A stretch of 64,000 bases of DNA, taken from a virus. The notes under the pieces were generated by a model, which worked only from the letters and a program-made list of their open reading frames with translations, was not told the origin of the DNA and made no database searches. Where the stretch lies: IMG/VR virus record IMGVR_UViG_3300024517_000019, positions 1 to 64,000 of that record; one strand, given 5' to 3'. Below are positions 1-64,000 of this stretch, in pieces. Each line of letters starts with the position of its first letter. Within the stretch, counting starts at the first letter, position 1. A program made the translations under genes and the position numbers.

Positions 1-310
1 GTAGAGTTCGGTCTAGCCTGTCGAGTGCCCGCGAACTCTCGCCTAATGTTTGCTTGACACCTTGTGATACGATGTTGGCTTCCGCTGTAACTTTGATCGT
101 TTCCTGTTGCAGTTCTTTGTGATCTGCTCGCTGTTCACCCAAGTGCCCTAAGAACATCCTGACCAGTACGATCAGGGCACAAATCATGGGGATTTCGGTG
201 ACTAACTTGCCAATTATTCCGTCCATAACGCCCCCTGCTTCGCTCACTGCGGTTGCCATGCCAACTCGACCCAGTGCCCCTGTAGCGAGTATCAATAGTG
301 CTAGTTTCAT
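1..310 (-). CDS. small membrane protein, 3' end outside window
   Basis: This frame opens with ATG at 310 and runs off the left edge, so at least 103 residues are present. The ATG overlaps the TGA of the giant upstream gene as ATGA, which implies coupled translation. Residues 1-20 are hydrophobic (signal or first helix) and residues 41-58 form a second hydrophobic segment (IPMICALIVLVRMFLGHL). A polar, Gln/Glu-rich stretch likely to be coiled coil follows. Size and topology would suit a holin or spanin-like protein at the end of a virion block, but no family is recognised and the C-terminus is missing. Confidence 0.7.
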   Translation of the reverse strand, partial: MKLALLILATGALGRVGMATAVSEAGGVMDGIIGKLVTEIPMICALIVLVRMFLGHLGEQRADHKELQQETIKVTAEANIVSQGVKQTLGESSRALDRLDRTL

Positions 311-3300
311 TCGAATTTAACCCTGAGCAGCTGGTTGATTCGTCGTCCAAACGCTGTAATTCCACGATCCCCGAACCGCCTGGTCGATCCTGCACCCTTC
401 TTAATGTGGCCTGTGTACAAGCCAGCCAGTTCCTCAGGACTCAGGCCAGTCCTCTTCAGTATCTGCAAAGCCCACTGGGACTTCAGTTCTCGTTCCTTGC
501 GGCGTTTCTCGTACCGTGCCATCGCTTCGCCAGCCTTACGTTTATACGGTGGGGCAGTGAACGTCCTTACTAATGTACCAATGTACTTCTCAACAGGGCG
601 AGTCACTTTTCCTGCGACCGTACCGCCAGCCCAGGGTGTTGGGTACAGCTTCAGGGGCTTCTTGCCCATCGCTTCCCTGGCAATACCGGTCACATGTCGC
701 ATGATCGCAAACCGATCGTCACGGTCCTTGATGCCCTTGGCTGACTTGCGAATGTCAGCAATCAGGGTGGCATAACGCTTCATCTCGCTGAACCGACGGG
801 TCATGTCAGTAGCGTCCTTGCCGTGCTTTTCAGCACTGTTCATCTCCTGCTCGACCTTCTTCATTCGCTTGTAGAACTCACGGTCAGTACGAGTGTAGTT
901 CTGCTTTAATGTGACAGCTGAGGAAATCAGGTTCTGGCTAATGCTCTCAGAGGCAGGGACCTTCTCGCCCTTGAACCGCTTCCCAACCCCAGCTGCCGCC
1001 CTGCTCAGCCTGCTAGTCATCCCGCCTGAGTAGCCCTCAAGCAGGTGATCAAGTTGCACAGGTGACAGGCCAACGTAGCCAGCCATCTTCTTCGCCAGCT
1101 CACTGGTCCGGTCTGTGTAGCGGTCCTCTCGGTTCTCCGTGAGCATCGTCCTGGTCTCAATTGGACGACCTGTGAATGTGTCCTTGTTCGCTGCAACCTC
1201 GAAGAGAGGATGGACGACAGCGACACGGGGCATCGGGAACATGTCCTTGAAGAAACCCTCGCCAAAGTCCGATATGGGTCCGTCAAAGCCAAGCTCCTTC
1301 TCAAGCTCGCTCATCGCCTCAGGGTCATTCTCCTGGGTAGCATCTAGTACCGAGGTGATGATCCGCAGCAAGTAGCTCCACTCGTACGGCATCTTCAGTC
1401 GATACTTGGTCTGACCGTTCTCGTCAGGGAAGATCCAATGTCCGTCCTGCCAGACAGGTTGTTCTTTCCTCCAGTCGTCGTCCTTGTACATAAACCAGTA
1501 CGCCAGGCCGATCGGGATGATCGTCTGAGCCAGCCGCCAGAACAGCTCCTGGGACATGATGTTCATCCACTGCGTCTCTCGGCTGCCTGTGTCCTCATTC
1601 TTCCTGCCGTATGGAATCGGGATAGCAAACTGCTTGCCTCTGCGGACGGTTCGGACTGCCTTGTCCACACCTTCCCACCTGGCGTTCCAGAAAGGCACGG
1701 CACGGTTGATCTTGCGACCAATGGTTCCCATGCGGCTGAAGTTCACCGTCACGTCAGCGGCTGCCCTGGCGGCTGTGATCAGCACTGCCTTGGGCACTGC
1801 ACCCTCTTTGGCGATACGTGCCCTGTCCCAGCCCTGGTTCCTTAGTGACTGAGTGAACTCAGCGAACCGTGAAGCGACTTCAGACAGGCCAATGAATTGG
1901 CGAATGGTGTCGCCAGGCCTGAGCATGGCATTGGTGACATTCCCAGCCAGGGACTTGAGACGACTGTCGTTGATTGATCGCAGGTCGGACATGATGACCT
2001 TGGCCAGGTTACGGTCCAGGCCCTGGAAGTGAGCCAGTTCGCCACCAGCTGCCTTGTACTGAGCCACCAGGACATCCTGCTCCAAGCCAGCCATGAAGTT
2101 GGCTTCAGACCAGGCGTAGCTGAGGATCGCTTGTATAGGACGAACCCAGGCCTTCCCTCTGCCGACAGCTCGGTACATCGACCGACCGAGACCAGTGCTG
2201 AGAATCCTCTCACGAGCCAGGAAACTGGTTGATGCGTTACCTCGCAAGAAGTCTGTGTACTGCAGGTCTTCCTCAGGCGTCCTGTCAGCAGCATCGGTCT
2301 TAATGATGTCCAGGATGTACTCAGGGATGTCTTCCTCTCGCTGCACCTGGAAGGTGATCCAGTCAACCAGAGCATTACCCACGGCAAAGGCGGGGGACAT
2401 CGTCACAGCACCAGCTCGGAACGTCGTCGTAATGGCCGAGAATACCTTGCCAACGACGTTTGGCAGCACCGCCTGGTCAGTTCGCTTCACTGCTTCGTAC
2501 AGGTCAGGCCTGAACCAGAACAGGTGAGGCTTCATCTTCTTCAGGCCAGTGATGTTGCCATCCTCGTCAGTCTCATACTGGCTGGCAGTGTCGTACAGCA
2601 GCAGGACCGGGTCAGCACCATTGTTGAACAGGTCAGGACGCCAGATGTTGAGCGTTTGCGTCAGGCTGTCAGGGTCCATGTTCTCCAGGTCTTCCTGGCT
2701 GATTCCGTTCTCCAGCATGATCTTCTCAATACTGGGCCAGATCTCAGATACGTTGAACTGAGTAGGGACATTCTTCGGCTGCAGCTCATGGACAAATCCA
2801 CCAGGCCCCTTCATGCCCGTGTGTAGTGCCTGGTCAGCAATCGTCTTGGTCAAGTACACCTCGTTGCTGCGAGAGTACATCTTGATCGTCTTGCGGATCG
2901 TTGACACCATCGGGTCAATGATCCGGTTGCCGCTGCCGTGACGACGCTTGAACAGCTGCGTCGAGCTGAACAGCTTGGCACCGCCAATCGACTTAGGGAT
3001 CTTCTGCGACTGATCGATCTGACGGTACATGGGGACGTAGTTGTTGTGGGAGTCTACGATCCGCTTGGCTTCCAGCAGAGAGATGACCCCTGCATGTGCC
3101 GAAGCGAACGTCATGGCATCATTGAACTTCTTCAGGTCCAAGGCTGCCTGTCGCCACACTGGGTTGTCGTACTTCTCAACGAACTGGGTAGCGTCCTCCA
3201 AGGTGATACCCGGCTGCACAGGGGTTGCGTTCCCCTTGGCGTCAGTCTTGTTCCACATCTCGATCGCTTGCAGTGAAGCAGCAAACTCCGACCACTTGCG

Positions 3301-6300
3301 GTACTTCTTTCTGCTCCAGCCCAACACCTTGTGGATGCCACGCATGTTGACCGATTCGATCTCAACCTTGTTAATGTCCTCGTCAATCTCAAGGGCATCA
3401 AACAGCTGCTGAGCATGCTCGGCTGTCATCTCATTGTCGATCACCTCTCGCTTCACCAACTGCTCGAACGTAGGGCCGATAGGCTGGTTGTTCCTGGGCG
3501 AGAAGACTTCACCTTCGATAGCCTGCCTGGCATTGGAGGGGCCGGTGTAGTTCATCACCTCAGCCACTTCCTTGGCCGTCTCACCGGGCTTGAGCTTCTT
3601 CCCGCCTCTCTTGCGGCGTTCGTTCTCAAACACCCGTAGAACGTCATTCTCGTCCTTCAGGGCCGTGTACAGAGACCGGGTCATCCCACCAGCCTTCTGC
3701 ACTCCCCAGTCGAACGTCGTCTGGCCAAGCTCACGGGGCATCTTGCTGGTCCACCAGTCACCCCACCACATCTGGTCATCCACTCGCTTCTCGAAGCCAG
3801 CACTGATCCAGTTGAGCGTGTGGCCCTGCATGTCCTTGATCTTCTTGCCCATCTCCGGGTTCTTCTCAATCCAGTCCTGGAAGTGAGCGGAGAAGGCAGG
3901 ATAGTTCCGGCCCAGGTAGTCAGGGTTCGACCAGTACAGCCGTACAAACTCAGCGAATCCCTCGTGTATCCGACGACCGATACTACGGAAGTTACCGATG
4001 TCAGATCGAGCAATCGTTGTGTCAATCCAGTTCTTGCCAGCATCCTGGACAGCAACCACGATCGAGTCAGTGTTGCCCGATCGATACACGCCTCTAACCT
4101 CGCTGCCGTTCTTCAGCACAACCTTCACCCGTTGGTCGTAATCAAGGTCACGTAGAGAGACCCGGGCATCCGTCGGGGCCGAAGACACAATGTTCGTTCG
4201 CTTATCGAGTACGTGACCCACTTCGTGAGCATGGATCATGATGTCGCCACTTGCCTTGTTGCGGCGACGGATAATCTCAGGGGCAACCTTGAAGACCGCC
4301 AGGGCCTTACGGTTGCTGATGTAGTTCTCGAAGATCGGCACGTCGAACCAGATCGACATCGTCTTGATGATGTCGTGGTGGCTACTGTAGGGAGCCTTGT
4401 TGTTGTCAGGCTCTCTCAGGTTGACAGTAGGTCCGTCAGGAGTGATTTGGGCACCGCTCTGTGAGTCACCTGCGAAGTACTGATCAGCGTCACTCTGCTC
4501 ATCCGTTTCAGCTTCTTCAGCCTTACGTATGTCAGCGTAGATATTGTGAATGCGTTCGGGGTAGTGAGGGGACTCCATGGCCTGCTCGTCAGATTGAGGA
4601 TGGTCTGACTCCTCTTGAGCAGGCTGCTTCCACTTGATCTTCTCGACCGCTTCCCTCGCCTTCGTTTGTGCCACCCCGCCTTGTCCCTGAACAGTCCACG
4701 ATTCACCACTGCCCCAAACCTTGACTGTGTCACCAGTCCTGGCGGGCTTCTGCCCTGTCCACGCAATTACAGGCTTAGAGGTTGCCCACACTGCTTTGAT
4801 CCCGCCCTTGAACCTGGAAACTCGAATAAATCCAGCGTCCTTCAAAACTCCCACGACTACCTGCTGGGGTGTTGCACGCTTGATGCCCAGGTCTTCCAGG
4901 TTGATCCCAATCGTCTGGCCAGCCGTTAGTTCATCCTCGTGCAGATTGAATGCCTCAGGCTCCAGCTCATAGGTGTAGCCGTCTCGGAACACGAGCTTCT
5001 TAGCAGCACTGACCGTGAATACAGGGTTGTAGGAAAACTCAGGAACGTCTTTGGAGAGAGTCTTTACTAGCTCGGCACCAGTCTCTTTAAGGCGAAGGCC
5101 ACCCGTAGCCCCCAGGTCGTCAGCGTCAAGGATGATGTCAGCATCGACATCAGTCTCCTTTGCACCAACATGAGAGTACATCTCTTCACGCTCTGCCTCT
5201 TCGAGGTGCTGGAGGCTGTCCGTCTGCCAAGAGCTATTGACCCTCTGCATCTTCGACAATAGGCCACTGTCGATATCTTTGAGTTTCTTGATCTTGGAGA
5301 AGTCAGCACCCATTCGTTTCATGAACGCCAGGTGCTGCTTGACCTCAGATCGGGTGCCCACGTAGCCGATTCCTGACTTCGTAGGGACGTGTGTCATCTG
5401 GAACTTCTTGGTCGGCACCCATTGGTTCTCCGTCCCGTTCCATTCCATGTCTGGATGGATCAGAACCGTGCCTTCAACCAGCTCACCAGATACGTCAACT
5501 TGATCCTGGACCTTGGCCTCGCCTGGCCGAGTCAGCTTGACTGTCGCATCTGACTTCCCTCCCTTGATCGACCTGGCATCCTTCTTGAGTAGATCAAAGA
5601 AGCGAACGTCCTTCTGCCTCTCACGGGCCGTAGCACGACGCTCGATCAGTTCCTGAGCTGCCGGGCTGAGCTTCGGCTTCTTGGCTGGTTTAGCCTTGGC
5701 CTTCTTAACTGGCTTAGATTCGGACTTGGGTTCAGGCTTCGCTTCTTCCTCAGCACCAACAAGCTCCAGGAACCCTGTGTCCTCAGACACTTCCCATTGG
5801 GCAGGATCAAGGTAGTGAGCGAAGATGACCGCCCGTGGCTTCTTCCCCCAGTCACGCTCTTCTATCTCCGCAACCACCGCACGCTGGGCAGCGTCAATGT
5901 GCTCATTCGTGGCGGCAGGGAACTCTTGCTGCAGGACGACTGCCAACTCAACCTCAGGAATGTAGTACCCACTCTCTTCGCTCTGCGACCGGATAGGGCC
6001 ACGCAGTACGTACTCCGTCTGAGACAGGTGATTCAAGATAGCGACATCGCCATCCTCAGCTTCGCTCTCAAGGATCGGGCTTTGCTCAAGCTTGTCTAGA
6101 ACACGAGAGACGTTCCCCTCGTACTCTTCCAGGTACTTAGGTGCATCGGTCACTACCCCGTCGAAGCCAAGCCTGCGGGCCACGGCGTGTATGTCCGATG
6201 GGGTGGCGTCCTTGGGAATCTCAGGTGCCCTGGCAACAGACTTGATCCGATCAACCCAGGTTTGGTTCGCTGGCTCAACTGTCTTTGGCTCAAGCGTGGT

Positions 6301-9300
6301 GCCTTTCTCTGTGGTGCGTGTCTCGCCTACCAGCATCGCATCGAATACTGACTTCAGATTAGGACTGACCTTCTTGGCCAGGGGTGTCCCCTTGATCGCC
6401 TTGTAGATTGCCTTCAACCATTCCTTGAACTTGGCGAACACCTTCTTCAGGGCTGAACTGGGGGCCTTGCCGTCCCTCAGGTATCGCTCAAAACCAGAGG
6501 CGAACTGTTCCTCTGCTTCTTCCGACCACACAATGCCATCCTGCTTCAGTTCAGCAGACGCTCTCTCCATCAGGTTCTTCGGCAGGGATCGCCTGAAGAT
6601 GTGCCCTAACTCATGGACTAGCGTTGATACGTCTGACGACTCGAAGGCGTGAAGGATCGCTTGGTTGTCTTTTGTGAACTCGACTGCACCACGCTTCTCG
6701 CCTCCGCGTCGCTGCTCAAGGATGTCGCTGATCACAATGTCAGCATGGTCGAATATGACGTAGTTAAAAGTTGCCTCGCCACCAGACGTGTGGCGAGAAG
6801 CCTGGTCAAAGTATTTGATGCCCCTGATTCCATGGTCAAGCAGATGAAGCGAGGCCTGCTTGGGTGACCACTTACTTTCTTCGTATCCCTCAAATTCTTC
6901 TTCCGTTTCCTCCACTACTAAGCTGCTTAGCCACTTGCCAACTTCCTGGCCTTCCACATTTTGCTCAAAGTAACGCTTGGCGTCCTCTCTTGCGTCATCC
7001 TCGCTCCGTCCGGCACCAACGGCATTCTTTTCACCGTCCACAACCTCATAAGCAGCCCACATCTGTGGTGCCACGTAGAGTTCGCGGGCGATGCTCTGGT
7101 AAATGGCTTTCCCTGTCGGGAGATCAAAGCGGACCGGGCCGCTTCCTTTTTCCAGGACGGAGGAACCACCCGCTCGGTTGGTCACTCCGCCGTCGGCGGT
7201 GTACCGTGGCAGAGGAGTGATTCCCGGTTTGCTCAGTCTGGGAACCTGCCCCATAACCGGAATAAGCCCGGCAGTCCTTGACCGCCTTCTGAGGTCGTGC
7301 ATTCCCTCTTCAACTTCGTCCCACTCTTTGCGGATAGCAATTCCTTCAGTCCCGTACTCCTCCCCTCCACGAGCAAGTAAGTCGTGATGGCGACGGGCAA
7401 GGCTATTGGCTCTTTCGTTTAAGTCATCTAAGTCCTTCGACATCGCCTGGTGGTCAGTGATGATCGGGGCCGAAGTACCCTGCAAGGCAGTTCTCACTTT
7501 TTTGCTCTGGCCATCCAGGGGCTTGTCCCACAGCAAGTAATCCTTCTGCTCTGGTGCCAATTCAACTTTGTAGAGCAGCCCGGAGTAGGGCTCTACGCCT
7601 GCATCCTTCATGTTCTTTGCTTCTGGGTGAGGGCTGAGCAATCTCTTCCGCCCTCCCTCCACAGCCATCCACTCAGAAGTGCCCTTGAACCCCATCTCTT
7701 TCATTTCTGGGGTAATCTGCTGAAAGCCCTCTCGCTCCACCTCTTCTACGTCAACCGACCATCTGCCGCCTTTGCCCTCATGGAACGCAAGGACCCTGTC
7801 GTAGCCTCCCCGTCCACGGATAATTCGGCCTGGAGTGTAGTACTCGCGGAGCTTCTCCATCGGCTGTTCACGGCCTCGGGATAGCCCCTCCTTGTAGGAT
7901 CTGCCAACCGCTTCTGCGTCAGCAAAATAGAGTCCCCAGCCATAAGTCTGGTTGCCTTCCCCTTCGCCGACATGGTCCAGCAAAAACTGTGGGAACGCCT
8001 GGTGGGATGGTGATCCGTGCCAGGCAGGGTGATAGAGAACGTCACCGCTCTCATCAACTTCACCACTCCGCTTGGCGGTGATCTTCTCGAAGAACTCGTC
8101 AGCAGGCCTGTTGTTTTCCTTCGCCCATTGCTCAGCCCTGGCATTGGCAATCTGCATCACTGCTTCGGACTGCTCTTTGCCAGCTATGGCCTCAATCTCT
8201 TGGGCTACTCGTGAAGCGTGAGCGGGGTCTTGTAGGGTGGTTCCGGCCTGTGTGGTGTGAGTGGGGCCGATATCGACACCAAAGACATCGGACAAATCGC
8301 TCGCAGCGAGCTTCTTGGAGGCGTCCCTGGAGGCGGAGGCTCTCTGCAACAGCTCCATTGCACGTTTGGCCTCCTTGAGACTCCCGTACTCGACGGTATT
8401 GGGGTCTGTCTCGTGAGGGCCAACTGTCTTGATCGGGGTATCGACGAACCACTTGCGACCCTTGCCGCCAATCATCCAAAGCTTTCCGTCACTGCCACGC
8501 TTGGTGTACGGCGTGTCAGAGTCAGGGTTGTACTCCCAGCCATCAGGCTGCATGTAGCCGTCAGTGTTGCCAGGGGACTTCTCCGTCCCTGGCTGAACTG
8601 GCTTCTGGGAACGGTCAGGAGTTCTCGACCAGACACCCGTCTCGCCCATCGCCTTGAACACTGACTCACCTGAGTCATCGATCAGGCCAAACGTCTTGAG
8701 TACCCTTTCCAGGAACTTACGTGCTCTACTAGCTGGCTTGGATGACCTCCACTTGGGGAAGGCATCTGCGACATCTTCCTCTTGCTCCCAATCCTCTTTG
8801 CTCTTGTCCGAGTACTTCTTGACCAGGGAGTTCCATTCTTGCTGAGTGACCATCCCTCCCTTACGCAGGAAGTGAACAACCTCGTGCTCAAGGGTATCGA
8901 CTCCAGCCAGCTGCTTACTGATCTTGATTATCGCCACACCGTGAATAGGGGCCTGGCCTTCGACAACCATGCCGATCATTCCACGGGTGCCAACCCCTTG
9001 CTGTCGCTCTTGGGGAGTAAGCTCACGACCAACCTGTCTCTCAACAGCTTGCCACTCAACCTCAGTCATGTCGCCCATATCAGAGACGAGTATGTCAAAG
9101 AACTTCCCGCCAGCCGTGTTAACTCTCCAGCCTGCGTTTCCTTCAAGCTCGTCTACCTTCCTTCCGGCTGCCAACTTGCGAACGTCCTTGGTGCCGATAC
9201 GGGGGTGGATTGCACCTTCAGCAGCAGGGGGACCAGCCGAGACGTTTCTCGCAGGTTGCACTGGTTCAGGCTGAGGCTGCTGCTCTTGCAGGCCGGGAGG

Positions 9301-11451
9301 GAGAACCTGTGGTGCTTCAGTCGGTGACTGCGGGAATGGCTCTGTGAAGTCAGGGAAGTCACGGGCATTGGCTTCACGCCTCTGCACATCCTGCTCTGCC
9401 GTCATTCCACCCCAGGGTTGCCTGTAGCCCTCTGGGTAGCCCACTTCGCCTTGGATTGGGCCAGGCTGTGGCACTGGAGTCTCAGCAGCCGGGGGCATCG
9501 TCTCTCGTAGCGAACCTGGGTCCTGAACCTGACCTGGTTGTGGAACCTGCTGCTCAGGGACTTGCTGTGGCACTGGTTCAGGGGCCACCTGCTCTGGAAC
9601 CTCTTCAGCAACCTCGGCCTCTCGCTCAGCAAGCTTCTCCGCTGCTTCTACCTGCCGCTGCAGTAACACTTCACGAGCGTTGGCCTTCGCATGCTCTGCG
9701 AACTTACGCCTCTCTTCAGCACTGTTCTTCAGATCCTTGCCGAAGATCACGCCTTGCTTTCTCAGGTCGCTCCGGGTGGGGTTGTCAGGCAGGTCCAAAG
9801 CAGCCTGCGGGAACTCAGCTGAAAACTGATACGGGTTGTCTGTCGTCTTGGGACCAACCCTTGCCGCTCCACCAATGATCGAGAAGGCAATCAACTCAGG
9901 AAGCATGTCGTCCCAAAGCTCTTTGCTGAAGGGACCGTACTTAATCAGCTTCCCAGGCTTTCCGTAGTCCTCCCTAACGCCAGTTAAGCCACGGGCTGCA
10001 TCACCAACCCACTCTTCCGCCATCTCCTCACCGACGCCATGGAAGCCGCCCTTCTTGAACACTCTCCCAAGGGCACCCATGTTTCCAAACGTGCTCCGCA
10101 GCCGACGACTGATCATTGTCGCCTTCAGGGCCTCCTTGAACGCTGTCACCCTGGCTATCTCAGGCAGGTATCTAAACGAAGCACCGAAGTGCTCAGACGC
10201 CATCTCAATGTAAGAGTCCAGTCCGCCTTTCATCATCGAGGTCATGAACGACTCGTCCACCTCGGAGGCCATGATCTGGCCCATCTGCTTCATCTCGTCC
10301 TTCGTCAGGGCGATCTTCGGTATCCGACGCTGAGATACGTTCTTCAGAATGTGCTGCGGGTTGGCAATCGTCTGCAGTGGGATACCACCAACCAGGCCAG
10401 CTGCGACCTTGCCACCTAACTTTGGTGCCCAGTGTGCTCCATGGGCAAACATGGCCTTAGCCGCTCCCCTGGCACCAACCTTCGACAGCCCTGCGATGGC
10501 TCCCCTGGTGGCACCCTTCATTCCAGCTTTGAAGATCGTTCCAGTGCCAATGAACTCCGCCATGAACGCTGGTGCATGAGAAACTATGTCACCAATCTTC
10601 CCCCACCGCCCCTTGGCCTTGTATCGTTCCTGCTGTGCGATGTATTGAGCAACAAGTCGATAGTCACTCTCGCCAGCCGTGCCCTTCTTCATCGCCTCCA
10701 CGGCACCTGTGAGCTGATATGCCTTTCCAGCGTCAAACAGTGATCCAGTGATCGGTGCTCGCCTGGACCAGTAGTTGATAGCCTTGCCCTCTTTGGCCTT
10801 CTCTTCCTTGAGAATCTTGGCAAACGTCTTAGCTCTCTGCTGCTCTTGCCAATACTTCAGGTCAGTGTTCTCAGCAGGCTTGTCGCCCCATAGCTTCTTT
10901 GGGTCGTACTCCATGTCTTGGAAGTACTGACCCTTGTTGTTGGCAGCGGGACGGTCCTGCTCTTCTTCGAGCCTGCCAATGTCACCCTTCTGCCGAAGGT
11001 AGGGGTCTCTGACGCGGACTTGGCCGTAGGGGTCAATGTAGACAGACCCACGCTTCATGTTCCGCCAGCCTCGGTGGCCAGATCCACCTGGTCCGTACTC
11101 CATCGTCGGAGGCTCAGCACCTACCAACTGCTCCTTGCTGGTGACCGGTTCCCAACCGCTCTGCTCCCACTGGTCAGGCTCTCTGGTGGATGGTTCAGGC
11201 CCTGGTTCAGGGACAGCTTCCAGTTCAGCTTGGGCTTTGCCAATGTCATGCCATTGCTGCTGTTGCTGCTGAGGTGACAGTGGAGCGGCAACTGGCTGTT
11301 GTGTTTGTGATTGGTCAACAGGCCAGTTGGCCCACTGCTGCTGCTCTGACGCAGCCGGAGTAACTGGTACTTGGGCTGCAGGGGGCTGGTTAGGATCAAT
11401 CTCAGTCCAACCAGCCTTCAGCCAACGGTTGTCTGTTAGTTGGTCGGGCAC
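307..11451 (-). CDS. giant polyvalent virion protein with ART-like and metallopeptidase-like domains
   Basis: This 3,714-residue protein starts at GTG 11451 behind AGGTGA. The first 150 residues are Pro/Gln-rich. A Gly/Ala-rich hydrophobic stretch follows at about 290-370. HEVVH at 856-860 begins a metallopeptidase-like segment. WHGSPSHQ at 1144 with GWGLYFAD and a distal NYVIFDHADI matches the ADP-ribosyltransferase domain of phage polyvalent proteins, ending near 1545. Further HExxH motifs lie at 1613 (HELGH) and 2409 (HEVGH). The C-terminal 800 residues, with a hydrophobic segment near 3300, resemble large-polyvalent-protein-associated regions such as LPD38. Known polyvalent proteins are thought to be injected with the DNA and act on the host; that role here is inference. 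Position downstream of the tail genes fits an internal or ejected virion protein. Catalysis by each motif is unproven. Confidence 0.85.
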   Translation of the reverse strand: MPDQLTDNRWLKAGWTEIDPNQPPAAQVPVTPAASEQQQWANWPVDQSQTQQPVAAPLSPQQQQQQWHDIGKAQAELEAVPEPGPEPSTREPDQWEQSGWEPVTSKEQLVGAEPPTMEYGPGGSGHRGWRNMKRGSVYIDPYGQVRVRDPYLRQKGDIGRLEEEQDRPAANNKGQYFQDMEYDPKKLWGDKPAENTDLKYWQEQQRAKTFAKILKEEKAKEGKAINYWSRRAPITGSLFDAGKAYQLTGAVEAMKKGTAGESDYRLVAQYIAQQERYKAKGRWGKIGDIVSHAPAFMAEFIGTGTIFKAGMKGATRGAIAGLSKVGARGAAKAMFAHGAHWAPKLGGKVAAGLVGGIPLQTIANPQHILKNVSQRRIPKIALTKDEMKQMGQIMASEVDESFMTSMMKGGLDSYIEMASEHFGASFRYLPEIARVTAFKEALKATMISRRLRSTFGNMGALGRVFKKGGFHGVGEEMAEEWVGDAARGLTGVREDYGKPGKLIKYGPFSKELWDDMLPELIAFSIIGGAARVGPKTTDNPYQFSAEFPQAALDLPDNPTRSDLRKQGVIFGKDLKNSAEERRKFAEHAKANAREVLLQRQVEAAEKLAEREAEVAEEVPEQVAPEPVPQQVPEQQVPQPGQVQDPGSLRETMPPAAETPVPQPGPIQGEVGYPEGYRQPWGGMTAEQDVQRREANARDFPDFTEPFPQSPTEAPQVLPPGLQEQQPQPEPVQPARNVSAGPPAAEGAIHPRIGTKDVRKLAAGRKVDELEGNAGWRVNTAGGKFFDILVSDMGDMTEVEWQAVERQVGRELTPQERQQGVGTRGMIGMVVEGQAPIHGVAIIKISKQLAGVDTLEHEVVHFLRKGGMVTQQEWNSLVKKYSDKSKEDWEQEEDVADAFPKWRSSKPASRARKFLERVLKTFGLIDDSGESVFKAMGETGVWSRTPDRSQKPVQPGTEKSPGNTDGYMQPDGWEYNPDSDTPYTKRGSDGKLWMIGGKGRKWFVDTPIKTVGPHETDPNTVEYGSLKEAKRAMELLQRASASRDASKKLAASDLSDVFGVDIGPTHTTQAGTTLQDPAHASRVAQEIEAIAGKEQSEAVMQIANARAEQWAKENNRPADEFFEKITAKRSGEVDESGDVLYHPAWHGSPSHQAFPQFLLDHVGEGEGNQTYGWGLYFADAEAVGRSYKEGLSRGREQPMEKLREYYTPGRIIRGRGGYDRVLAFHEGKGGRWSVDVEEVEREGFQQITPEMKEMGFKGTSEWMAVEGGRKRLLSPHPEAKNMKDAGVEPYSGLLYKVELAPEQKDYLLWDKPLDGQSKKVRTALQGTSAPIITDHQAMSKDLDDLNERANSLARRHHDLLARGGEEYGTEGIAIRKEWDEVEEGMHDLRRRSRTAGLIPVMGQVPRLSKPGITPLPRYTADGGVTNRAGGSSVLEKGSGPVRFDLPTGKAIYQSIARELYVAPQMWAAYEVVDGEKNAVGAGRSEDDAREDAKRYFEQNVEGQEVGKWLSSLVVEETEEEFEGYEESKWSPKQASLHLLDHGIRGIKYFDQASRHTSGGEATFNYVIFDHADIVISDILEQRRGGEKRGAVEFTKDNQAILHAFESSDVSTLVHELGHIFRRSLPKNLMERASAELKQDGIVWSEEAEEQFASGFERYLRDGKAPSSALKKVFAKFKEWLKAIYKAIKGTPLAKKVSPNLKSVFDAMLVGETRTTEKGTTLEPKTVEPANQTWVDRIKSVARAPEIPKDATPSDIHAVARRLGFDGVVTDAPKYLEEYEGNVSRVLDKLEQSPILESEAEDGDVAILNHLSQTEYVLRGPIRSQSEESGYYIPEVELAVVLQQEFPAATNEHIDAAQRAVVAEIEERDWGKKPRAVIFAHYLDPAQWEVSEDTGFLELVGAEEEAKPEPKSESKPVKKAKAKPAKKPKLSPAAQELIERRATARERQKDVRFFDLLKKDARSIKGGKSDATVKLTRPGEAKVQDQVDVSGELVEGTVLIHPDMEWNGTENQWVPTKKFQMTHVPTKSGIGYVGTRSEVKQHLAFMKRMGADFSKIKKLKDIDSGLLSKMQRVNSSWQTDSLQHLEEAEREEMYSHVGAKETDVDADIILDADDLGATGGLRLKETGAELVKTLSKDVPEFSYNPVFTVSAAKKLVFRDGYTYELEPEAFNLHEDELTAGQTIGINLEDLGIKRATPQQVVVGVLKDAGFIRVSRFKGGIKAVWATSKPVIAWTGQKPARTGDTVKVWGSGESWTVQGQGGVAQTKAREAVEKIKWKQPAQEESDHPQSDEQAMESPHYPERIHNIYADIRKAEEAETDEQSDADQYFAGDSQSGAQITPDGPTVNLREPDNNKAPYSSHHDIIKTMSIWFDVPIFENYISNRKALAVFKVAPEIIRRRNKASGDIMIHAHEVGHVLDKRTNIVSSAPTDARVSLRDLDYDQRVKVVLKNGSEVRGVYRSGNTDSIVVAVQDAGKNWIDTTIARSDIGNFRSIGRRIHEGFAEFVRLYWSNPDYLGRNYPAFSAHFQDWIEKNPEMGKKIKDMQGHTLNWISAGFEKRVDDQMWWGDWWTSKMPRELGQTTFDWGVQKAGGMTRSLYTALKDENDVLRVFENERRKRGGKKLKPGETAKEVAEVMNYTGPSNARQAIEGEVFSPRNNQPIGPTFEQLVKREVIDNEMTAEHAQQLFDALEIDEDINKVEIESVNMRGIHKVLGWSRKKYRKWSEFAASLQAIEMWNKTDAKGNATPVQPGITLEDATQFVEKYDNPVWRQAALDLKKFNDAMTFASAHAGVISLLEAKRIVDSHNNYVPMYRQIDQSQKIPKSIGGAKLFSSTQLFKRRHGSGNRIIDPMVSTIRKTIKMYSRSNEVYLTKTIADQALHTGMKGPGGFVHELQPKNVPTQFNVSEIWPSIEKIMLENGISQEDLENMDPDSLTQTLNIWRPDLFNNGADPVLLLYDTASQYETDEDGNITGLKKMKPHLFWFRPDLYEAVKRTDQAVLPNVVGKVFSAITTTFRAGAVTMSPAFAVGNALVDWITFQVQREEDIPEYILDIIKTDAADRTPEEDLQYTDFLRGNASTSFLARERILSTGLGRSMYRAVGRGKAWVRPIQAILSYAWSEANFMAGLEQDVLVAQYKAAGGELAHFQGLDRNLAKVIMSDLRSINDSRLKSLAGNVTNAMLRPGDTIRQFIGLSEVASRFAEFTQSLRNQGWDRARIAKEGAVPKAVLITAARAAADVTVNFSRMGTIGRKINRAVPFWNARWEGVDKAVRTVRRGKQFAIPIPYGRKNEDTGSRETQWMNIMSQELFWRLAQTIIPIGLAYWFMYKDDDWRKEQPVWQDGHWIFPDENGQTKYRLKMPYEWSYLLRIITSVLDATQENDPEAMSELEKELGFDGPISDFGEGFFKDMFPMPRVAVVHPLFEVAANKDTFTGRPIETRTMLTENREDRYTDRTSELAKKMAGYVGLSPVQLDHLLEGYSGGMTSRLSRAAAGVGKRFKGEKVPASESISQNLISSAVTLKQNYTRTDREFYKRMKKVEQEMNSAEKHGKDATDMTRRFSEMKRYATLIADIRKSAKGIKDRDDRFAIMRHVTGIAREAMGKKPLKLYPTPWAGGTVAGKVTRPVEKYIGTLVRTFTAPPYKRKAGEAMARYEKRRKERELKSQWALQILKRTGLSPEELAGLYTGHIKKGAGSTRRFGDRGITAFGRRINQLLRVKFE

Positions 11452-11462
11452 TGATCACCTCG

Positions 11463-12821
11463 TTAAGGTTTCCGTCGCTGGTAGTACTTACCGTTGCTGC
11501 CACGGACTGTGAACATTGTTCCAGAGGGAGCGTTCTTCCATTCTTCCGATTGCTCTACCTCGCCGGGATTGTAGATAGGCTGGTCCCTGAGCTTCGGAGG
11601 TACATACTCGCCACTGCCGAAGGTGTCCTTGAGGGCATTGTCCAGTTCCTCACCCAACAGAGGATTGCCTCCCTGAGGGGCTTGCTGCGGAGGTGCCTGC
11701 TGCTCAGAGGCCTCCACTTCGCTACGCACCTGGTCCGTGTAGTTGTCCCACGTTGCACTGCCTGGGTCAGCCCCTTGCTGAGGCTGAGTCTGCACTGCAT
11801 CAAGCTGCTTCTGTCGCTCGGCGATCTCAGCGTCTTGCTGGTCCAGATCTTGCATCTGCTGAACGATCAGCCTCTTCTTCTGCAGGTGCTCTCGAACCTT
11901 CTGTGGAGTGATCTTGGCATCTGGGTCGATCTTCTGCAGGTCCCGTACAGCGTCACCGTAGTCCTTTGCGTAGTCAGGCTTGTTCTTGTTCTCATCCTTG
12001 TGCAAAGGCACCTTCTCGCCAACGTGATCAATCTGCATTTGGATACCCGTCTTCGGGTCGGTGTAAACCGTACCGGTCAGAGGGTGTGCCGACTGGGCAT
12101 ACTTCGGTCCCTGCGGAGTCTGCAAAACCATGCCAGCTGGTCCAGTCATGCCGCCAGGGTTATGCACTGGGTCGAACGCAGTTGGGTTGTTTTGAGCGTC
12201 GTAGGGCTTTGATATGTACTCCCACTGTGGCTTCTCAGGGGCTTTCTGGTACTGAGGATTGTTCAGTGCCAGGATACGTCGCTGGAGCTTCGCTTTGCCT
12301 TGCTCCTTCTCAGCAGGCGTCATGTCAGGTGCAGTGTCAATCCTGTCCGACATCTGGTTGAACTTGGCAGCCATCGCCTGGCCATTGGGGTTCAGAAACT
12401 GTGCAGGGTTCTGATACCGCTCCATCGCCATGGCAAGCTTGTCGCCGTCCCTGGCGTTCAGGTAGTCCATCTGCTGCTGAGCACGCTGGCCGTTGAGGAA
12501 CTCAAGGTTGTCCCTGTAGCCAGCGTCACGCTGAGTCTGCAACGCCTGTGACTGAGCGAACCCCTGCTTCTGTCTCTGGGCAGCCTGCTGAGCACCGAAC
12601 ATCTGCCGCTGGTTCTGAGCTTGGATCTGCTGTTGGCGACCCATTTGCTGAGCTTGCAGCTGCTGTTGAAACTGCTGCTGAGCCTGAGCCATACGGTCAC
12701 GCTGCATAGCGAATTGCTGCTGACGAGCACGTTGACGCTCAGCCCACATTCTCTGGGCAGCGTCGTGTGCAGCCTCTCCCATGCGTGCTACAGGAAGAGC
12801 AGGCTCAATTGTTATTGGCAC
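11463..12821 (-). CDS. glutamine-rich coiled-coil virion-type protein
   Basis: The 452-residue product starts at GTG 12821, eight bases after CGGAGG. Residues 20-115 are extremely rich in Gln, Ala and Met and predict a long helix. The middle holds a Pro/Gly segment (residues 200-260) and a second Gln/Asp-rich helix near 320-350. No catalytic motif or known family is seen. It lies between a glycine-rich protein and the giant protein in the virion block, so a structural or internal-core role is inferred from context. The Gln-rich character is shared with the first 80 residues of the giant protein. Confidence 0.75.
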   Translation of the reverse strand: MPITIEPALPVARMGEAAHDAAQRMWAERQRARQQQFAMQRDRMAQAQQQFQQQLQAQQMGRQQQIQAQNQRQMFGAQQAAQRQKQGFAQSQALQTQRDAGYRDNLEFLNGQRAQQQMDYLNARDGDKLAMAMERYQNPAQFLNPNGQAMAAKFNQMSDRIDTAPDMTPAEKEQGKAKLQRRILALNNPQYQKAPEKPQWEYISKPYDAQNNPTAFDPVHNPGGMTGPAGMVLQTPQGPKYAQSAHPLTGTVYTDPKTGIQMQIDHVGEKVPLHKDENKNKPDYAKDYGDAVRDLQKIDPDAKITPQKVREHLQKKRLIVQQMQDLDQQDAEIAERQKQLDAVQTQPQQGADPGSATWDNYTDQVRSEVEASEQQAPPQQAPQGGNPLLGEELDNALKDTFGSGEYVPPKLRDQPIYNPGEVEQSEEWKNAPSGTMFTVRGSNGKYYQRRKP

Positions 12822-12918
12822 GGACTAGGCCTCCGTAGCGAACCGAGCGTTCATCCATATCAGCCCGTCGGATTCTGGAAAGAGGTGGAGAAACGAGACA
12901 AATTGGATCCTGGGTGTC

Positions 12919-15900
12919 CTACGGCCTTGGCGCGTTGAACCAAGTGTTGTAGAGCCTGTCATACTCTCGCTGAGTAATCCCCAGCCTTTTCTGCAAAGCG
13001 ACTTCAGCAGCCTCATATCGCCGCCTGTACTCCTCTTGCATCCAGTCCTCTTCCCCAGGACCGTCTGGGACTTCCTTGAATGCGTCGTCCCAGGCAGACT
13101 CAAAGTCTTCCTTGCTTATGGGTGGAGTGTAGCTTGGGTCGGCTGGGAGAGTACCGTCAGTGCTGCCAGGATAAGGAGCACCGCCGGTCTTAGCTGCCCA
13201 CTCAGCTTGATCCATGGAGGTTCTTCCGTTCCGATTGGGGCGAATGCCGGAATTCTGTCCATGTCCTGAATCGACCTGGTTCCAATATGGGTCAAGCGGG
13301 TCGTTGTTGCCCTGGAGTCCTCCAGCACCTTGGCCAATCCCTTGGCCAGGAGTTGTGTTACCGTTGCCCCAGTACGGATCGTCACCAGGAAGGTCTCCTT
13401 GTGAGCCACCGTTGTTCTGAGTCCAGTACGGGTCAAGCGGACCATTGTCGTTCTCAAGGAACCCAGCACCTTCACCAATCCCCTGGCCGGGGGTAACTCC
13501 GCCTTGTCCATTGGGCCTGGGCTTGGTTGTCGATCCTGGTCCGACGTTCCACATCCCACCACCTTGGCCACCGCCAAAGTTAGGCCACACACTCTGGTCC
13601 TGCACTCCGCCTCCGCCAGTGCCACCGCCAATGCCTCCACCGTATCCGCTAGGACCAGCGTTGCCAGTCTGCTGAGCTAAGGCGAGCATCTGAGCAATGT
13701 CAGGCGACTTGCGAGTCAGTCTCTCCATGAACTGAAGCTTCTTGTCAGTGGTACGTTCCTCAAGGTCACGAGACTCTCGCCTAAGCAGCTCGTTGAGCCG
13801 TCGCAGGTCAGTTGACTCACCTTCACGTAAACCTCTGTCACGGGCCTCTGCGACGGTCGTGTTCGATAGCCTGTTCCCGATCAGACTCTGCAGTGCGTTA
13901 CTAGCACGCTGCGAGTATCGATCCGAGATATCTTGCCGAGCTGAATCACCAAGTCCCTGCTGCAACTCTTGCAGCCTGGTCTTAGCACCGACGTAACCAC
14001 CTTCGGCAGCCTGCTCGTCGTTCTCACCACCACGTAGGACCTCGTAGCGAGCTTCCTCTTCTGCTCGTACGTCGTCGTAGGACTTCTGTATCGCTTCGGG
14101 GATCGTTAGCTGACGTTCACCATTCCCACCACCGCTCATGGCGTTAACGATCGCCTGTGCCCAACCGTTGTCGCCACCAGTTGCACCAGTGACTCCACTG
14201 CTTGTACCCTGTCCACCTCCCATGTCGAACCTGTCCGACTGAATGGAACCTCCACCCATGTCAAACCTACCACTAGGACCGAGGTTGGGTTGGCCTACCT
14301 GACCGCTGATACTGCTCGGTGCTCGGCTGGCACCACCGGGGGCTCGGCTGTTGATAGCCTGCTGAAGTGCCCTGGTAACCTGTCCGCCTGGGCCGCTCTG
14401 TTGGCTCAAGTGAACACCAGAACCAGCACCGCCTCTGGAGATGCCGTTGAGGGCGTCCTGCGAAGCCTGTAGATGGGGAGCTGACTGAGGAGCTGACTGA
14501 GGGGCCGGTGCAAGCGTCTGCTGTGACACCTGCGGTCCACCGACCTGATTGGCCTGACTCATTTGAGCCAAGGCTGCCAGGGGATTTGATTCCCCTTCAG
14601 CCATGGAGTTTAAGTTGCCAGCTGGACTTAAAGCATTTGGCATATTGTTTGAAAGTGAGGAAGCCAGTGGGCTCTGTGAGCCGTTCGGGCTAACCGTTCT
14701 ACCGCTATAGCCAATTGTTTTATTGAGCTTGTCTATTTCTCCCTGCAAAGCGTCTCTGCGGGGCCTGCCAACCTCCCCAGGTCGCCTTGCTTGTTCGTCC
14801 TTAAAGCCCTGGATCTTCTTTCCGAGTTCGTCGATATCGTCCTGTGAGAGTCTCCTCGCATCCGTGACCCTCTTTTCCCTGGCACGTACGTCTTGAGGTC
14901 GCCTTCCGTTCTCAAAGATCTGATCGTCACCTTGGCCTGCCCTGGCGGCTAGTTGTTCATGTTGACCGTAGTCTCGCTGAGAATGTCGCTGGGCTCGTCT
15001 CGCTGCCCAGTCTTCAACCGACTCTCCGCCAGTACTAGACGACGAAGTCAGGTTCGACTGTCGCTGTCGCTCTGCTTCCAGTTCAGGGGATAGGCCAGGC
15101 TGTGAGCCTCGGTTGTTCGAAGTCTCCACGCCTAGCTGGCTGAGTTGCGAGCGAATCCCCTCTGAGCTTTGCCCCAACGGAAGGTTGGCCAACTGATCCT
15201 GCAACCGACTGATCGTCAGATTCTTGGCGTAGTCAACTTTTCCTTGCTCTCTTGCACCAGCCTGCCTGTCCAGTTCGTCATAGACTGACTGAGGAGTATT
15301 GCGAGCATTCTCTCGCTGTCCCTGGGCAATCAGCCTGTCTCGCTCCATGTTCTCTCGGAGTCTCGAACCAGGCGACGTTCCTGTCAGTCCTGGACGTAGG
15401 CCACCGGGGTTTGTTCGGGGGTTAGATCCACTGGGAACATTGACTCCACTTCTTCCTTCGTTGAGTCGTTCAACGTCAGCCAGCCAATCCTGCTGCGACT
15501 GTCGAGCTAATGGTTGAACTCGACCACCGGCAGCTTCAAACTCTGCTTGCGTGACTCGCTGTCCGTCACCGCCTGTGTTTCGTACGACTGGAGCGGGAGT
15601 GAGATCCTGAGGGAGCGTCGCATTTGGGACTCCTGCACGCTGTGGACCCTGTTGGCCAAACACTTGGTCACCACCGCCAGAGCGAATCTCCGGGGCTGCG
15701 TTGGTCACGGGAGCCGCCCTCATGCTTGAAACAGCACCACCGCCTAATGGCCCTGTGTTGCCAGTCGTTCCACCAGCTCCCCAGCCACCACCGCCTGAAG
15801 CTGGTCCACCATCGTACGCACCGCCTACTCCAATTCCACCGTCAACTGCAACGGAGGGAGCACCTGGCATTCCACCAGCACCACCGGGTCCTGATATTCC

Positions 15901-16890
15901 ACCGCCAGGGCCACCTGCTAAAGGCTGCCCACCGCCGGGGTACGTGTTGACTGGGTTAGACGGGAAAGGTTGTCCAGGGACGCCGCCTGGGGCAGGGGCA
16001 CCACCACCTGGCATAGTCGGGATTCCTCCACCTGGCATTGAGGGAACGCCTCCGCCGGGAACACCACCACCACCGGGCATGCCTGGCATTCCACCACCGG
16101 GCATCGAGGGTAACCCGCCTCCGGGTAAACCGCCGGGCATCCCACCGCCTGGGGGCATCGAGGGCATTGTTCCACCACCAGGCATTCCACCGCCTGGAAG
16201 GCCGCCTGGCATTCCTCCACCACCGGCCATTGGAGGCAACGTGGGAAGTCCACCACCGCTCGGTCCACCACCCATGCCTCCGCCCACAGGAGGAAGCGTT
16301 GGGCCACCAGGGCCGCCAGCACCACCACCTATCCCGCCTGTGGTTGGGAAGGTTGGACTGGGTGAGAAAGGTGGGCGAGTGACTCCGCCACCAGATGACG
16401 GACCTGATCCAATTGCACCGCCAACGCCACCGCCGACTCCGTACGGCTGGGGGTTTCCTGAGCTACCTGGCAGTCCCCATGGGTTTGGCTTAGTTGATCC
16501 ACCTCCACCACCTGTCGCCCAGGGAGTCGTTGGTCCACCAATGCCTTGTCCGCCACCACTAGCTCCACCGACTGACTGAGGACCTGAGTGACTGCCACCG
16601 CTGACACCAATGCCTTGTCCGCCCCCAGTGGCTCCTCCACCGATCTGGGGAATCATCCCCATGCCGCCGCCCATGGCTCCGCCCGGCTGTCCCATTCCCA
16701 TGCCACCGGGCATACCGCCCATAGCACCACCCATCATTCCACCACCGGGCATCCCTCCGCCCATGGGCATACCGCCACCCATGCCACCGGGCATACCACC
16801 TGGACTGGGACGCTTGAGCTTATTTGCGGACATCGGGTATCTGGACATTACGTTCGGCATTTGATTGTTCCCACAGTTTTTGCAAGCCAT
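12919..16890 (-). CDS. glycine/methionine/proline-rich low-complexity structural protein
   Basis: I place the start at ATG 16890 (MACKNCGNNQMPN), which overlaps the upstream stop as TAATG; an in-frame start 51 nt upstream would overlap that gene needlessly. The 1,323-residue product opens with a CxxC pair, then about 300 residues of GGMPGG-type repeats. A long Gln/Ser/Arg-rich disordered region follows, then a charged helical segment around 970-1110, then Gly-rich repeats, and an acidic helical C-terminus. Collagen-like glycine repeats occur in phage fibres, but no Gly-X-Y periodicity is obvious here. Virion role is inferred from the operon. The long antisense Pro-rich frame is a by-product of the repeats. 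Confidence 0.8.
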   Translation of the reverse strand: MACKNCGNNQMPNVMSRYPMSANKLKRPSPGGMPGGMGGGMPMGGGMPGGGMMGGAMGGMPGGMGMGQPGGAMGGGMGMIPQIGGGATGGGQGIGVSGGSHSGPQSVGGASGGGQGIGGPTTPWATGGGGGSTKPNPWGLPGSSGNPQPYGVGGGVGGAIGSGPSSGGGVTRPPFSPSPTFPTTGGIGGGAGGPGGPTLPPVGGGMGGGPSGGGLPTLPPMAGGGGMPGGLPGGGMPGGGTMPSMPPGGGMPGGLPGGGLPSMPGGGMPGMPGGGGVPGGGVPSMPGGGIPTMPGGGAPAPGGVPGQPFPSNPVNTYPGGGQPLAGGPGGGISGPGGAGGMPGAPSVAVDGGIGVGGAYDGGPASGGGGWGAGGTTGNTGPLGGGAVSSMRAAPVTNAAPEIRSGGGDQVFGQQGPQRAGVPNATLPQDLTPAPVVRNTGGDGQRVTQAEFEAAGGRVQPLARQSQQDWLADVERLNEGRSGVNVPSGSNPRTNPGGLRPGLTGTSPGSRLRENMERDRLIAQGQRENARNTPQSVYDELDRQAGAREQGKVDYAKNLTISRLQDQLANLPLGQSSEGIRSQLSQLGVETSNNRGSQPGLSPELEAERQRQSNLTSSSSTGGESVEDWAARRAQRHSQRDYGQHEQLAARAGQGDDQIFENGRRPQDVRAREKRVTDARRLSQDDIDELGKKIQGFKDEQARRPGEVGRPRRDALQGEIDKLNKTIGYSGRTVSPNGSQSPLASSLSNNMPNALSPAGNLNSMAEGESNPLAALAQMSQANQVGGPQVSQQTLAPAPQSAPQSAPHLQASQDALNGISRGGAGSGVHLSQQSGPGGQVTRALQQAINSRAPGGASRAPSSISGQVGQPNLGPSGRFDMGGGSIQSDRFDMGGGQGTSSGVTGATGGDNGWAQAIVNAMSGGGNGERQLTIPEAIQKSYDDVRAEEEARYEVLRGGENDEQAAEGGYVGAKTRLQELQQGLGDSARQDISDRYSQRASNALQSLIGNRLSNTTVAEARDRGLREGESTDLRRLNELLRRESRDLEERTTDKKLQFMERLTRKSPDIAQMLALAQQTGNAGPSGYGGGIGGGTGGGGVQDQSVWPNFGGGQGGGMWNVGPGSTTKPRPNGQGGVTPGQGIGEGAGFLENDNGPLDPYWTQNNGGSQGDLPGDDPYWGNGNTTPGQGIGQGAGGLQGNNDPLDPYWNQVDSGHGQNSGIRPNRNGRTSMDQAEWAAKTGGAPYPGSTDGTLPADPSYTPPISKEDFESAWDDAFKEVPDGPGEEDWMQEEYRRRYEAAEVALQKRLGITQREYDRLYNTWFNAPRP

Positions 16891-17243
16891 TAGGGCACCA
16901 CGTTTCCCATTCCGTCTATCCAGTTCGTGCCGTTGTGCCACAGCGGCTGATCCAGGGTCGTATCATAGATATGCCAGCCAGCTACCGGGGACAACGCTAT
17001 TCGTTCCGCTCCAGTATGCAAGGGAACATCCACATACACTCCAGCTTTTACAACCCAGTCCTTCTCGAAGTCTGTCCTGGCAGTACGAGATGCTGTTCGC
17101 CTCTGCCTTAAGCAATCCTGACCAGCCCCACCTCCACTCCTGGCATTGGCCATCAGCAGGTAAGGCCACTCAAGGATCAGATCAAAGGCAGTCTTGAGTA
17201 TCACCCAGACGCCTGCGAATCCTGTTCGTGCTATCGTTCTCAT
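16890..17243 (-). CDS. small protein with N-terminal membrane segment
   Basis: Start ATG 17243 overlaps the TGA of the propeller gene as ATGA, so it is preferred over a longer frame opening at 17312. The 117-residue product has a hydrophobic N-terminal helix (GVWVILKTAFDLILEW), a short basic linker and a C-terminal beta-rich part ending LWHNGTNWIDGMGNVVP, a phrase typical of small phage tail-associated proteins. Its stop overlaps the next start by one base. Function is unknown. Confidence 0.75.
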   Translation of the reverse strand: MRTIARTGFAGVWVILKTAFDLILEWPYLLMANARSGGGAGQDCLRQRRTASRTARTDFEKDWVVKAGVYVDVPLHTGAERIALSPVAGWHIYDTTLDQPLWHNGTNWIDGMGNVVP

Positions 17244-18811
17244 GTTGTGAACACCCTTCTTCCAACGCCCTGGTAAACCTCTAATCCAGCGACTGAATAC
17301 TCGTACGACCACTGCTGAGCTACTTCGTTGTTCATCAGTTTGAGGTAGATCGCGTGTCCCCTGACGTTAGGCCTGATGACCGGGTTGCGACCGGGGTACA
17401 CCATGGCTCGATACACCGGGTCCTGATTCAGGGCATGCTCTTCACTGTTTCCAGCATACACTTCGAACTCTACTGGAGAGGACTCGTCGTCAAGCACAAA
17501 GGTTATGTCCTTCAGCTGCTGACCTGCACCACCTTGTTGATTGATCGGCCCAAGTATCACGTAACTCTCAATGGCTTCACCGTCGTCGTCCTTGGCGTCT
17601 ACGTCGATCTTCCTGATCCTGCCATCTCGACCACCTAGCAGGATGTGACGGTCTGCTTCTGTGTCTCCGTCAAACAGCAGGGCTGCACCTGGGTCGAAGT
17701 TCGTGTTGGTGAACGAGTCAATGAACCAGGCCTCGTTACGAGCATCCCAGTAGTAGTGAGTCGTTGCTGCTGCTGTCAGTGGAGTCACAAAGAAATGGCA
17801 GCCTTGCGTCCTGTCGTCCCAGGCCGCACTGATGATCGTGTTGGCGACACTAACCTCAGCCAACCTCTCATCAATAGCTTCTGACGTGATCCGCTCAGGC
17901 TGACCTCCGGGGGCCATCCTGTAGATACCGCCACGACTGCCGTAGAAATAGATCCTGCCGATCGGATCTCTGCACCAAGGGGCACCAAAGGCCATGCCCA
18001 CAACGTCTGTGATTTGATCAATCCGACCACCAGCCATCGGGTCGTCTCGGAACATCTCGATGCTATGATCACCACCCATGATCAGGATGTCATCGCTGTA
18101 CGGGATCAGGCAGTTGACCACGTCACCGAACTTGCCTGCTTCGGCACTGGTCCCTGCTACCGCCTGTGTCTCAACCACCGTGGCTGGTGAGTAGTCGTAG
18201 TCCAGGGGGTTGCCTACTGCACTCATGAACCAGTTGGAGGCGTCTGTGGGAATACCACCCAAGACCACACGCCCACGCCAGGTGCAAGCCAGGCGAGCTT
18301 CATGACCACCGTCTGTTGGCAACGTCCCTGGTGATGCCGCCCAGGTAGCCAGGGTGTCAGTCGTCATCGTGTACTTGTTGTAGTTCGAACCATCCACGAA
18401 GTAGATCACACCGAACACCTGAGTCGCTGCGATGTACGGGGCTGCTGAGTCAATCGTGATGCTGCCTGTTGGCGTTGCCCAGGCTGACGGGGTGAATGTC
18501 TGGAACGTACCACCTGCAATGCCGATTCTCTTGTGTTCACGCACTGGCAGCGTCGTAGCGGTGTAGGCAGCGTCCTGACCTTGGATTGCTGAGAAGATGC
18601 ACTGGAACAGCTTCGAGCCAGATGTGTGCTGAGCTGTCAGGTACTTGGTTAACCCGGCTCGCTGAGAGCCTCGTGAACGCCCTGAGAGTGGATCGAAGGA
18701 CCGTACGTTCTTTAGATCCACGGAGGTGTCTGGTCGCTGTCCGTGGTAAGCGAAGCCTTCGTTTATCCCCTTGTACGGGAATCGTAGTTCAGCGTTGGAG
18801 CGACTTGGCAT
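17240..18811 (-). CDS. beta-propeller-like tail protein, T7 gp12-like nozzle candidate
   Basis: The 523-residue product is beta-rich with repeated short phrases such as GRIYFYGSRGGIYRM and GRVVLGGIP that recur at blade-like spacing. Length and position, just downstream of the gp11-like adaptor and two small genes, suit a tail nozzle or tail-tube protein of podoviruses, where such proteins have propeller domains. The opening part (VRSFDPLSGRSRGSQR) looks like that of other phage tail proteins. No enzymatic motif is visible. The assignment rests on context and general sequence character, not a confirmed family match. Confidence 0.6.
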   Translation of the reverse strand: MPSRSNAELRFPYKGINEGFAYHGQRPDTSVDLKNVRSFDPLSGRSRGSQRAGLTKYLTAQHTSGSKLFQCIFSAIQGQDAAYTATTLPVREHKRIGIAGGTFQTFTPSAWATPTGSITIDSAAPYIAATQVFGVIYFVDGSNYNKYTMTTDTLATWAASPGTLPTDGGHEARLACTWRGRVVLGGIPTDASNWFMSAVGNPLDYDYSPATVVETQAVAGTSAEAGKFGDVVNCLIPYSDDILIMGGDHSIEMFRDDPMAGGRIDQITDVVGMAFGAPWCRDPIGRIYFYGSRGGIYRMAPGGQPERITSEAIDERLAEVSVANTIISAAWDDRTQGCHFFVTPLTAAATTHYYWDARNEAWFIDSFTNTNFDPGAALLFDGDTEADRHILLGGRDGRIRKIDVDAKDDDGEAIESYVILGPINQQGGAGQQLKDITFVLDDESSPVEFEVYAGNSEEHALNQDPVYRAMVYPGRNPVIRPNVRGHAIYLKLMNNEVAQQWSYEYSVAGLEVYQGVGRRVFTT

Positions 18812-18826
18812 TTCATTGACTCGGCT

Positions 18827-19273
18827 CTATGCGATACCAGCGAAGATCAAGACCTGTCCGGCAGTACCGCTAATGTTCCTCGCCCTGATCGTGTTGATCG
18901 TATCAATCGTTCCACCACCGAAGTTCACTGTGTAGTTGGCGTACGAGATGTTGCTGGGGATCACGATCGGTGGCCCGAATACGCCAGCGACACTCGTTCC
19001 TGGTGAGTAGATCGTGTAAGCCACCTCGCCAAACGTGGCGTCGTCATCTGTCACCAGCTCAATGTGCATTGGGTAGTCAGACTTGATCGCTACAAGCTTG
19101 AAGGCACCCTGCAGCGTGCTGTCGTAGATCTTCTGAGTTGTGCTGGTAGCTACGTCAAACGTAGTGATGTACGGGTTATCTACAGCCGTGATGGTGTAGC
19201 TATCAGGATCGAATGAGTACCTCTGCCCGTTGGCTGAGATAAACGCACCGAAGTCGTAATAGAGGTTTCCCAT
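18827..19273 (-). CDS. small beta-rich virion-type protein
   Basis: The 148-residue product has no charged helices and many Thr/Val/Ile/Gly residues, a pattern common in phage decoration, stopper or fibre proteins. Its ATG overlaps the upstream stop by one base (TAATG). A gap of only 15 nt separates it from the propeller gene. I recognise no family. Confidence 0.75.
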   Translation of the reverse strand: MGNLYYDFGAFISANGQRYSFDPDSYTITAVDNPYITTFDVATSTTQKIYDSTLQGAFKLVAIKSDYPMHIELVTDDDATFGEVAYTIYSPGTSVAGVFGPPIVIPSNISYANYTVNFGGGTIDTINTIRARNISGTAGQVLIFAGIA

Positions 19274-19611
19274 TACCTGTATCCAATCTGTAGGCTACCA
19301 ACAATAGCACCACCGCCAGATGCGAGGGTGACTGTAATGTCTGAGCCCTTAGTAGCGTCCGTCAGTGGCTGGTTCCCAAACGACACGAACCCAGGCCCGG
19401 CTGCTGTAATGTCTACATCTACCAGCACGGTTCCTCCAAGGTCGATCTTCAGGTTTCCGCCTGTGGGGGCAGCACTGTAGCTATACCAAACCCAGTCAAT
19501 CACAGCGTACTCATCGTCAGGGACCGTGACAGACGCTATGGCTGCCGTAGCCGCTGCGGGCAGGTGCTGTTTGTTCTTGGTAAGCGAATGCGTATTCGGT
19601 AGCGTGAACAT
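19273..19611 (-). CDS. small beta-rich virion-type protein
   Basis: The 112-residue product starts at ATG 19611, directly after the adaptor gene. It is rich in Ala, Gly, Thr and Val with no cysteines, and its C-terminal half (VDVDITAAGPGFVSFG) suggests a beta sandwich. Position between adaptor and tail propeller suggests a head-tail completion or tail accessory protein. No family is recognised. Confidence 0.7.
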   Translation of the reverse strand: MFTLPNTHSLTKNKQHLPAAATAAIASVTVPDDEYAVIDWVWYSYSAAPTGGNLKIDLGGTVLVDVDITAAGPGFVSFGNQPLTDATKGSDITVTLASGGGAIVGSLQIGYR

Positions 19612-19613
19612 GA

Positions 19614-20393
19614 TTAGGGTCCGTTGTATTCCGTGCCATCGTAAGTGACGATGTGATTGTCGAGCACGTAGCGACTGCCCCTGAGGCCGTCACCACGGTT
19701 ACTGTTGTAGCCAACCTTGATTCCACGTACCTTCTGAGCGTCGATCGCTACTGCTGCCTCAAGCTTCTCTGCGAAGTCCTGGGTCATTGACCCCTTCTCA
19801 CCGTTGATCTTCAGCTCTGCTGCTGACAGGCAACTGGACAGGATCAACTCACCCATCTCAGGGCCGCCGTACGGGAAGGGCCTCTCTTCACTGAGCATTC
19901 TGGGGATGACTCGCATCGGCCCCTTTAGCTTGTACGTCTGATCTGGCTTGGGCCATACCAACAGGTAGTGAAGCTGACTGCCACCGCCATCGTGCTTCCT
20001 GGGGGCGACTCCGAACTTCTGGGGGTAGCCAGTCGTTGTGGTCTGATTGTTCTCTCGCAGGTACATGATCTGCTGAGGGTTCACCTGATCCAACTGGAAC
20101 CAGCTATTGTCATCCTTGCTGTAGCTGAGCTTGTCCTCGAAGCTGCCGAAGTCGTCTGGCAGGTCGTAGTCGTCCTGGTCTGCCGTAACCACGATCTCAC
20201 GGTACGGTTTCAGGAAGCTCCACTTGTGCTGGTTACTGGGCCAGTATGCCTGACTGCAACCACTTCTGATGCAGTCGTCTACATCAGTCTTCTCGTCAGG
20301 GGTGAATCTTGAGGGCTCACGTCGGTAGCCGATCGAACGACCGATCTCCCGGCGTAGGCTGGTGTAGTCAATTGCTAACGTGTGGTCAGACAT
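19614..20393 (-). CDS. head-to-tail adaptor, T7 gp11-like (tail tubular protein A)
   Basis: The 259-residue product has the look of the podovirus adaptor family. There is an N-terminal helical bundle, a YREIVVTADQDDYDLPDDFG motif that matches the conserved 'polar strand then LP-DFG' feature, a beta region, and a helical C-terminus whose final part holds ANL-like capsid-contact helices. Length (about 200-260 residues) fits the family. In the virion this ring would sit under the portal and bind the tail nozzle. The start follows AGGTGAGC at good spacing. Confidence 0.75.
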   Translation of the reverse strand: MSDHTLAIDYTSLRREIGRSIGYRREPSRFTPDEKTDVDDCIRSGCSQAYWPSNQHKWSFLKPYREIVVTADQDDYDLPDDFGSFEDKLSYSKDDNSWFQLDQVNPQQIMYLRENNQTTTTGYPQKFGVAPRKHDGGGSQLHYLLVWPKPDQTYKLKGPMRVIPRMLSEERPFPYGGPEMGELILSSCLSAAELKINGEKGSMTQDFAEKLEAAVAIDAQKVRGIKVGYNSNRGDGLRGSRYVLDNHIVTYDGTEYNGP

Positions 20394-20400
20394 TGCTCAC

Positions 20401-20859
20401 CTAGTAAGGGATCTCTTCGTACAGGCTGACCTTGTTCAGGGCGATGGTTCGTTCATCCACATGGCCCTCGATCAATACAACAACCGACTTGCCTGTGTGG
20501 CGAATGATCTTGGCTGCGTGAAGCTTGTCTCGGTACATCACTTCAACCATGTCATCAGGACCGAGCTTCTTGATCGCTGCGATCATCTCCTCTTCTTCCT
20601 CTTCCTTCGTGTACTCAGCTTCTACCTCAGCGATCGTACGGTCTGTCTTGTAGGTGAAGACCAGCATGAAGATCTTGTCCAGCTCCAGCGGGCTGGTGAC
20701 CCCTACGCCCATCTTGGTGACGATCCGCCTCATCGCCCAGTACATGTCCACCAGGGCGTCAGGCAGACGCTTGGTGTCATCGTAAGCACCCTGACCCAGA
20801 GCGACCTTGATGTTCATCACATCTTCGTCGGGCATGCTGTCTTGGTCTCGCTTAGCCAT
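20401..20859 (-). CDS. unknown acidic protein in virion block
   Basis: The 152-residue product starts at ATG 20859 after AAGGAAAC. It is mainly helical at the N-terminus, with a run of six glutamates near residue 90, and ends in a small beta domain (MVEVMYRDKLHAAKIIRH). It lies between the adaptor and the 277-residue surface-type protein. Its 5' leader carries interleaved inverted repeats that could hide the ribosome site. Function is unknown. Confidence 0.75.
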   Translation of the reverse strand: MAKRDQDSMPDEDVMNIKVALGQGAYDDTKRLPDALVDMYWAMRRIVTKMGVGVTSPLELDKIFMLVFTYKTDRTIAEVEAEYTKEEEEEEMIAAIKKLGPDDMVEVMYRDKLHAAKIIRHTGKSVVVLIEGHVDERTIALNKVSLYEEIPY

Positions 20860-20870
20860 GTTGTTTCCTT

Positions 20871-20931
20871 AGCCTTCTCGTTGATCAAAGGAAGAACCGG
20901 ACGCCGGGTGACAATCGAGAAGGCTGTCACC
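20871..20931 (-). promoter_or_regulatory. interleaved inverted repeats in leader (possible pseudoknot)
   Basis: Two inverted repeats interlock: AGCCTTCTCG (20871-20880) with CGAGAAGGCT (20916-20925), and GGTGACA (20907-20913) with TGTCACC (20925-20931). On the minus-strand transcript, the loop of the second hairpin can pair with CGAGAAGGCT, which lies immediately before the AAGGAAAC ribosome site of the 152-residue gene. The order A-B-A'-B' is that of a pseudoknot. The 92-nt gap also contains AGAACCGGACGCC (20893-20905), which recurs at 24185. Confidence 0.5.
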
Positions 20932-20951
20932 ACGACGCCGATCCTTGTTCG

Positions 20952-21785
20952 CTACATCTCTTGGGCGATAGCCACCCAGTCGAGGTCAACCGTCACGGCT
21001 GTGCCGGTTCCGCCGATACCCATGACAAAGCCCATTTCCTGTTCGTCAGGGAACGTGGCAGCTGCCATGTTGGTGGCGGTAATACGAGCGTCCGATTGCT
21101 CGGCACCGTCCACGTAGAACTTGATGCGTTCAGCAACCGGGTCGGTGGGTCGATAGATCCAACCCAGCTTGTACCAAGTGGCAGCAACCAGGGTGAACAC
21201 GTCTGAGGTGTTATCGAGAGTTTGACCACTGGTCTTGTACTCGACATCCAAGGCGTTGCCATCGTCTTCATGGACTGCGAAGCCAATGAAGTCCTTGTCG
21301 ATGACTGCACCGCCAGCGTCAACGAAGAAGCTGTCAGCAATTGAACCTTCTTCCATCATTCCGACGAAGAGGTTGTAGTTGTCAGCTACAAGCGTGACAC
21401 GGACCCTGGCTTCCATCATGCAGACCTTGTCCGTGCCTGCGGTTGTGACACCACGGGACGGCTGGATCTGTACGCTGGTCGTAGAGCCAAGCTGAATGGA
21501 CGCACTGTCGTTGTCCGTCGTGTCCAAGGTCAGCCTCAGCACACCATCAACCTCTGTCGCCAGGGGCAAGATGGTTGCACCAGTGTCTTCATAGCTACGC
21601 CAGCTGCCAGACTCACCGTAGTAAGTTCCGACGTTACTGGAGACCGAGCCGTCCCAGGTAGCGAAGTCTTCTTGGTACAGCTTGAACTCTTGAGGCTTGT
21701 AGTGCCTCCAGATCTCAGCAGACGGGTCTTTCTTGGTCGATCCGCCAGCGAGCCGTACTCGTTCTTGAAATGGGTTTCCCAACAT
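20952..21785 (-). CDS. concanavalin-like beta-sandwich protein, capsid surface or fibre candidate
   Basis: The 277-residue product has a short charged N-terminus and then a long beta-rich region with GESGSWRSYEDTGATILPL, TWYKLGWIYRP and IKFYVDGAEQ phrases. These are typical of LamG/concanavalin-like jelly rolls in phage head fibres and decoration proteins. It follows the major capsid gene after an intergenic terminator and starts after AAGGAAG. Carbohydrate or capsid binding is inference; no catalytic site is evident. Confidence 0.6.
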   Translation of the reverse strand: MLGNPFQERVRLAGGSTKKDPSAEIWRHYKPQEFKLYQEDFATWDGSVSSNVGTYYGESGSWRSYEDTGATILPLATEVDGVLRLTLDTTDNDSASIQLGSTTSVQIQPSRGVTTAGTDKVCMMEARVRVTLVADNYNLFVGMMEEGSIADSFFVDAGGAVIDKDFIGFAVHEDDGNALDVEYKTSGQTLDNTSDVFTLVAATWYKLGWIYRPTDPVAERIKFYVDGAEQSDARITATNMAAATFPDEQEMGFVMGIGGTGTAVTVDLDWVAIAQEM

Positions 21786-21898
21786 AATGCTTCCTTGTTC
21801 TTCCGAGGTAAGGGATGATTTTCCTGAGCCCCCCCAGGTCTATTTAGCCATTACTCTGAGGGACTCTAAAGCCCTGAGAGCTGACAGGGGATATTCCC

Positions 21899-21935
21899 AA
21901 AAAGCTGACCTGCAGGATCTCTCCTACAGGTCAGC
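21899..21935 (-). terminator. Rho-independent terminator after major capsid gene
   Basis: On the minus strand the stem GCTGACCTG / CAGGTCAGC is followed by TTTTTGGG. It lies 10 nt past the stop of the capsid gene and would cap the capsid transcript, giving separate expression of the genes beyond it. The remaining gap to 21786 has no gene. Confidence 0.85.
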
Positions 21936-21945
21936 CTGTGGAAGG

Positions 21946-22983
21946 CTACACCTTGTAAATCACTGCATTAGCCCGACGGTTAATGCAAATGAAGTTGTAC
22001 GTCAGGTACACGAAGCACTCGAACAGGTTCGGTTGCTGCGGTGCCCGCATGGGCTCCATTTCTCGCAGGTTGTCACCACGCAGGATTGCGGGATAGAACG
22101 TGCGATGGTTGAGCATGTAAATCGGATTGTCAGTGTCAGTGTCAAGGTAAGGCACCCATACGCAGGGGTGACCCTTGAACACCATCTGACCGTCCATGCT
22201 TGCCAGGTCTTTGCCGAGGTTATCGTTCTGCGATTCGCCGAGGTCTTCCATCTCTTGGATGGAGGTCTCGTTCATGTACAGGCGATAACTCTCACCCTTG
22301 TTGCCACGATACTCAGGGATCGTGACCGGGCTCTTAAACCTGATCTTCCGGTGGGCGGTTCGGAGATCACGGATACCGTCGTCCTTGCTCAAGGCTCCAC
22401 CGTACGTGGAGGAGTAGTTCTTGAAGTTAGGACTGGTTGTCAGGCTGACGCCACCAACGGTCGTGTGACCAGTGGGGGCTCCACCCGTGAAACCGGTGGT
22501 CGGATTCTTGACGATCCAGTAGGGAACGCCGTAGGGATCGACCGTGTCGGTACTCGAAGGAGAGTTCCAGGAACGCTCTTCGATCTCGTCTACCAGGTCG
22601 ATCATCGCATCAGCTCGGCGAGCTTCAATCGTGTTAACGATTGCACTGCCTCGACGGTTCTGAAGGATGTCCGATCGGTACTCGAATGCCCAGGACGTTT
22701 CTGCGTAAACCCAGTCAACTCGAACCTGCTTGAGAATCTCAGGCACATTCGCTTTGGCTGTGTCGTACAGACCTACGTGCTTGGCTGCACCGGAAAGCTT
22801 GTTGAGAAGATTCCTCTGGATGCCCTTGCCATCCTGAATCATCACCTTCTCTTTTTTGAACCACTTCGGAACAACTTCATAGTCCTGTAAGGGCTGAGCG
22901 ATGTTCTCGAAGTTCAACGGACCCAGGTCGTCCAGCGTTGCTGTGACCAGATCCGCAATATCGGGTGAGCGTAGTTGAGCCAT
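21946..22983 (-). CDS. major capsid protein
   Basis: The 345-residue product has the layout of an HK97-fold capsid protein: an N-terminal helical arm (TLDDLGPLNFENIAQPL), a spine-helix region near residues 115-145 (NTIEARRADAMIDLVDEIEERSW), and a beta-rich C-terminal half ending NAVIYKV. It follows the scaffold gene and is flanked by its own terminator, as expected for a highly expressed gene. ATG 22983 sits six bases after TAGGAG; an in-frame TTG two codons upstream lies inside that spacing and is rejected. Confidence 0.85.
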   Translation of the reverse strand: MAQLRSPDIADLVTATLDDLGPLNFENIAQPLQDYEVVPKWFKKEKVMIQDGKGIQRNLLNKLSGAAKHVGLYDTAKANVPEILKQVRVDWVYAETSWAFEYRSDILQNRRGSAIVNTIEARRADAMIDLVDEIEERSWNSPSSTDTVDPYGVPYWIVKNPTTGFTGGAPTGHTTVGGVSLTTSPNFKNYSSTYGGALSKDDGIRDLRTAHRKIRFKSPVTIPEYRGNKGESYRLYMNETSIQEMEDLGESQNDNLGKDLASMDGQMVFKGHPCVWVPYLDTDTDNPIYMLNHRTFYPAILRGDNLREMEPMRAPQQPNLFECFVYLTYNFICINRRANAVIYKV

Positions 22984-23016
22984 TGTCAACTCCTATATGT
23001 GACACGTGGCCGCTGT

Positions 23017-24060
23017 CTACTCTTGGTCGTAGTCGTAGCCTGACGAACGCAGTTGAGCATTCCACCTGGCGGCAGCTGAATCAGCCCCTTTGGCCGGCTT
23101 GGCTGTACCGGTAGGTCTCTGCCTTCGCTTCGGCTGCTTCTTCAGGCCCTGAGTAGCACCTTGTTGAGCGGCTTGTTGCATTTGTTGAGGGAACACCATG
23201 TAAGCTGCTGTCTTGGCTAACTCTGCCCGTGGCGGTGGATTCGAACCCATGCGGAGATACTGATTTCTCAGCTCCTCTGCACGGCCTACGACCATCGACA
23301 TGTTGTTGTAGGCAGGTGTGCCTGGATGTGCAGCTGAAGGATTCTCGCCAAACAGATGGGTGTAGTTGCCTCCGAGGCTACCGAGAGACTCGGCATACTC
23401 CTTGGCACCCTGCTGGTTGGTTTGATTCTGAACTTGCGATTGCAGGTCAGTCGTGTACTGCGACAGTTGCTGGAGGTAAGAGAAGTTCTGGTCCAGCTGC
23501 TGCTCGTAGTTCTTCTGCATTGCAAGCTGTTGAGCATACACATGATCGTTGATGGCCTGGAACTGAGCGATCACAGAAGGATCGGTCACATCAGGGTCAA
23601 AGTTCATCTGCAGTTTCTCAACTGCGAAGGGGTCAACCTTCGGGTCAACAAACTGCTGTTGACCTGCCTGCTGATTATTCGAAGCAGGCTGCTGTTGGCC
23701 CCAGTTCTGCTGCTGATATCCTGCAGCTTGTTGAGGTAGCATTGCAGCCGACTGCTGGGCAATCGCCTGCTCCAAGACCTCTGGGGAACCCATGGCTCGT
23801 GCGGCTTCAGCTGTGTAGCCGTAAGCCTGAGCCCGTGACAGAACGTCAGGGGTGAATGAATCACCGCCTGGGTCTGTCTCATCACCACTCGGTGGATCTA
23901 ATGTATCGTCGTCACGTTCAGCGGGCTCGACCTCGTCATTGCGAGTGAGCCCCTGGCCAACGTGGTATTCAGACTCCTTCGGCTGCGGTTGGCCACTATC
24001 AAGGCCTGCAGCATCGAGGGCGTCTTGCTGTTCCTGTAGTCCCATTTCACCTGTAGACAT
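23017..24060 (-). CDS. scaffolding protein
   Basis: I choose ATG 24060 (MSTGEMGLQEQQ) behind CAGGAG; the open frame continues upstream through a terminator and is not credible there. The 347-residue product has an acidic, Asp/Glu/Pro-rich N-terminal third, a Gln-rich helical middle (about residues 100-260) and a basic C-terminal tail (KKQPKRRQRPTGTAKPAK). Acidic and helical with a basic capsid-binding tail is the normal plan of scaffold proteins, and the major capsid gene is next. Confidence 0.8.
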   Translation of the reverse strand: MSTGEMGLQEQQDALDAAGLDSGQPQPKESEYHVGQGLTRNDEVEPAERDDDTLDPPSGDETDPGGDSFTPDVLSRAQAYGYTAEAARAMGSPEVLEQAIAQQSAAMLPQQAAGYQQQNWGQQQPASNNQQAGQQQFVDPKVDPFAVEKLQMNFDPDVTDPSVIAQFQAINDHVYAQQLAMQKNYEQQLDQNFSYLQQLSQYTTDLQSQVQNQTNQQGAKEYAESLGSLGGNYTHLFGENPSAAHPGTPAYNNMSMVVGRAEELRNQYLRMGSNPPPRAELAKTAAYMVFPQQMQQAAQQGATQGLKKQPKRRQRPTGTAKPAKGADSAAARWNAQLRSSGYDYDQE

Positions 24061-24085
24061 TGACTTTCTCCTGGCAGCCTTCTCA

Positions 24086-24125
24086 ATAAAAAAGGAGGAC
24101 CTAGCGTTTAAGCTCGGCCCTCCTT
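24086..24125 (-). terminator. Rho-independent terminator or attenuator before scaffold
   Basis: On the minus strand AGGAGG-GCC-GAGC pairs with GCT-AGG-TCCTCCT and is followed by TTTTTTATTG. It lies between the 112-residue gene and the scaffold start at 24060. It would end the portal-side transcript, so scaffold and capsid may need their own promoter or readthrough. Confidence 0.8.
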
Positions 24126-24265
24126 GATGAGGCCAGGCAGTCAAGGTCCTGCTCGTCCTGAGCTAGGCAACCTCGCCTTCGCCGAGAACCGGACGCCTAT
24201 CACGTTCGGTCCTCCACAGTGAAAGACTATGCGATCACCACATGTCTCGTCTAGTCTTTTGGTTC
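24126..24265 (-). promoter_or_regulatory. intergenic region with repeated AGAACCGGACGCC motif
   Basis: This 140-nt gap holds no gene. It carries AGAACCGGACGCC at 24185-24197, identical to 20893-20905 in the other large gap of the virion block. Both copies lie just upstream, in minus-strand terms, of a separately terminated unit. A late promoter or operator is possible; no clear -35/-10 pair is seen. Confidence 0.35.
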
Positions 24266-24604
24266 TTAGGGATCGCTGTATCCACCATTTCTGTCGAGCA
24301 GGCCAACCGCTCTGACGTAGTCACGCCTGTGGCCTTTGGAGCGGAACACAGCGTCACCTTCGTGGTCGAAGTCTGTTGGGATACCCATGTCAATCGAGGT
24401 CTGAATGGCCTGCTCTCGCTGGTCAGGGTTGACTCCAGACCGGTCTGATGTCATCGGGTAAGTGGATTGCAGCCTGATGCCGCTCACACCCACCAGCTTG
24501 TACCCTTTGTCAACGCACCAGGCCTTCTGCTTCTTGCTGAGCTTACTGGGATCTGTAGTCTCAACCTCTTTGCCATCGATGTATACGAATGTTCGCTTAG
24601 GCAC
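24266..24604 (-). CDS. unknown small protein between portal and scaffold
   Basis: The 112-residue product starts at GTG 24604, seven bases after AGGAG. It is basic and hydrophilic with one short beta hairpin at the N-terminus (TFVYIDGKEVE). It ends with RRDYVRAVGLLDRNGGYSDP. Its place between portal and scaffold suggests a head-assembly accessory protein. No family is recognised. Confidence 0.7.
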   Translation of the reverse strand: MPKRTFVYIDGKEVETTDPSKLSKKQKAWCVDKGYKLVGVSGIRLQSTYPMTSDRSGVNPDQREQAIQTSIDMGIPTDFDHEGDAVFRSKGHRRDYVRAVGLLDRNGGYSDP

Positions 24605-24617
24605 GTCTCACTCCTGG

Positions 24618-26387
24618 CTATGCGGGGGTCATTTGTGATTGGTCAGGGCCGCTCTGGCTCCTGGCCGCTTGCTGCAGGGGGTTCGTCTGGTCACCCTGCT
24701 GTTGCTGTTGAGGGTTGCCGTTGACGCTCTCTCTGACGTAATGCTTGTCACCCTGTGAGCTGCCTGCCGAGTCTCCACCTCTGGATGGATCGTAGCCACC
24801 CTGGCTGGGACGAACGATGTCTGTCAGCTCTGGGATGTCGGCGTACGAGGATGCGATCTGGAACAGTCTCTCCAGGTCGATCTCCATTCCCTGCATGGCC
24901 AGCTGTTCGCCGAAGGGCATCACCAATTGGCTCATCAAAGTCATCAGCCGACTGAGTCGCTCTTCTGGACTCTTAGGTATCAGTCCATGTGGTTCGATCT
25001 TGAACTTGTACTGCAGGAAGTCACCCAGCTTGGAGTCTGGGGTCCAGGCTGTCTCAACGTCGATGTCTGTCCCATGTATCCGTTTCTTGATCGGGATGTA
25101 CGAGACTGGATCGTGCCAGTTGTACCAAGCCAAGTCCCTGAAGATGTCGCCAAGGAACTCTGCTGTCTGAGCTTGCATGTCCTTGAGACGTTCGCTGGCC
25201 TGTTCGGTCAGCATCTTGTCGTGGCCGAAACCACTGGTCTGATTGGCCAGTCCACCGAGCAGGTCAATGTTCCCTGAGAAGTAGGCGAACAGGTCCTTGA
25301 CGCTACTTGCGAATGCCAGGTTGCCTTCATGGACTCCGCCCAGGACCACTTCCTGAACACCACGTCCACCCTGCAGCCTGATCACTTCACCGTCTTGTGC
25401 ATCTACGACTCTGTCACCGTCGTCATTGCTCCCGTCTGCAACGCCGATTGTCTTCTGGCGATCTGCCTGGTCTGCCAGCTTGCTGAACAACAGGTTGGCT
25501 AACTCGTGCAGGTCGAACCAGGCCATGGCTGGTGCCAGGGGCATCACAGTCCCAGGCATCTTGTTGAAGTAGAGGAACTTGTAGGGTCCTGGTTCAGGGC
25601 CATCCCAGTCCTCAACCGACAGCGGAGGGGCTGACGAGTTGTCTGCCAGGAACGTGCAGATGACACGCTCGTACGGTAGGAACACATCGATCAGCTTGCA
25701 CTTGTCTTTCACTGGCTCGGACGGTGAGCCTGTGATTGAGTTCATGGCTGTCCTGCGAGTGTCCCTTCTGTCAGCTGTGTAGAGCTGTGAGGGGCGGGCC
25801 AATTCCCTGGCCCTCTTGCGGAACATCTTGTTCTCTTGGACGTATTCCAGGGGTACTTCGTAGTAGTCCCCAATGTAATCCAGCTGTTCGAATTCCTTGG
25901 CGTTCGTGTCAAGGACAAGCTCGTCGAGGTGGACGGCGTCAACGTAGGGCTGGTTGGCATCGTGCAGGATGCCGTTCATCTCTACCTCGTGGCTGTCCGT
26001 TACTCCCATCTTGACGACGCCAAAGGGGCTCATGATGGAATCCATCACCACAGCCCTGAGAGTCTTCCCCAGGTTGATCTCGCTGGCGATGGTGTTCACA
26101 GCCTCTTGCATGTTGGCTGCTACGGGGATCAGGTCTATCTGCTCTGCGACTGACAGACAGCGTGGTGTCACGGGTGCCAGCTTGCGGACGTAGATGCTGA
26201 CAGCCAGTTCCAGCAGGTTGACTGGGACCTTCTTCCTGGCCCCCTCGTCACCGTAGTGGCTGCCCTTGATCTGGTTGTAGAACTTCTTCCGGGTGTCACG
26301 GAAAGACGACATCTTCCCGTTGTCCTGGTCGATAGTGCCGAAAAGCTTTTGGCGATCCAGCGGTGAGTTGGGATCGAAGGATCGCAC
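24618..26387 (-). CDS. portal protein
   Basis: The 589-residue product starts at GTG 26387 behind CAGGGG; the nearby ATG is out of frame. It sits between TerL and the scaffold. Its features fit podovirus-type portals: an N-terminal wing domain (VPVNLLELAVSIYVRKL), a long central region with DHSIEM-free clip segments, a stem and crown helix region with KMLTEQASERLKDMQAQTAE, and a disordered Gln-rich tail after residue 540. The dodecameric ring at the capsid vertex would bind TerL and the gp11-like adaptor. Confidence 0.8.
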   Translation of the reverse strand: MRSFDPNSPLDRQKLFGTIDQDNGKMSSFRDTRKKFYNQIKGSHYGDEGARKKVPVNLLELAVSIYVRKLAPVTPRCLSVAEQIDLIPVAANMQEAVNTIASEINLGKTLRAVVMDSIMSPFGVVKMGVTDSHEVEMNGILHDANQPYVDAVHLDELVLDTNAKEFEQLDYIGDYYEVPLEYVQENKMFRKRARELARPSQLYTADRRDTRRTAMNSITGSPSEPVKDKCKLIDVFLPYERVICTFLADNSSAPPLSVEDWDGPEPGPYKFLYFNKMPGTVMPLAPAMAWFDLHELANLLFSKLADQADRQKTIGVADGSNDDGDRVVDAQDGEVIRLQGGRGVQEVVLGGVHEGNLAFASSVKDLFAYFSGNIDLLGGLANQTSGFGHDKMLTEQASERLKDMQAQTAEFLGDIFRDLAWYNWHDPVSYIPIKKRIHGTDIDVETAWTPDSKLGDFLQYKFKIEPHGLIPKSPEERLSRLMTLMSQLVMPFGEQLAMQGMEIDLERLFQIASSYADIPELTDIVRPSQGGYDPSRGGDSAGSSQGDKHYVRESVNGNPQQQQQGDQTNPLQQAARSQSGPDQSQMTPA

Positions 26388-26408
26388 GGCATAACCCCTG
26401 GAGTGTTA

Positions 26409-26450
26409 AGAAAAACCGGGGGCATGGGTGAGTGAGGCCCATACCCCCAG
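26409..26450 (-). terminator. Rho-independent terminator before portal
   Basis: On the minus strand CTGGGGGTATGGG pairs with CCCATGCCCCCGG, followed by TTTTTC. It lies only 22 nt upstream of the portal GTG. It ends the transcript of TerL and the 50-residue gene, or works as an attenuator that sets portal levels. Confidence 0.85.
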
Positions 26451-26470
26451 AGTCGCAAGGGAGCGTGACT

Positions 26471-26623
26471 CTAGTAACCCTTTTTACCACTCTTCGAGGA
26501 CTTACCCTCTTTGGTGGTAGGACCACCTTGTTTCTTGCAGACCGAAGCTGCAGCTGCTTTGGCTGCCTTCATGCTGTTTCCGCCGAAGTCAGACTTCTTC
26601 AGATTTTTGCCGCTCATACTCAT
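26471..26623 (-). CDS. 50-residue basic peptide
   Basis: ATG 26623 follows AAAGGAGAACAG at good spacing and the frame closes at TAG 26471. The product is Lys/Ser/Ala-rich (MSMSGKNLKKSDFGG start, SSKSGKKGY end) with one cysteine and no hydrophobic segment. It resembles a small DNA-binding or disordered packaging accessory. It lies between TerL and portal and is directly followed by a strong terminator. Confidence 0.7.
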   Translation of the reverse strand: MSMSGKNLKKSDFGGNSMKAAKAAAASVCKKQGGPTTKEGKSSKSGKKGY

Positions 26624-26663
26624 GACCTGTTCTCCTTTGAATTGAAACGTTTCATCTAAGATC

Positions 26664-28556
26664 CTAGCGGTAACCCCAGGAAGATTCTAGTTTCTCGCCG
26701 TCTCTGACCTTACGCTTCATCCAGGCAATGCTGCCGTACGGGGGCTCACTGCTCAGGTCTAAGGTGGCTGGCTTACTGCTGCCGCCAGAGTTGAACTGCT
26801 TCACAACTTTACATGCCAGGGCGTCTCCGATCACACGGTCACCGTGGTTCTCACCAGCACCTGACGGGTCTGGGTTGCTCTGCTTGCTGCTGCGTGAGTG
26901 CATCGGGACTCCGTTGTTGCCGAACACGTAGTCACCCATCTCGTCAATTGAATCGATCGAGGGATTGGTGCAGCGACCCTCTTTCAAGAACTCTTGGTAA
27001 TCCGAGAGAAGCACCCGCTTTGAGGCTGGAGTTGTCCAGAAGCCTGGTGTCTGAATCTTGCCGACTGCCGACACTCGGTATTCGTCGTACTCTCTGTAGT
27101 AGACGTTCTTATAGTTCCGGGTGGCGATGATCGCTCCGAACTCAGCACCTGGTCCGTTCTCTTCCCAGATGATCTTGGCTGGCATACTTGGTCCTGTGAA
27201 GAACTTACCCAGGGCCATGACGTACAGGGCGAACTCAGCTGGGAACATGGACGGTGTGCAGAACTCAGCACACTTCTCACCTGTCCGCTGGTTGTAGACT
27301 TGAGCCACACTGTTGGTACTCATCTCACCATCTTTACCGGTGGCGATGTCACAGCCGATTACGTACGGTGCCAGGAACGGGGTCTGACTGTCGTCCATCA
27401 GGCTCCAGATCTTCAGCCGTCCACCTGCGTGCGAGAGGAACCTAATGCCTTCGTCTTCCAGGGCGTGGGAGTAGACCATCTCTCCCAGCATCAGCGGAGG
27501 CTTGCAGCGATTGCGAAGCTCTGTGAGAAGTCCTGCACTGAAGAACTGCTTGCCTGCACCTTGGTAATCAATGTCAACTTCCTGAGCCAGGTGCCAGGCA
27601 CTACGGCGACGATCTTCCCTGTCGTACCAGGGTGACCTGTTCTTCCCGTCACAGATGAACTTGTAGTCCTTCGGGAAGCTGTAGTCTGAATCGTGCAGGG
27701 TGACTTGCTTGGTGACCTTGTCGCCTATGTACATGCCCTCGCTCTTGCCAGGGTGTAGCGTCCAGCGTAGCGTCACGACTTTGAGGTCACTCTTCTCATC
27801 GAACCGCATTTTGTAGAAATGGTTTCCTGTCCCCTGTGGTGTTGAGACGATGATTCGGCAATTCGTCGCATCAGCCGTCGAAGTGTCAACTGCACCTCCG
27901 TCTGGCACTGCAGCGAATTCATCCAGCATGATGGCGGTATGCCTGGAACCACGACCGAGGTTCGGTGTGGTTGCTTCCCCTGCGATGATTGATCCATTAT
28001 TCAGGTTCTCCAGGTGGTTCTTCTTCCGGCCTGCGTACTTCTTCCCCTTGTGGATTACCTCCTGTCCCTTGCACAGCATATAGTCGGGCTGATACCTGTG
28101 GATTGCATCTATCTTCCAGAACAGACTCTTCGGGTCACCGATCTTGTCTACGTAGTCTTGAACACGACTGGCCAACAGGAAACTCAGGTTGGCGTGGAAC
28201 TTCCAGGCCCACTCGATCGCCATCAGTACGATCCACGAGGCACCCATGTCTCGTGACTTCTCGATCAGGATATCGTCCTTACCGAAGCTGTTGATCGTGT
28301 CGATGATGCAACCGTCTTGAAACCCGTACGTCCACATGGGGAGTACTGGGTTGATCAGGCGGGGATCGTAGGTGCAGCAGAAGCAGTTGATGTACCAGAG
28401 CGGGTCAACTTTGCACCGCTCCCTGTACTCGTCAGCCTTGGGAATACTGGAGGCAGCTGCTTCCAAGACCTGGCCACGATACCTCAGGAACCGGTCGTAT
28501 CGGACCTTGGGGACTTTCTTGTAGTACGGGAGTTTGGCTATGTCGAATGAAAACAC
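26664..28556 (-). CDS. terL: terminase large subunit
   Basis: The 630-residue product starts at GTG 28556, sharing one base with the upstream TAG. The ATPase half has a Walker A-like EKSRDMGASW at residues 99-108, a Walker B IMLDEFAAV with D212/E213, and an STPQGTGNHF coupling motif shortly after. The nuclease half has the first acidic residue at D403 (VIGCDIATGKDG). This is the motor that translocates and cuts DNA into the prohead through the portal encoded next. The length is in the upper normal range. Confidence 0.9.
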   Translation of the reverse strand: MFSFDIAKLPYYKKVPKVRYDRFLRYRGQVLEAAASSIPKADEYRERCKVDPLWYINCFCCTYDPRLINPVLPMWTYGFQDGCIIDTINSFGKDDILIEKSRDMGASWIVLMAIEWAWKFHANLSFLLASRVQDYVDKIGDPKSLFWKIDAIHRYQPDYMLCKGQEVIHKGKKYAGRKKNHLENLNNGSIIAGEATTPNLGRGSRHTAIMLDEFAAVPDGGAVDTSTADATNCRIIVSTPQGTGNHFYKMRFDEKSDLKVVTLRWTLHPGKSEGMYIGDKVTKQVTLHDSDYSFPKDYKFICDGKNRSPWYDREDRRRSAWHLAQEVDIDYQGAGKQFFSAGLLTELRNRCKPPLMLGEMVYSHALEDEGIRFLSHAGGRLKIWSLMDDSQTPFLAPYVIGCDIATGKDGEMSTNSVAQVYNQRTGEKCAEFCTPSMFPAEFALYVMALGKFFTGPSMPAKIIWEENGPGAEFGAIIATRNYKNVYYREYDEYRVSAVGKIQTPGFWTTPASKRVLLSDYQEFLKEGRCTNPSIDSIDEMGDYVFGNNGVPMHSRSSKQSNPDPSGAGENHGDRVIGDALACKVVKQFNSGGSSKPATLDLSSEPPYGSIAWMKRKVRDGEKLESSWGYR

Positions 28557-29446
28557 TACAGGTCCTCTTCGCTAAAGTCTTCCTCTTCGGCTGCCTTCTC
28601 TTCTGCACCCAGCAACTTACCGGTGGCGTCTACTTGGATCGTCTTGCTACCGTTGACTGGCTTCTTCCTGTGTCGGCGTCCTGCCGGTGCGTCACCTTCC
28701 GTCCATTGTTCCTGCAAGGCCTTCATCTGTGATAAGCCTGGTCCGACTGGATAGTTGGGGATCTGCTTGGGACCACTCTTCGCCTTCCTCTCTTCAACCA
28801 GGGTCGCCTTGTCGCTGAACAGTATTGCTGTCCTGGTTGTCCTGGCAGCGTCACTGAAGTACTTGAACATCATATTGAAGAACTTGGACTCGTCCTTGGC
28901 AGCCCATATCAGCCAGCTCCAGTGTGCCCCGGTTGGTGCCTCATTGTCTTGCCCTGATCCAGGCGGGTGGACGGTGAACAGTTCCTTGTGGGTGTCGTAC
29001 TCAGACGCCTTGTCCCACTTGAATACCGCTGGAACTCGCCAGAGATTCTGGCTGACCCATTCCATGCAGGCGTACTTAACCGGGTCGTCACGGGCTTCCT
29101 CTATCATTGCCTGATAGTCATGTAGGCCTTCGATCTCGATCGGGGCAGCGTCTCGGATCATGGACTCGCCAGTCAGTCCCTTGCTGAGCTTCTGTCCTAG
29201 TGCCAGCATTCTGAACCTGGCGATAGTTCCGTCGGCAGACCTGATCTTCTCCACCTCTTCACAGATCCTTGGCCAGAACTCTGTGCGATAGAGACGGTTG
29301 AGAAGTGGCCTGAGCCAGATGATCCTCGTGGGTGGTTGCCACTGGATATCGTCAGGCTGCATGATCGGGTTGAGCCGCTTCCGTTCTGTCAGGTTGGCGA
29401 CCTTCGGCGACTTAACCGCCTTCTTCCTGGGCGTCTTCTTGGCCAT
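28556..29446 (-). CDS. unknown protein beside TerL, small-terminase-position gene
   Basis: The 296-residue product has a basic N-terminus (MAKKTPRKKAVK), a helical middle with aromatic-rich segments (HWSWLIWAAKDESKFFNMMF) and an acidic C-terminus (EEKAAEEEDFSEEDL). Its stop overlaps the TerL start by one base. Small terminases often lie here, but I see no clear helix-turn-helix, so the role is open. The ATG follows GGGGAAGATC. Confidence 0.65.
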   Translation of the reverse strand: MAKKTPRKKAVKSPKVANLTERKRLNPIMQPDDIQWQPPTRIIWLRPLLNRLYRTEFWPRICEEVEKIRSADGTIARFRMLALGQKLSKGLTGESMIRDAAPIEIEGLHDYQAMIEEARDDPVKYACMEWVSQNLWRVPAVFKWDKASEYDTHKELFTVHPPGSGQDNEAPTGAHWSWLIWAAKDESKFFNMMFKYFSDAARTTRTAILFSDKATLVEERKAKSGPKQIPNYPVGPGLSQMKALQEQWTEGDAPAGRRHRKKPVNGSKTIQVDATGKLLGAEEKAAEEEDFSEEDL

Positions 29447-29879
29447 GATCTTCCCCGTAGTTGATTATCCCCATTTTTCCAAGGAACACCTGTGCGGCAA
29501 GTAGGGCGTTGTTAGCCAGGTCTCCGTAGACCTCCGGTGCGAGTTCCTGTGTTGGGTCGTCTATGAGTAGGTGACCGACGAGGCCTTGGTAGATATGACT
29601 GCTCAGGCTGAGCACCATGTTGGCCTGCTGTTCGGCTGCTTGACGTGCTGCCAAGTAATCTATGTCCTGTTCAACCGCAGCTGACTTGGGCTGCTCAGGC
29701 TCTTGGAAGTCGTCCAAGATGACTGACGTACGCCTGGTGCCAGGCTGCTCAGGAGCTTCAGGCTGGGCGGCTTCCGTCATCACCTCAGCTACCGATTCAA
29801 CTACCTCGTCTGGTACTGGACCGTCGGGGGTGTTCCTTCTCATTGTCCGTGTACGCCTTTGGCGTGTTCTCTTCGACAT
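29412..29879 (-). CDS. unknown acidic protein in packaging region
   Basis: The 155-residue product starts with a very basic dozen residues, followed by a long acidic Pro/Glu-rich segment (residues 15-75) and a helical domain (residues 80-135). Its 3' end overlaps the next gene by 35 nt. The start at 29879 lies just after GCGAGAAGGC, a leader motif shared by other minus-strand genes. It might contribute to packaging, but nothing in the sequence proves it. Confidence 0.65.
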   Translation of the reverse strand: MSKRTRQRRTRTMRRNTPDGPVPDEVVESVAEVMTEAAQPEAPEQPGTRRTSVILDDFQEPEQPKSAAVEQDIDYLAARQAAEQQANMVLSLSSHIYQGLVGHLLIDDPTQELAPEVYGDLANNALLAAQVFLGKMGIINYGEDHGQEDAQEEGG

Positions 29880-29908
29880 TGCCTTCTCGCTTCTGTCAGA
29901 GATCTAAT

Positions 29909-29947
29909 GAAAATGGCGACGGTGCCAGGGAGAGTGACACCGCCGCC
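29909..29947 (-). terminator. terminator after 186-residue virion protein gene
   Basis: The minus strand reads GGCGGCGGTG, loop, CACCGTCGCC and then ATTTTC. The stem is GC-rich with few mismatches and lies 19 nt past the stop of the gene at 29967. It separates that gene from the packaging genes. Confidence 0.7.
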
Positions 29948-29966
29948 GATCGCAAAGCACCCTCGA

Positions 29967-30527
29967 CTACGAAGAGTTACCTTGAATGATATTGAAGTTG
30001 ATTACCAGCAGGGCGTCCAGGGCCACGGTGGCGTGCAGGTTGGTGACTGTGATGTCAAACGAACCAGCAGCCACTGCCGAACATACAGCGACTGGAGTCC
30101 CTGTGCTGGCAGTGCTTGCCAGGGTGACGATCGGGGTGTCTAGTGCCGTGACCTTGGTGTTGGTGACCGTGAAGGTCTCCTCTGTGTTTGCGGCGAGAGT
30201 GCCAGCAACTGTGGTGATCTGACCACTTAGAGTAGACAGCGTTACACCAGTTGTGGGCGAGGTGATCTGAGTCACCGTCCCACCGTCTGACACCCGGATC
30301 GGGACTTCAAAGTCCACTCGGCTGTTGCCTACGTCGAACAGGACGTATTCCGTGGCGGAACCAAGGAAGATCTTGGTGTCCATGTCGTAGGTGCCGTCAC
30401 CAATGTGGAAAGCACCTTGGTCGTCTACTCGTGGCAGCCATTCCAGCGTAGCGGTACTGGAGAGGTCGAATCGTTCCCCGTTGCCGAGGGTGGCTTTCAG
30501 TAGCCGTCGCATTGCACGATCGTTCAT
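29967..30527 (-). CDS. beta-rich virion or decoration-type protein
   Basis: I place the start at ATG 30527 (MNDRAMRRLLKATLG) behind AAGGAGT; the frame runs further upstream but without a ribosome site. The 186-residue product has an N-terminal amphipathic helix, a short mixed domain, then a Thr/Val/Ala-rich repeat-like region with phrases such as TVTNTKVTALDTPIVTL and SFDITVTNLHATVALDALL. That region is typical of phage fibre and decoration domains that carry a stabilising beta strand pair. It has its own terminator. Confidence 0.65.
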   Translation of the reverse strand: MNDRAMRRLLKATLGNGERFDLSSTATLEWLPRVDDQGAFHIGDGTYDMDTKIFLGSATEYVLFDVGNSRVDFEVPIRVSDGGTVTQITSPTTGVTLSTLSGQITTVAGTLAANTEETFTVTNTKVTALDTPIVTLASTASTGTPVAVCSAVAAGSFDITVTNLHATVALDALLVINFNIIQGNSS

Positions 30528-30766
30528 AACTAACTCCTTGTCCCGTGTAACATGTCGGGAATCATGGTCCCACCAGCCGGGCACCGCCGATCGATGCTTT
30601 ACAGTGGGAGCCGGGTTTACTTCGATCGCATTGTACGTATCATGACCGGGTCTAGCCAACCATTAGCTCCCCCACTATCCACGCAGCACCCTGCCGCTCT
30701 TCATTGGGAATCCTGTTCCCGTGATGGTTGGCCCCAAGTGGCAGGGTGCCTTTTCGAGGACTTGTC
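30528..30766. promoter_or_regulatory. divergent intergenic region with interleaved inverted repeats
   Basis: No gene lies here. Four segments interlock: GCCAACCAT (30655-30663) with ATGGTTGGC (30724-30732), and GCACCCTGCC (30686-30695) with GGCAGGGTGC (30740-30749). A small hairpin GGGAA/TTCCC (30706-30720) sits inside. The arrangement allows either two alternative long hairpins or an H-type pseudoknot. The second arm ends 17 nt before the start of the plus-strand gene at 30767, so it could control translation or terminate transcription (CTTTTC follows). Confidence 0.45.
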
Positions 30767-31135
30767 ATGCTCAAAGCAAAGGACGTGTACGCTCTCCCCT
30801 ACGCTGTTCCTAGTGAGCGAATTGACTACGTGTTCAACCTGCACGACTTAGATGGTCCCATTGCTGGGAAGTGGATTCGAGCTGACGTTCAACAGTGGCC
30901 GCAGGGTGTCAGTCGGGTAGCGATTGATGTCAGAGTGAAGGACGTAATGCTCTTTCGTCAGATCACTGAGGCTGAGATCCAGGCGATCTTTGATGAGGCT
31001 ACGAGACTCGCTGCTACTCAAGCACCCTGGGAGCTGTCGCCATCCTGGTCCACTGCCACGAGCTGGATCTCATCCTCCACCATTGGATACAGCAACTGGA
31101 ACTCGGCACCAGTCCGAGTTACCACCAGTGGCTAA
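30767..31135 (+). CDS. unknown small protein, first gene of plus-strand island
   Basis: ATG 30767 follows GAGGA at six bases. The 122-residue product has a mixed alpha/beta N-terminal part and a C-terminal segment rich in Ser, Thr and Trp (SPSWSTATSWISSSTIGYSN) that looks like a structural-protein tail. It is the first of three plus-strand genes inserted between minus-strand blocks. No family is recognised. Confidence 0.7.
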   Translation: MLKAKDVYALPYAVPSERIDYVFNLHDLDGPIAGKWIRADVQQWPQGVSRVAIDVRVKDVMLFRQITEAEIQAIFDEATRLAATQAPWELSPSWSTATSWISSSTIGYSNWNSAPVRVTTSG

Positions 31136-31163
31136 GCACCTCACCAAGTCCGCAAGGAATCTC

Positions 31164-31625
31164 ATGACAAAGCAAAAGCTGGGGGCACTACTCTCCTACG
31201 ACCGGGATCTTGACAAGGATCAACTTGCCGACAGTCCCTTCGCCGAGCGGTCTGAGATCTTCGGGGCGTACAAGCTGTCCGGTGAAGAAGGGCTTTGGCG
31301 TAAAGCTTTGGACAAAGAAGAAGATGTTACCGTCGCAATCGACCTTACCTGGCGTCAGCCTCGACGCTTCGTCAAGCTGACGGATGAAGAGTGTCGCCTT
31401 GCCTTCGAAGCTCACGTGGATGGCGACCCTCCGCCCTTTGGACCGTATAAAGGAATTGGGCGTAGTGAGTTCGCAGAGATTAAGATGCAGGCGGCCATGT
31501 CACAGATCATTGGTGGAGGGGTTCCCGATGGCGAAGTACAAGATAGACCCGGAAGTGAGGGCGTCAATACTCGCTGGGTATCAGGAGCTGTACGACGAGC
31601 TGGAGACAGTGAAGGGACTACCTAA
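31164..31625 (+). CDS. unknown small hydrophilic protein
   Basis: ATG 31164 follows CAAGGAATC. The 153-residue product is charged and likely alpha/beta. Its last 33 codons overlap the next gene in another frame by 98 nt, which is unusually long here. That tail (DRPGSEGVNTRWVSGAVRR) has the look of a shadow translation, so a frameshift or a shorter original protein is possible. Function is unknown. Confidence 0.6.
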   Translation: MTKQKLGALLSYDRDLDKDQLADSPFAERSEIFGAYKLSGEEGLWRKALDKEEDVTVAIDLTWRQPRRFVKLTDEECRLAFEAHVDGDPPPFGPYKGIGRSEFAEIKMQAAMSQIIGGGVPDGEVQDRPGSEGVNTRWVSGAVRRAGDSEGTT

Positions 31626-31851
31626 CGTCCAGATGCTCGTATTCGGAATGGAGCAGCGGGCCACCATTCATGGCTACACTTCACTGCTTCGTCATGACCG
31701 TGGCATGGACACTTCTATCACCGAACTTGAGAAGCTTGACCCACCGAGCTTCTTTGGGATCAAGGGCGAATACTGTGGCGAGCGGGATGCTCTCTACGTT
31801 GTCTTCAAGCCGAAGGACGGGGCGTCTCACATTAGGTTCCTCTCCCATTGA
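31528..31851 (+). CDS. unknown small protein
   Basis: ATG 31528 (MAKYKIDPEVRASILAG) follows GGAGGGG. The 107-residue product has an N-terminal helical part and a C-terminal beta part (DALYVVFKPKDG). It overlaps the end of the preceding gene by 98 nt and the convergent minus-strand gene by 25 nt. No family is recognised. Confidence 0.65.
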   Translation: MAKYKIDPEVRASILAGYQELYDELETVKGLPNVQMLVFGMEQRATIHGYTSLLRHDRGMDTSITELEKLDPPSFFGIKGEYCGERDALYVVFKPKDGASHIRFLSH

Positions 31852-32447
31852 GCTTCTGCGAACAGGGCTCTCTTCTTTAGTCGTTCGCAGCGATCCTTCT
31901 CGTCGTCAAGCTGCTGATAGACGCTTTGCTCTTCCCCGTTGGTGTTGAAATTATGATCACGGGTGGGGCTGTCCTTTCTCTTCACTAAGTCAGCCACGTT
32001 CTGCTCCAGCACGACGATTCGATCGTCACGTTCTTGTATCATTCTGGCCTGGCTGGCGAGCTTGTCTGAAGAGTACCTCTTCTCATCCGCTTGACCTTTC
32101 CCGTAGGCATTAGCGACCTGTCGCCTGTGATCTTCCTTCAGTGCTTCTTCGCGTCGCTCGGTGTAGTCAGGGGTGTTCGCTTTCTTCCTTGGGTTGCCCT
32201 GCTTCACTGACGCTACTAGTACATAGTTCATGACGTAGAAGGGGGCTGCGACGGGTGCGAAGATAAACTGAATGATGTGACCAGCCTCTCCACCATCCAA
32301 CACTACCCCCTCTTTGACACGCTTCCTAACGATCGGGATCGCCATCCACCAGGTAGTCACTGCGTAGGTCAGTAGCCACATCCACCAGGGCATCTGTGTC
32401 AGATGATCCTTCAGGGCACTCAGTGTTCCTGTCAGTGCTTCACTCAT
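31827..32447 (-). CDS. two-helix membrane protein with cytoplasmic coiled coil
   Basis: The 206-residue product has two hydrophobic helices (about residues 20-40, MPWWMWLLTYAVTTWWMAIP, and 58-82) and then a charged, helical C-terminal half with heptad-like LEQNVADLVKRK. Its start overlaps the upstream stop as ATGA, in a chain of four such genes. Possible roles include superinfection exclusion or membrane anchoring; none is shown by a motif. Confidence 0.7.
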   Translation of the reverse strand: MSEALTGTLSALKDHLTQMPWWMWLLTYAVTTWWMAIPIVRKRVKEGVVLDGGEAGHIIQFIFAPVAAPFYVMNYVLVASVKQGNPRKKANTPDYTERREEALKEDHRRQVANAYGKGQADEKRYSSDKLASQARMIQERDDRIVVLEQNVADLVKRKDSPTRDHNFNTNGEEQSVYQQLDDEKDRCERLKKRALFAEAQWERNLM

Positions 32448-32917
32448 TTGACTTCTCCCTTTGCGAACTGCTTGATCAGGATCTTGATCGCCAGACGTAA
32501 CTTCACTCTGTCCTCTTCAGCCAACTCTTCTTCGACCGGTATCCGCAAGAAGTCTTGTTGACCTGTCGCCTTGGCAAGAGCGTCTGTCAGATCGGACTTC
32601 TTGATCTTCTTCAGGTGACTCTTGATCAGATTGCTGAACTTGTAGCTGATCGGGTAGTCAGGCTTAGTGATCGACCAGCGGTCACCTACTACCTTCTCAA
32701 TCACGATCGACCCGTCCTTGGTTTGGATCTTGTCCTTGGAGATCTCCCAGTGGGTCCCCTCTTCAACCGAGTCGAAGATTGCCTGTAGCTCCTTGCCTGG
32801 CCATCTGGTGAACTCATCAGTTTTGTGAACAGCAAAGATCACCCCTGAGGCAATCATGAGGATCGTCCCAAATAACGTCACCGGTCCAGGTCCGTCATCC
32901 CAAAACAGCTTCTTCAT
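32444..32917 (-). CDS. single-helix membrane protein
   Basis: The 157-residue product has one membrane segment at residues 13-30 (TLFGTILMIASGVIFAV) after a short acidic N-terminus, then a soluble Lys/Glu-rich domain. It overlaps both neighbours by 4 nt (ATGA), so it belongs to a translationally coupled set with the two-helix protein downstream. Function is unknown. Confidence 0.7.
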   Translation of the reverse strand: MKKLFWDDGPGPVTLFGTILMIASGVIFAVHKTDEFTRWPGKELQAIFDSVEEGTHWEISKDKIQTKDGSIVIEKVVGDRWSITKPDYPISYKFSNLIKSHLKKIKKSDLTDALAKATGQQDFLRIPVEEELAEEDRVKLRLAIKILIKQFAKGEVK

Positions 32918-33189
32918 TTCACTTCTCCCTTTTCAAAAGGCCATGCCTTCACAAATGCAGTTTCTTTCCAGCCTTGGTCGCACACCTCGTCGTCAGCCTC
33001 CCACTCTGATACAGACGCCTGCTCGATCTTCCACCCGTCCCTCTCAAAGTCGTACGAGATCCTCAGGTCATCCGCAGCCCGAACGTCCATCAGTCCCACT
33101 TGAATGAACTTTGCACTGTCGTCGCTACGTGGATACCAGAGGTCAACGTGCAGCGAGTCACCGTGCCTCTGTAGTTTTTCGGGGATCAC
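32914..33189 (-). CDS. unknown small soluble protein
   Basis: The 91-residue product has strands and a short helix, with Trp-rich segments (HVDLWYPRSDD, ERDGWKIEQ). It is coupled by ATGA overlaps to the membrane protein downstream and the ribbon-helix-helix-like gene upstream. No motif or family is seen. Confidence 0.65.
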   Translation of the reverse strand: MIPEKLQRHGDSLHVDLWYPRSDDSAKFIQVGLMDVRAADDLRISYDFERDGWKIEQASVSEWEADDEVCDQGWKETAFVKAWPFEKGEVK

Positions 33190-33389
33190 TCATCCTCTCC
33201 CTTTTTCTTGAAACTAGGTCGCCCTGCACTCCTTCGCTCACTCAACACTTCTCTTAAAGCAATTGGCAAATGCCTCTTCCCTGCTTCGCCTAACCATTGA
33301 GACAGGCCCTTCCCCTCACTGTGGGCCGCTTCCTCAAACGCCAACCACCAATCAGGTGGCTGCGTCAGCTTTCTTTGTTCTGCTCTCAT
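33186..33389 (-). CDS. ribbon-helix-helix-like small regulator candidate
   Basis: I take ATG 33389; an in-frame TTG at 33428, directly after the upstream stop, is an alternative. The product is 67 residues. QPPDWWLAFEEAAHSEGKGLSQWLGEAGKRHLP aligns in spacing with the upstream neighbour's 'DVW..F...A..EG..MSQWV', a pattern of ribbon-helix-helix proteins (strand, helix, 'S-W' turn, helix). The C-terminus is basic (RRSAGRPSFKKKG). It probably binds DNA, perhaps with its neighbour at the palindromes 360 nt upstream. Confidence 0.5.
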   Translation of the reverse strand: MRAEQRKLTQPPDWWLAFEEAAHSEGKGLSQWLGEAGKRHLPIALREVLSERRSAGRPSFKKKGEDE

Positions 33390-33428
33390 GACTAAATGGG
33401 ACCATAATAAAGTGCCATTGTCAATCAA

Positions 33429-33719
33429 TCAGAACGGCTGGTTATCTTCCCGATCAATCCCGCCCTCATTGCGTACCGTCCTGAAGTCAAGGAACGGTTC
33501 TTCTTCCTCTCGCACCGTTTCAGGCGGCACCGCTTCTTCCTTCTTCGGCCTACCAACAGTCACGTGTGTTGACAGCTGCTTCGCCGCCACTCGATCACAC
33601 TGCATCAAACAACATCTGCGTACCCACTGACTCATCGTGTACCCCTCAGCCGTTGCCGTTGCCTTGAACAATCCCCAAACATCATGACTCGCTCGGAAAC
33701 TACGCATTGGTGTCTTCAT
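33429..33719 (-). CDS. ribbon-helix-helix-like small regulator candidate
   Basis: ATG 33719 gives a 96-residue protein. The N-terminal half (PMRSFRASHDVWGLFKATAT, then EGYTMSQWVRRCCLMQ) has the strand-helix-turn-helix order of ribbon-helix-helix repressors. The C-terminal half is acidic and disordered. It reads away from an array of TAATAC palindromes that begins 33 nt upstream of its start, so autoregulation at those sites is likely by inference. Its neighbour downstream looks like a diverged copy. Confidence 0.55.
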   Translation of the reverse strand: MKTPMRSFRASHDVWGLFKATATAEGYTMSQWVRRCCLMQCDRVAAKQLSTHVTVGRPKKEEAVPPETVREEEEPFLDFRTVRNEGGIDREDNQPF

Positions 33720-33751
33720 TACCAAACCCTGTAAAAATAGCAGTGAAACCT

Positions 33752-33844
33752 AAGGGTAATACACGAACGCCCATTTTAGCCCAAAAACGGTGTATTACAC
33801 CCCTAAATGACGATAAAGGGTAATACCCGGTGTATTACACCCCT
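33752..33844. promoter_or_regulatory. operator-like palindrome and repeat array
   Basis: CGGTGTATTACACCCCT occurs twice, at 33788-33804 and 33828-33844, exactly 40 bp apart. The inverse unit AAGGGTAATAC occurs at 33752 and 33816. The central pair forms GGGTAATAC-n5-GTATTAC-ACCC, a near-perfect palindrome. Position just upstream of a ribbon-helix-helix-like gene suggests repressor sites; an origin iteron array is an alternative. Confidence 0.65.
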
Positions 33845-34312
33845 CAGCCAGCTATCGGGTCCCATCCTCGCCGTGACAATCTACACGTACACCAGTACAT
33901 AAAGGGTAACAAGCACTACAGCACGGGTCCCCGTAGACAGAGGGGCCGTTTTACCAGGGTTTTAACCAATACCAGGTGATTTTGGTGATCAGGGGTTAAG
34001 TGTTAGATGAGAGGGCACGTCCAGTTCAGCATTTCGGGCAAAACTGACATCTTTACAAATGGGTCCCATATCGACTAATCCCCTACCTTGTCTCGACTTA
34101 GGTCGATTGTGATATGCAGCTGTGCTTCTCATACTGCTCCAACTGGCCTCTTGTGCCTTCAAATTTACCCCTCGATAGGTATTTGACCTCAGAACATTCG
34201 CTGCCTATCGAGGGGTGGCTTTCGTTAAGTCGGTGAGTCGCTTGCACTTACGTGTCCTCGATTGAGCGGCTGGTTGGATGAGCGGTTTTAGTGGTTTGAC
34301 ACTATCAAAGCT
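33845..34312. other. 470-nt gene-free region with 12-bp perfect inverted repeat
   Basis: No credible gene is seen. CCCCTCGATAGG (34168-34179) and CCTATCGAGGGG (34204-34215) form a perfect 12-bp inverted repeat around a 24-nt loop without a following T-run. The 33938-33960 stretch (ACAGAGGGGCCG, then ACCAGGGT) recurs at about 36951-36977, upstream of a 42-nt promoter-like element. TTGACA occurs at about 34296. The region could hold an origin of replication, promoters for flanking genes, or both. Confidence 0.45.
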
Positions 34313-34349
34313 AAACGGCCCACAGCGTTGACTGTAGGCCGTTCGGTTT
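34313..34349 (-). terminator. hairpin terminator after 80-residue gene
   Basis: AACGGCC-ACAG pairs with CTGT-GGCCGTT around a six-base loop. On the minus strand the stem is followed by a short T-poor tail (GTTTAGC). It lies 17 nt past the gene stop and is one of three similar hairpins closing genes in this small minus-strand set. Confidence 0.6.
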
Positions 34350-34365
34350 GGGTAGTGTTGCGAGA

Positions 34366-34608
34366 CTAGGGCTCAAGCTTGTATTGCAGTTCGCTGAGAA
34401 GTTTGACACCGGTATCATTTGTCGCTGTGTAATCCCAATTGCCACGATTAAACCAACGTTTTCGCGTCAAATGGCCATTGGCAAGGCAATCGTTAATTCT
34501 TTCCCGGTCAATGCCGGTTAATTCGCGAACCGGATCAAGTGCAAGCGAATCGGTCATCGTGAATGCCATTTCACCATACCGATCTAATAATCCTGTCTTG
34601 TTCCACAT
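34366..34608 (-). CDS. unknown 80-residue protein, possible helix-turn-helix
   Basis: ATG 34608 (MWNKTGLLDRYGEMAF) follows GGGAGAACGAC, the standard leader in this genome, and is preferred to an upstream in-frame start inside the neighbouring gene. The segment ELTGIDRERINDCLANGHLTRKRWF could be a helix-turn-helix. It belongs to the four-gene minus-strand set with private terminators. Function is unknown. Confidence 0.6.
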   Translation of the reverse strand: MWNKTGLLDRYGEMAFTMTDSLALDPVRELTGIDRERINDCLANGHLTRKRWFNRGNWDYTATNDTGVKLLSELQYKLEP

Positions 34609-34619
34609 TGTCGTTCTCC

Positions 34620-35720
34620 CTAGTGGTGATCTTGCGATAGCCCGCAACGTGCGAGCCTATCGACGAGGTCCAAGTATTCGAAGTCTGTTTCCCTATCGCC
34701 CACCTCGACGGCTGGGGCTTGTTCGGGCTTGCGAAGTAGGCACGTCAACCAGTGGTCGATCTTGCTTTCCAGCTCACTATCTAGCCATTTGACTAGTGGG
34801 GCAGTGTTGCTTGCCAATGTCTTGACGTTCAGACCGTCTGGCTGCGATTGTGCGGCCTTGCGACGTGGTTCGTGTCCAAGTAGCCAAAACACCGGATGAG
34901 TGATTTTGAGGGGCATTGAGGGGGCGTGCGGCCAGTGGTGGATTCTGCCGACCGGTAGGCCGTATCCGTGCAAGTATGTTCGTGCTGACGATCCCCCACG
35001 ATTGTCTTGTTCGACTTGTTGGAACAGCTGGCGTAACGCTCGCTCTGCATCGAGCTGGCGTAGCGTTAGTTGCTTTTGCTCGGCCACATCTTGACTGTCC
35101 ACCCGTTGCAGTTCGACCACCCATTGCAGCCGGTCTGCGATATCGTCACATCGGCGCGATATCGTGCTTGGCGAACTGTGCTGGCGTTTGGCTATGTCGG
35201 TTCGCGATACGCCATTGATCAACAGATTGGCTACCGCTTTTAGTTGGCTATCCAGACCGCCAATCATGCGGGCAACACGTGACAGTAGCGTTGCGTGTGA
35301 ATCGGCATCTGCATCGGGTAACCCGTAGGCGATTAGTTCGCCCAGCACGTCGTCAATTGTCCTTAGCTTCTCACCATCGCCAGTCTGGCCGAATCGAGCT
35401 TGCAGTTCAGTTAATGACCAGACGCCAGTTTTGTCTTGATTGTCTTCGATGCTTTGCCGACTATCGCAAGCTTCGTCACCGAAGATTTGGCGTTTGTCCG
35501 TCCCGTGGCGAGCACACAGCTTTGCGAGTTCTTCATCCTGTTCCGGCGTGTTGTCTGGTTCGGCACGTTCACAGAATAGCGACATAGCCCAACATAGTGA
35601 GTTCTGTCGCCATTCATCCCTGCCATTTGAGGGGTTCGGGTTGTCGCCGGACCACCTTGCTATGCGGTCGTCTATTAGCCTCTCAACGGTGGCTAATTGC
35701 CGTTCAAACCGATCAATCAT
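34620..35720 (-). CDS. helix-turn-helix protein with sigma region 4-like motif
   Basis: ATG 35720 (MIDRFERQLATVERL) follows AAGGGAGTAC. The 366-residue product is helical. Around residues 185-220, LKAVANLLINGVSRTDIAK then SSPSTISRRCDDIADRL reads like sigma-70 region 4 or LuxR-type helix-turn-helix. The rest matches nothing I know. Its plainer codon use and separate signals resemble a moron or acquired regulator. It may act on transcription; a true sigma factor is not supported because no region 2 is visible. Confidence 0.6.
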   Translation of the reverse strand: MIDRFERQLATVERLIDDRIARWSGDNPNPSNGRDEWRQNSLCWAMSLFCERAEPDNTPEQDEELAKLCARHGTDKRQIFGDEACDSRQSIEDNQDKTGVWSLTELQARFGQTGDGEKLRTIDDVLGELIAYGLPDADADSHATLLSRVARMIGGLDSQLKAVANLLINGVSRTDIAKRQHSSPSTISRRCDDIADRLQWVVELQRVDSQDVAEQKQLTLRQLDAERALRQLFQQVEQDNRGGSSARTYLHGYGLPVGRIHHWPHAPSMPLKITHPVFWLLGHEPRRKAAQSQPDGLNVKTLASNTAPLVKWLDSELESKIDHWLTCLLRKPEQAPAVEVGDRETDFEYLDLVDRLARCGLSQDHH

Positions 35721-35816
35721 TCTTGTACTCCCTTGCTTCGTTTCGTTTCGTCCAACCACAAATCAGGATATCACGTTATATCGATACGTGTTGTGGATAA
35801 CTTGAGTAAGCAAGCT

Positions 35817-35849
35817 AAACGACCGGCGAGATGCCGGTCGTTCTGTTTG
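35817..35849 (-). terminator. hairpin terminator, repeated sequence
   Basis: AACGACCGGC pairs with GCCGGTCGTT around a five-base loop. It closes the 122-residue gene that ends at 35851, and is nearly identical to the hairpin at 36261. Flanking A and T tracts allow action on either strand. Confidence 0.7.
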
Positions 35850-35850
35850 G

Positions 35851-36219
35851 CTACTCAATCCGCTCATTCCGCTCACTCCCTTGCGAGTCCAGGCAATCTT
35901 GCTTTCCGCCCCTTGCGACCCACACATCAGGACAACTCATGTGGGGCAATGCAGCTACTTGAACGGAGTCAACACGCAAGAGCCAAGGCCAATTCTGGCT
36001 ACTGATCCAGGGCGAATGATCAGCGACAAGACGGTAGAAGTCTGACAGTTTGCCGTTCTCCACAATCCAGAACGTAATCGTGTCTTCGTCTTGTAAAGCG
36101 TAGACGGGGTGGGGGTTCCCCATCAGCTGGATTACGTCACGGACCTCAGTGATTCCGGCGAGTACTTGTTTCTCCAGCGTGCCGTCTTCGTTCCGCCCCT
36201 TAATAATCGTGTACGTCAT
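35851..36219 (-). CDS. unknown small protein in moron-like set
   Basis: ATG 36219 follows TTGGAGCAATTGT. The 122-residue product begins with a beta hairpin (MTYTIIKGRNEDGTLEKQVL) and is Trp-rich in the middle (HSPWISSQNWPWLLRVDSV). Each side has a hairpin of the AACGACCGGC type. No family is recognised; independence from neighbours suggests an accessory function. Confidence 0.65.
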   Translation of the reverse strand: MTYTIIKGRNEDGTLEKQVLAGITEVRDVIQLMGNPHPVYALQDEDTITFWIVENGKLSDFYRLVADHSPWISSQNWPWLLRVDSVQVAALPHMSCPDVWVARGGKQDCLDSQGSERNERIE

Positions 36220-36258
36220 GACAATTGCTCCAAATTGAGTGAGTAGTAGTGAAAACGC

Positions 36259-36290
36259 TAAACGACCGGCGACTATGCCGGTCGTTCGGT
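36259..36290 (-). terminator. hairpin terminator, repeated sequence
   Basis: AACGACCGGC (36261-36270) pairs with GCCGGTCGTT (36277-36286). It lies 8 nt past the stop of the 140-residue gene and duplicates the hairpin at 35818 almost base for base. Confidence 0.7.
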
Positions 36291-36297
36291 GATTGCA

Positions 36298-36720
36298 CTA
36301 CACACTGGCAAGGGCCTTTTTCATTCCTTCAATGTCGGGTGTGTATCCATGTTCACGCAGGGCAAGGATGATCCCCTTGATACCGGCCTCGCTGCACACA
36401 GCTGCGTCCCAATAGTCAGCATTCCGGTTAAACGGCTTGCCTGCACCCTCGCTGTGCAACATTGGAATAGGGGTCGCACCTTGCCTGACTTTCCCTGTCT
36501 TCTTGTCGGTGGGTGTCCAGTGAATGGCACTCCATTTGATCTCGCCGTTTCCCTTGCCTGAATCAGCCTTGTTTTGCAGGGTCGCCACTACTTCAGCGAG
36601 TTCCGTTGCGAGTTCAGCGTACAGAATGTCATACGCATCCGGTGTGCATACCTTGTCCTTCAGTTGCTTGTTCAGGTTCGTTTGGCATTGAATGATCTCT
36701 AGTGCTGTTCGCTTAGCCAT
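36298..36720 (-). CDS. unknown protein with its own 42-nt element
   Basis: ATG 36720 (MAKRTALEIIQCQTNLN) follows TTGGAGAACATGTC and is preferred over an upstream in-frame start that lies inside the promoter-like element. The 140-residue product has an N-terminal helix hairpin and a C-terminal part with KWSAIHWTPTDKKTGKVR. It is the first gene after the minus-strand copy of the 42-nt element (36767-36808), so it is probably co-regulated with the plus-strand early genes. No family is known to me. Confidence 0.65.
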   Translation of the reverse strand: MAKRTALEIIQCQTNLNKQLKDKVCTPDAYDILYAELATELAEVVATLQNKADSGKGNGEIKWSAIHWTPTDKKTGKVRQGATPIPMLHSEGAGKPFNRNADYWDAAVCSEAGIKGIILALREHGYTPDIEGMKKALASV

Positions 36721-36766
36721 GACATGTTCTCCAATACGTGGATGTATGTTGCGGGACCAAACATTG

Positions 36767-36808
36767 GTCCCGCCAATCCCTACCCGGTCGGTTTTCCTGT
36801 TTTTTTTC
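36767..36808 (-). promoter_or_regulatory. 42-nt promoter-like element, copy D
   Basis: Read on the minus strand it begins GAAAA, carries CCGACCGGG in the middle and ends GATTGGCGGGAC. It is exactly 42 nt, as in the three plus-strand copies, and its last 24 nt differ from copy B at only one or two positions. It ends 46 nt before the 36720 start. Its end is also one arm of a palindrome, GCGGGACCAA / TTGGTCCCGC (36751-36773). Confidence 0.6.
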
Positions 36809-36976
36809 ACGTCCCCTATATCTCGCCTTTGACCCTCGACGGCATTCCGACTCAGTAGTACGAGCTATGAACCAGTGCCCCGAATGGCCCAAGGCTTAGA
36901 TCGGATGAAAACGTACGCACGGCACAAATGAACCCAAGGCTAATTGGCCACAGAGGGGCCGCCGCAAAACCAGGGT

Positions 36977-37018
36977 GAAAATCTTTCGGGGTTTTGACCG
37001 GGGAAATTGTGGCGGGAC
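36977..37018 (+). promoter_or_regulatory. 42-nt promoter-like element, copy A
   Basis: The element begins GAAAATCTTT, has TTTTGACCGGGG in the middle and ends GTGGCGGGAC. It ends 41 nt before the start at 37060 and heads the first plus-strand early operon. The stretch 36809-36976 before it contains no gene; on the other side lies the minus-strand copy, so the two face away from each other about 170 nt apart. Confidence 0.6.
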
Positions 37019-37059
37019 AAAGCCGTCGCCAGTCACACACACGCATAAGGAGCACACAC

Positions 37060-37602
37060 ATGGTCATGTTCGGGAAAGAACAGGAAGAGAACAGTGAGCA
37101 CGCTAAGTTCATGCGTCAGCGGAATCAGCTTGGACTGCTCATTACGCAGTTCATGGACGACAACAGGGTTAACCCCTACGTACTGCTTGGGATGATTGAG
37201 GAGATCAAGCAGAAGGTCATGGGCTCAATGGGAAAGTACGAGGATCACGTCAAAGGCAGCCCCAAGGGCAGCCCCAAGTCTGCTATGAGCTTCACCACTG
37301 ACGGCACTGGCGACGGCTTCGAAGTGGTCGAGAGTCAGTGCTATGCCGTCTCTAAGACCACTGGTGAAATGATCCCCTTGGCTGAGTTCTGCAAAGAGAA
37401 TGATCTGGACCTTGAGGAAACTCAGGCCAAGCTGGCTCAGAACATCAAGGAGCACCTGGCGAAAGAGGGTGCCCCTGGTAAAGGCCCTATCAGCTTCAAG
37501 GAGAACATGAAGAAGGCCGTGGACGATACCACCTCTGAGCTTCATAAGAAGCTTAAGAAGCACCTACGAGACGGGGAGAAGGGAGATGCTCCAGCCGAAT
37601 GA
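37060..37602 (+). CDS. unknown helical early protein
   Basis: ATG 37060 follows ATAAGGAG; a second ATG two codons later is possible. The 180-residue product has a helical N-terminus (QRNQLGLLITQFMDDNRVNPY), a Ser/Gly-Lys linker with GSPKGSPKS, and a Lys-rich helical C-terminus. It is the first gene behind copy A of the 42-nt element. Function is unknown. Confidence 0.75.
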   Translation: MVMFGKEQEENSEHAKFMRQRNQLGLLITQFMDDNRVNPYVLLGMIEEIKQKVMGSMGKYEDHVKGSPKGSPKSAMSFTTDGTGDGFEVVESQCYAVSKTTGEMIPLAEFCKENDLDLEETQAKLAQNIKEHLAKEGAPGKGPISFKENMKKAVDDTTSELHKKLKKHLRDGEKGDAPAE

Positions 37603-37963
37603 GTACCTTGCTGTTGCCAGGGACCTGAGGGACTGGGCTGAGAAACCAGGAACCCAAGAGTGGTTCGTGGAACAGGGCTACTTCTGGGAGCAATTGCGGT
37701 CAGGGACACCCCATGTCTGTGCCAATGGCAGCCCAGTCCTTCGCTTAGTACTGCGGAGGATACATGCCGCTGGGCTCAACCCAGACAGGGAGTTCGATGC
37801 CGGTTCTTCCGTCTACCGTAAATGGCTTAAGCCAGCCTTGGAGGACCTGACAAACATGACAGGCCTAACCGAGACACACCTTGGCAGGAAGAACAGACAA
37901 GAGCTGGATATTGCTGCTGAGTACCTTGAATACAGGGAGGCGAATCATGCTTCAGCTACATGA
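37586..37963 (+). CDS. unknown early protein, paralog of next gene
   Basis: The 125-residue product starts at ATG 37586, inside the end of the preceding gene. It shares an opening (MLQPNEYLAVARDLRDW) and a core phrase (GSPVLRLVLRRIHAAG) with the following gene (MLQLHEYEGVIRDC; GEPAVRLALRRTHASG). The two form a tandem duplication. No catalytic motif is evident. Confidence 0.75.
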   Translation: MLQPNEYLAVARDLRDWAEKPGTQEWFVEQGYFWEQLRSGTPHVCANGSPVLRLVLRRIHAAGLNPDREFDAGSSVYRKWLKPALEDLTNMTGLTETHLGRKNRQELDIAAEYLEYREANHASAT

Positions 37964-38336
37964 ATACGAGGGAGTGATCCGCGATTGCAAGTCCACCCCA
38001 GCGTGTGACTCCTTCAGGGTTTGCTTCTTCGACGTGACGATAGCCACCAGTAATGCACTTGAGAACCACGATGACCAGTGGCTATGTGAGCACGGTGAAC
38101 CGGCTGTGAGGCTTGCTCTGAGACGAACTCATGCAAGCGGCAGAGGGCCTCATGATTGCACAGACTTCCCTGTAATGTGTGGACAAGCAGCAGGGGACAT
38201 AGCCACTGCGGCTTTCCACCGGGTTACTAAGTCATCGCAGTTTGCCCGATACAACAGCTGGCTCTGTGACAACCCTGCTCACATAGCCGAACGACTTGAA
38301 GAAGAGCTTGCTGTTCTGCAAGCACAACCACAATGA
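37947..38336 (+). CDS. unknown early protein, paralog of preceding gene
   Basis: ATG 37947 follows GGGAGGCGAATC, overlapping the preceding gene by 17 nt. The 129-residue product keeps the MLQ-EY start and the 'GEPAVRLALRRTHASG' core of its neighbour but has five cysteines that the other lacks. Divergence after duplication is likely. Function is unknown. Confidence 0.75.
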   Translation: MLQLHEYEGVIRDCKSTPACDSFRVCFFDVTIATSNALENHDDQWLCEHGEPAVRLALRRTHASGRGPHDCTDFPVMCGQAAGDIATAAFHRVTKSSQFARYNSWLCDNPAHIAERLEEELAVLQAQPQ

Positions 38337-38354
38337 ACCACAAGGAGGTGGTAC

Positions 38355-38453
38355 ATGTACTTGATTGGGATCTTTTGTTTAGTCCTGGCGAGCTTTATGT
38401 GGCTCGAACAGGCAGTTGCCGAGTTTACTGCAAAGGGAGAACGCAATGACTGA
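38355..38453 (+). CDS. 32-residue single-helix membrane peptide
   Basis: ATG 38355 follows AAGGAGGTGGTAC, the strongest ribosome site in this operon. The product starts MYLIGIFCLVLASFMWLEQ, one membrane helix, and ends with a short charged tail. Its TGA overlaps the next start (ATGACTGA). It is a small phage membrane peptide of unknown role. Confidence 0.65.
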   Translation: MYLIGIFCLVLASFMWLEQAVAEFTAKGERND

Positions 38454-38691
38454 TTCGACTGAAGGTGTGAGACGACAGATGACAGCCGAGATCAATGCCG
38501 TGGAGGGCTCTCGTGAGGCCCTGGAGGCTCAGCATGGCCAAGTCTGGGACACTAGCGAAATGACCACCCACTTCGATGCACTGAGCTTCATGGCCCCCTA
38601 CATTGTGGTCAAGCGAAAGTCTGACGGCGTGAAGGGGTCACTGACCTTCCAGCACTCACCTCGCTTCTACTTCGACTTCCAGCCTGAGTAG
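38446..38691 (+). CDS. unknown small protein
   Basis: ATG 38446 follows AAAGGGAGAACGC and overlaps the membrane peptide by 8 nt. The 81-residue product has a helical half (TEGVRRQMTAEINAVEGS) and a beta-rich half ending SPRFYFDFQPE. No family is recognised. Confidence 0.65.
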   Translation: MTDSTEGVRRQMTAEINAVEGSREALEAQHGQVWDTSEMTTHFDALSFMAPYIVVKRKSDGVKGSLTFQHSPRFYFDFQPE

Positions 38692-38700
38692 TGTGAACCA

Positions 38701-38727
38701 GGGGGTACAGGGACTGCCCTGTTCCCC
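38701..38727 (+). other. leader hairpin
   Basis: GGGG-ACAGGG pairs with CCCTGT-CCCC around ACTG. No T-run follows. It precedes the CTCGCTAAAGGGAGAACGTA leader of the next gene and is one of many hairpin-then-ribosome-site leaders in the plus-strand blocks. Confidence 0.6.
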
Positions 38728-38763
38728 GTTGTCTACACCTCACCTCGCTAAAGGGAGAACGTA

Positions 38764-39252
38764 ATGGCCAATCTGGCAATGTTTCGTGACTTGATACAGG
38801 CTCAAGAGGGCGTACCGATCGTGATGGACCTGTGGTTCACTGAGGGGCATGAGTGTGGCACAGCTGGCTGCCTGGTGGGAAATTGGGCCATGCACGGTCA
38901 ACACTGCCCTGTCCACTACGGGAAGGACGCTGATGGCGAGTACCAGTTCCGGCGAGGTGGTTACACCGGTGTAGACGTTAGGCCACCAGCTGAACGCAGC
39001 CTTGGGATTGGACGAAGGATATTCCAGTTCCTGTTTGTGGCTCACTGGAGACCAGCCCACAACTTAGGCAAAGCCCCTGAGGCTCAGTCCCTTAGCGATG
39101 CCGAGGCCAGGAAACGTCTCCTCAAGGTCTATCGCTACTATGAGCGAAAACAGGCCCTGCTAGACGCCAATGAGCAGTGGCGTGCCATGCCGAAGCGTCA
39201 GCGACAACAGCACTGGAATGAGCGAGAAGTGTCTCTCGCACTGGCTAAGTAA
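38764..39252 (+). CDS. unknown protein with HECGTAGC cysteine motif
   Basis: ATG 38764 follows AAAGGGAGAACGTA. The 162-residue product has GHECGTAGCLVGNWAMHGQ near residue 30. A 'CGTxxCxxG' pattern occurs in several uncharacterised phage proteins. The C-terminal half is basic and helical (KVYRYYERKQALLDANEQW). Metal or nucleotide binding is possible, but no function is established. Confidence 0.7.
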   Translation: MANLAMFRDLIQAQEGVPIVMDLWFTEGHECGTAGCLVGNWAMHGQHCPVHYGKDADGEYQFRRGGYTGVDVRPPAERSLGIGRRIFQFLFVAHWRPAHNLGKAPEAQSLSDAEARKRLLKVYRYYERKQALLDANEQWRAMPKRQRQQHWNEREVSLALAK

Positions 39253-39261
39253 CCAATGATG

Positions 39262-39313
39262 CACTCTCTCGTTCGGGTCGCTCCCAGGCCTCTGTGGGCC
39301 TGAGGGAGAGTGT
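39262..39313 (+). other. leader hairpin
   Basis: An outer stem CACTCTC / GAGAGTG encloses an inner stem CTCCCAGGCC / GGCCTGAGGGAG. It lies between the preceding stop and the CTACAAGGAGC leader at 39331. There is no T-run, so an RNA-processing or stability element is as likely as a terminator. Confidence 0.55.
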
Positions 39314-39347
39314 GTCGTTGTTCTACTTCGCTACAAGGAGCAAAACC

Positions 39348-39523
39348 ATGGGGATCACACCAAGAAGGCCAGGGAGCTTCAGGACGCTGCTCAAGAGGCA
39401 CTCAACGAAATTACCGAAACTCGCAGGGAATCAATGAGGGCCTTGCTGAAGACGATCGACATGTTCCCACCACAACTACAGGAGACCATCCGTGAACAAG
39501 CCGCCAAGTACACCGACAATTAG
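39348..39523 (+). pseudogene. small helical protein frame, apparently frameshifted at its start
   Basis: ATG 39348 has a good AAGGAG leader but its frame stops after 29 codons. The neighbouring frame reads a well-formed helical peptide from about 39350 (GDHTKKARELQDAAQEALNE, then TRRESMRALLK) to TAG 39523, yet has no start codon until ATG 39434. One extra G in the GGGG after the ATG would join leader and peptide into a 58-residue protein. Either the gene is mutated, the assembly lost a base, or only the 29-residue product from 39434 is made. Confidence 0.5.
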
Positions 39524-39692
39524 CGAGCTTGAGGGGGCTTCTGTGGAACTGGCCAAGCGTATCTTGGCCAGCGGACAGGACCCTGATAACGTCTCCCCCT
39601 TGTTTGTCTTCATGGCGACAGGGCTGGCGGCAAACATGCTCTGTGCTAACTATTTGAATAAGGAGAACAGCTGTGGCGATACCGACAATTAG
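39492..39692 (+). CDS. unknown 66-residue protein
   Basis: GTG 39492 overlaps the end of the preceding frame. The product has one moderately hydrophobic helix (PLFVFMATGLAANMLCANYL). Its N-terminus (STPTISELEG) resembles that of the next protein (AIPTISEDDL) because the 14-nt CCGACAATTAGCGA is repeated at both gene junctions. Function is unknown. Confidence 0.6.
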   Translation: MNKPPSTPTISELEGASVELAKRILASGQDPDNVSPLFVFMATGLAANMLCANYLNKENSCGDTDN

Positions 39693-40623
39693 CGAAGACG
39701 ACCTGCTTGGGGTGATAGTTGAGCCTGACATCTACGGGCTCAAGGTTCACTTCGATGAGGTCAAGAGAGCGGCTGATGCTGCTGGCATTGGCCGAGACGT
39801 TGTCAAGGAACTGAGCTACAAGTCAGCCTTTAGCAGGGCCTGTAGCACACTCAAGGACAACAGGACAATTGACAAGCTGGAGACCATGGACAATGGCTGC
39901 ATGGTTTTCCAGTTCACTGCGAAGCATGAAGAGGACGAAGAGATCCACTTCAACAAAGAAGCCAAGGTGTACCTGGACCCAATTACCGGGGACATAAGGT
40001 GTGCTGGCAGACATGACTTGGAAGCTAAGGCTAGGGAGCTACTGAGCGAAGCAATGGACTGCAGGACTACCTCTGATATCACTGGCCTGATCAAGAACCT
40101 GCTGAAAGAGCATGCTGACCTGTACCCGACAAGTCGCAAGGGAGGCTCTTACTTCGTACCGATCGCTCACATTGAATACGCTCGTAAGCTTGAGCGATTC
40201 GTCGATGAGTGCGGTAGCTTCACTGACAAGCTGAGGATCTTCCCTGTGCCAAAGGGAACCTCTGAGGGCAATCGCAATGTCCGTGATAGCGTTGGTGCTG
40301 TGATCAACAGTGTCCTCGAAGAAATGGACGAGGCGATTGACGAGTGGGGTGAGAACACCAAGGACAAGACGATCAAGGGCACCATGGAGAAGATTGAGGT
40401 GCTCAACTACAAGATCGAGTCACTATCCATGTACCTGATGGAAGAGACTGAGGAACTGCAGCGTAAGCGTGCTGTACTGAAGAACAAGCTTCAGACCAAG
40501 GTGTTTGGTATCGCTGAGGGCAAGGCAGCCCCAAGTGAGCCTGAGGCTACAGAGGCAGAGCCTGCAGCTGACTCAACTAGCGAAGACGAGCTACAGAAGC
40601 TACGAGAGTCGCTCTTTAGTTAA
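39673..40623 (+). CDS. unknown 316-residue protein upstream of MoxR-VWA module
   Basis: GTG 39673 follows AAGGAGAACAGCT and overlaps the preceding gene by 20 nt. The product has a mixed N-terminal domain (residues 1-140), a middle helical region and a long coiled coil near 235-275 (EKIEVLNYKIESLSMYLMEE), ending in an acidic tail. It lies just before the module of MoxR and VWA genes and may be a partner or substrate. I do not recognise the family with certainty. Confidence 0.75.
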   Translation: MAIPTISEDDLLGVIVEPDIYGLKVHFDEVKRAADAAGIGRDVVKELSYKSAFSRACSTLKDNRTIDKLETMDNGCMVFQFTAKHEEDEEIHFNKEAKVYLDPITGDIRCAGRHDLEAKARELLSEAMDCRTTSDITGLIKNLLKEHADLYPTSRKGGSYFVPIAHIEYARKLERFVDECGSFTDKLRIFPVPKGTSEGNRNVRDSVGAVINSVLEEMDEAIDEWGENTKDKTIKGTMEKIEVLNYKIESLSMYLMEETEELQRKRAVLKNKLQTKVFGIAEGKAAPSEPEATEAEPAADSTSEDELQKLRESLFS

Positions 40624-40647
40624 CGCAGCCGTCATGCACACGAGGCT

Positions 40648-40689
40648 GAAAATCTTTTGGGTTTTCGACCGGGAAGGGATTGGCGGGAC
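40648..40689 (+). promoter_or_regulatory. 42-nt promoter-like element, copy B
   Basis: It begins GAAAATCTTTTGGG, continues TTTTCGACCGGG and ends GATTGGCGGGAC. It ends 109 nt before the start at 40799 and heads the MoxR-VWA operon. The following leader to 40798 holds no gene but ends in ACTCGCTACTAGGGAGA, the shared ribosome-site leader. Confidence 0.6.
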
Positions 40690-40798
40690 CGAGGTGTTCG
40701 CCACGTGGTTAACGCGGGGTATCGTAGTCAGGCTAAGTGCTCCAGGTTTGCACTACGGTATCCCCCGATATTCACTACTCGCTACTAGGGAGAATGAA

Positions 40799-41149
40799 AT
40801 GACTGAGAGACCATGCGTTGAAGAAGAGATTCTCAGTAATCTCGACAGTCTTATCCATGAGATGAAGCAATACAACGACTGTAAGGCATGGGTCGAGAGA
40901 TTGAAGGAGATGCGTGAATCAGTCGTGGAGGGGGCCGACCAATGGGTCAGGACCATCAGCGGAGAGAAGGCCATACGGGATAGCAACAGGCGTCAACTCG
41001 ACGATGCCCTTGAGACTGCCGAGAAGTGGGAGAAGGACTACTCAGTATTGGTTAACCAGCACCAGACGGCCTGCGATGGGTTCAAGATCCTCGTCTCTGA
41101 CCCAAGAGGAACCATGTACGAAACCCCCAACTTCCCACAAAGCGAATGA
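40799..41149 (+). CDS. unknown coiled-coil protein heading MoxR-VWA operon
   Basis: ATG 40799 follows TAGGGAGAATGAA. The 116-residue product is nearly all helix (EEEILSNLDSLIHEMKQYND, LEEA-like heptads near 60-90) with two cysteines. It is the first gene behind copy B of the 42-nt element. Its role is unknown; an adaptor for the ATPase module is a possibility from position only. Confidence 0.65.
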   Translation: MTERPCVEEEILSNLDSLIHEMKQYNDCKAWVERLKEMRESVVEGADQWVRTISGEKAIRDSNRRQLDDALETAEKWEKDYSVLVNQHQTACDGFKILVSDPRGTMYETPNFPQSE

Positions 41150-41150
41150 C

Positions 41151-41188
41151 CCATGGTGTCACTCCGGTTCGCCAGAGTGACCCGATGG
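41151..41188 (+). other. leader hairpin before MoxR gene
   Basis: CCAT-GTCACTC pairs with GAGTGAC-ATGG around CGGTTCGCCA. It sits 33 nt before the MoxR ATG and is followed by ACTCGCTACAGGGAGAAACC. No T-run is present. Confidence 0.6.
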
Positions 41189-41220
41189 CTTATTTACTAC
41201 TCGCTACAGGGAGAAACCAA

Positions 41221-42339
41221 ATGAGTGTAGCAACGCTAGAACTGCAGGAAGTGTTCAGCAAGGTGCGAGATCAGCTCAACGATAAGCTGATCGAAAGGGA
41301 AGGTGAGGTGGATGTCGTACTGACGGCCATGGCCTGCCGGGAGCATGCTCTGTTCGTAGGGCCACCTGGTACAGCCAAGTCCATGCTCTTGGACGCTATC
41401 GCTGAACTGGTAGACGGACAACGATTCCTTTACCTGCTCACCAAGGAAACGGATCAGGACGAGCTGTTCGGCCCTGTGAAGCTGTCTGAGCTGAAGAAGG
41501 ACCTCTACGTCAGGAACATCGACAAGTCGTTAGCGACGGCACACGTGGCCTTCCTGGACGAGTTGTTCGAAGGCTCCAGTGGTGTGCTCAACTCAGTCCT
41601 CAAGGTGCTGAATGAGCGTACCTACAACAACGGCAACACTACCGTCCAGTGCCCGCTACTGACCTGTGTGGCTGGTAGCAACAAGTGGCCCCATGGTCAC
41701 AAGTCTGGCAAAGAGGTTGCTGCCCTGTTCGACAGGTTCCTGTTTCGTAAGCAGGTCAAGCCAATCGGTACTGACCGTGGCCTGTCCAAGCTGCTGTGGG
41801 AGCCCAGCCTGGAGATCGAGCTGAAGGAAAGGCTGACCCCTGCTCAAATGGACGAGGTGGTTGAGGCCGTCAAGATGGTGCCTTGGAAGAGTGACGCCAA
41901 GGACTGCTTCCAGTCGATCATCAAGGAGATCCGCCGTCAGGGCGTGACTCCTGGTGACAGACGAATGAGGAAGGCAGTCAACGCTACTCAGGCGTTTGCC
42001 TGGATCAATGGTGCCCTTGAAGTTGAAGATGAGCACCTTGAGATCCTGGCTCATGTCCTTTGGGAAGACCCTGAGGAACAGCCTGCGGTGGTCACCAAGG
42101 TCATTGGCAAGTTGGCCAACCCAGTTGGGCTTCAGGTCAACACCCTACTGATCGAAGCTGACCAGATTGTCAGCGAGACAGACGCCACTCAGCTGGACCA
42201 GGCAGCCATGGCGACTAAGAAGCTTGGTGAGATTGTGAAGAAGCTCGATAAGCTCAAGGGCGACAAAGCCAGCAGGGCAACCGAGTATGTTCGTAACAAC
42301 CAGGCCGATATTCACCGACGGGGAATCGACGCGATCTGA
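41221..42339 (+). CDS. MoxR-family AAA+ ATPase
   Basis: ATG 41221 follows CAGGGAGAAACCAA. The 372-residue product has Walker A GPPGTAKS at residues 47-54, Walker B FLDELF at 111-116 and a sensor-1 segment (VAGSNKWP) near 160, the order of MoxR/RavA ATPases. These enzymes remodel protein complexes with a VWA partner, and a VWA gene lies two genes downstream in the same operon. The N-terminal 46 residues are short, as in the family. In a phage the substrate is unknown; head assembly, host takeover or defence are all open. Confidence 0.85.
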   Translation: MSVATLELQEVFSKVRDQLNDKLIEREGEVDVVLTAMACREHALFVGPPGTAKSMLLDAIAELVDGQRFLYLLTKETDQDELFGPVKLSELKKDLYVRNIDKSLATAHVAFLDELFEGSSGVLNSVLKVLNERTYNNGNTTVQCPLLTCVAGSNKWPHGHKSGKEVAALFDRFLFRKQVKPIGTDRGLSKLLWEPSLEIELKERLTPAQMDEVVEAVKMVPWKSDAKDCFQSIIKEIRRQGVTPGDRRMRKAVNATQAFAWINGALEVEDEHLEILAHVLWEDPEEQPAVVTKVIGKLANPVGLQVNTLLIEADQIVSETDATQLDQAAMATKKLGEIVKKLDKLKGDKASRATEYVRNNQADIHRRGIDAI

Positions 42340-42342
42340 TCC

Positions 42343-42445
42343 TTGTAGCGAGGGTCGAAGTAGCCGTGTGGTTACTGCTCGCAGTCCCTGTCTCCACTCC
42401 ATCCTGGCAGGGGCTGCCTGTTGTACTCATCCTAACTCGCTACAA
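42343..42445 (+). promoter_or_regulatory. leader with 10-bp perfect inverted repeat
   Basis: TTGTAGCGAG (42343-42352) and CTCGCTACAA (42436-42445) are perfect inverses that would close a 103-nt stem-loop ending just before the AGGGAGA ribosome site at 42447. An inner CCTG / CAGG pair is possible. The right arm is the CTCGCTAC box shared by other leaders. Confidence 0.6.
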
Positions 42446-42459
42446 AGGGAGACTTGATT

Positions 42460-42828
42460 ATGGATCAGCATGAGGCCGAAGGGTTAGTCAGACAACGTGC
42501 CGATGAGTTCAGGGACGAATTCACCATACGGCTCAGGAAGCTGTGTGAGGACTTCCAGCCTGAGACGGAAGCTACGGTCGAAGGCATGATGAACGCATCT
42601 GCTGCTATCCATGGCCGGGGTGAAGCTGCCCTGGTGATGGCGATAGCGTCTCTGGGGTTCACTGCTGGCTTTAGCCGTGAGAAGTCGATCAATCTGCTGG
42701 AGGCTGTCTGGAAGACAGTTGCCGAAGAGGCAGCGGCGGAGTTCAGCACCCAGCTCTCTAGGGCAGAGGGCCTGAGTGACCTGCTGCAGCAGTTCAAGAA
42801 CAGGGGAGGCAATTGCAGTGACAACTAA
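42460..42828 (+). CDS. unknown helical protein in MoxR-VWA operon
   Basis: ATG 42460 follows AAAGGGAGACTTG. The 122-residue product is helical, with a hydrophobic core helix around 55-75 (GEAALVMAIASLGFTAGF) that need not be a membrane segment. It overlaps the next gene by 11 nt. It lies between the MoxR and VWA genes, so a role in the same process is likely but unspecified. Confidence 0.7.
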   Translation: MDQHEAEGLVRQRADEFRDEFTIRLRKLCEDFQPETEATVEGMMNASAAIHGRGEAALVMAIASLGFTAGFSREKSINLLEAVWKTVAEEAAAEFSTQLSRAEGLSDLLQQFKNRGGNCSDN

Positions 42829-43129
42829 AGTCAAGACCTTCAGGCAGTGGCACAGTGCCTGGAGTGAAATGCTTGTTGACCTGGACAAGAGGATCTCCAC
42901 GTCAGAGGGACTGGAGAGCAAGAGCACTGAAGAGCAGCAGGCTTATGCTTTTGCTCGATCTTACGCTGGGCTGGAAATGGCAATTGACAGCTTGGCCAAC
43001 ATGGCTGGAGCACCACAGAAGGAGGCGGATGAGATGTGCAATCTCATCTGCGAGATCCTGCACAAGAAGGCAGTTATGAACGGAGTGTGTGAACCACGGA
43101 AACCTGAGGGAGAACGCTATGGAGAATGA
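42818..43129 (+). CDS. unknown helical protein in MoxR-VWA operon
   Basis: GTG 42818 follows GGGGAGGCAATTGC. The 103-residue product is helical (SLANMAGAPQKEADEMCNLI) with no hydrophobic segment. It overlaps both neighbours by 11 nt, including the VWA gene, which implies coupled production. No motif is recognised. Confidence 0.65.
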   Translation: MTTKVKTFRQWHSAWSEMLVDLDKRISTSEGLESKSTEEQQAYAFARSYAGLEMAIDSLANMAGAPQKEADEMCNLICEILHKKAVMNGVCEPRKPEGERYGE

Positions 43130-44582
43130 AGAATCTGAAGTAGACGTTGATCAGCTCATCTCTGATCTTCTTGAAAACAAGCCTGTTGGCGTATCGGTTA
43201 TCGACGACGAGTACGACGATGACATGCCCGGTACGTTGCAGATACCTGAGAGCCCAACTGCTCTCGTCCTGGATAGGTGGTCTCTTCGTATCGGTGAAGA
43301 GATCCTTGAGGACAACCCTGGCATCAAGGACATCCTGGCTAAGGAGCCTGGCAAGAAGGTTAAGCCTAAGGAGTACGACGACATGATCCTCAAGGCAGCG
43401 GACTTTCATGCTGCTGCTTTTGAGCCTGTCCCTGAGCTTGCAGAGAACCCGACTGACAAGAAGATTGCTCTGTACATGGAGCAGTTGATGTCCACCCCTG
43501 AGTTCCAGCAGCTTCACCATGAAACCTGTTTGGACCCAGTTGCTAGTGAGATGGCCTGTGCCCACTTCGCTAAAGGCTGGAAGGTTGTCGTTGAGACTGA
43601 CCCTGGCGAAGGGGACGGTGGTGATGGCGACGGTGACGGTGGCTTCAAGGAGGGACTGCGAAACCTCAAGGCTGCCAGTGACGCCCTCAAGGACGCTGAC
43701 GCTGAAGTGAACGAGTGGCGTGACATGGAGAAGATGTTCGGCATGGGTGGTGGTGGTTCCATTGCCAGCAAGATGCCAAAGGATGTGATCCAGAAGTGGT
43801 TCCAGAAGATCAAGGACAACGAACAGCTTCGTAAGATCCTTGAGTTCGCTGGTAGCTTCAGGCGTCTAGCACAGGCTAAGCAGCGTCAGAAGATGATCCA
43901 CGGCATGGACGAGATCTCTGGCATTGAGATGGGGAACAAGATCCCTCGCTTGCTGACTAGTGAGAAAGCTCGCCTTGCTGACGAGGACCTTGAGTGGCTG
44001 ATGCTCAAGAAGATTGTTGACCGTATGGCTCGAATGAAAAAGCTACGGTCAATCGAAGACGAGATCCGGGGTGCCATTGTCTGCATCGTGGATGAGTCTG
44101 GTTCGATGAACGGCCATGCTATTGCTCAGGCCAAAGCAATGGCACTGGCACTTTACTGGGTAGCTCAGCATCAGAAGCGATGGTGCTGCCTGATTGGCTT
44201 CTCTGGTGCAACCGAGGGTAACTTCCTTGTACTGCCACCTGAGGAACCGAAGCAGGATGAGCTACTTGAATGGCTTGCCCACTTCTACGGAGGTGGCACA
44301 GATATGGACGTACCTCTCAATGAGCTACCTGCGAAGTGGGATTCTCTGGGGACTCCCAAGGGACGGACTGACATCATCCAAATAACAGACTGCTGTTGTC
44401 ATGTCCCTGAGGCGACTGCCAAGAGCTTCAATAAGTTCAAAGAGGAACGTGAGGTGAAGATGACGACTATCGTCATCGGCGGAGACGAGGCTGGGCCACT
44501 TGAAGCTGTCAGCGACAGGACCTACAGCTGTGCTGACTTGAGTCTAGACAATGATGCGGTCGGTGAGTCACTGTCGATTTAG
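43119..44582 (+). CDS. VWA-domain protein, ViaA/CobT-like partner of MoxR ATPase
   Basis: ATG 43119 follows TGAGGGAGAACGCT. The 487-residue product has an acidic N-terminal third, a Gly/Asp-rich linker near 165-175, a helical middle, then a VWA domain from about residue 318. Its metal site is intact: DESGSM starting D325, the GGGTDMDV Thr, and QITD. The helical-region-then-VWA order is that of ViaA, CoxE and CbbO partners of MoxR ATPases. Such pairs activate or remodel metalloenzymes or membrane complexes. What it acts on in this phage is unknown. Confidence 0.85.
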   Translation: MENEESEVDVDQLISDLLENKPVGVSVIDDEYDDDMPGTLQIPESPTALVLDRWSLRIGEEILEDNPGIKDILAKEPGKKVKPKEYDDMILKAADFHAAAFEPVPELAENPTDKKIALYMEQLMSTPEFQQLHHETCLDPVASEMACAHFAKGWKVVVETDPGEGDGGDGDGDGGFKEGLRNLKAASDALKDADAEVNEWRDMEKMFGMGGGGSIASKMPKDVIQKWFQKIKDNEQLRKILEFAGSFRRLAQAKQRQKMIHGMDEISGIEMGNKIPRLLTSEKARLADEDLEWLMLKKIVDRMARMKKLRSIEDEIRGAIVCIVDESGSMNGHAIAQAKAMALALYWVAQHQKRWCCLIGFSGATEGNFLVLPPEEPKQDELLEWLAHFYGGGTDMDVPLNELPAKWDSLGTPKGRTDIIQITDCCCHVPEATAKSFNKFKEEREVKMTTIVIGGDEAGPLEAVSDRTYSCADLSLDNDAVGESLSI

Positions 44583-44855
44583 GTGGTCCATAGGTTGCCC
44601 TAGTCACACAGGGCAACCGCTTGGCCCATTTGAATGAACAACAACGCAACAACATAAGGAGACACGTCATGGGCTAGTTGAGCGTTAGGTGGATTGGCCG
44701 AGTCCACCGAGTCACTGAAGCGGCCTGAGGGGCTCATGACCCTGATGGTTGAATAGGTGGCGGAAGGCCCAGAGATGAGGATCGCTACCTCGTCAAAGGC
44801 TAGGCGACGATCGGTTAAGGCGGCTACGGGGGAGGGCCTGGTCTCCCCGTTATGT
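44583..44855 (+). other. 273-nt gene-free region rich in hairpins before tRNA
   Basis: Hairpins include GGTTGCCC / GGGCAACC (44593-44618), GGTGGA / TCCACC (about 44691-44711), GATGAGG / CCTCGTC near 44775 and a G-rich stem just before the tRNA. TAAGGAGACACGTC at about 44657 is a perfect ribosome site, but the ATG it serves is followed by GGC TAG, a two-codon frame. GGGGCTCATGACCC near 44734 resembles a Met anticodon arm. A decayed tRNA array or a structured RNA is possible. Confidence 0.4.
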
Positions 44856-44928
44856 GCCAGTGTAGCTCAGTTGGAAGAGCAACTGTTTTGTGAACAGTAG
44901 GTCGTCAGTTCGAATCTGACCTCTGGCC
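44856..44928 (+). tRNA. tRNA, anticodon reads TGT (Thr) by stem pairing
   Basis: The 73-nt cloverleaf has acceptor GCCAGTG / CTCTGGC with one T-T mismatch, D stem GCTC / GAGC, anticodon stem ACTGT / ACAGT, and T arm GTCAG-TTCGAAT-CTGAC. The seven-base loop TTTGTGA places TGT at 34-36 (threonine, codon ACA). G at position 37 and C at 73 are unusual for Thr. GTG (His) one base over would need a broken stem. No CCA is encoded. Confidence 0.85.
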
Positions 44929-44951
44929 CTGGAAGAGATGAGAGGCATCGT

Positions 44952-44983
44952 GGCCAGGGGAAATTCCCCTGGCCTTTTCTTTG
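44952..44983 (+). terminator. Rho-independent terminator after tRNA
   Basis: GGCCAGGGG pairs with CCCCTGGCC around five bases, followed by TTTTCTTTG. It ends the tRNA transcript 23 nt downstream of the tRNA and precedes the ribosome site of the ParB-like gene by only a few bases, so readthrough or a separate promoter must feed that gene. Confidence 0.9.
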
Positions 44984-44999
44984 TTGCAAGGAGAACGAC

Positions 45000-46004
45000 G
45001 TGGCTGAGAAGTTGATCGTTGTAGCCTGGGGTGAAGACTCCGTGGCTGAGTCGAAGATGAGATCGATGGGGGTGACCTACAAGATGGTCAGGTCTGTCCA
45101 TATCGAAGAGATCGATGTTGCGGCAAGTCGTCGCAACAACGCTCGGCTGATGGACCCTTACGAGGACGCCCTGGCTCATGAGTACGCTGACGCCATGGCT
45201 GCAGGGGATCGCTTCCCTGCAATCATCATCGTCAAGCGAGGTGGCCGGAAGACCAACAAGTACATGGTCCTCTCTGGCAATCACCGCTTGGGTGCAGCTA
45301 TCGACTGTGAGCAGGAAGTTGTTGACGCCTACATCCTGGACGACTGGGATGAGAAGGCGAATGACATCATCGCTCGTTCTGCCAACCGCTGGACCGGCAA
45401 GCGACAGGAGCGTGACGAGGCTCTTGAGCATGCTCGGTTCTTGATTGAAACCTACAAGCTGACTGTCCCGGCTGTAGCACCGCTACTTAGCCTGAAGGTT
45501 TCCTGGCTGAGTGCAGCTCTTCGGGCTGAGCAGATTCGATCTGGCCTGGTGGACCTCAATGTCAGAGGGGTTGAGAACCTGCCCCACGTATCCCTTCATA
45601 AGCTCAATAAGCTGAAGGGCTCCAAGGACGTAATGGCGGTCGCTGCTGAAATAGCGGTCAGTCGTGGCCTCACGTCGGAGCGGATTGTGACCATGGTTGA
45701 GTCTGTCGCCAAGCAGTCCAATGACGACAAGAAGCTCACTGCCTTGGCCAAGATGGACGATACCTTTGTTAGTGAGGATGGTGTCAAGGCACCACGGGCT
45801 GTTGTCACGCCTTACAGGACTCGCTTCCTGAAGGCACTCAACAACCTGCATTCGATCGTCTGCTTGGGCAACTCTGGAGAGCCCTTCGACAACCTCAAGC
45901 AGCTTCAGATCACCAGCTCTGACGACAGGGCAATGGTGAAGCGACGAATGAAGGAAATGTGCGACCGTCTCTCCAAGATCACCGGAGTGAAGATCGGAGG
46001 CTAA
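45000..46004 (+). CDS. ParB/Srx-like nuclease-fold protein
   Basis: GTG 45000 follows GCAAGGAGAAC. The 334-residue product has a ParB-like core at residues 60-110: FPAIIIVKRGG, a YMVLSGNHRLGAAI segment that matches the ParB 'DGxHR' helix, and a following NRWTGKRQ region. A helix-turn-helix-like stretch follows (VPAVAPLLSLKVSWLSAALR). Phage ParB-like proteins act as DNA-binding regulators, nucleases or partition factors. Which applies here is not shown. A second ParB-like gene lies at 51217. Confidence 0.75.
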   Translation: MAEKLIVVAWGEDSVAESKMRSMGVTYKMVRSVHIEEIDVAASRRNNARLMDPYEDALAHEYADAMAAGDRFPAIIIVKRGGRKTNKYMVLSGNHRLGAAIDCEQEVVDAYILDDWDEKANDIIARSANRWTGKRQERDEALEHARFLIETYKLTVPAVAPLLSLKVSWLSAALRAEQIRSGLVDLNVRGVENLPHVSLHKLNKLKGSKDVMAVAAEIAVSRGLTSERIVTMVESVAKQSNDDKKLTALAKMDDTFVSEDGVKAPRAVVTPYRTRFLKALNNLHSIVCLGNSGEPFDNLKQLQITSSDDRAMVKRRMKEMCDRLSKITGVKIGG

Positions 46005-46005
46005 C

Positions 46006-46476
46006 GTGGCTGGCATGAACCCCCTGCAGCAAGCCGTTCAGGCCATCCTTCTTGACCGGCAATGGCACTCTATCAGGGAGATCAGGAAGAAGGTTGACCA
46101 CTTGATCACCCCTGAGAGAGCGGCTGTCGCCTACAGGCATTCAGCCAGAACCAACCGGAGCAAGGGTGGTAAGGAGAAGAGTGAAAACCCTACTCCAAAC
46201 GAAACGGTTGAGGTGGGCAAGACGTACGTCGTCTACCACATGCTGAGGAATATGACGAAGCCCTCGGCTCAAGGCCACTTGGCAGGAATGCTGGAGCACA
46301 CCGGATACGGTATCAACCGAGCTGTCCGGCTGTACGCCTGGTTCTGCTGTAACTGCGGTGGCAAAAGCTTTAACAGCATAATGTGCGAGGGTTGCTACAA
46401 ACTTGTAGGTGACCGTCGCATTGAAATGCTCCCAGATGCCCTTATCGCCGGAGAAGCGAATGACACCGACTCCTAA
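46006..46476 (+). CDS. winged-helix-like plus zinc-ribbon protein, paralog 1
   Basis: GTG 46006 follows GGAGGCTAAC. The 156-residue product has an N-terminal 'ILLDRQWHSIREIRKKV' segment typical of a winged helix, a variable basic linker and a C-terminal zinc ribbon (FCCNCGGKSF, then MCEGCYKLVG). The same plan recurs in the gene at 46685 ('LLLDRRWHTHAEI', CSNC and CKAC). Both are probably DNA-binding regulators made by duplication. Confidence 0.75.
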   Translation: MAGMNPLQQAVQAILLDRQWHSIREIRKKVDHLITPERAAVAYRHSARTNRSKGGKEKSENPTPNETVEVGKTYVVYHMLRNMTKPSAQGHLAGMLEHTGYGINRAVRLYAWFCCNCGGKSFNSIMCEGCYKLVGDRRIEMLPDALIAGEANDTDS

Positions 46477-46627
46477 GGCAGAGTTCAACGGATCTCTTGC
46501 TGCCCTTCGGGACGCCTTTGACCTGAAGGACTTTCACATCCAAAAACTGGAGGACGAAATAGACGAGTTGAAAGAGAAGCTTGCGAACTATGAAGCGATG
46601 GATGAGTCGCTTAAACAGTCTGGGTGA
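46460..46627 (+). CDS. 55-residue coiled-coil peptide
   Basis: ATG 46460 follows CCGGAGAAGCG and overlaps the preceding gene by 17 nt. The product has a heptad run, FHIQKLEDEIDELKEKLANY, that predicts a dimeric coiled coil. Its TGA is part of the terminator-like hairpin downstream. It might dimerise with one of the flanking regulators. Confidence 0.6.
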   Translation: MTPTPKAEFNGSLAALRDAFDLKDFHIQKLEDEIDELKEKLANYEAMDESLKQSG

Positions 46628-46672
46628 TGCCACCCTGCTCCCTGTAGCGAGGGAGCACAGTAGCATCATTTT
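46625..46672 (+). terminator. nested hairpin with T-run, terminator and leader
   Basis: TGATGC pairs with GCATCA, enclosing GCTCCCT / AGGGAGC; TTTT follows at once, then GGGAGAACGAAC and ATG. The hairpin begins at the TGA of the preceding gene. It looks like a terminator fused to the ribosome leader of the next gene. Confidence 0.75.
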
Positions 46673-46684
46673 GGGAGAACGAAC

Positions 46685-47098
46685 ATGCTATCGAAGCCTG
46701 CACCGAAACCAAAGACGGTGTCCTATATCCTCAGGAATCTCCTGTTGGATCGAAGGTGGCACACTCATGCAGAGATCATGGGGCTAGTAAAACACCTCAT
46801 TCGGCCTGAGGCTGCTGTTAGGTCATACGAGAACAACGTAAAGAATCACTCTGACAAAAGCCTTGCCTACAAGGTGCTCAAGGGAACCGTCTATGCTGCC
46901 AGTGAGCAAATACGGGCATCGGTTAACGACCGAAGCCGAACTGGTGTCTACGAGAGGACGGGGTACGGAAAGAAGGCCTGCTATCGAATGAAGGGAGCGT
47001 ATTGCTCGAACTGCAGAGAGCCAGGTGATTCTGTACTGTGCAAGGCATGCAGAAAGCTAACGGGTATCAAGGACGTACAAGAATGGCACAAGGGCTAA
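46685..47098 (+). CDS. winged-helix-like plus zinc-ribbon protein, paralog 2
   Basis: ATG 46685 follows GGGAGAACGAAC. The 137-residue product repeats the architecture of the gene at 46006: LLLDRRWHTHAEIMGLVKHL, a basic middle, GYGKKACYRMKG and a zinc ribbon (CSNC, CKAC). Identity between the two is modest but spans the full length. A terminator follows the stop. Confidence 0.75.
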   Translation: MLSKPAPKPKTVSYILRNLLLDRRWHTHAEIMGLVKHLIRPEAAVRSYENNVKNHSDKSLAYKVLKGTVYAASEQIRASVNDRSRTGVYERTGYGKKACYRMKGAYCSNCREPGDSVLCKACRKLTGIKDVQEWHKG

Positions 47099-47116
47099 CG
47101 GTGGTTTGATGTCCAC

Positions 47117-47167
47117 CGGGGCCAGACGTGTGGCGTTCTCCGGCGTCTGGCCTGCCCTGTTTTTTTG
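47117..47167 (+). terminator. Rho-independent terminator
   Basis: GCCAGACG pairs with CGTCTGGC, with a flanking GGG / CCC, and is followed by TTTTTTT. It ends the regulator operon and lies just before the ATG-proximal leader of the 99-residue gene. Confidence 0.8.
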
Positions 47168-47181
47168 GATGGAGAATTGAA

Positions 47182-47481
47182 ATGACAATGAAGGAGCTAC
47201 CGCTGGCGATCAGTAAGCACCAGCACATCAACACGAAATGTCACCTCTGTGGTGGCTTTCACCGGGAACAAGAGACGCTCAAGGGCATCTACGAGATAGT
47301 CGGATTCGAAGGACTGTTCGTAGTTGCTCGGAAGAACCGCAAGAAGGCCGTGCGTGAAGCGATCGACTCAGCTACTGGGAAGGTGCTTCGCTTCACCCCT
47401 GTGAAGCGATCAGTGATTACCGAGGCCTTTGACGCCATTGGCGAAGAGCTGATGGAGTACGCAGAACCAGCTCAAGAGTGA
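47182..47481 (+). CDS. small CxxC protein
   Basis: ATG 47182 follows GGATGGAGAATTGA. The 99-residue product has one CHLCGG motif at about residue 20 and a YEIVGFEGLFVV strand pair. A single CxxC may form half of a metal site in a dimer. It is the last gene of the plus-strand block and overlaps the convergent HNH-like gene by 10 nt. Confidence 0.65.
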   Translation: MTMKELPLAISKHQHINTKCHLCGGFHREQETLKGIYEIVGFEGLFVVARKNRKKAVREAIDSATGKVLRFTPVKRSVITEAFDAIGEELMEYAEPAQE

Positions 47482-47837
47482 GAGAACCGATCCACCTCTT
47501 CCTCAGTGATCGCTTCAGGTGCTCGTCCCCTGATCAGGTTAACCGCGACCCGGTCGTAACCTTCGGGATCTGAATATTTCTTTAGTGCCAACTGGCGAGC
47601 AATGGGCCACTGCGAATAGTCGTCCATGTCGTCATGGTGAGCCCTGCACAAATGCAGCAAGCAGGCTCGCACTTCTATCGCCTTATTCCTGGCAGGACCA
47701 CGTGCAATCTCGTGAACGTCCGTAGCTAAGCGGTCACAGTCTGACCGCTGGCACCAGGGATACAGGCGACGGTACTCGTCACGCACTGGCAGGGCCTCCC
47801 TGTCCTGCTTCAGTGTCTTGAGTGACCTTCTTCTCAT
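47472..47837 (-). CDS. HNH-like endonuclease family protein
   Basis: The 121-residue product has the arrangement YPWCQRSDCDRLATDVHEIARG then LLHLCRAHHDDM, which fits a small HNH/NinG-type zinc-binding nuclease fold: cysteine pair, first histidine in DVHE, and a terminal C-x-x-HH. It closes a recombination operon in which such nucleases commonly process junctions. One canonical HNH asparagine is not obvious, so activity is uncertain. Confidence 0.65.
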   Translation of the reverse strand: MRRRSLKTLKQDREALPVRDEYRRLYPWCQRSDCDRLATDVHEIARGPARNKAIEVRACLLHLCRAHHDDMDDYSQWPIARQLALKKYSDPEGYDRVAVNLIRGRAPEAITEEEVDRFSHS

Positions 47838-48480
47838 CTAACTCCGCCCACTTGGACTCGATCTGCTGGTACAGGTCGTCTCGATGCGGCCTGGTAATCA
47901 ATCGCCCATCAAACCTCTCAGCCACCCTGTCCTTTAGTTTGGCCAATGCACCTATGTCAGTGCAATCAGCAATGGCCTTCTGTGCAGCACGGACAACGCC
48001 TTCAACGTCCTTCTGCTTCTCTGCTTCAGCGACGTACATTTCGTCGTCCCAGGCACCAAGGAACACGTCAGCGTTGAACCCAAGCATACTCAATGCCTTG
48101 CTACGGGTATTTGTGAGAAGCTTCTTGTGGCACTGCTGGTTCGGAGTCCAGAGCATGTCGTTGGCAATGGGAAACCTGGAGCCTGGAGCGTAGAACGTGG
48201 CAATGAGAATGAGTGACGCCTTGCCGCCTGTCTCAGTAATACTCCAGCTCAGTTCCTCAAGCCCCCACTTGCCGCCATACGGTCCCCACTCTGCCGTTGC
48301 CAGCATGAGTTGATACTGCGGATCGGGACTGTTGAACTTATAGCCAATGCTGACCTGCTTGACGTAGTCTGCGTCCGTGGCTCTGTTCCTCAACCAGAGG
48401 CTAAGGTTCTCCCTGCTCGCCTCATTCTCTTCAGCGTGACGGACATCCACGTCATGCGTCTTCACTCTGTCCTTACCCAT
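47779..48480 (-). CDS. probable phage single-strand annealing protein (Sak/DUF1071-like)
   Basis: The 233-residue product has the signature region KKLLTNTRSKALSMLGFNAD followed by FLGAWDDEMYV, a pattern of phage annealing and Sak-type recombinases. WSITETGGKASLILIATFYA lies before it. The gene is adjacent to a YqaJ/lambda-type exonuclease, the usual partner: the exonuclease resects and this protein anneals. It overlaps the downstream gene by 59 nt and the exonuclease by 8 nt. The family call is by pattern, without a search. Confidence 0.65.
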   Translation of the reverse strand: MGKDRVKTHDVDVRHAEENEASRENLSLWLRNRATDADYVKQVSIGYKFNSPDPQYQLMLATAEWGPYGGKWGLEELSWSITETGGKASLILIATFYAPGSRFPIANDMLWTPNQQCHKKLLTNTRSKALSMLGFNADVFLGAWDDEMYVAEAEKQKDVEGVVRAAQKAIADCTDIGALAKLKDRVAERFDGRLITRPHRDDLYQQIESKWAELDEKKVTQDTEAGQGGPASA

Positions 48481-49075
48481 TTGCCTTCTCCAATTGCTTG
48501 AGCACTAGGTCACGGAACTTGATGATCCTGTCGGCCAACTCTTCTATCACTGCTTCGTCTCGATCTACCCGTACGATCACCAACCCCTTGTCTTTCATTC
48601 GAGGGTCATACGAAACAAAGTCACACCACTGCTTGCCCGTTACCCACAGTTGACCCTGAACCTGATCAATGTACTGAGGGGGAACGGTCTTCTTTAGCAA
48701 GGTGCGAACGTGCTCCCTGGTTGTGTAGGGGCACTTGATTTCCACCAGGCCTTCTTCGGCAGTAAGGCCACCGTCGGGAGAGGCACCGATCCAGCGTTCC
48801 ACAGGGTGAGGGTAGAACCCTTTCTCGGCGACATCTCTCCCTGTCTCGAAGATGTAGGTGTTGCGAGCCTCATCTTCGTAGTTGTTGCCCCAGTCCATGG
48901 CTTTGCTACGGGCAGAGCCTGCTTGCTGACCGGTCATGTGTTCGCCAACCAACTCGTAGAGATAGTTGTTGGCAGTACCGGTCCAGCCTCCACCAGACTT
49001 CTTGATCACAGGGAACATACTCGCTGTGACGTAGCCAACTCTGGCCTGAATCCATTCGGGCGTGTTCTGTTGCAT
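48473..49075 (-). CDS. YqaJ/lambda exonuclease family nuclease
   Basis: The 200-residue product has the family motifs in order: TPEWIQARVGYVTAS at the N-terminus, WGNNYEDEAR with E67, GASPDGGL with catalytic-type D101, VEIKCP with E112 and K114, and YIDQVQGQLWVTG. This is the PD-(D/E)XK 5'-3' exonuclease that loads annealing proteins in phage recombination. Start ATG 49075 follows AAAGGTG. Length fits lambda exonuclease (about 220). Confidence 0.9.
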   Translation of the reverse strand: MQQNTPEWIQARVGYVTASMFPVIKKSGGGWTGTANNYLYELVGEHMTGQQAGSARSKAMDWGNNYEDEARNTYIFETGRDVAEKGFYPHPVERWIGASPDGGLTAEEGLVEIKCPYTTREHVRTLLKKTVPPQYIDQVQGQLWVTGKQWCDFVSYDPRMKDKGLVIVRVDRDEAVIEELADRIIKFRDLVLKQLEKANG

Positions 49076-49077
49076 GG

Positions 49078-50592
49078 CTACACCTTTGAAACGCTCAATT
49101 CACCATTCGTAACCTGAGCACCAAACACATACAGACCATGAGTCTGTGCATACTCTGCCAGCTCTTTGCGATCAGCTGGCGGTAGATCCTGGTAGGTTCG
49201 CTGCGGGACAGGGAACACACCGGGTGACGGCAGCCGGGGGAGTAGCTCACTGATAGAGATCAGTACTCGCTCACCGTCACTGAGTCCGTCATCCTGATCG
49301 AACAGAGTGTTCTTGCCACGCTCATGGTCAACCACCAGGCGAGGGTTGCCTTTGATGTTCTTGATGCGAATGTGCTTCGTGTCCATCTTCTTTGTGATGA
49401 TGTCGAACACACTCTTGGCGTTAGCACGATGCTCACCTGCCTTCTTCATCAGTCCCTTGGCATGGTCGCCATGTTGCTTCGCCTTCTCTTGCGAACGAAG
49501 GGCGTCACGTACTCGCACTCCCTGCTCTTGTGCCAGGCGAGCTTCATTGAGGCATGTCTCCGCTGCTTCAATCGTTGCCTCATCAACTGGGACTGACGTT
49601 TCCTTCTTGAGTTCAGCTTCGTACTTAGCGATGAGCTTCTCGTGAGCCACCACAATATTGAGCTTCTCTTCAAGGTTGACTGCCTTATCCGAGGTCTGTT
49701 GGCATCGTTCCTTCTGGACCCTGAACGTCTCTTGAATGATACCCAACTCGATCGAAATCTTGTCAAGGTCGCTAAGGCTCTGCTCTTGCTCTGACTTGAC
49801 CAGGCTGATCTGCTTCTCAATCTCTTCTCGACTCGCAGCAGGAGAAGACTCCCTGTGAACGTCAAGTCGCTGTTCAGCTTCTCGACGCTGGTCAACCGAA
49901 GCTTCGTAAGCCGCCTTCTGCTCTGACAACTTGGTCAACTCATTGGCACTGTCGATGACCTTGCCGTTGAGCTTGTCAGGGTCACATTCCTGGCCGAGAT
50001 CAAGGCCTTCTGTCTGGTCAGAGAATCCCTTGGCGTAGCCTGTTTCGACTGACGCCTGGGACTCGTACAGCTTGGCCTGAGAGTCGATCTTATCCTTGAC
50101 TCGCTGAGTCATCAGGACGGGATCTGAGGTGGCCTGTATGCCCATGTCTTCATAAGCCATGCGACCGCCGCATATCTCATGGAAGTCCTCTGGCTGAAGC
50201 GTCAGGCCGCTGAGTGTGGCAAGAGCCTTGATACGAACGGCGTCTCTTGTGACAGGCGTCTTTCCTGAGGGGTCGATCAGGTCTACCAGATCAAACTTCT
50301 CAGCATCAAGAACACTTGCTTCAAGCTTGCCAACTTTCTTGCGACGAGATCCGACAGGAACGGTGGCACCAAACCCACTGATCTCTCCTTCGGGTTCAGA
50401 GTCGTTGACAGTCAGTGCTGTCTTGCAGCCTGAGAGCACTGCCAAGCATGACAAGATTGTGCTCTTCCCCTTCCCTTTGCCTCCTTGCAATTCGTACAAG
50501 CCTGGACCGTCGAGTCCCAGGTCAAACAGCCCTTCGATTGGGCCGACGTTCTCCACCGTGAAACGCTCGTCAGTCAGTTGATTCTCCGTCAT
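49078..50592 (-). CDS. SMC/SbcC-like AAA ATPase
   Basis: The 504-residue product has Walker A GGKGKGKST at residues 37-45, a long coiled coil (about 205-375), a signature-like DGLSDGERVLISI near 430 and a C-terminal ATPase end. The usual Walker B aspartate after the signature is not clear (PSPGVFPVPQRTYQ). Such phage ATPases often sit with exonuclease and annealing genes and are related to SbcC/RecF-type repair ATPases. Start ATG 50592 follows AAAGGGAGAAAG and overlaps csrA by 23 nt. Confidence 0.75.
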   Translation of the reverse strand: MTENQLTDERFTVENVGPIEGLFDLGLDGPGLYELQGGKGKGKSTILSCLAVLSGCKTALTVNDSEPEGEISGFGATVPVGSRRKKVGKLEASVLDAEKFDLVDLIDPSGKTPVTRDAVRIKALATLSGLTLQPEDFHEICGGRMAYEDMGIQATSDPVLMTQRVKDKIDSQAKLYESQASVETGYAKGFSDQTEGLDLGQECDPDKLNGKVIDSANELTKLSEQKAAYEASVDQRREAEQRLDVHRESSPAASREEIEKQISLVKSEQEQSLSDLDKISIELGIIQETFRVQKERCQQTSDKAVNLEEKLNIVVAHEKLIAKYEAELKKETSVPVDEATIEAAETCLNEARLAQEQGVRVRDALRSQEKAKQHGDHAKGLMKKAGEHRANAKSVFDIITKKMDTKHIRIKNIKGNPRLVVDHERGKNTLFDQDDGLSDGERVLISISELLPRLPSPGVFPVPQRTYQDLPPADRKELAEYAQTHGLYVFGAQVTNGELSVSKV

Positions 50593-50767
50593 CTTTCTCC
50601 CTTTGCGTTTGGTCGTAAATCTCTTTCCTGTGGACGATCACATGCTTAGGGGCAGTGATCCCTATCCGTGCTCTGTCGAGGCTACTGTCAACCAACATGA
50701 TTGTGACCAGGCCGTCACTCGTAACGATCACAATCTCTTCGCTCCGCTTCCGTTGCAGAACTAACAT
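50570..50767 (-). CDS. csrA: CsrA/RsmA-family RNA-binding regulator
   Basis: The 65-residue product starts at ATG 50767 with MLVLQRKRSEEIVIVTSDG and continues ITAPKHVIVHRKEIYDQ, matching CsrA strand by strand. The first-strand arginine and the GIxAP and VHRxE segments that bind GGA hairpin RNAs are present. CsrA dimers repress or stabilise mRNAs at ribosome sites. It heads the recombination operon and overlaps the ATPase start by 23 nt. GGGAG leaders with hairpins are frequent in this phage, so self-targeting is conceivable. Host-mRNA targeting is the other obvious idea. Confidence 0.9.
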   Translation of the reverse strand: MLVLQRKRSEEIVIVTSDGLVTIMLVDSSLDRARIGITAPKHVIVHRKEIYDQTQREKDDGESTD

Positions 50768-50777
50768 GGCGATCTCT

Positions 50778-51062
50778 CTATGTCTTGGCGTCCGGCCTCT
50801 TGTGCTTTGTCCGACGCTTCGGCTTCTTGAAGGACGGGGGAGACAGTATCCTACGCTCCCCTGTCTCATGATTCTCTGCGACCAGTTCGGTGAAGCCACT
50901 GATCTGTGCCTTCTGAATCTGCCTGGCGAGCACTATGGCATCCCGCATGCAGGTGGCGTAGTAGTCATAACCACCGCCTTCCTTCAGCTCGTCTATCGCT
51001 TCGTTGTCACGTTCATTGAACGATATATGTCTCAGCACTGAGTTCCGGGCAGTTGGTTTCAT
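50778..51062 (-). CDS. small ribbon-helix-helix-like regulator candidate
   Basis: ATG 51062 follows AAAGGAGAGTGATC. The 94-residue product has RHISFNERDNEAIDELKEGG then YDYYATCMRDAIVLARQI, the strand-helix-helix spacing of ribbon-helix-helix proteins, and a Lys/Arg-rich tail. It is the first gene of the recombination operon, with an AACCACA / TGTGGTT palindrome just upstream. Autoregulation is inferred. Confidence 0.55.
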   Translation of the reverse strand: MKPTARNSVLRHISFNERDNEAIDELKEGGGYDYYATCMRDAIVLARQIQKAQISGFTELVAENHETGERRILSPPSFKKPKRRTKHKRPDAKT

Positions 51063-51117
51063 GATCACTCTCCTTTATTCGATAAGGATAACGATAGCAC
51101 CACAGGAGCACCAATAC

Positions 51118-51145
51118 AACCACATAGCAGTATACGTTTGTGGTT
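51118..51145. promoter_or_regulatory. operator-like palindrome between divergent operons
   Basis: AACCACA (51118-51124) and TGTGGTT (51139-51145) are inverted around a central GTATAC. TATACT on the minus strand could be a -10 for the recombination operon, and TTGACT at 51157 a plus-strand -35. A palindrome here is well placed to control both directions. Confidence 0.5.
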
Positions 51146-51216
51146 TTAATTGCCTATTGACTGCTTGGGCCATATAGGACAGACTTCACTCCTCTTCGCT
51201 ACTCATGGAGACACGA

Positions 51217-52011
51217 GTGATTTCTAAACCAGTCCCAGTGGGCACCCTTCAGAAGCACCCTCTCACAGTCCAGATCTACTCCGACAAGCCAAATGACGAC
51301 CTTCTCGAATCAATGAGGGACACGGTCCAGCAGGTGCCCATCATTGTTGCCGCTGACGGGAAGACCATTGTGGATGGGGCGAGCAGGTGGCAATGTGCCA
51401 AGATTCTGAAGTGGAAAGAGGTCCGCATTGTCGTCAGGCCTGACCTGGTTCACGACCTGGATATCAGGGTGGCACTGATCCATGCCAACACCCACCGTGA
51501 GAAAACAGTCGAGCAGAAGGGTCGTGAATACAAGGAACTGAAGCGAATAGAAGAGCTGAGAGCTGCCAAAACACAGGCGAAAACGTCTTCTCGTACTGAT
51601 CCAGTACAAGCAGAACCCCCCAAGGGAGGTAGGCCCAGCACTGCTGCCGCAGCCAAGGTTGGATTAGGCAGGGACTCCGCCATCAAGGCTAGCAAGGTTA
51701 TCGACGAGATCGATATCGCTGAAGAAGCCGGTGACACCGAGCGTGCTGAAGACCTAAGGGAAACCCTCAATACCAACGTCACCAAGGCTCATGCCAAGGC
51801 TACCAGCAAAAAAGACAAGCCTGAGCCGACCGACGAGGAGTACGCTGCCGATCGGTTGAATGCCCTGGCCAACACCCTCTCCAAGATGGCTGGAACCCTA
51901 GCTGAGCTTAGGGAGCTGCTGGGAGGGCGAGTACCGGCTGATAAGTGGATTGAGGAGCTGGACGAAGTTCACATTGGAATGAAACGATGCCAGAAGCAAC
52001 TGCTGAAGTAG
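51217..52011 (+). CDS. ParB-like DNA-binding protein
   Basis: I prefer GTG 51217 because GGAG lies six bases before it and the CGCTACTCATGGAGA leader matches other genes; ATG 51205 would overlap that ribosome site. The product is 264 residues. The N-terminal half fits ParB: HPLTVQIY, LLESMRDTVQQVPIIVAADG and IVDGASRWQCAKILKWKEV. A Pro/Lys linker follows, then an acidic helical tail. The gene precedes a helicase and overlaps it by 25 nt. Role in replication control or gene regulation is inference. Confidence 0.75.
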   Translation: MISKPVPVGTLQKHPLTVQIYSDKPNDDLLESMRDTVQQVPIIVAADGKTIVDGASRWQCAKILKWKEVRIVVRPDLVHDLDIRVALIHANTHREKTVEQKGREYKELKRIEELRAAKTQAKTSSRTDPVQAEPPKGGRPSTAAAAKVGLGRDSAIKASKVIDEIDIAEEAGDTERAEDLRETLNTNVTKAHAKATSKKDKPEPTDEEYAADRLNALANTLSKMAGTLAELRELLGGRVPADKWIEELDEVHIGMKRCQKQLLK

Positions 52012-53582
52012 CCCCTCTCGTCCTCCGCCCACTGCAAGAGAAGGCAGACCTGCTTGTCAGGCGTGCCATCTCCAAGCACCAGCGGGTCGTCCTAGTGGCT
52101 CCAACTGGATCTGGCAAACGCTATCTGCTGGTCCATTGGTGCATGGGTGCCTTGAGCAAGGGGAAGCGAGTCCTGTTCATCACCGACCGTCGCATTCTTG
52201 TTAATCAGATGGCAGCCGAGTGTGCCAAGCACTCTGTCCCCTTTGGGATGATCATGGGAAGCGAGCCAAGGGACGACTCGGCACTGCTACAGATCGCCAG
52301 CATCCAGACGCTACGCAGGCGTAAGTACAAGGACATGCCAGACGCTGACTTCATCTGTCATGACGAAGCTCACAAAGAACCCAAGGCTTGTCAGGAACTG
52401 TTTGACCTTCACCCGAAAGCCAAGATCGTTGGCGTCACAGCCACTCCTGTTGGCCCCAAGGGAACGTCCTTGATTGGCATCTATGACACCGTGGTTGAGG
52501 GCATGGTCAACAGCGAACTGCTGGCTGGTGGATGGCTACTACATACCAAATGTTGGACACCCAGCGAGCCTGACATTGAGGGCGTGACTGTGTCTTCCAG
52601 CGGGGAATACAACCAATCACAGCTGGGCAAACGGGTTGAGGAATGCACTGTCTTTGCTGACGTGTTTAAGCACTGGGAACCTTACCAAAACGAACAGACG
52701 ATCCTCTTCTCGCCCAAGGTCAAGTTTGCCTACGGGATTGCCGAGCAGTTCAACGACCGTGGAGTCACTGCCGAGGTGATTGAGGCCGGGACTTCAAGCC
52801 AAGATCGTCCCCCCATGTTCGAGCGATTCAACAACCGGGAGACCCGCGTCTTGGTCAGCGTCGATGTCCTGAGAGAAGGCTTTGACGCTCCGATAGCAAG
52901 CGTCGGTATCGACCTTCAGCCGAACAAGCAGTTCAGGACCTATTGGCAAAAGGTTGGCCGAGTGCGACGTACCTACCCTGGTCAGACCCATGCCACTTGG
53001 CTGGACTTCGCTGGTAACTTCTGGCGGTTCTGGCACCCTGATGAAGACCCTGACTGGAAAGAGGTCACCTCTACCAGAAACATCCAGGATGTTATCGACC
53101 AGGTTAAGGGGACCCAGTGTCGAGCGTGTGGCAAAGGCAATGTCTACAAGGGTCAATGTCAGCACTGCGGCGAGCGGGTTGGTGAGACGAAGAAACCCTG
53201 GTCCTGCTCGAAGTGCCACTACAGCCTTTCCCAGTGGGAGAAGATGACTAATGGCAAGTGCCCCAACTGTGGGCACCCTGTGGGCAAGGCAATCCGGCGA
53301 ATCAAGATGCAAGACGGCTCACTGAAGGCTGTCTCTGCCGAAGAGCGTGGAAAGAAGCTTAAGTCAAAAGCAAAGAGCGACTGGGTGGGATGCCTGTTCA
53401 AGGCATACCACTCTGACAAGTCGATGAACTTCGCTAGGTGGATATACGAGCAGGACCATGGCCACTGGCCTTCTCCCGAAGAGACAGGCTGTCCTGACCC
53501 ACTTAGCTACATGTGGCGGCAATCAGTCGCTGAAGCCTGTCCTTGGGTGGCGAGGGCTGCAAACCGAAAGAGGCGAGACTGA
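51987..53582 (+). CDS. SF2 DEAH-box helicase with C-terminal zinc ribbons
   Basis: The 531-residue product has motif I APTGSGKR (residues 38-45), motif II HDEAH (125-129), motif III GVTATP, an SVDVLREGFDAP motif V and QKVGRVRR motif VI. Two CxxC pairs (CRAC, CQHC, then CSKC, CPNC) lie at about 375-435. The domain order resembles phage and type III restriction-type SF2 helicases. In motif I the usual Thr/Ser after Lys is Arg45, an unexpected change at a residue that coordinates magnesium. It probably serves replication or recombination. Confidence 0.85.
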   Translation: MPEATAEVAPLVLRPLQEKADLLVRRAISKHQRVVLVAPTGSGKRYLLVHWCMGALSKGKRVLFITDRRILVNQMAAECAKHSVPFGMIMGSEPRDDSALLQIASIQTLRRRKYKDMPDADFICHDEAHKEPKACQELFDLHPKAKIVGVTATPVGPKGTSLIGIYDTVVEGMVNSELLAGGWLLHTKCWTPSEPDIEGVTVSSSGEYNQSQLGKRVEECTVFADVFKHWEPYQNEQTILFSPKVKFAYGIAEQFNDRGVTAEVIEAGTSSQDRPPMFERFNNRETRVLVSVDVLREGFDAPIASVGIDLQPNKQFRTYWQKVGRVRRTYPGQTHATWLDFAGNFWRFWHPDEDPDWKEVTSTRNIQDVIDQVKGTQCRACGKGNVYKGQCQHCGERVGETKKPWSCSKCHYSLSQWEKMTNGKCPNCGHPVGKAIRRIKMQDGSLKAVSAEERGKKLKSKAKSDWVGCLFKAYHSDKSMNFARWIYEQDHGHWPSPEETGCPDPLSYMWRQSVAEACPWVARAANRKRRD

Positions 53583-53583
53583 A

Positions 53584-53868
53584 ATGGACGACAAACTTGA
53601 GGTACACGTTAAGGAAGCCGATCTGGTCAAACGGATGATCATGGGCAGGGCAGCAGATAAAGCCGTGTTTGAATTGACCAGTGACGCCCTTGAGTCAGAC
53701 ACCTTGACTATTTCACTCTCGCAACGAGGGTACAGCGTCAGCGTCAATATTGACTTCGATCAAGCCAGGGAACTTGGAGCAAAAATCCTAGACCTCAATC
53801 TCTGGCACAGGCTAGTCAGAGACAACGATCATAAGCTGATCGACAGCGATCACAATTTGATCACTTAA
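53584..53868 (+). CDS. unknown small protein
   Basis: ATG 53584 overlaps nothing and lies one base after the helicase TGA. The 94-residue product is a mixed alpha/beta domain (AVFELTSDALESDTLTISLS) ending in a curious DNDHKLIDSDHNLIT repeat. It is coupled to the helicase by position. No family is recognised. Confidence 0.65.
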   Translation: MDDKLEVHVKEADLVKRMIMGRAADKAVFELTSDALESDTLTISLSQRGYSVSVNIDFDQARELGAKILDLNLWHRLVRDNDHKLIDSDHNLIT

Positions 53869-53960
53869 GGGCTGTTACCGCGTCAAACGATACAGCCCTA
53901 ACCTGTGAAGGGTCATTACGAGATCACTTCCTCATGCCCCGTGGGTGAAGCGGGGCGACT
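53869..53960 (+). other. two leader hairpins
   Basis: GGGCTGT (53869) pairs with ACAGCCC (53892), and GCCCCG (about 53937) pairs with CGGGGC around GTGGGTGAAG. Neither has a T-run. They lie just before the AAGGAAGCGACT ribosome site of the next gene. Confidence 0.55.
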
Positions 53961-53975
53961 TTCAAGGAAGCGACT

Positions 53976-54359
53976 GTGACGGAACACAACGACCGACAAC
54001 GAAGCTCTCAGCGTGACCTGCAGCTTGTACTGCTGGGGGTCGCCTTCACTAAGGGCGACCGGCAACGGGTGCTCGATGCGATAACACCTGAGCATTGCTG
54101 TGCTGAGATTGGTAAGCTCATGGCGGCGATCAAGGCCAGTGACATTGTCCCAATACGGCAGTGGCTGGAGGATCATGACACCCCTATTGCTGACGGCAAC
54201 GATGTCATCCAGTCGCTAATTGACTCGGTGCATCGCTACTGCAAACGGGCCAGCATGAAGAACCTGGCATTCGAACTGAACATGGCCAGGATCGAAGATA
54301 CGCCTGAGCTGATTGAACGGTTGCGTAACATGGCAGATGACCTGGAAGGAACCCTGTGA
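53976..54359 (+). CDS. DnaB N-terminal domain-like protein, stand-alone
   Basis: GTG 53976 follows CAAGGAAGCGACT. The 127-residue product resembles the helical N-terminal domain of replicative helicase DnaB: QLVLLGVAFTKGDRQRVLDA, ITPEHCCAEIGKLMAAI and a second helical hairpin. No RecA-type helicase domain follows, so this would be the primase- and loader-contact domain alone. It might bind host DnaB partners or inhibit host replication. The family assignment is by pattern only. Confidence 0.5.
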   Translation: MTEHNDRQRSSQRDLQLVLLGVAFTKGDRQRVLDAITPEHCCAEIGKLMAAIKASDIVPIRQWLEDHDTPIADGNDVIQSLIDSVHRYCKRASMKNLAFELNMARIEDTPELIERLRNMADDLEGTL

Positions 54360-54565
54360 AGAGCTTCATCATTCTCTCGGACGGAACCTGTGTGAACATG
54401 AGGTACGTCACCTCTTTCTACCGAGGTTTCTCGCTGGGGGCTGGTGGTTCGTCAGGCATGGTCCTCACTGTTCGTGGTAGCTCATACCAGGAAGTCAGAG
54501 ACCCGGATGATGTGAAGAAGATCCGAAGCTATATCGAAGAACACGAATGGGAGAAAGAAGAATGA
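54356..54565 (+). CDS. unknown small beta protein
   Basis: GTG 54356 overlaps the preceding TGA as GTGA. The 69-residue product has four likely strands (SFIILSDGTCVNMRYV, GMVLTVRGSSYQEV) and an acidic helical end, a size and shape seen in small phage DNA- or protein-binding folds. Function is unknown. Confidence 0.65.
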   Translation: MKSFIILSDGTCVNMRYVTSFYRGFSLGAGGSSGMVLTVRGSSYQEVRDPDDVKKIRSYIEEHEWEKEE

Positions 54566-54930
54566 GTACTCTCGTGACTGAGAAAGACATTGAGACAATG
54601 GAAGCCGTCCTCGAAGAGAAGGGGATCGCTGCCTTGGCGAGGATGTCCAATAAACTCAACCACTGGAAATGGCCTGGCCAACTGGAAAACCCAGAGCCAC
54701 CAGAACTTTCCGGCAATACGAGCCGCAGGCGACAGTTAATGGAGTGGATCGAAGAAAGGATCGGTAACCGAGCAGTGCTGAGGGAGCACAACAGTGACAT
54801 GAGTGAATTGGAGTTCAACGACTTCTGGCGAGGCACGTTCGAGCATCACGGACCTTCTCGTGATCGACACAGGGCAAGAATGATGGCTGAGGCCGAGAAG
54901 GAAATAGCGAAAGAGAAATCAAGTGCTTGA
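54562..54930 (+). CDS. unknown helical protein
   Basis: ATG 54562 follows GAGAAAGAAGA, overlapping the preceding gene by 4 nt (ATGA). The 122-residue product is helical and charged, with aromatic clusters (NHWKWPGQLENPEPP; EFNDFWRGTFEHHG). It overlaps the next gene by 8 nt. No motif is recognised. Confidence 0.65.
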   Translation: MSTLVTEKDIETMEAVLEEKGIAALARMSNKLNHWKWPGQLENPEPPELSGNTSRRRQLMEWIEERIGNRAVLREHNSDMSELEFNDFWRGTFEHHGPSRDRHRARMMAEAEKEIAKEKSSA

Positions 54931-55327
54931 ATTTGGGCCAATCGAACTTGCTGAGTGTCAGGCCAATCAACCTGCCTCTGCGACACTTGAAGACTACCAG
55001 CAGGCAATGGCGTTTGCGGTAGCCGTATGCAGGCACTGCCATTGGTGGGTCGGTGACATGATGCTTGAGCTGGAGCGACGGTTTGGCGACCTGAGCACTC
55101 AGGCACTACCGATGGACAGTATCAGCCTGGATCAGCTTAACCGGATTAAGGCTGTCTCAAGGCGAGTGCCCAAGGCCAACAGGAGGGCCGACCTTAGCTG
55201 GTATCACCACCAGCAGGTCAGCAGGCTACCGAAGCACCTTCAGCAGAACTGGCTGGAGAAGGCCGCCCTGGAGGGCTGGAGCAGTAACGAGTTTAGGGTT
55301 CAGGTTTCGAAGTTCCTGTCGAGCTGA
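54923..55327 (+). CDS. helical protein with 'LSWYHH...GWSSNEFR' motif
   Basis: GTG 54923 overlaps the preceding gene by 8 nt. The 134-residue product ends with RADLSWYHHQQVSRLPKHLQ and WLEKAALEGWSSNEFRVQV, a pattern seen in ParB-type and other phage or plasmid DNA-binding modules. The N-terminal part has RHCHWWVGDMMLELERRFGD. A DNA-binding role is inferred. It overlaps the convergent membrane gene by 35 nt. Confidence 0.65.
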   Translation: MLEFGPIELAECQANQPASATLEDYQQAMAFAVAVCRHCHWWVGDMMLELERRFGDLSTQALPMDSISLDQLNRIKAVSRRVPKANRRADLSWYHHQQVSRLPKHLQQNWLEKAALEGWSSNEFRVQVSKFLSS

Positions 55328-55526
55328 GCTTCTTCTTCCACAGAAGCTGATACGCAATAGCACCCTCCAAGAGAACCCCGCTCACTCCCGTGAGTAGCTT
55401 CTTGAACTCGTCCCCGTCAGTCCAACTGCCAGAGAACGAGAAGATCGCTATGGTGCTCATGATCCCCATTCCCATGACGGCGATCAGCATGTCCTTCTTA
55501 CTGAAGCAGGGCGTGTTCCAGTCCAT
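55293..55526 (-). CDS. two-helix membrane protein, holin candidate
   Basis: ATG 55526 follows TTGAGGTTTAGC. The 77-residue product has two hydrophobic helices (MLIAVMGMGIMSTIAIFSF and LLTGVSGVLLEGAIAYQLL) and a basic end (KKKLSS), a plan seen in small holins. It is the last gene of a three-gene minus-strand unit with a protease and a secreted protein. Holin function is inference. Confidence 0.6.
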   Translation of the reverse strand: MDWNTPCFSKKDMLIAVMGMGIMSTIAIFSFSGSWTDGDEFKKLLTGVSGVLLEGAIAYQLLWKKKLSSTGTSKPEP

Positions 55527-55528
55527 GG

Positions 55529-56539
55529 CTAAACCTCAATTGGATCACTGGGATCGACTGGCGGAATCTGATTGGTTGCCGGAATGAAGAGCACTCCGTC
55601 GATCTCAACCTTGGGATACTCTTGTGGCGGAACGACAGGATCGGTGGGCGGATCTGGGGTGTCCCGTGGGAACGGGTTGTCTACGAAGTCGTAGTACTCG
55701 ATCAGCTCGTCCATGCTCTTGTCACGAGGTGGCTGGTAGGGAGCTTCGCCGGTTGAGAACCCGCAGTAGTGATCCGGGGTCGTGTACGACATGACTGACT
55801 TGTGGACGTTCTCTCGCTGGAATTCATGCTCCAGGTTGTTGTTGTGACCGCCTTCGTGGCTCAGTAGCTGAGTGAAGTCTCGGAGGTTCGCTTCGTAGCT
55901 GGAGTCGAGGAAGTGGTCTACCTGGTCACCACAGCTACCGTTGTTGAAGTAGGCATAGCCGATTACGTTGCCAGGAATGAACTTCATCTTGATGTTGATG
56001 TTCGCGTCGTTCACGTCATCAACCAGCTTGTGCAAGATCCCCACTCGCAGATACGTCTCAATGTACAGGTCTGTGGCGACCGTCATGATCGACTTGCCAG
56101 ACCAAAGATCGTAGACCTTCTCTTTTGTTCCCCAGACACCAGCGGACACTAGCGAGTCCAAGTCAAAGGCCGATACCGGACCTTCGAAGTAGTCAGTGAA
56201 GCTGTTTCGATTGACGTAGAACGTGGCGACATGGTGATCGGGGAACTCAGGATCACATCCCCTCGGCCATGACCCTGAACCTGCTGACCTGGCGAGTATC
56301 CTCTTGTGGCTCTGGATCAGCCCTTCGGCCATATCGTCGCCACATTCCAGACAGTGAGCCAAAGCCCCTGGGTCTACGTAGGCTGCGATCTCAGGGTCAC
56401 CATGGTCAGGGTGGAAGCACTTGCGATCCTTCACGGCTGCCGTTACCGATGGCGAGGCTGCCACCATGGCGGTATCCAGGTCGGCCATGGCCACGTTTGG
56501 TAAGTGGCCCATGGCCTTCATTAGCTTGTTCTGATTCAT
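55529..56539 (-). CDS. metzincin-like metalloprotease with N-terminal zinc-ribbon motif
   Basis: The 336-residue product has HEGGHNNNLEH at residues 228-238, the metzincin HExxHxxGxxH pattern with Asn in place of Gly, and a Met-turn SVMSY at 248-252. Residues about 40-70 hold CFHPDH, then HCLECGDD, a CHC2-type zinc-binding spacing. A Pro/Asp-rich tail follows after 290. No signal peptide is evident. It overlaps the secreted-protein gene by ATGA. It may cut host envelope or virion proteins; the substrate is unknown. Confidence 0.75.
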   Translation of the reverse strand: MNQNKLMKAMGHLPNVAMADLDTAMVAASPSVTAAVKDRKCFHPDHGDPEIAAYVDPGALAHCLECGDDMAEGLIQSHKRILARSAGSGSWPRGCDPEFPDHHVATFYVNRNSFTDYFEGPVSAFDLDSLVSAGVWGTKEKVYDLWSGKSIMTVATDLYIETYLRVGILHKLVDDVNDANINIKMKFIPGNVIGYAYFNNGSCGDQVDHFLDSSYEANLRDFTQLLSHEGGHNNNLEHEFQRENVHKSVMSYTTPDHYCGFSTGEAPYQPPRDKSMDELIEYYDFVDNPFPRDTPDPPTDPVVPPQEYPKVEIDGVLFIPATNQIPPVDPSDPIEV

Positions 56540-57231
56540 CCCAGAATCCCCAGGATCAGCTTGAGTATCGTGGCGAAATCGAAGTCTCCACCGTCTGCAA
56601 AGACTGCCAGCAGAACCTTGATCAGCCCCTTGAGCTTGATCTTGCCTCCACCACGCCTGGCGATCTTGGCTGACTGCTTGGCGTCACTGCCTAGTGAATC
56701 ACCGATCGTCTTTAGGGCAGTGGCGACCTGAGCATTCGTCGTCAGACGGCCTGCTGTCCGTTCTGCGGTCAGTGCAGCACCAACCCCGGCCCTCCAGTCC
56801 TTCCAGGCTGCTTCAGCTCCACGGGCCTTCAGGAAGCTGTCCGTGAGCTTCTTCAGTTGAGCCAATCCCTCGGCACCCGTTGATTTACCGTCGGCGACCT
56901 TGGAACCAACGATTGAATAGATTACGGAGAGGCCTGCCGCGTTCTGTGTCTTCTCCGGGTCCGTCACCTTCGTCGTCAGGTTTCGGACGGTCTGGCTTAG
57001 GCTCGATGGCGACGGGACGACTGGGTCGGTCGGGACGTTTCCGGGTGGGGTAGCGGACAAAAAATCCCAGGTGTGTCCCCCATTCGCGTCAGTCGTGACG
57101 ACGATCACCGTGCGGCCTGGTTCCCATTTCTGGGTGTTGATGAGCAGATAGCCCGGCCCTTTGCCTGTTCCGGCCAGGACACTTGCCGCAAATATGAGGA
57201 GCAACGCGAGACTGATGTGCCGTTTCTTCAT
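56536..57231 (-). CDS. secreted protein of unknown function
   Basis: The 231-residue product has a clear signal peptide, MKKRHISLALLLIFAASVLA, followed by a short beta part, a Pro linker and a helical Ala/Lys-rich body ending in a hydrophobic C-terminus. It is the first gene of the minus-strand trio with the protease and two-helix membrane protein. Its GAGAAGGCAATG start matches the leader of other minus-strand genes. A periplasmic partner or lysis accessory is possible. Confidence 0.7.
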   Translation of the reverse strand: MKKRHISLALLLIFAASVLAGTGKGPGYLLINTQKWEPGRTVIVVTTDANGGHTWDFLSATPPGNVPTDPVVPSPSSLSQTVRNLTTKVTDPEKTQNAAGLSVIYSIVGSKVADGKSTGAEGLAQLKKLTDSFLKARGAEAAWKDWRAGVGAALTAERTAGRLTTNAQVATALKTIGDSLGSDAKQSAKIARRGGGKIKLKGLIKVLLAVFADGGDFDFATILKLILGILG

Positions 57232-57334
57232 TGCCTTCTCCTTAGCCTTCTCTTTGGAGTGATTGTCGAATCACCTGCTATTCTAAACAGCACTACGCCC
57301 GGTTGGCGATTACTTAATTGCCGATCTCTGCTCT

Positions 57335-57376
57335 GAGACAGCTCGTACCGTAGCAGGCTGCGAGCTGTCTCTTTTC
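57335..57376 (+). terminator. palindromic terminator insulating divergent operons
   Basis: GAGACAGCTCG (57335) pairs with CGAGCTGTCTC (57361), followed by TTTTC. It lies 33 nt upstream of copy C of the 42-nt element and could stop upstream readthrough on the plus strand. The gap 57232-57334 holds no gene. Confidence 0.7.
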
Positions 57377-57408
57377 GCACACATACCCACGTCGCCCGTG
57401 AGGCCAGT

Positions 57409-57450
57409 GAAAATCTTTTGGGTTTTCGACCGGGGAATTTGTGGCGGGAC
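57409..57450 (+). promoter_or_regulatory. 42-nt promoter-like element, copy C
   Basis: It starts GAAAATCTTTTGGG, continues TTTTCGACCGGGG and ends TGTGGCGGGAC, identical to copy B over its first 26 nt. It ends 111 nt before the start at 57562, with a GG-periodic array between. It heads the rightmost plus-strand operon. Confidence 0.6.
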
Positions 57451-57474
57451 CGACTGGCGGCGGCACGCTTTTAC

Positions 57475-57550
57475 GGGTCACGTCAGGCACGGCAAGGCTT
57501 GCTTAGCCTAGGTGCGGTATGCCAACGGCATGGTATGGAATTTTCACAAG
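57475..57550 (+). repeat. GGNNN pentamer array with 3' box, copy 1
   Basis: GG recurs mostly every five bases (TCAGGCACGGCAAGGCT, then GGTGCGGTATG). The array ends with a box, GGTATGGAATTTTCACAA at 57532-57550, directly followed by GGGAGAAACGG and ATG. The same box ends the arrays at 58352 and appears inside two others. Confidence 0.65.
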
Positions 57551-57561
57551 GGAGAAACGGA

Positions 57562-58230
57562 ATGGACTATCGGTTTAAGCTTACGGGGAAAACCCCGCTG
57601 ATCATGCACGCCGACAACATCGCCGCTGGTGATGAACTCAACGCTTGGCGAAAGGACCCAGCGAACAAGGACCTGAGCGTAAAGGGGGATGATCGCAGCC
57701 CTCCGTGGACCTGGTCCACCTACCTCTACTCAGATGGGGATGTCATCACGGTGCCCTCCGAGACCATCATGGCCTGCCTCAGGGACGCCGGGAAAACGGT
57801 CAAGATCCAAGGCAACAAGACCTTCAAGTCAGCCACCCAGTCTCAGTTGCTGATCAAAGAGATTGACCTGCCTCTCTTGGTTGACGGTGCTACTGTAGCG
57901 ATCGCCGACATCCAAAAGTTGCTCGACAAACCCTTCCCTGAGCAAGCGGCTGGAGTCGAGGAATTCGGGTTTAGTTTGAATCTGAAACGGGTCAAAGTCG
58001 CCAGTTCCAAGAATCTCAGGGTTCGCCCTATTTTCGATACCTGGTCTGTGGAGGGGAACCTGACGGTTCGAGACGATGCTCTCCTGACCGAGGACAAAGT
58101 GAAGCTCCTGTTTCGAATTGCTGGCGAAGAAAAGGGCTTGCTCGATTGGCGGCCTGGAGCACCCTGCCCAGGTCCGTATGGAACTTTTTCAGTGTCGATC
58201 ACCAAGGTCTGTTCGGCCGGGGTTAGCTAG
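57562..58230 (+). CDS. unknown protein, 222 residues
   Basis: ATG 57562 follows AAGGGAGAAACGGA. The product begins YRFKLTGKTPLIMHADNI, continues GDDRSPPWTWSTYLYSDGDV and later RVRPIFDTWSVEGNLTVRD and LLDWRPGAPCPGPYG. Such phrases recur in many uncharacterised phage proteins that lie near recombination genes. The fold looks beta-rich with a conserved basic RxRPxF segment that might bind nucleic acid. I do not know its function. Confidence 0.75.
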   Translation: MDYRFKLTGKTPLIMHADNIAAGDELNAWRKDPANKDLSVKGDDRSPPWTWSTYLYSDGDVITVPSETIMACLRDAGKTVKIQGNKTFKSATQSQLLIKEIDLPLLVDGATVAIADIQKLLDKPFPEQAAGVEEFGFSLNLKRVKVASSKNLRVRPIFDTWSVEGNLTVRDDALLTEDKVKLLFRIAGEEKGLLDWRPGAPCPGPYGTFSVSITKVCSAGVS

Positions 58231-58370
58231 GGCAGGGTGGGCTCTGGTCTGGCATGGTAAGGACTTTATAAATCACTTAGGGATTGGGTTCGGCAAGCTA
58301 GGCTCCGGTGCGGTGGTGCATGGTGAGTCACGTCATGGCATGTCCGGGTGAGGTAAGGAATTTTTCACAA
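58231..58370 (+). repeat. GGNNN pentamer array with 3' box, copy 2
   Basis: The array runs through the whole intergenic gap. A box-like unit GGTAAGGACTTTATAAATC at 58256 sits in the middle, and GGTAAGGAATTTTTCACAA at 58352-58370 ends it directly before GGGAGAAC and ATG 58381. No gene is present. T-rich boxes alternate with GG-periodic tracts. Confidence 0.65.
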
Positions 58371-58380
58371 GGGAGAACAA

Positions 58381-58857
58381 ATGTTCGAGATGAAGTACTA
58401 CGTCAAAAAGGAAGTTGACCAGCTTATGTCCCTCACTGAGGACATGGAACGAGGCACTCTCGTTACCTACGAGGATATTGAGAACCTGATTGGCTTCAAC
58501 AGGGAAGATTCACCGCAATGGCCAAAGGTCATTCGGCTCTGGCGTAAGAGAATGATGCAAGAACGGGGCATCTACCCCAAATCAGAGCGTGGCATAGGCT
58601 ACAGGCTGCCAGAGGTTGATGACCAGATCGACCACAGCATCACAATGGCCAGGAACTCCCGAAAGCGACTGGGGGTGGCTGGTGTCCTCTCTGCCATGAT
58701 TAGGGACGAGGACCTGGATGAGTACCAGACACGGAGGGTCATTGCAGTTCAGGAAGTGGTGGATGAAACTCAATCCAGGTTCAATATCGAGGCAGCCAAG
58801 CGGAAAAAATGGTTCTCCGCTCAGCCCAGGCTGCCTCGTCCTGGTGACTCAAGTTAG
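58381..58857 (+). CDS. winged-helix-like protein of unknown function
   Basis: ATG 58381 follows AAGGGAGAACAA. The 158-residue product is helical, with GTLVTYEDIENLIGFNREDS then WPKVIRLWRKRMMQERGI and YRLPE, which fits a winged helix. The C-terminal half is basic. It is enclosed by two GG-periodic arrays. It may regulate the flanking genes; evidence is positional only. Confidence 0.65.
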   Translation: MFEMKYYVKKEVDQLMSLTEDMERGTLVTYEDIENLIGFNREDSPQWPKVIRLWRKRMMQERGIYPKSERGIGYRLPEVDDQIDHSITMARNSRKRLGVAGVLSAMIRDEDLDEYQTRRVIAVQEVVDETQSRFNIEAAKRKKWFSAQPRLPRPGDSS

Positions 58858-59040
58858 GCATGGTGTGCTCCGGTGAGGCTCGCTCCGCCACGCTATGGTG
58901 CGGTGTGGTCAGGCATGGTATGGACTTTTCGCAAATCAATCTTGGTTGGATATGGCAAGCTGAGGCATGTCATGCCAAGGTGAGGCAAGGACTTTTTACG
59001 AATCAATTCGGGCACGGTTCGCTTTGGCTCGGTCGTGCTG
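58858..59040 (+). repeat. GGNNN pentamer array with two boxes, copy 3
   Basis: The array starts right after the preceding stop. Boxes GGTATGGACTTTTCGCAAATC (58917) and GGCAAGGACTTTTTACGAATC (58984) each follow a GG-periodic tract. Here no ribosome site or clear gene follows the last box. The open frame across it (58860-59117) reads the array itself and is not credible. Confidence 0.6.
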
Positions 59041-59117
59041 GGTTCGAAATCAACACCGAAACACTTACGGCCATTGCCGACACCGCAGCCGATGAGGACT
59101 GTGGCTGTGGACCTTAA

Positions 59118-59671
59118 CTGCACTTTCCCCATTGACGAAAGGAACCCTGATTAGCCATACTCCCCGACGTCAAGTCACTAGTGGAAATGACGATCCACTG
59201 ATGGTGACGGCGATTACAGTTTTGGTATGATTCGGATTCACGAAGGCAAGTCCTGTGCTCTAACACAGGCAACTGTACCGCCGCCGATCATCGTGGATTT
59301 CGTCCCCACGCTCTGATCGGCATTTTTTATGGACAGCGAACACAGGCCCTGACTGCCAAAGGGCCAACAGTGCAGGGGCCTACCGTTGCGACGACAAGCC
59401 TGCATGGACAAATCCGATATCCCGTGAAAGTTGTGGTTGAAACCCACGGGACGGGGGCTGTGATTTCAATTGATCCCAGCAGCCCTGATTAGATTCGGTG
59501 CCGAGGACCCTTCGTTGGGCGAATGCGAGGCTTTATATCGCGGTGAGCCCTAGGGACCCTTATGCACACTCGTCCCCTGTTACGTTCTGTGTCCGATACA
59601 AGTGTGACGCTTGGTGGTGAGGCGTGTACCTCGCTGTCCTTTTAAGAAACCACTGGCGAAAGGAACCGACG
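59118..59671 (+). other. 550-nt gene-free region, hairpin-rich, with terminator
   Basis: No credible gene is present. A terminator-like hairpin at 59283-59329 (GCCGATCA / TGATCGGC, then ATTTTTT) ends a first part holding TATGAT (59225) and a CCTGTG / CACAGG hairpin. Beyond it, CCCGTG / CACGGG (59422-59452) and GGGCTG / CAGCCC (59455-59485) are strong hairpins. GCGAAAGGAACC occurs at both ends (59138 and 59655). One or two structured RNAs, or an operator region, are possible. Confidence 0.45.
59283..59329 (+). terminator. Rho-independent terminator in gene-free region
   Basis: GCCGATCA pairs with TGATCGGC, enclosing CGTGG / CCACG, and is followed by ATTTTTTA. A short transcript starting near the TATGAT at 59225 and ending here would be about 100 nt, a possible small RNA. 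Confidence 0.75.
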
Positions 59672-59749
59672 ATGGGATCGTCTCGTCGCACCGTAAGAAA
59701 GGCCCTGCCATCAGAGCAGCGGAGAAACTGGAGAAATCATGAAGGTTGA
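59672..59749 (+). CDS. 25-residue basic peptide
   Basis: ATG 59672 follows CGAAAGGAACCGACG. The product MGSSRRTVRKALPSEQRRNW plus five residues is very basic. Its end overlaps the next start by 11 nt. It may be a leader peptide that couples translation to the operon, or a spurious frame. Confidence 0.4.
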   Translation: MGSSRRTVRKALPSEQRRNWRNHEG

Positions 59750-59936
59750 GTACAAGGGGATGGTGGTCCTGGATGACGACGAGCCAGGACTGGGGATCAG
59801 TAACGGCAAGCTGACTGTTGGTGCTGGGGATGAGGGCAATGAGTGCCTGGTTGAGTTCACTGCTCAAGAGACAGACATCATCAGGGACATGCTGCTATCG
59901 CTGGAAGGGAGGAAGCAATGGACACAGAGCACATAG
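59739..59936 (+). CDS. unknown 65-residue acidic protein
   Basis: ATG 59739 follows TGGAGAAATC. The product has a strand-rich N-terminus (VEYKGMVVLDDDEPGLGI) and a helical end (TDIIRDMLLSLEGRK). It heads the paralog-array operon and overlaps the first paralog by 19 nt. Function is unknown. Confidence 0.65.
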   Translation: MKVEYKGMVVLDDDEPGLGISNGKLTVGAGDEGNECLVEFTAQETDIIRDMLLSLEGRKQWTQST

Positions 59937-60202
59937 AGTTCGCCATGGGACTGTGCGACCTCTACGCCAGGGAGAAGAAAACGAATTGCACTTTTTGCAT
60001 TGCAGGCAAATCTTTCACGCAACACTTCATCAAGAAGTTCGGGAGGCACAAGAGGTACGAATTGAGTGGTTGGAGCAGGGACATGCGAGCTGTCGTGGGC
60101 CATCAGCAAGGCCTCACAGACGAGAACGGCTACAGGTGGCGTTACCTGTGCCCATTGCACCTGAAGATGATCCTCAGGCAGTACCTGGAGAAGCAACCAT
60201 GA
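59918..60202 (+). CDS. tandem paralog family, member 1
   Basis: ATG 59918 follows GGGAGGAAGCA. The 94-residue product has the family ends: N-terminal IEFAMGLCDLYAREKK (the C-D-x-Y helix) and C-terminal YLCPLHLKMILRQYLEK. The middle is variable and includes a second cysteine pair (CTFC). It overlaps member 2 by 4 nt. No known family. Confidence 0.75.
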   Translation: MDTEHIEFAMGLCDLYAREKKTNCTFCIAGKSFTQHFIKKFGRHKRYELSGWSRDMRAVVGHQQGLTDENGYRWRYLCPLHLKMILRQYLEKQP

Positions 60203-60489
60203 TGACCAGGGAGCAAGTGGAGTACGTCATCACACGGTGCGACCAGTACATCAAGGCCAGGCACAAGACCGTACGTGGCTGCTGCTTTGGAACCGGCGAC
60301 AGACTGAGCCTGACCGGCAGCCTTGCCGTCAAGTTCGGGACACGTCCAGGTCTCTCATGGAGCTACGCCCTAGGCAGCGTCATCAGGACTGAGTGCCAGG
60401 TTCACGGGTCCTGGCGGGACATGTGCCCCATTCACCTGAAAGAGATCCTTACTAAGTACCTGGAGAAGACACTGGAGGAGAAACTGTGA
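60199..60489 (+). CDS. tandem paralog family, member 2
   Basis: The start is ATGATG overlapping member 1. The 96-residue product repeats VEYVITRCDQYIKARHK at the N-terminus and MCPIHLKEILTKYLEK at the C-terminus. The middle has GCCFGTGDR and a Trp-containing strand. It is the closest relative of member 1. The GTGA overlap couples it to the zinc-finger gene. Confidence 0.75.
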   Translation: MMTREQVEYVITRCDQYIKARHKTVRGCCFGTGDRLSLTGSLAVKFGTRPGLSWSYALGSVIRTECQVHGSWRDMCPIHLKEILTKYLEKTLEEKL

Positions 60490-60860
60490 AGGTGAAAATG
60501 ATTGAAGGCATGAGGCCAGTTCCCTGCCTCCTGTGTGCCGGTGACAAAACATACAGAGGCTGGGAAATGACAGGCCCAACTGGGGCCGTGTTCCTCTGCG
60601 ACTATTGCATGGTTTATTCAGTAGAGGGGATTGGACAGATCAACGGGTGCGACACGAAAAGCACCAGGGCCGGCGTGAAAGCCAAAGCAAACACCTCTCC
60701 CCACAAGTGCGGCTTCTGCGAACTGACCAGCGAAATCACCTGGACTGTTGGCAAAGATTCTTTCGCATTAACCGCCTGCCTTGCCTGTGTGAAGACTATG
60801 AACGAACAGGTTTACGCTCAGAGCAAGGGATACCAAATGATTCCGAGGGCCGACTCATGA
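60486..60860 (+). CDS. double CxxC zinc-finger protein within paralog array
   Basis: GTG 60486 overlaps member 2 as GTGA. The 124-residue product has four CxxC motifs: CLLC, CDYC, CGFC and CLAC, spaced as two zinc fingers joined by a basic linker (KSTRAGVKAKANTSPHK). The two halves look like an internal duplication. It interrupts the paralog series, so it may act with it. Confidence 0.75.
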   Translation: MKVKMIEGMRPVPCLLCAGDKTYRGWEMTGPTGAVFLCDYCMVYSVEGIGQINGCDTKSTRAGVKAKANTSPHKCGFCELTSEITWTVGKDSFALTACLACVKTMNEQVYAQSKGYQMIPRADS

Positions 60861-61216
60861 CCGACACCCTAAGCCTGGCGGAAACCAAAGCAGCGATCAG
60901 AAGTTGCGACCACTACGCAAAGGCAGGTGAGAAGGACTTGTCGAAGTGGCACGTAGGAACCAAGCCAATCAGGCTAGATCCAATCGGTGCCATCCTGAGG
61001 TCACGTGGTGTCAAGCTGGATATCGTCGGCGAATCGTATGAACCCAGCATGCCAGAGTCTCACGAGAACACAGAGTTGGGTGTGGACGGGTCACTGTTCA
61101 TGACACTGTCAGGTGTGGAAATGCCAAAGCCGGGTGACTGGATGGACAGTTGCCCTCTGCTGGTCAAGCAATACCTGGTTAAGCATCTAAACAAACTCAA
61201 GGGAGAGCACCTTTGA
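60857..61216 (+). CDS. tandem paralog family, member 3
   Basis: ATG 60857 overlaps the zinc-finger stop as ATGA. The 119-residue product has LSLAETKAAIRSCDHYAKAG at the N-terminus and WMDSCPLLVKQYLVKHLNK at the C-terminus. The middle (about residues 35-95) is unlike members 1 and 2. The start of member 4 is a TTG overlapping its TGA. Confidence 0.75.
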   Translation: MTDTLSLAETKAAIRSCDHYAKAGEKDLSKWHVGTKPIRLDPIGAILRSRGVKLDIVGESYEPSMPESHENTELGVDGSLFMTLSGVEMPKPGDWMDSCPLLVKQYLVKHLNKLKGEHL

Positions 61217-61659
61217 CAAATTCAAATTCCGAAAGGCGACGATGGGAAGCCAGGCCCAAGCAGAAGCCGCAACCGCTAACACTGGCGGAAACGAAGGTGG
61301 CGATTGAGGCCTGTGATAGCTACATCAGTGCAGGCCACATCAACTTCAGGAAACACACTGCAATCACAGGCATGGTGGAGACAGGACAGCCTGGGGTAGC
61401 CGTCTACCTGATGTACGGGTCGAAGTTTGAGACCCATGGCCGAAATGGCGAACTGCTGGAGCTGGTCTTCACTGGACAACAGGCAAAAGACAGGTTCCAC
61501 GACGGACCTAACTTCTCATCTGTTATGTGTACGGCACTAGAAATTGGCGGCATGGAGGATGATAGGAGTGGTCCTTCCTTCTACATCCGTCGCTGCCCTG
61601 TCGAAGTCAAGGACGCCCTGCTGAAGTACAAGCACATTACGTTCGGGGAGAACTCATGA
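61213..61659 (+). CDS. tandem paralog family, member 4
   Basis: TTG 61213 overlaps member 3's TGA (TTTGA). The 148-residue product has a basic 20-residue lead, then LTLAETKVAIEACDSYISAG and, at the end, FYIRRCPVEVKDALLKYKH. The middle includes VAVYLMYGSKFETHG and a low-similarity insert. It overlaps member 5 by 4 nt. Confidence 0.75.
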   Translation: MTNSNSERRRWEARPKQKPQPLTLAETKVAIEACDSYISAGHINFRKHTAITGMVETGQPGVAVYLMYGSKFETHGRNGELLELVFTGQQAKDRFHDGPNFSSVMCTALEIGGMEDDRSGPSFYIRRCPVEVKDALLKYKHITFGENS

Positions 61660-62054
61660 GCGAGAAATACCCTCTCACTGAGTGTGAGGTGCATGCCTGC
61701 CTCATGTCTGCCGAGTTGTTCATTCAGCACAAGAAGCCGGACACGAGGGAGGTCCTGTTGGTCAGTGGCGACCTGAGCACCATCTACCCACCAGGTGCCG
61801 TTGCCAAGCTCCGTGGCTACACCTTTGGGTTTAATGCGGCTGGCATACTGATGACCACCAATAAGCCCGACGACACCGAAGACCACCTCATCTTCGACGA
61901 CATTGCCAACGCCCTGGCTCAGGGAGGAGCAAGCTGGATCGTGGGCTGGGCTCACATGACCCCACAGGCCTTCAAAGAGGCCATGCTCGCCTACAAAGAG
62001 ATCGTCAAACGAAAGGGGAAGCGAAAACATGTCACTAACACTCAGGGAGGTTAA
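61656..62054 (+). CDS. tandem paralog family, member 5 (divergent)
   Basis: ATG 61656 overlaps member 4's stop as ATGA. The 132-residue product keeps the leading YPLTECEVHACLMSAELFIQ segment but has lost the C-D pair, and its C-terminus (MTPQAFKEAMLAYKEIVKRK) keeps the helix but not the Cys-Pro. It overlaps member 6 by 26 nt. It is the most divergent copy. Confidence 0.7.
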   Translation: MSEKYPLTECEVHACLMSAELFIQHKKPDTREVLLVSGDLSTIYPPGAVAKLRGYTFGFNAAGILMTTNKPDDTEDHLIFDDIANALAQGGASWIVGWAHMTPQAFKEAMLAYKEIVKRKGKRKHVTNTQGG

Positions 62055-62418
62055 TGCTTGCCTCAAGTCCTGCGATCACTACATCAACGCAAGGCAGCTA
62101 AGCATGTCAGATGACGTTGCTTTGAAGGATGACATTGAGACAGCAGAAGCGGCACTCGCAGTGGCGATCATGAGGGGCAGAGAGATGAGGGTCGAATGCT
62201 GGTCTGTCACGTCCACAGGCAGGAATCAATGCAATGACGTGTTGAGCCTGGCCTACAAGGACACACTGGACGCACTGCTCGCTGGTGGGCTGATCCGTGA
62301 TGACGCTGCTGGCTGGTACTGCGAATGCCCGGTGCTACTGCAGCAGTGCTTTCGCAAGTACAAGGACAAACTACTCAAGGAAAGGAGAAGGAATGCTAAC
62401 GCCTCAGGTCTTCGTTGA
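62029..62418 (+). CDS. tandem paralog family, member 6
   Basis: ATG 62029 lies inside member 5, after AAAGGGGAAGCG. The 129-residue product has LTLREVNACLKSCDHYINAR at the N-terminus and WYCECPVLLQQCFRKYKDK at the C-terminus, the clearest match to the shared ends. The middle contains VAIMRGREMRVECWSVTS. Its end overlaps the next short gene by 26 nt. Confidence 0.75.
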   Translation: MSLTLREVNACLKSCDHYINARQLSMSDDVALKDDIETAEAALAVAIMRGREMRVECWSVTSTGRNQCNDVLSLAYKDTLDALLAGGLIRDDAAGWYCECPVLLQQCFRKYKDKLLKERRRNANASGLR

Positions 62419-62515
62419 CAGCCAGGTCGTGGAGGTGCATCACTCAGGACGATCGATGGCTTCCCTAAAACCTCCTGGCTTGTTCAATGCCCCGTGTACC
62501 TCAAGCAAACAATGA
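62393..62515 (+). CDS. unknown 40-residue peptide
   Basis: ATG 62393 follows AAAGGAGAAGGA, the same leader as the gene at 62553. The product MLTPQVFVDSQVVEVHHSG plus a Pro/Ser-rich tail has no clear fold. It overlaps member 6 by 26 nt. The good ribosome site is the main support. Confidence 0.5.
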   Translation: MLTPQVFVDSQVVEVHHSGRSMASLKPPGLFNAPCTSSKQ

Positions 62516-62552
62516 GACGCTACAGAGACAACCTCATCGCAAAGGAGAAGGA

Positions 62553-62762
62553 ATGCCGAAAAGGAACGTCTTCAACCCTGAAGGAAACGAGTGGACCGAC
62601 TCAACCATCATTGGACAGCTAAGGCGACTGGAGGCCTTCTGGCCTACCGACCTGACGCTCAAGGTTGATCCCGCTACTGGTAGACTCAAAGTGGTGAGCA
62701 AGGTGGTCACCGAAGAGTTCCCGAACACTGAGATCTACCGAATACCAATGGAGAAATGGTGA
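62553..62762 (+). CDS. unknown 69-residue protein
   Basis: ATG 62553 follows AAAGGAGAAGGA. The product has a charged helix and two strands (DLTLKVDPATGRLKVVSKVV). Its TGA overlaps the next start. No family is recognised. Confidence 0.6.
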   Translation: MPKRNVFNPEGNEWTDSTIIGQLRRLEAFWPTDLTLKVDPATGRLKVVSKVVTEEFPNTEIYRIPMEKW

Positions 62763-62986
62763 TGCTATTCGCTGACCTGACCGGTGCCCCCAGAGAAGAA
62801 CTACTGGAGAAAATCAACCAGCTCGACGAGGACCTAACTAAGCTCAAGGTCAGCGTCACCAAGATGCGTGAAGCTCAGCAAGGGTTCTTCAGGGACAAGT
62901 CACCGCAATGGCTCAGTGAAGCAAAGAAGCTTGAACGTGAGGTGGACGATCTACTACACCCAGACCAGCAGCAGAGGCTGTTTTGA
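62762..62986 (+). CDS. 74-residue coiled-coil protein
   Basis: I choose ATG 62762 (TGATG overlap, GGAG at eight bases); ATG 62756 is too close to that site. LLEKINQLDEDLTKLKVSV and the following heptads predict a coiled coil, then EAKKLEREVDDLLHP. It immediately precedes the RusA-like gene, with a 4-nt overlap. Function is unknown. Confidence 0.65.
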   Translation: MLFADLTGAPREELLEKINQLDEDLTKLKVSVTKMREAQQGFFRDKSPQWLSEAKKLEREVDDLLHPDQQQRLF

Positions 62987-63423
62987 ACTCAATCAATTTC
63001 ACAATCATCGGTCGCCCTCAGCAAAGAGGCTCCAAGGTCCCAGTCAGAACTAAGGACGGCAGGGTCTTCATTAGGGACGCCAACCTCAAATCCAAGGACT
63101 GGATGACCTCAGTTAGGCAGGTGGCAGGGGAGGCATGGGACGGGAAGTCGCTCATAACGTCCCCTGTTCGCCTCTCAGCGACGTTTTACTTCAAGAGACC
63201 GAAGTCACACTACAGGACCGCAAAGGGCCGTACGGACGAACTCAAGGGCTCTGCTCCCCGGCTGCATGCTCAGTCACCTGACCTGGCCAAGCTGATTCGC
63301 TGCCTGGAAGACGCTCTCACAGGGGTAATCTGGCAGGATGACAAGCTGGTCAGACTGTACGCCGTCTGCAGCAGGGAGTGGACAACTGAGTCAGAGAGGG
63401 CCGAAGTCGCAATAGTCTGGTAA
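62983..63423 (+). CDS. RusA-like Holliday junction resolvase
   Basis: TTG 62983 overlaps the preceding TGA. The 146-residue product fits RusA in length and layout: NSINFTIIGRPQQRGSK at the N-terminus, KDWMTSVRQVAGEAW, then SPDLAKLIRCLEDALTG and IWQDDKLV. RusA resolves branched DNA as a dimer using acidic residues in PDxDN and DD. Here the second aspartate of that motif is Ala (PDLAK), so full activity is uncertain. It fits the phage's recombination functions. Confidence 0.8.
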   Translation: MNSINFTIIGRPQQRGSKVPVRTKDGRVFIRDANLKSKDWMTSVRQVAGEAWDGKSLITSPVRLSATFYFKRPKSHYRTAKGRTDELKGSAPRLHAQSPDLAKLIRCLEDALTGVIWQDDKLVRLYAVCSREWTTESERAEVAIVW

Positions 63424-63455
63424 TCAAGGAAGACGCAACTCAAGGAAGAAACTAC

Positions 63456-63632
63456 ATGAACTACCTATACGCAGCACTGCTTCTCTACTCGGCAAGCTGC
63501 ATTCTGTTCTTCGGACTGTGTGTTCACATGAAGAAGAACTCTCACCACATGAGGAAAACCACCGTCAGATCAATGGCCCTCGGATCACTGGTCTGGCCCA
63601 TACTCGTCCTGTTCGCCTGGTTTGGAGACTAA
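63456..63632 (+). CDS. 58-residue two-helix membrane protein
   Basis: ATG 63456 follows CAAGGAAGAAACT. The product has two hydrophobic helices (YLYAALLLYSASCILFFGL and MALGSLVWPILVLFAWFG) separated by a basic, His-rich loop. Two small helices suggest a holin-like or membrane accessory peptide. It precedes the recombinase by 2 nt. Confidence 0.65.
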   Translation: MNYLYAALLLYSASCILFFGLCVHMKKNSHHMRKTTVRSMALGSLVWPILVLFAWFGD

Positions 63633-63634
63633 CA

Positions 63635-64000
63635 ATGCGGTACTACCCTGGCGTCCGCATGCCTGACATCCTGACCATCGAAGAATTCAACGCTATCACC
63701 AAGCACCTGAAGGAAAAGATCGCCCATAACGGACACGACCTCACAAGGCGGTCAATGTGGACTCAGCTGGCAATCTTCAGGTTGGGTGCCTGTTGCGGGA
63801 TCAGGCCACAAGAGATGCCCTTGCTCAGGATCAAGGACATCTGCCTAGAGGGCGACTACCCCTGTGTCTTGGTCAGAAAGGAGGTAGCCAAGACACGCAA
63901 GGAACGACGGGTGCCGCTGTGGTGGGACGTTGATACCTTCATCGACCTGGGCAAGATCAAGGCCAGGTGGGAGAAGGAAGGCCTCACCGAAGACGACATC
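63635..64000 (+). CDS. tyrosine recombinase, C-terminal part outside window
   Basis: The frame opens at ATG 63635 and is still open at the edge after 122 codons. MPDILTIEEFNAITKHL begins the catalytic domain directly; the usual N-terminal core-binding domain of about 100 residues is absent. RLGACCGIRPQEMPLLRIKD contains the box I arginine and VAKTRKERRVPLWW the strand lysine. The box II H-x-x-R and tyrosine lie beyond the window. It could integrate the phage, invert DNA or resolve dimers. Confidence 0.8.
   Translation, partial: MRYYPGVRMPDILTIEEFNAITKHLKEKIAHNGHDLTRRSMWTQLAIFRLGACCGIRPQEMPLLRIKDICLEGDYPCVLVRKEVAKTRKERRVPLWWDVDTFIDLGKIKARWEKEGLTEDDI

Follow-up and report, generated by a model that had tools for sequence, protein, structure and literature searches.

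A tandem array of six paralogous small-protein genes downstream of a VIPR-type locus in a phage genome

The array and its genomic surroundings

The window analysed here comprises bases 1-64000 of a 66,369-base IMG/VR virus record. According to the ORF list, six paralogous overlapping reading frames of 94-148 amino acids, all on the + strand, lie at positions 59918-62418. These are the six consecutive genes to which a sequence-only reading had drawn attention, and all of them are present, overlapping end to start. From left to right, the array is preceded by a Vipr homologue, a probable accessory gene, a gap of about 880 nt and a 65-aa gene. The features are as follows.

57476-59045: VIPR-type locus, comprising a Vipr homologue and a probable vap gene, with GGYNN runs before, between and after both
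57562-58230: Vipr homologue (phrog_4652; SUSP1 Vipr, PDB 36pp)
58381-58857: probable vap (accessory) gene, with a homologue next to the Vipr gene in contig L053
58858-59738, + strand: gene-poor stretch of about 880 nt, the first ~190 nt being VIPR-type repeats
59739-59936, + strand: leader gene of the operon, 65 aa, from the ORF list; overlaps copy 1 by 19 nt
59918-60202, + strand: copy 1, 94 aa, basic (pI 9.3), with the CD motif, a CTFC pair and CPLH
60199-60489, + strand: copy 2, 96 aa, basic (pI 9.1), with CDQY, CQVH and CPIH
60486-60860, + strand: inserted gene between copies 2 and 3, 124 aa, four CxxC in two zinc-ribbon-like units
60857-61216, + strand: copy 3, 119 aa, from ORF and profile
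61213-61659, + strand: copy 4, 148 aa, TTG start, additional N-terminal tail of ~20 aa
61656-62054, + strand: copy 5, 132 aa, without both conserved cysteines
62029-62418, + strand: copy 6, 129 aa, AlphaFold2 model helix-helix-hairpin-helix-helix
~62393-62560, + strand: copy 7, decayed (profile E 3e-4)

By their ORF coordinates the junctions overlap by 4 nt (ATGA, GTGA or TTGA), or by 26 nt at 5/6 and 6/7, an arrangement that would be consistent with translational coupling. Codon use is phage-like in those array ORFs that were scored. Copies 1 and 2 are basic (pI 9.1-9.3) and copies 3-6 near neutral or acidic. The leader gene has no family match and is missed by the array profile, which places it outside the array family. 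The insertion of a four-CxxC gene after copy 2 was likewise read correctly from the sequence; this gene matches PF08274 below the cut-off. Its homology to the array family was considered and rejected, as the array profile and the protein do not match. Six intact copies do run to 62418 as first described, but the array continues beyond that point with the decayed seventh copy. There, the start codon and the otherwise intact C-terminal helix (SWLVQCPVYLKQTMRRYRDNLIAK) lie in different frames and the core is missing; seen in one assembly only, the frame change may be real or a sequencing error.

To the right of the array follow two small genes, RusA (PF05866, E 4e-13), a 58-aa membrane-like protein and an integrase; array, RusA and integrase form a close-packed run on the same strand. 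A single tRNA-Thr(TGT) gene is located at 44856-44929, about 19 kb from the integrase. Elsewhere in the genome, positions 41146-44582 encode a MoxR-type AAA ATPase (PF20030, E 1.4e-48), two small proteins and a large protein weakly matching VWA, a set resembling a MoxR-VWA pair, here in a phage. The largest gene, at 307-11451 on the - strand, is an open frame of 3,714 aa, with a local match of 28% over 376 aa in the closest related record.

VIPR is reported to be an RNA-guided system used between phages, with the Vipr RAMP protein, vap and vrRNA as its components (2026 preprint, PMC13142463). The assignment of the upstream locus is based on the match of 57562-58230 to SUSP1 Vipr (PDB 36pp; E 2.7e-8 with a single sequence, 8.8e-12 with a profile) and on the GGYNN pentanucleotide runs. 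The + strand of the 66-kb genome has seven runs of six or more units, six of them at 57.4-59.1 kb, and the - strand has none; as the search for runs was programmed with the repeats already in view, these counts describe the repeats rather than test them. The seventh run, at 61369 inside copy 4, is probably due to chance. ORFs similar in appearance to the putative vap gene (58381-58857) are found in L054 and L055. Five further phage or MAG contigs (L053:7800-9420, L054:6714-8654, L055:1716-3450, L062:2001-2850, L063:1650-3150), which include Gordonia phage Trine and Escherichia phage tootiki, carry a Vipr gene accompanied on its own strand by GG-rich repeats of short period; measurement of the 5-nt period was confined to L053, L054, L055 and the window. 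About 0.9 kb separate the VIPR locus from the start of the array. In the gene-poor stretch before the operon, no significant RNA structure was detected at 59100-59740 (z -1.5). The same stretch holds an 18-nt near-repeat at 59129-59146 (CCATTGACGAAAGGAACC) and 59650-59667 (CCACTGGCGAAAGGAACC). A profile search found the array to be absent from the VIPR-bearing relatives L053 and L054, and array and VIPR are therefore not a fixed pair.

Homology and age of the copies

Profiles built from five copies recover the left-out sixth every time, with E values of 1.2e-5, 4e-11, 1.1e-9, 2.2e-11, 2e-5 and 3e-17 against 6,733 background ORFs, taken in six frames from this phage and from related records. 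The best ORF outside the family reaches only E >= 0.25, and every leave-one-out profile also picks the open frame 62419-62619, which belongs to the decayed copy 7 (E 1e-4 to 4e-3). On these profile scores, the six copies are confirmed as one homologous protein family, far beyond chance, in agreement with the repeated duplication proposed earlier. The copies are about 20-33% identical, and their ends 17-46%.

For the comparison of ends and middles, the proteins were cut at the motifs by eye, a placement which somewhat favours the ends in the shuffle test. N-ends and C-ends outscore shuffles in most pairs, the weakest being the pairs with copy 5. For the middles of pairs 4/6 and 5/6, only 2 of 1000 shuffles were as alike in each case; the remaining 13 pairs are not above shuffles. 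The sequence-only reading had described conserved ends with fully diverged middles: the first part holds, but copies 4/6 and 5/6 keep similarity in the core. Its N-terminal motif also needs correction, as the spacing is E[VT]-x6-C-D and not x5.

In most pairs the synonymous sites are close to saturation, so that dN/dS of ends against middles is uninformative and cannot show diversifying selection. In all-pairs counts, which use each sequence several times, identical residues share the same codon 48 times against 43.9 expected at the N-ends and 60 times against 56.3 at the C-ends. The excess at the ends is modest for copies 1/2 (P 0.014) and 3/4 (P 0.020), and the pooled middles give 64 observed against 52.8 expected (P 0.029), all these P values being uncorrected over ~30 tests. 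Such agreement, close to the expectation from codon usage, points to most duplications being old. For the neighbouring pairs 1/2 and 3/4, a more recent origin or partial conversion is possible and would fit their ends, which are 77-79% similar at the DNA level over 29-57 nt. Copy 2 is closest to copy 1, with 77% identical DNA over the C-terminal 57 nt, and 1/2 is the sole supported pair in a tree of the ends. Near-identical recent copies, as in an accordion array, were not found: identity is low and synonymous sites are near saturation.

The cysteine motifs differ between copies. Copy 1 has two CxxC/CxxH knuckles, copy 2 has them in part and copies 3-6 have none; copies 3, 4 and 6 retain C(D) and C(P) alone. 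Copy 5 has lost both conserved cysteines (SAELF, MTPQ), exactly as had been noticed for one member. This joint loss hints at paired action of the two residues, a weak indication given that it is a single event.

Search for relatives and structure models

The array family has no significant match in Pfam, PHROGs, NCBIfam, PADLOC or PDB sequences. A concatenated tblastn search (E <= 10) of INPHARED (50,697 phages) and PLSDB (72,556 plasmids) revealed no relative, while a control terminase fragment with the same X linkers was found. Pattern scans of IMG/VR with copy 2, with a three-copy alignment and with a degenerate CPxHLKxxLxxYL DNA motif gave no relative either; the five matches to the motif were short or unrelated reading frames. 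Such scans detect close relatives only, and a wider family may therefore exist.

We also applied the array profile to 28 partly related viral records, many of which are fragments possibly without the array region. No member was found in the 25 records with the same major capsid protein or RusA gene, nor in 3 further records (two with the Vipr gene and one with the terminase). In phages with common head and packaging genes, portal and terminase are 58-59% identical and no array member was detected; the closest record (L033), with a 77% identical major capsid protein, spans mainly structural genes. In other phages, no array member lies close to the RusA relatives, and no cultured member of this phage group was found. 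A set of 395 bacterial genomes of one phylum, chosen since one MAG contig carries a Vipr gene, contained no array relative; the lone match (E 0.0025) was an ORF antisense to a methyltransferase-like gene and was rejected. As neither the four family libraries nor PDB, BFVD and the phage and plasmid records gave a match, the description of the family as undescribed stands. By these comparisons we regard it as a real, undescribed family, so far known from one phage.

AlphaFold2 models were calculated with the six copies as the only input alignment. Copy 6 (pLDDT 82.9, pTM 0.79) is predicted to contain a helix at 5-20, a helix at 41-48, a hairpin at 53-62 and helices at 69-85 and 101-126. In copy 2 (pLDDT 68.3, pTM 0.64; residues 31-52 below 50), helices are predicted at 4-19, 40-45, 55-66 and 77-95. 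Judged by these helix positions, the order is the same in the two models, which cover two of the six copies, the middle of copy 2 being of low confidence. In the models, the conserved ends would correspond to the first and last helices. Foldseek returned no match at E <= 0.001 for copy 6 in PDB or BFVD, nor for copy 2 in BFVD. Unrelated folds, or hits of single members to different known families, had been named as grounds for abandoning the idea of one family; in the models, copies 6 and 2 instead share their helix order. We do not claim a new fold, as the structural comparison covered only PDB and BFVD.

Possible functions and comparison with known systems

The reading we favour, tentatively and at somewhat less than an even chance, is that the array encodes accessory proteins binding different host or rival-phage targets on a common two-helix frame. 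They would make up an orphan family of phage proteins, small and soluble, which arose by serial tandem duplication inside one operon of overlapping genes. In the models, the two conserved end helices could provide the common frame on which the variable middle is carried, and each middle might contact a separate partner, either a host defence or metabolic protein or the product of a competing phage. The operon, lying between the VIPR locus and the genes for RusA and integrase, would express all of them together. This reading is based on the leave-one-out homology, on the conservation of ends relative to middles and on the helix order common to the two models. In addition, six copies have stayed open despite near-saturated synonymous sites, which suggests that most are probably kept by selection. 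Their accessory status is suggested by the VIPR locus just upstream and by the lack of array members in phages with the same head genes or Vipr gene. The placement between a VIPR locus and recombination genes makes involvement in conflicts with the host or rival phages the leading guess, and this context weakly backs the idea of binders. The gain of counter-defence by amplification of small inhibitor genes in phages (PMC9391042, PMC13096335) also counts in its favour.

Several points speak against binders of separate targets. No orthologue was found in another phage, and hence no host-linked variation is evident. There is no match to any known inhibitor or defence-related family, variable middles are equally expected from relaxed constraint on surface loops, and the downstream neighbours belong to recombination and integration rather than to known counter-defence. 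The earlier proposal, that diversifying inhibitors are directed here at host defences or polymerase, is only a guess, and nothing indicates RNA polymerase.

Somewhat unlikely, in our view, is that the paralogues serve as subunits of a hetero-oligomer or as nucleic-acid-associated factors for the downstream recombination, replication or lysogeny module. The close packing with RusA and integrase on the same strand fits this proposal; such tight overlaps are suited to stoichiometric synthesis, basic proteins are encoded by copies 1 and 2, and a zinc-ribbon gene lies within the array. However, copies 3-6 are near neutral or acidic, and RusA genes of other phages do without a nearby array member.

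Alternatively, a zinc-binding ancestor resembling copy 1 (CTFC...CPLH) could have given rise to copies which later lost the metal site, with small zinc-dependent regulation left to copies 1-2 only. We consider this unlikely. CxxC plus CPxH in copy 1, CQVH and CPIH in copy 2 and the joint loss of the cysteines in copy 5, which suggests a pair, are set against copies 3, 4 and 6, with C(D) and C(P) but no knuckles, and against the lack of homology to the neighbouring zinc-ribbon protein; moreover, gain and loss of the metal site cannot be polarised.

A bolder version of the favoured reading, namely that the phage has expanded a new fold family into a set of binders, each directed at a different host or rival-phage factor from the same constant two-helix frame and deployed with VIPR as an inter-phage conflict island, seems quite unlikely. 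A duplication cluster that is neutral or in decay and has little function would agree with the decayed copy 7, the missing cysteines of copy 5 and the lack of orthologues; we find it improbable, as six ORFs are intact with phage-like codon use where scored despite near synonymous saturation, whereas copies as old as these would be expected to be broken if neutral. Chance resemblance or an assembly artefact is scarcely credible even for a single metagenomic record with an unverified assembly, since the leave-one-out E-values exclude chance and ends of 17-46% identity are not those of misassembled duplicates.

If the copies do bind different partners, nature would here have supplied a set of related binders on one frame that could help to find unknown host defences. 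If they do not, the array still offers an orphan family that is clean and open to testing, has a usable structure model and lies beside a recently described RNA-guided phage system.

Three known systems can be compared with the array. Zinc-ribbon small proteins (e.g. of the PF08274 type) resemble copy 1 with its CxxC...CPxH and the neighbour 60486-60860 with its four CxxC, whereas copies 3-6 have no knuckles and the array profile does not match the zinc-ribbon protein. With VIPR systems the array has in common the VIPR-like locus directly upstream, at ~57.5-59.0 kb; its proteins, however, are neither Vipr nor the probable vap product, and L053 and L054 do without it. The amplification of tifA (anti-ToxIN) in T4 and the SegB-driven amplification in T6 similarly involve a small accessory phage gene in several tandem copies (PMC9391042, PMC13096335). 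Those cases are recent segmental amplifications selected in the laboratory (PMC9391042, PMC13096335), whereas the copies of the array are mostly old and fixed in different forms.
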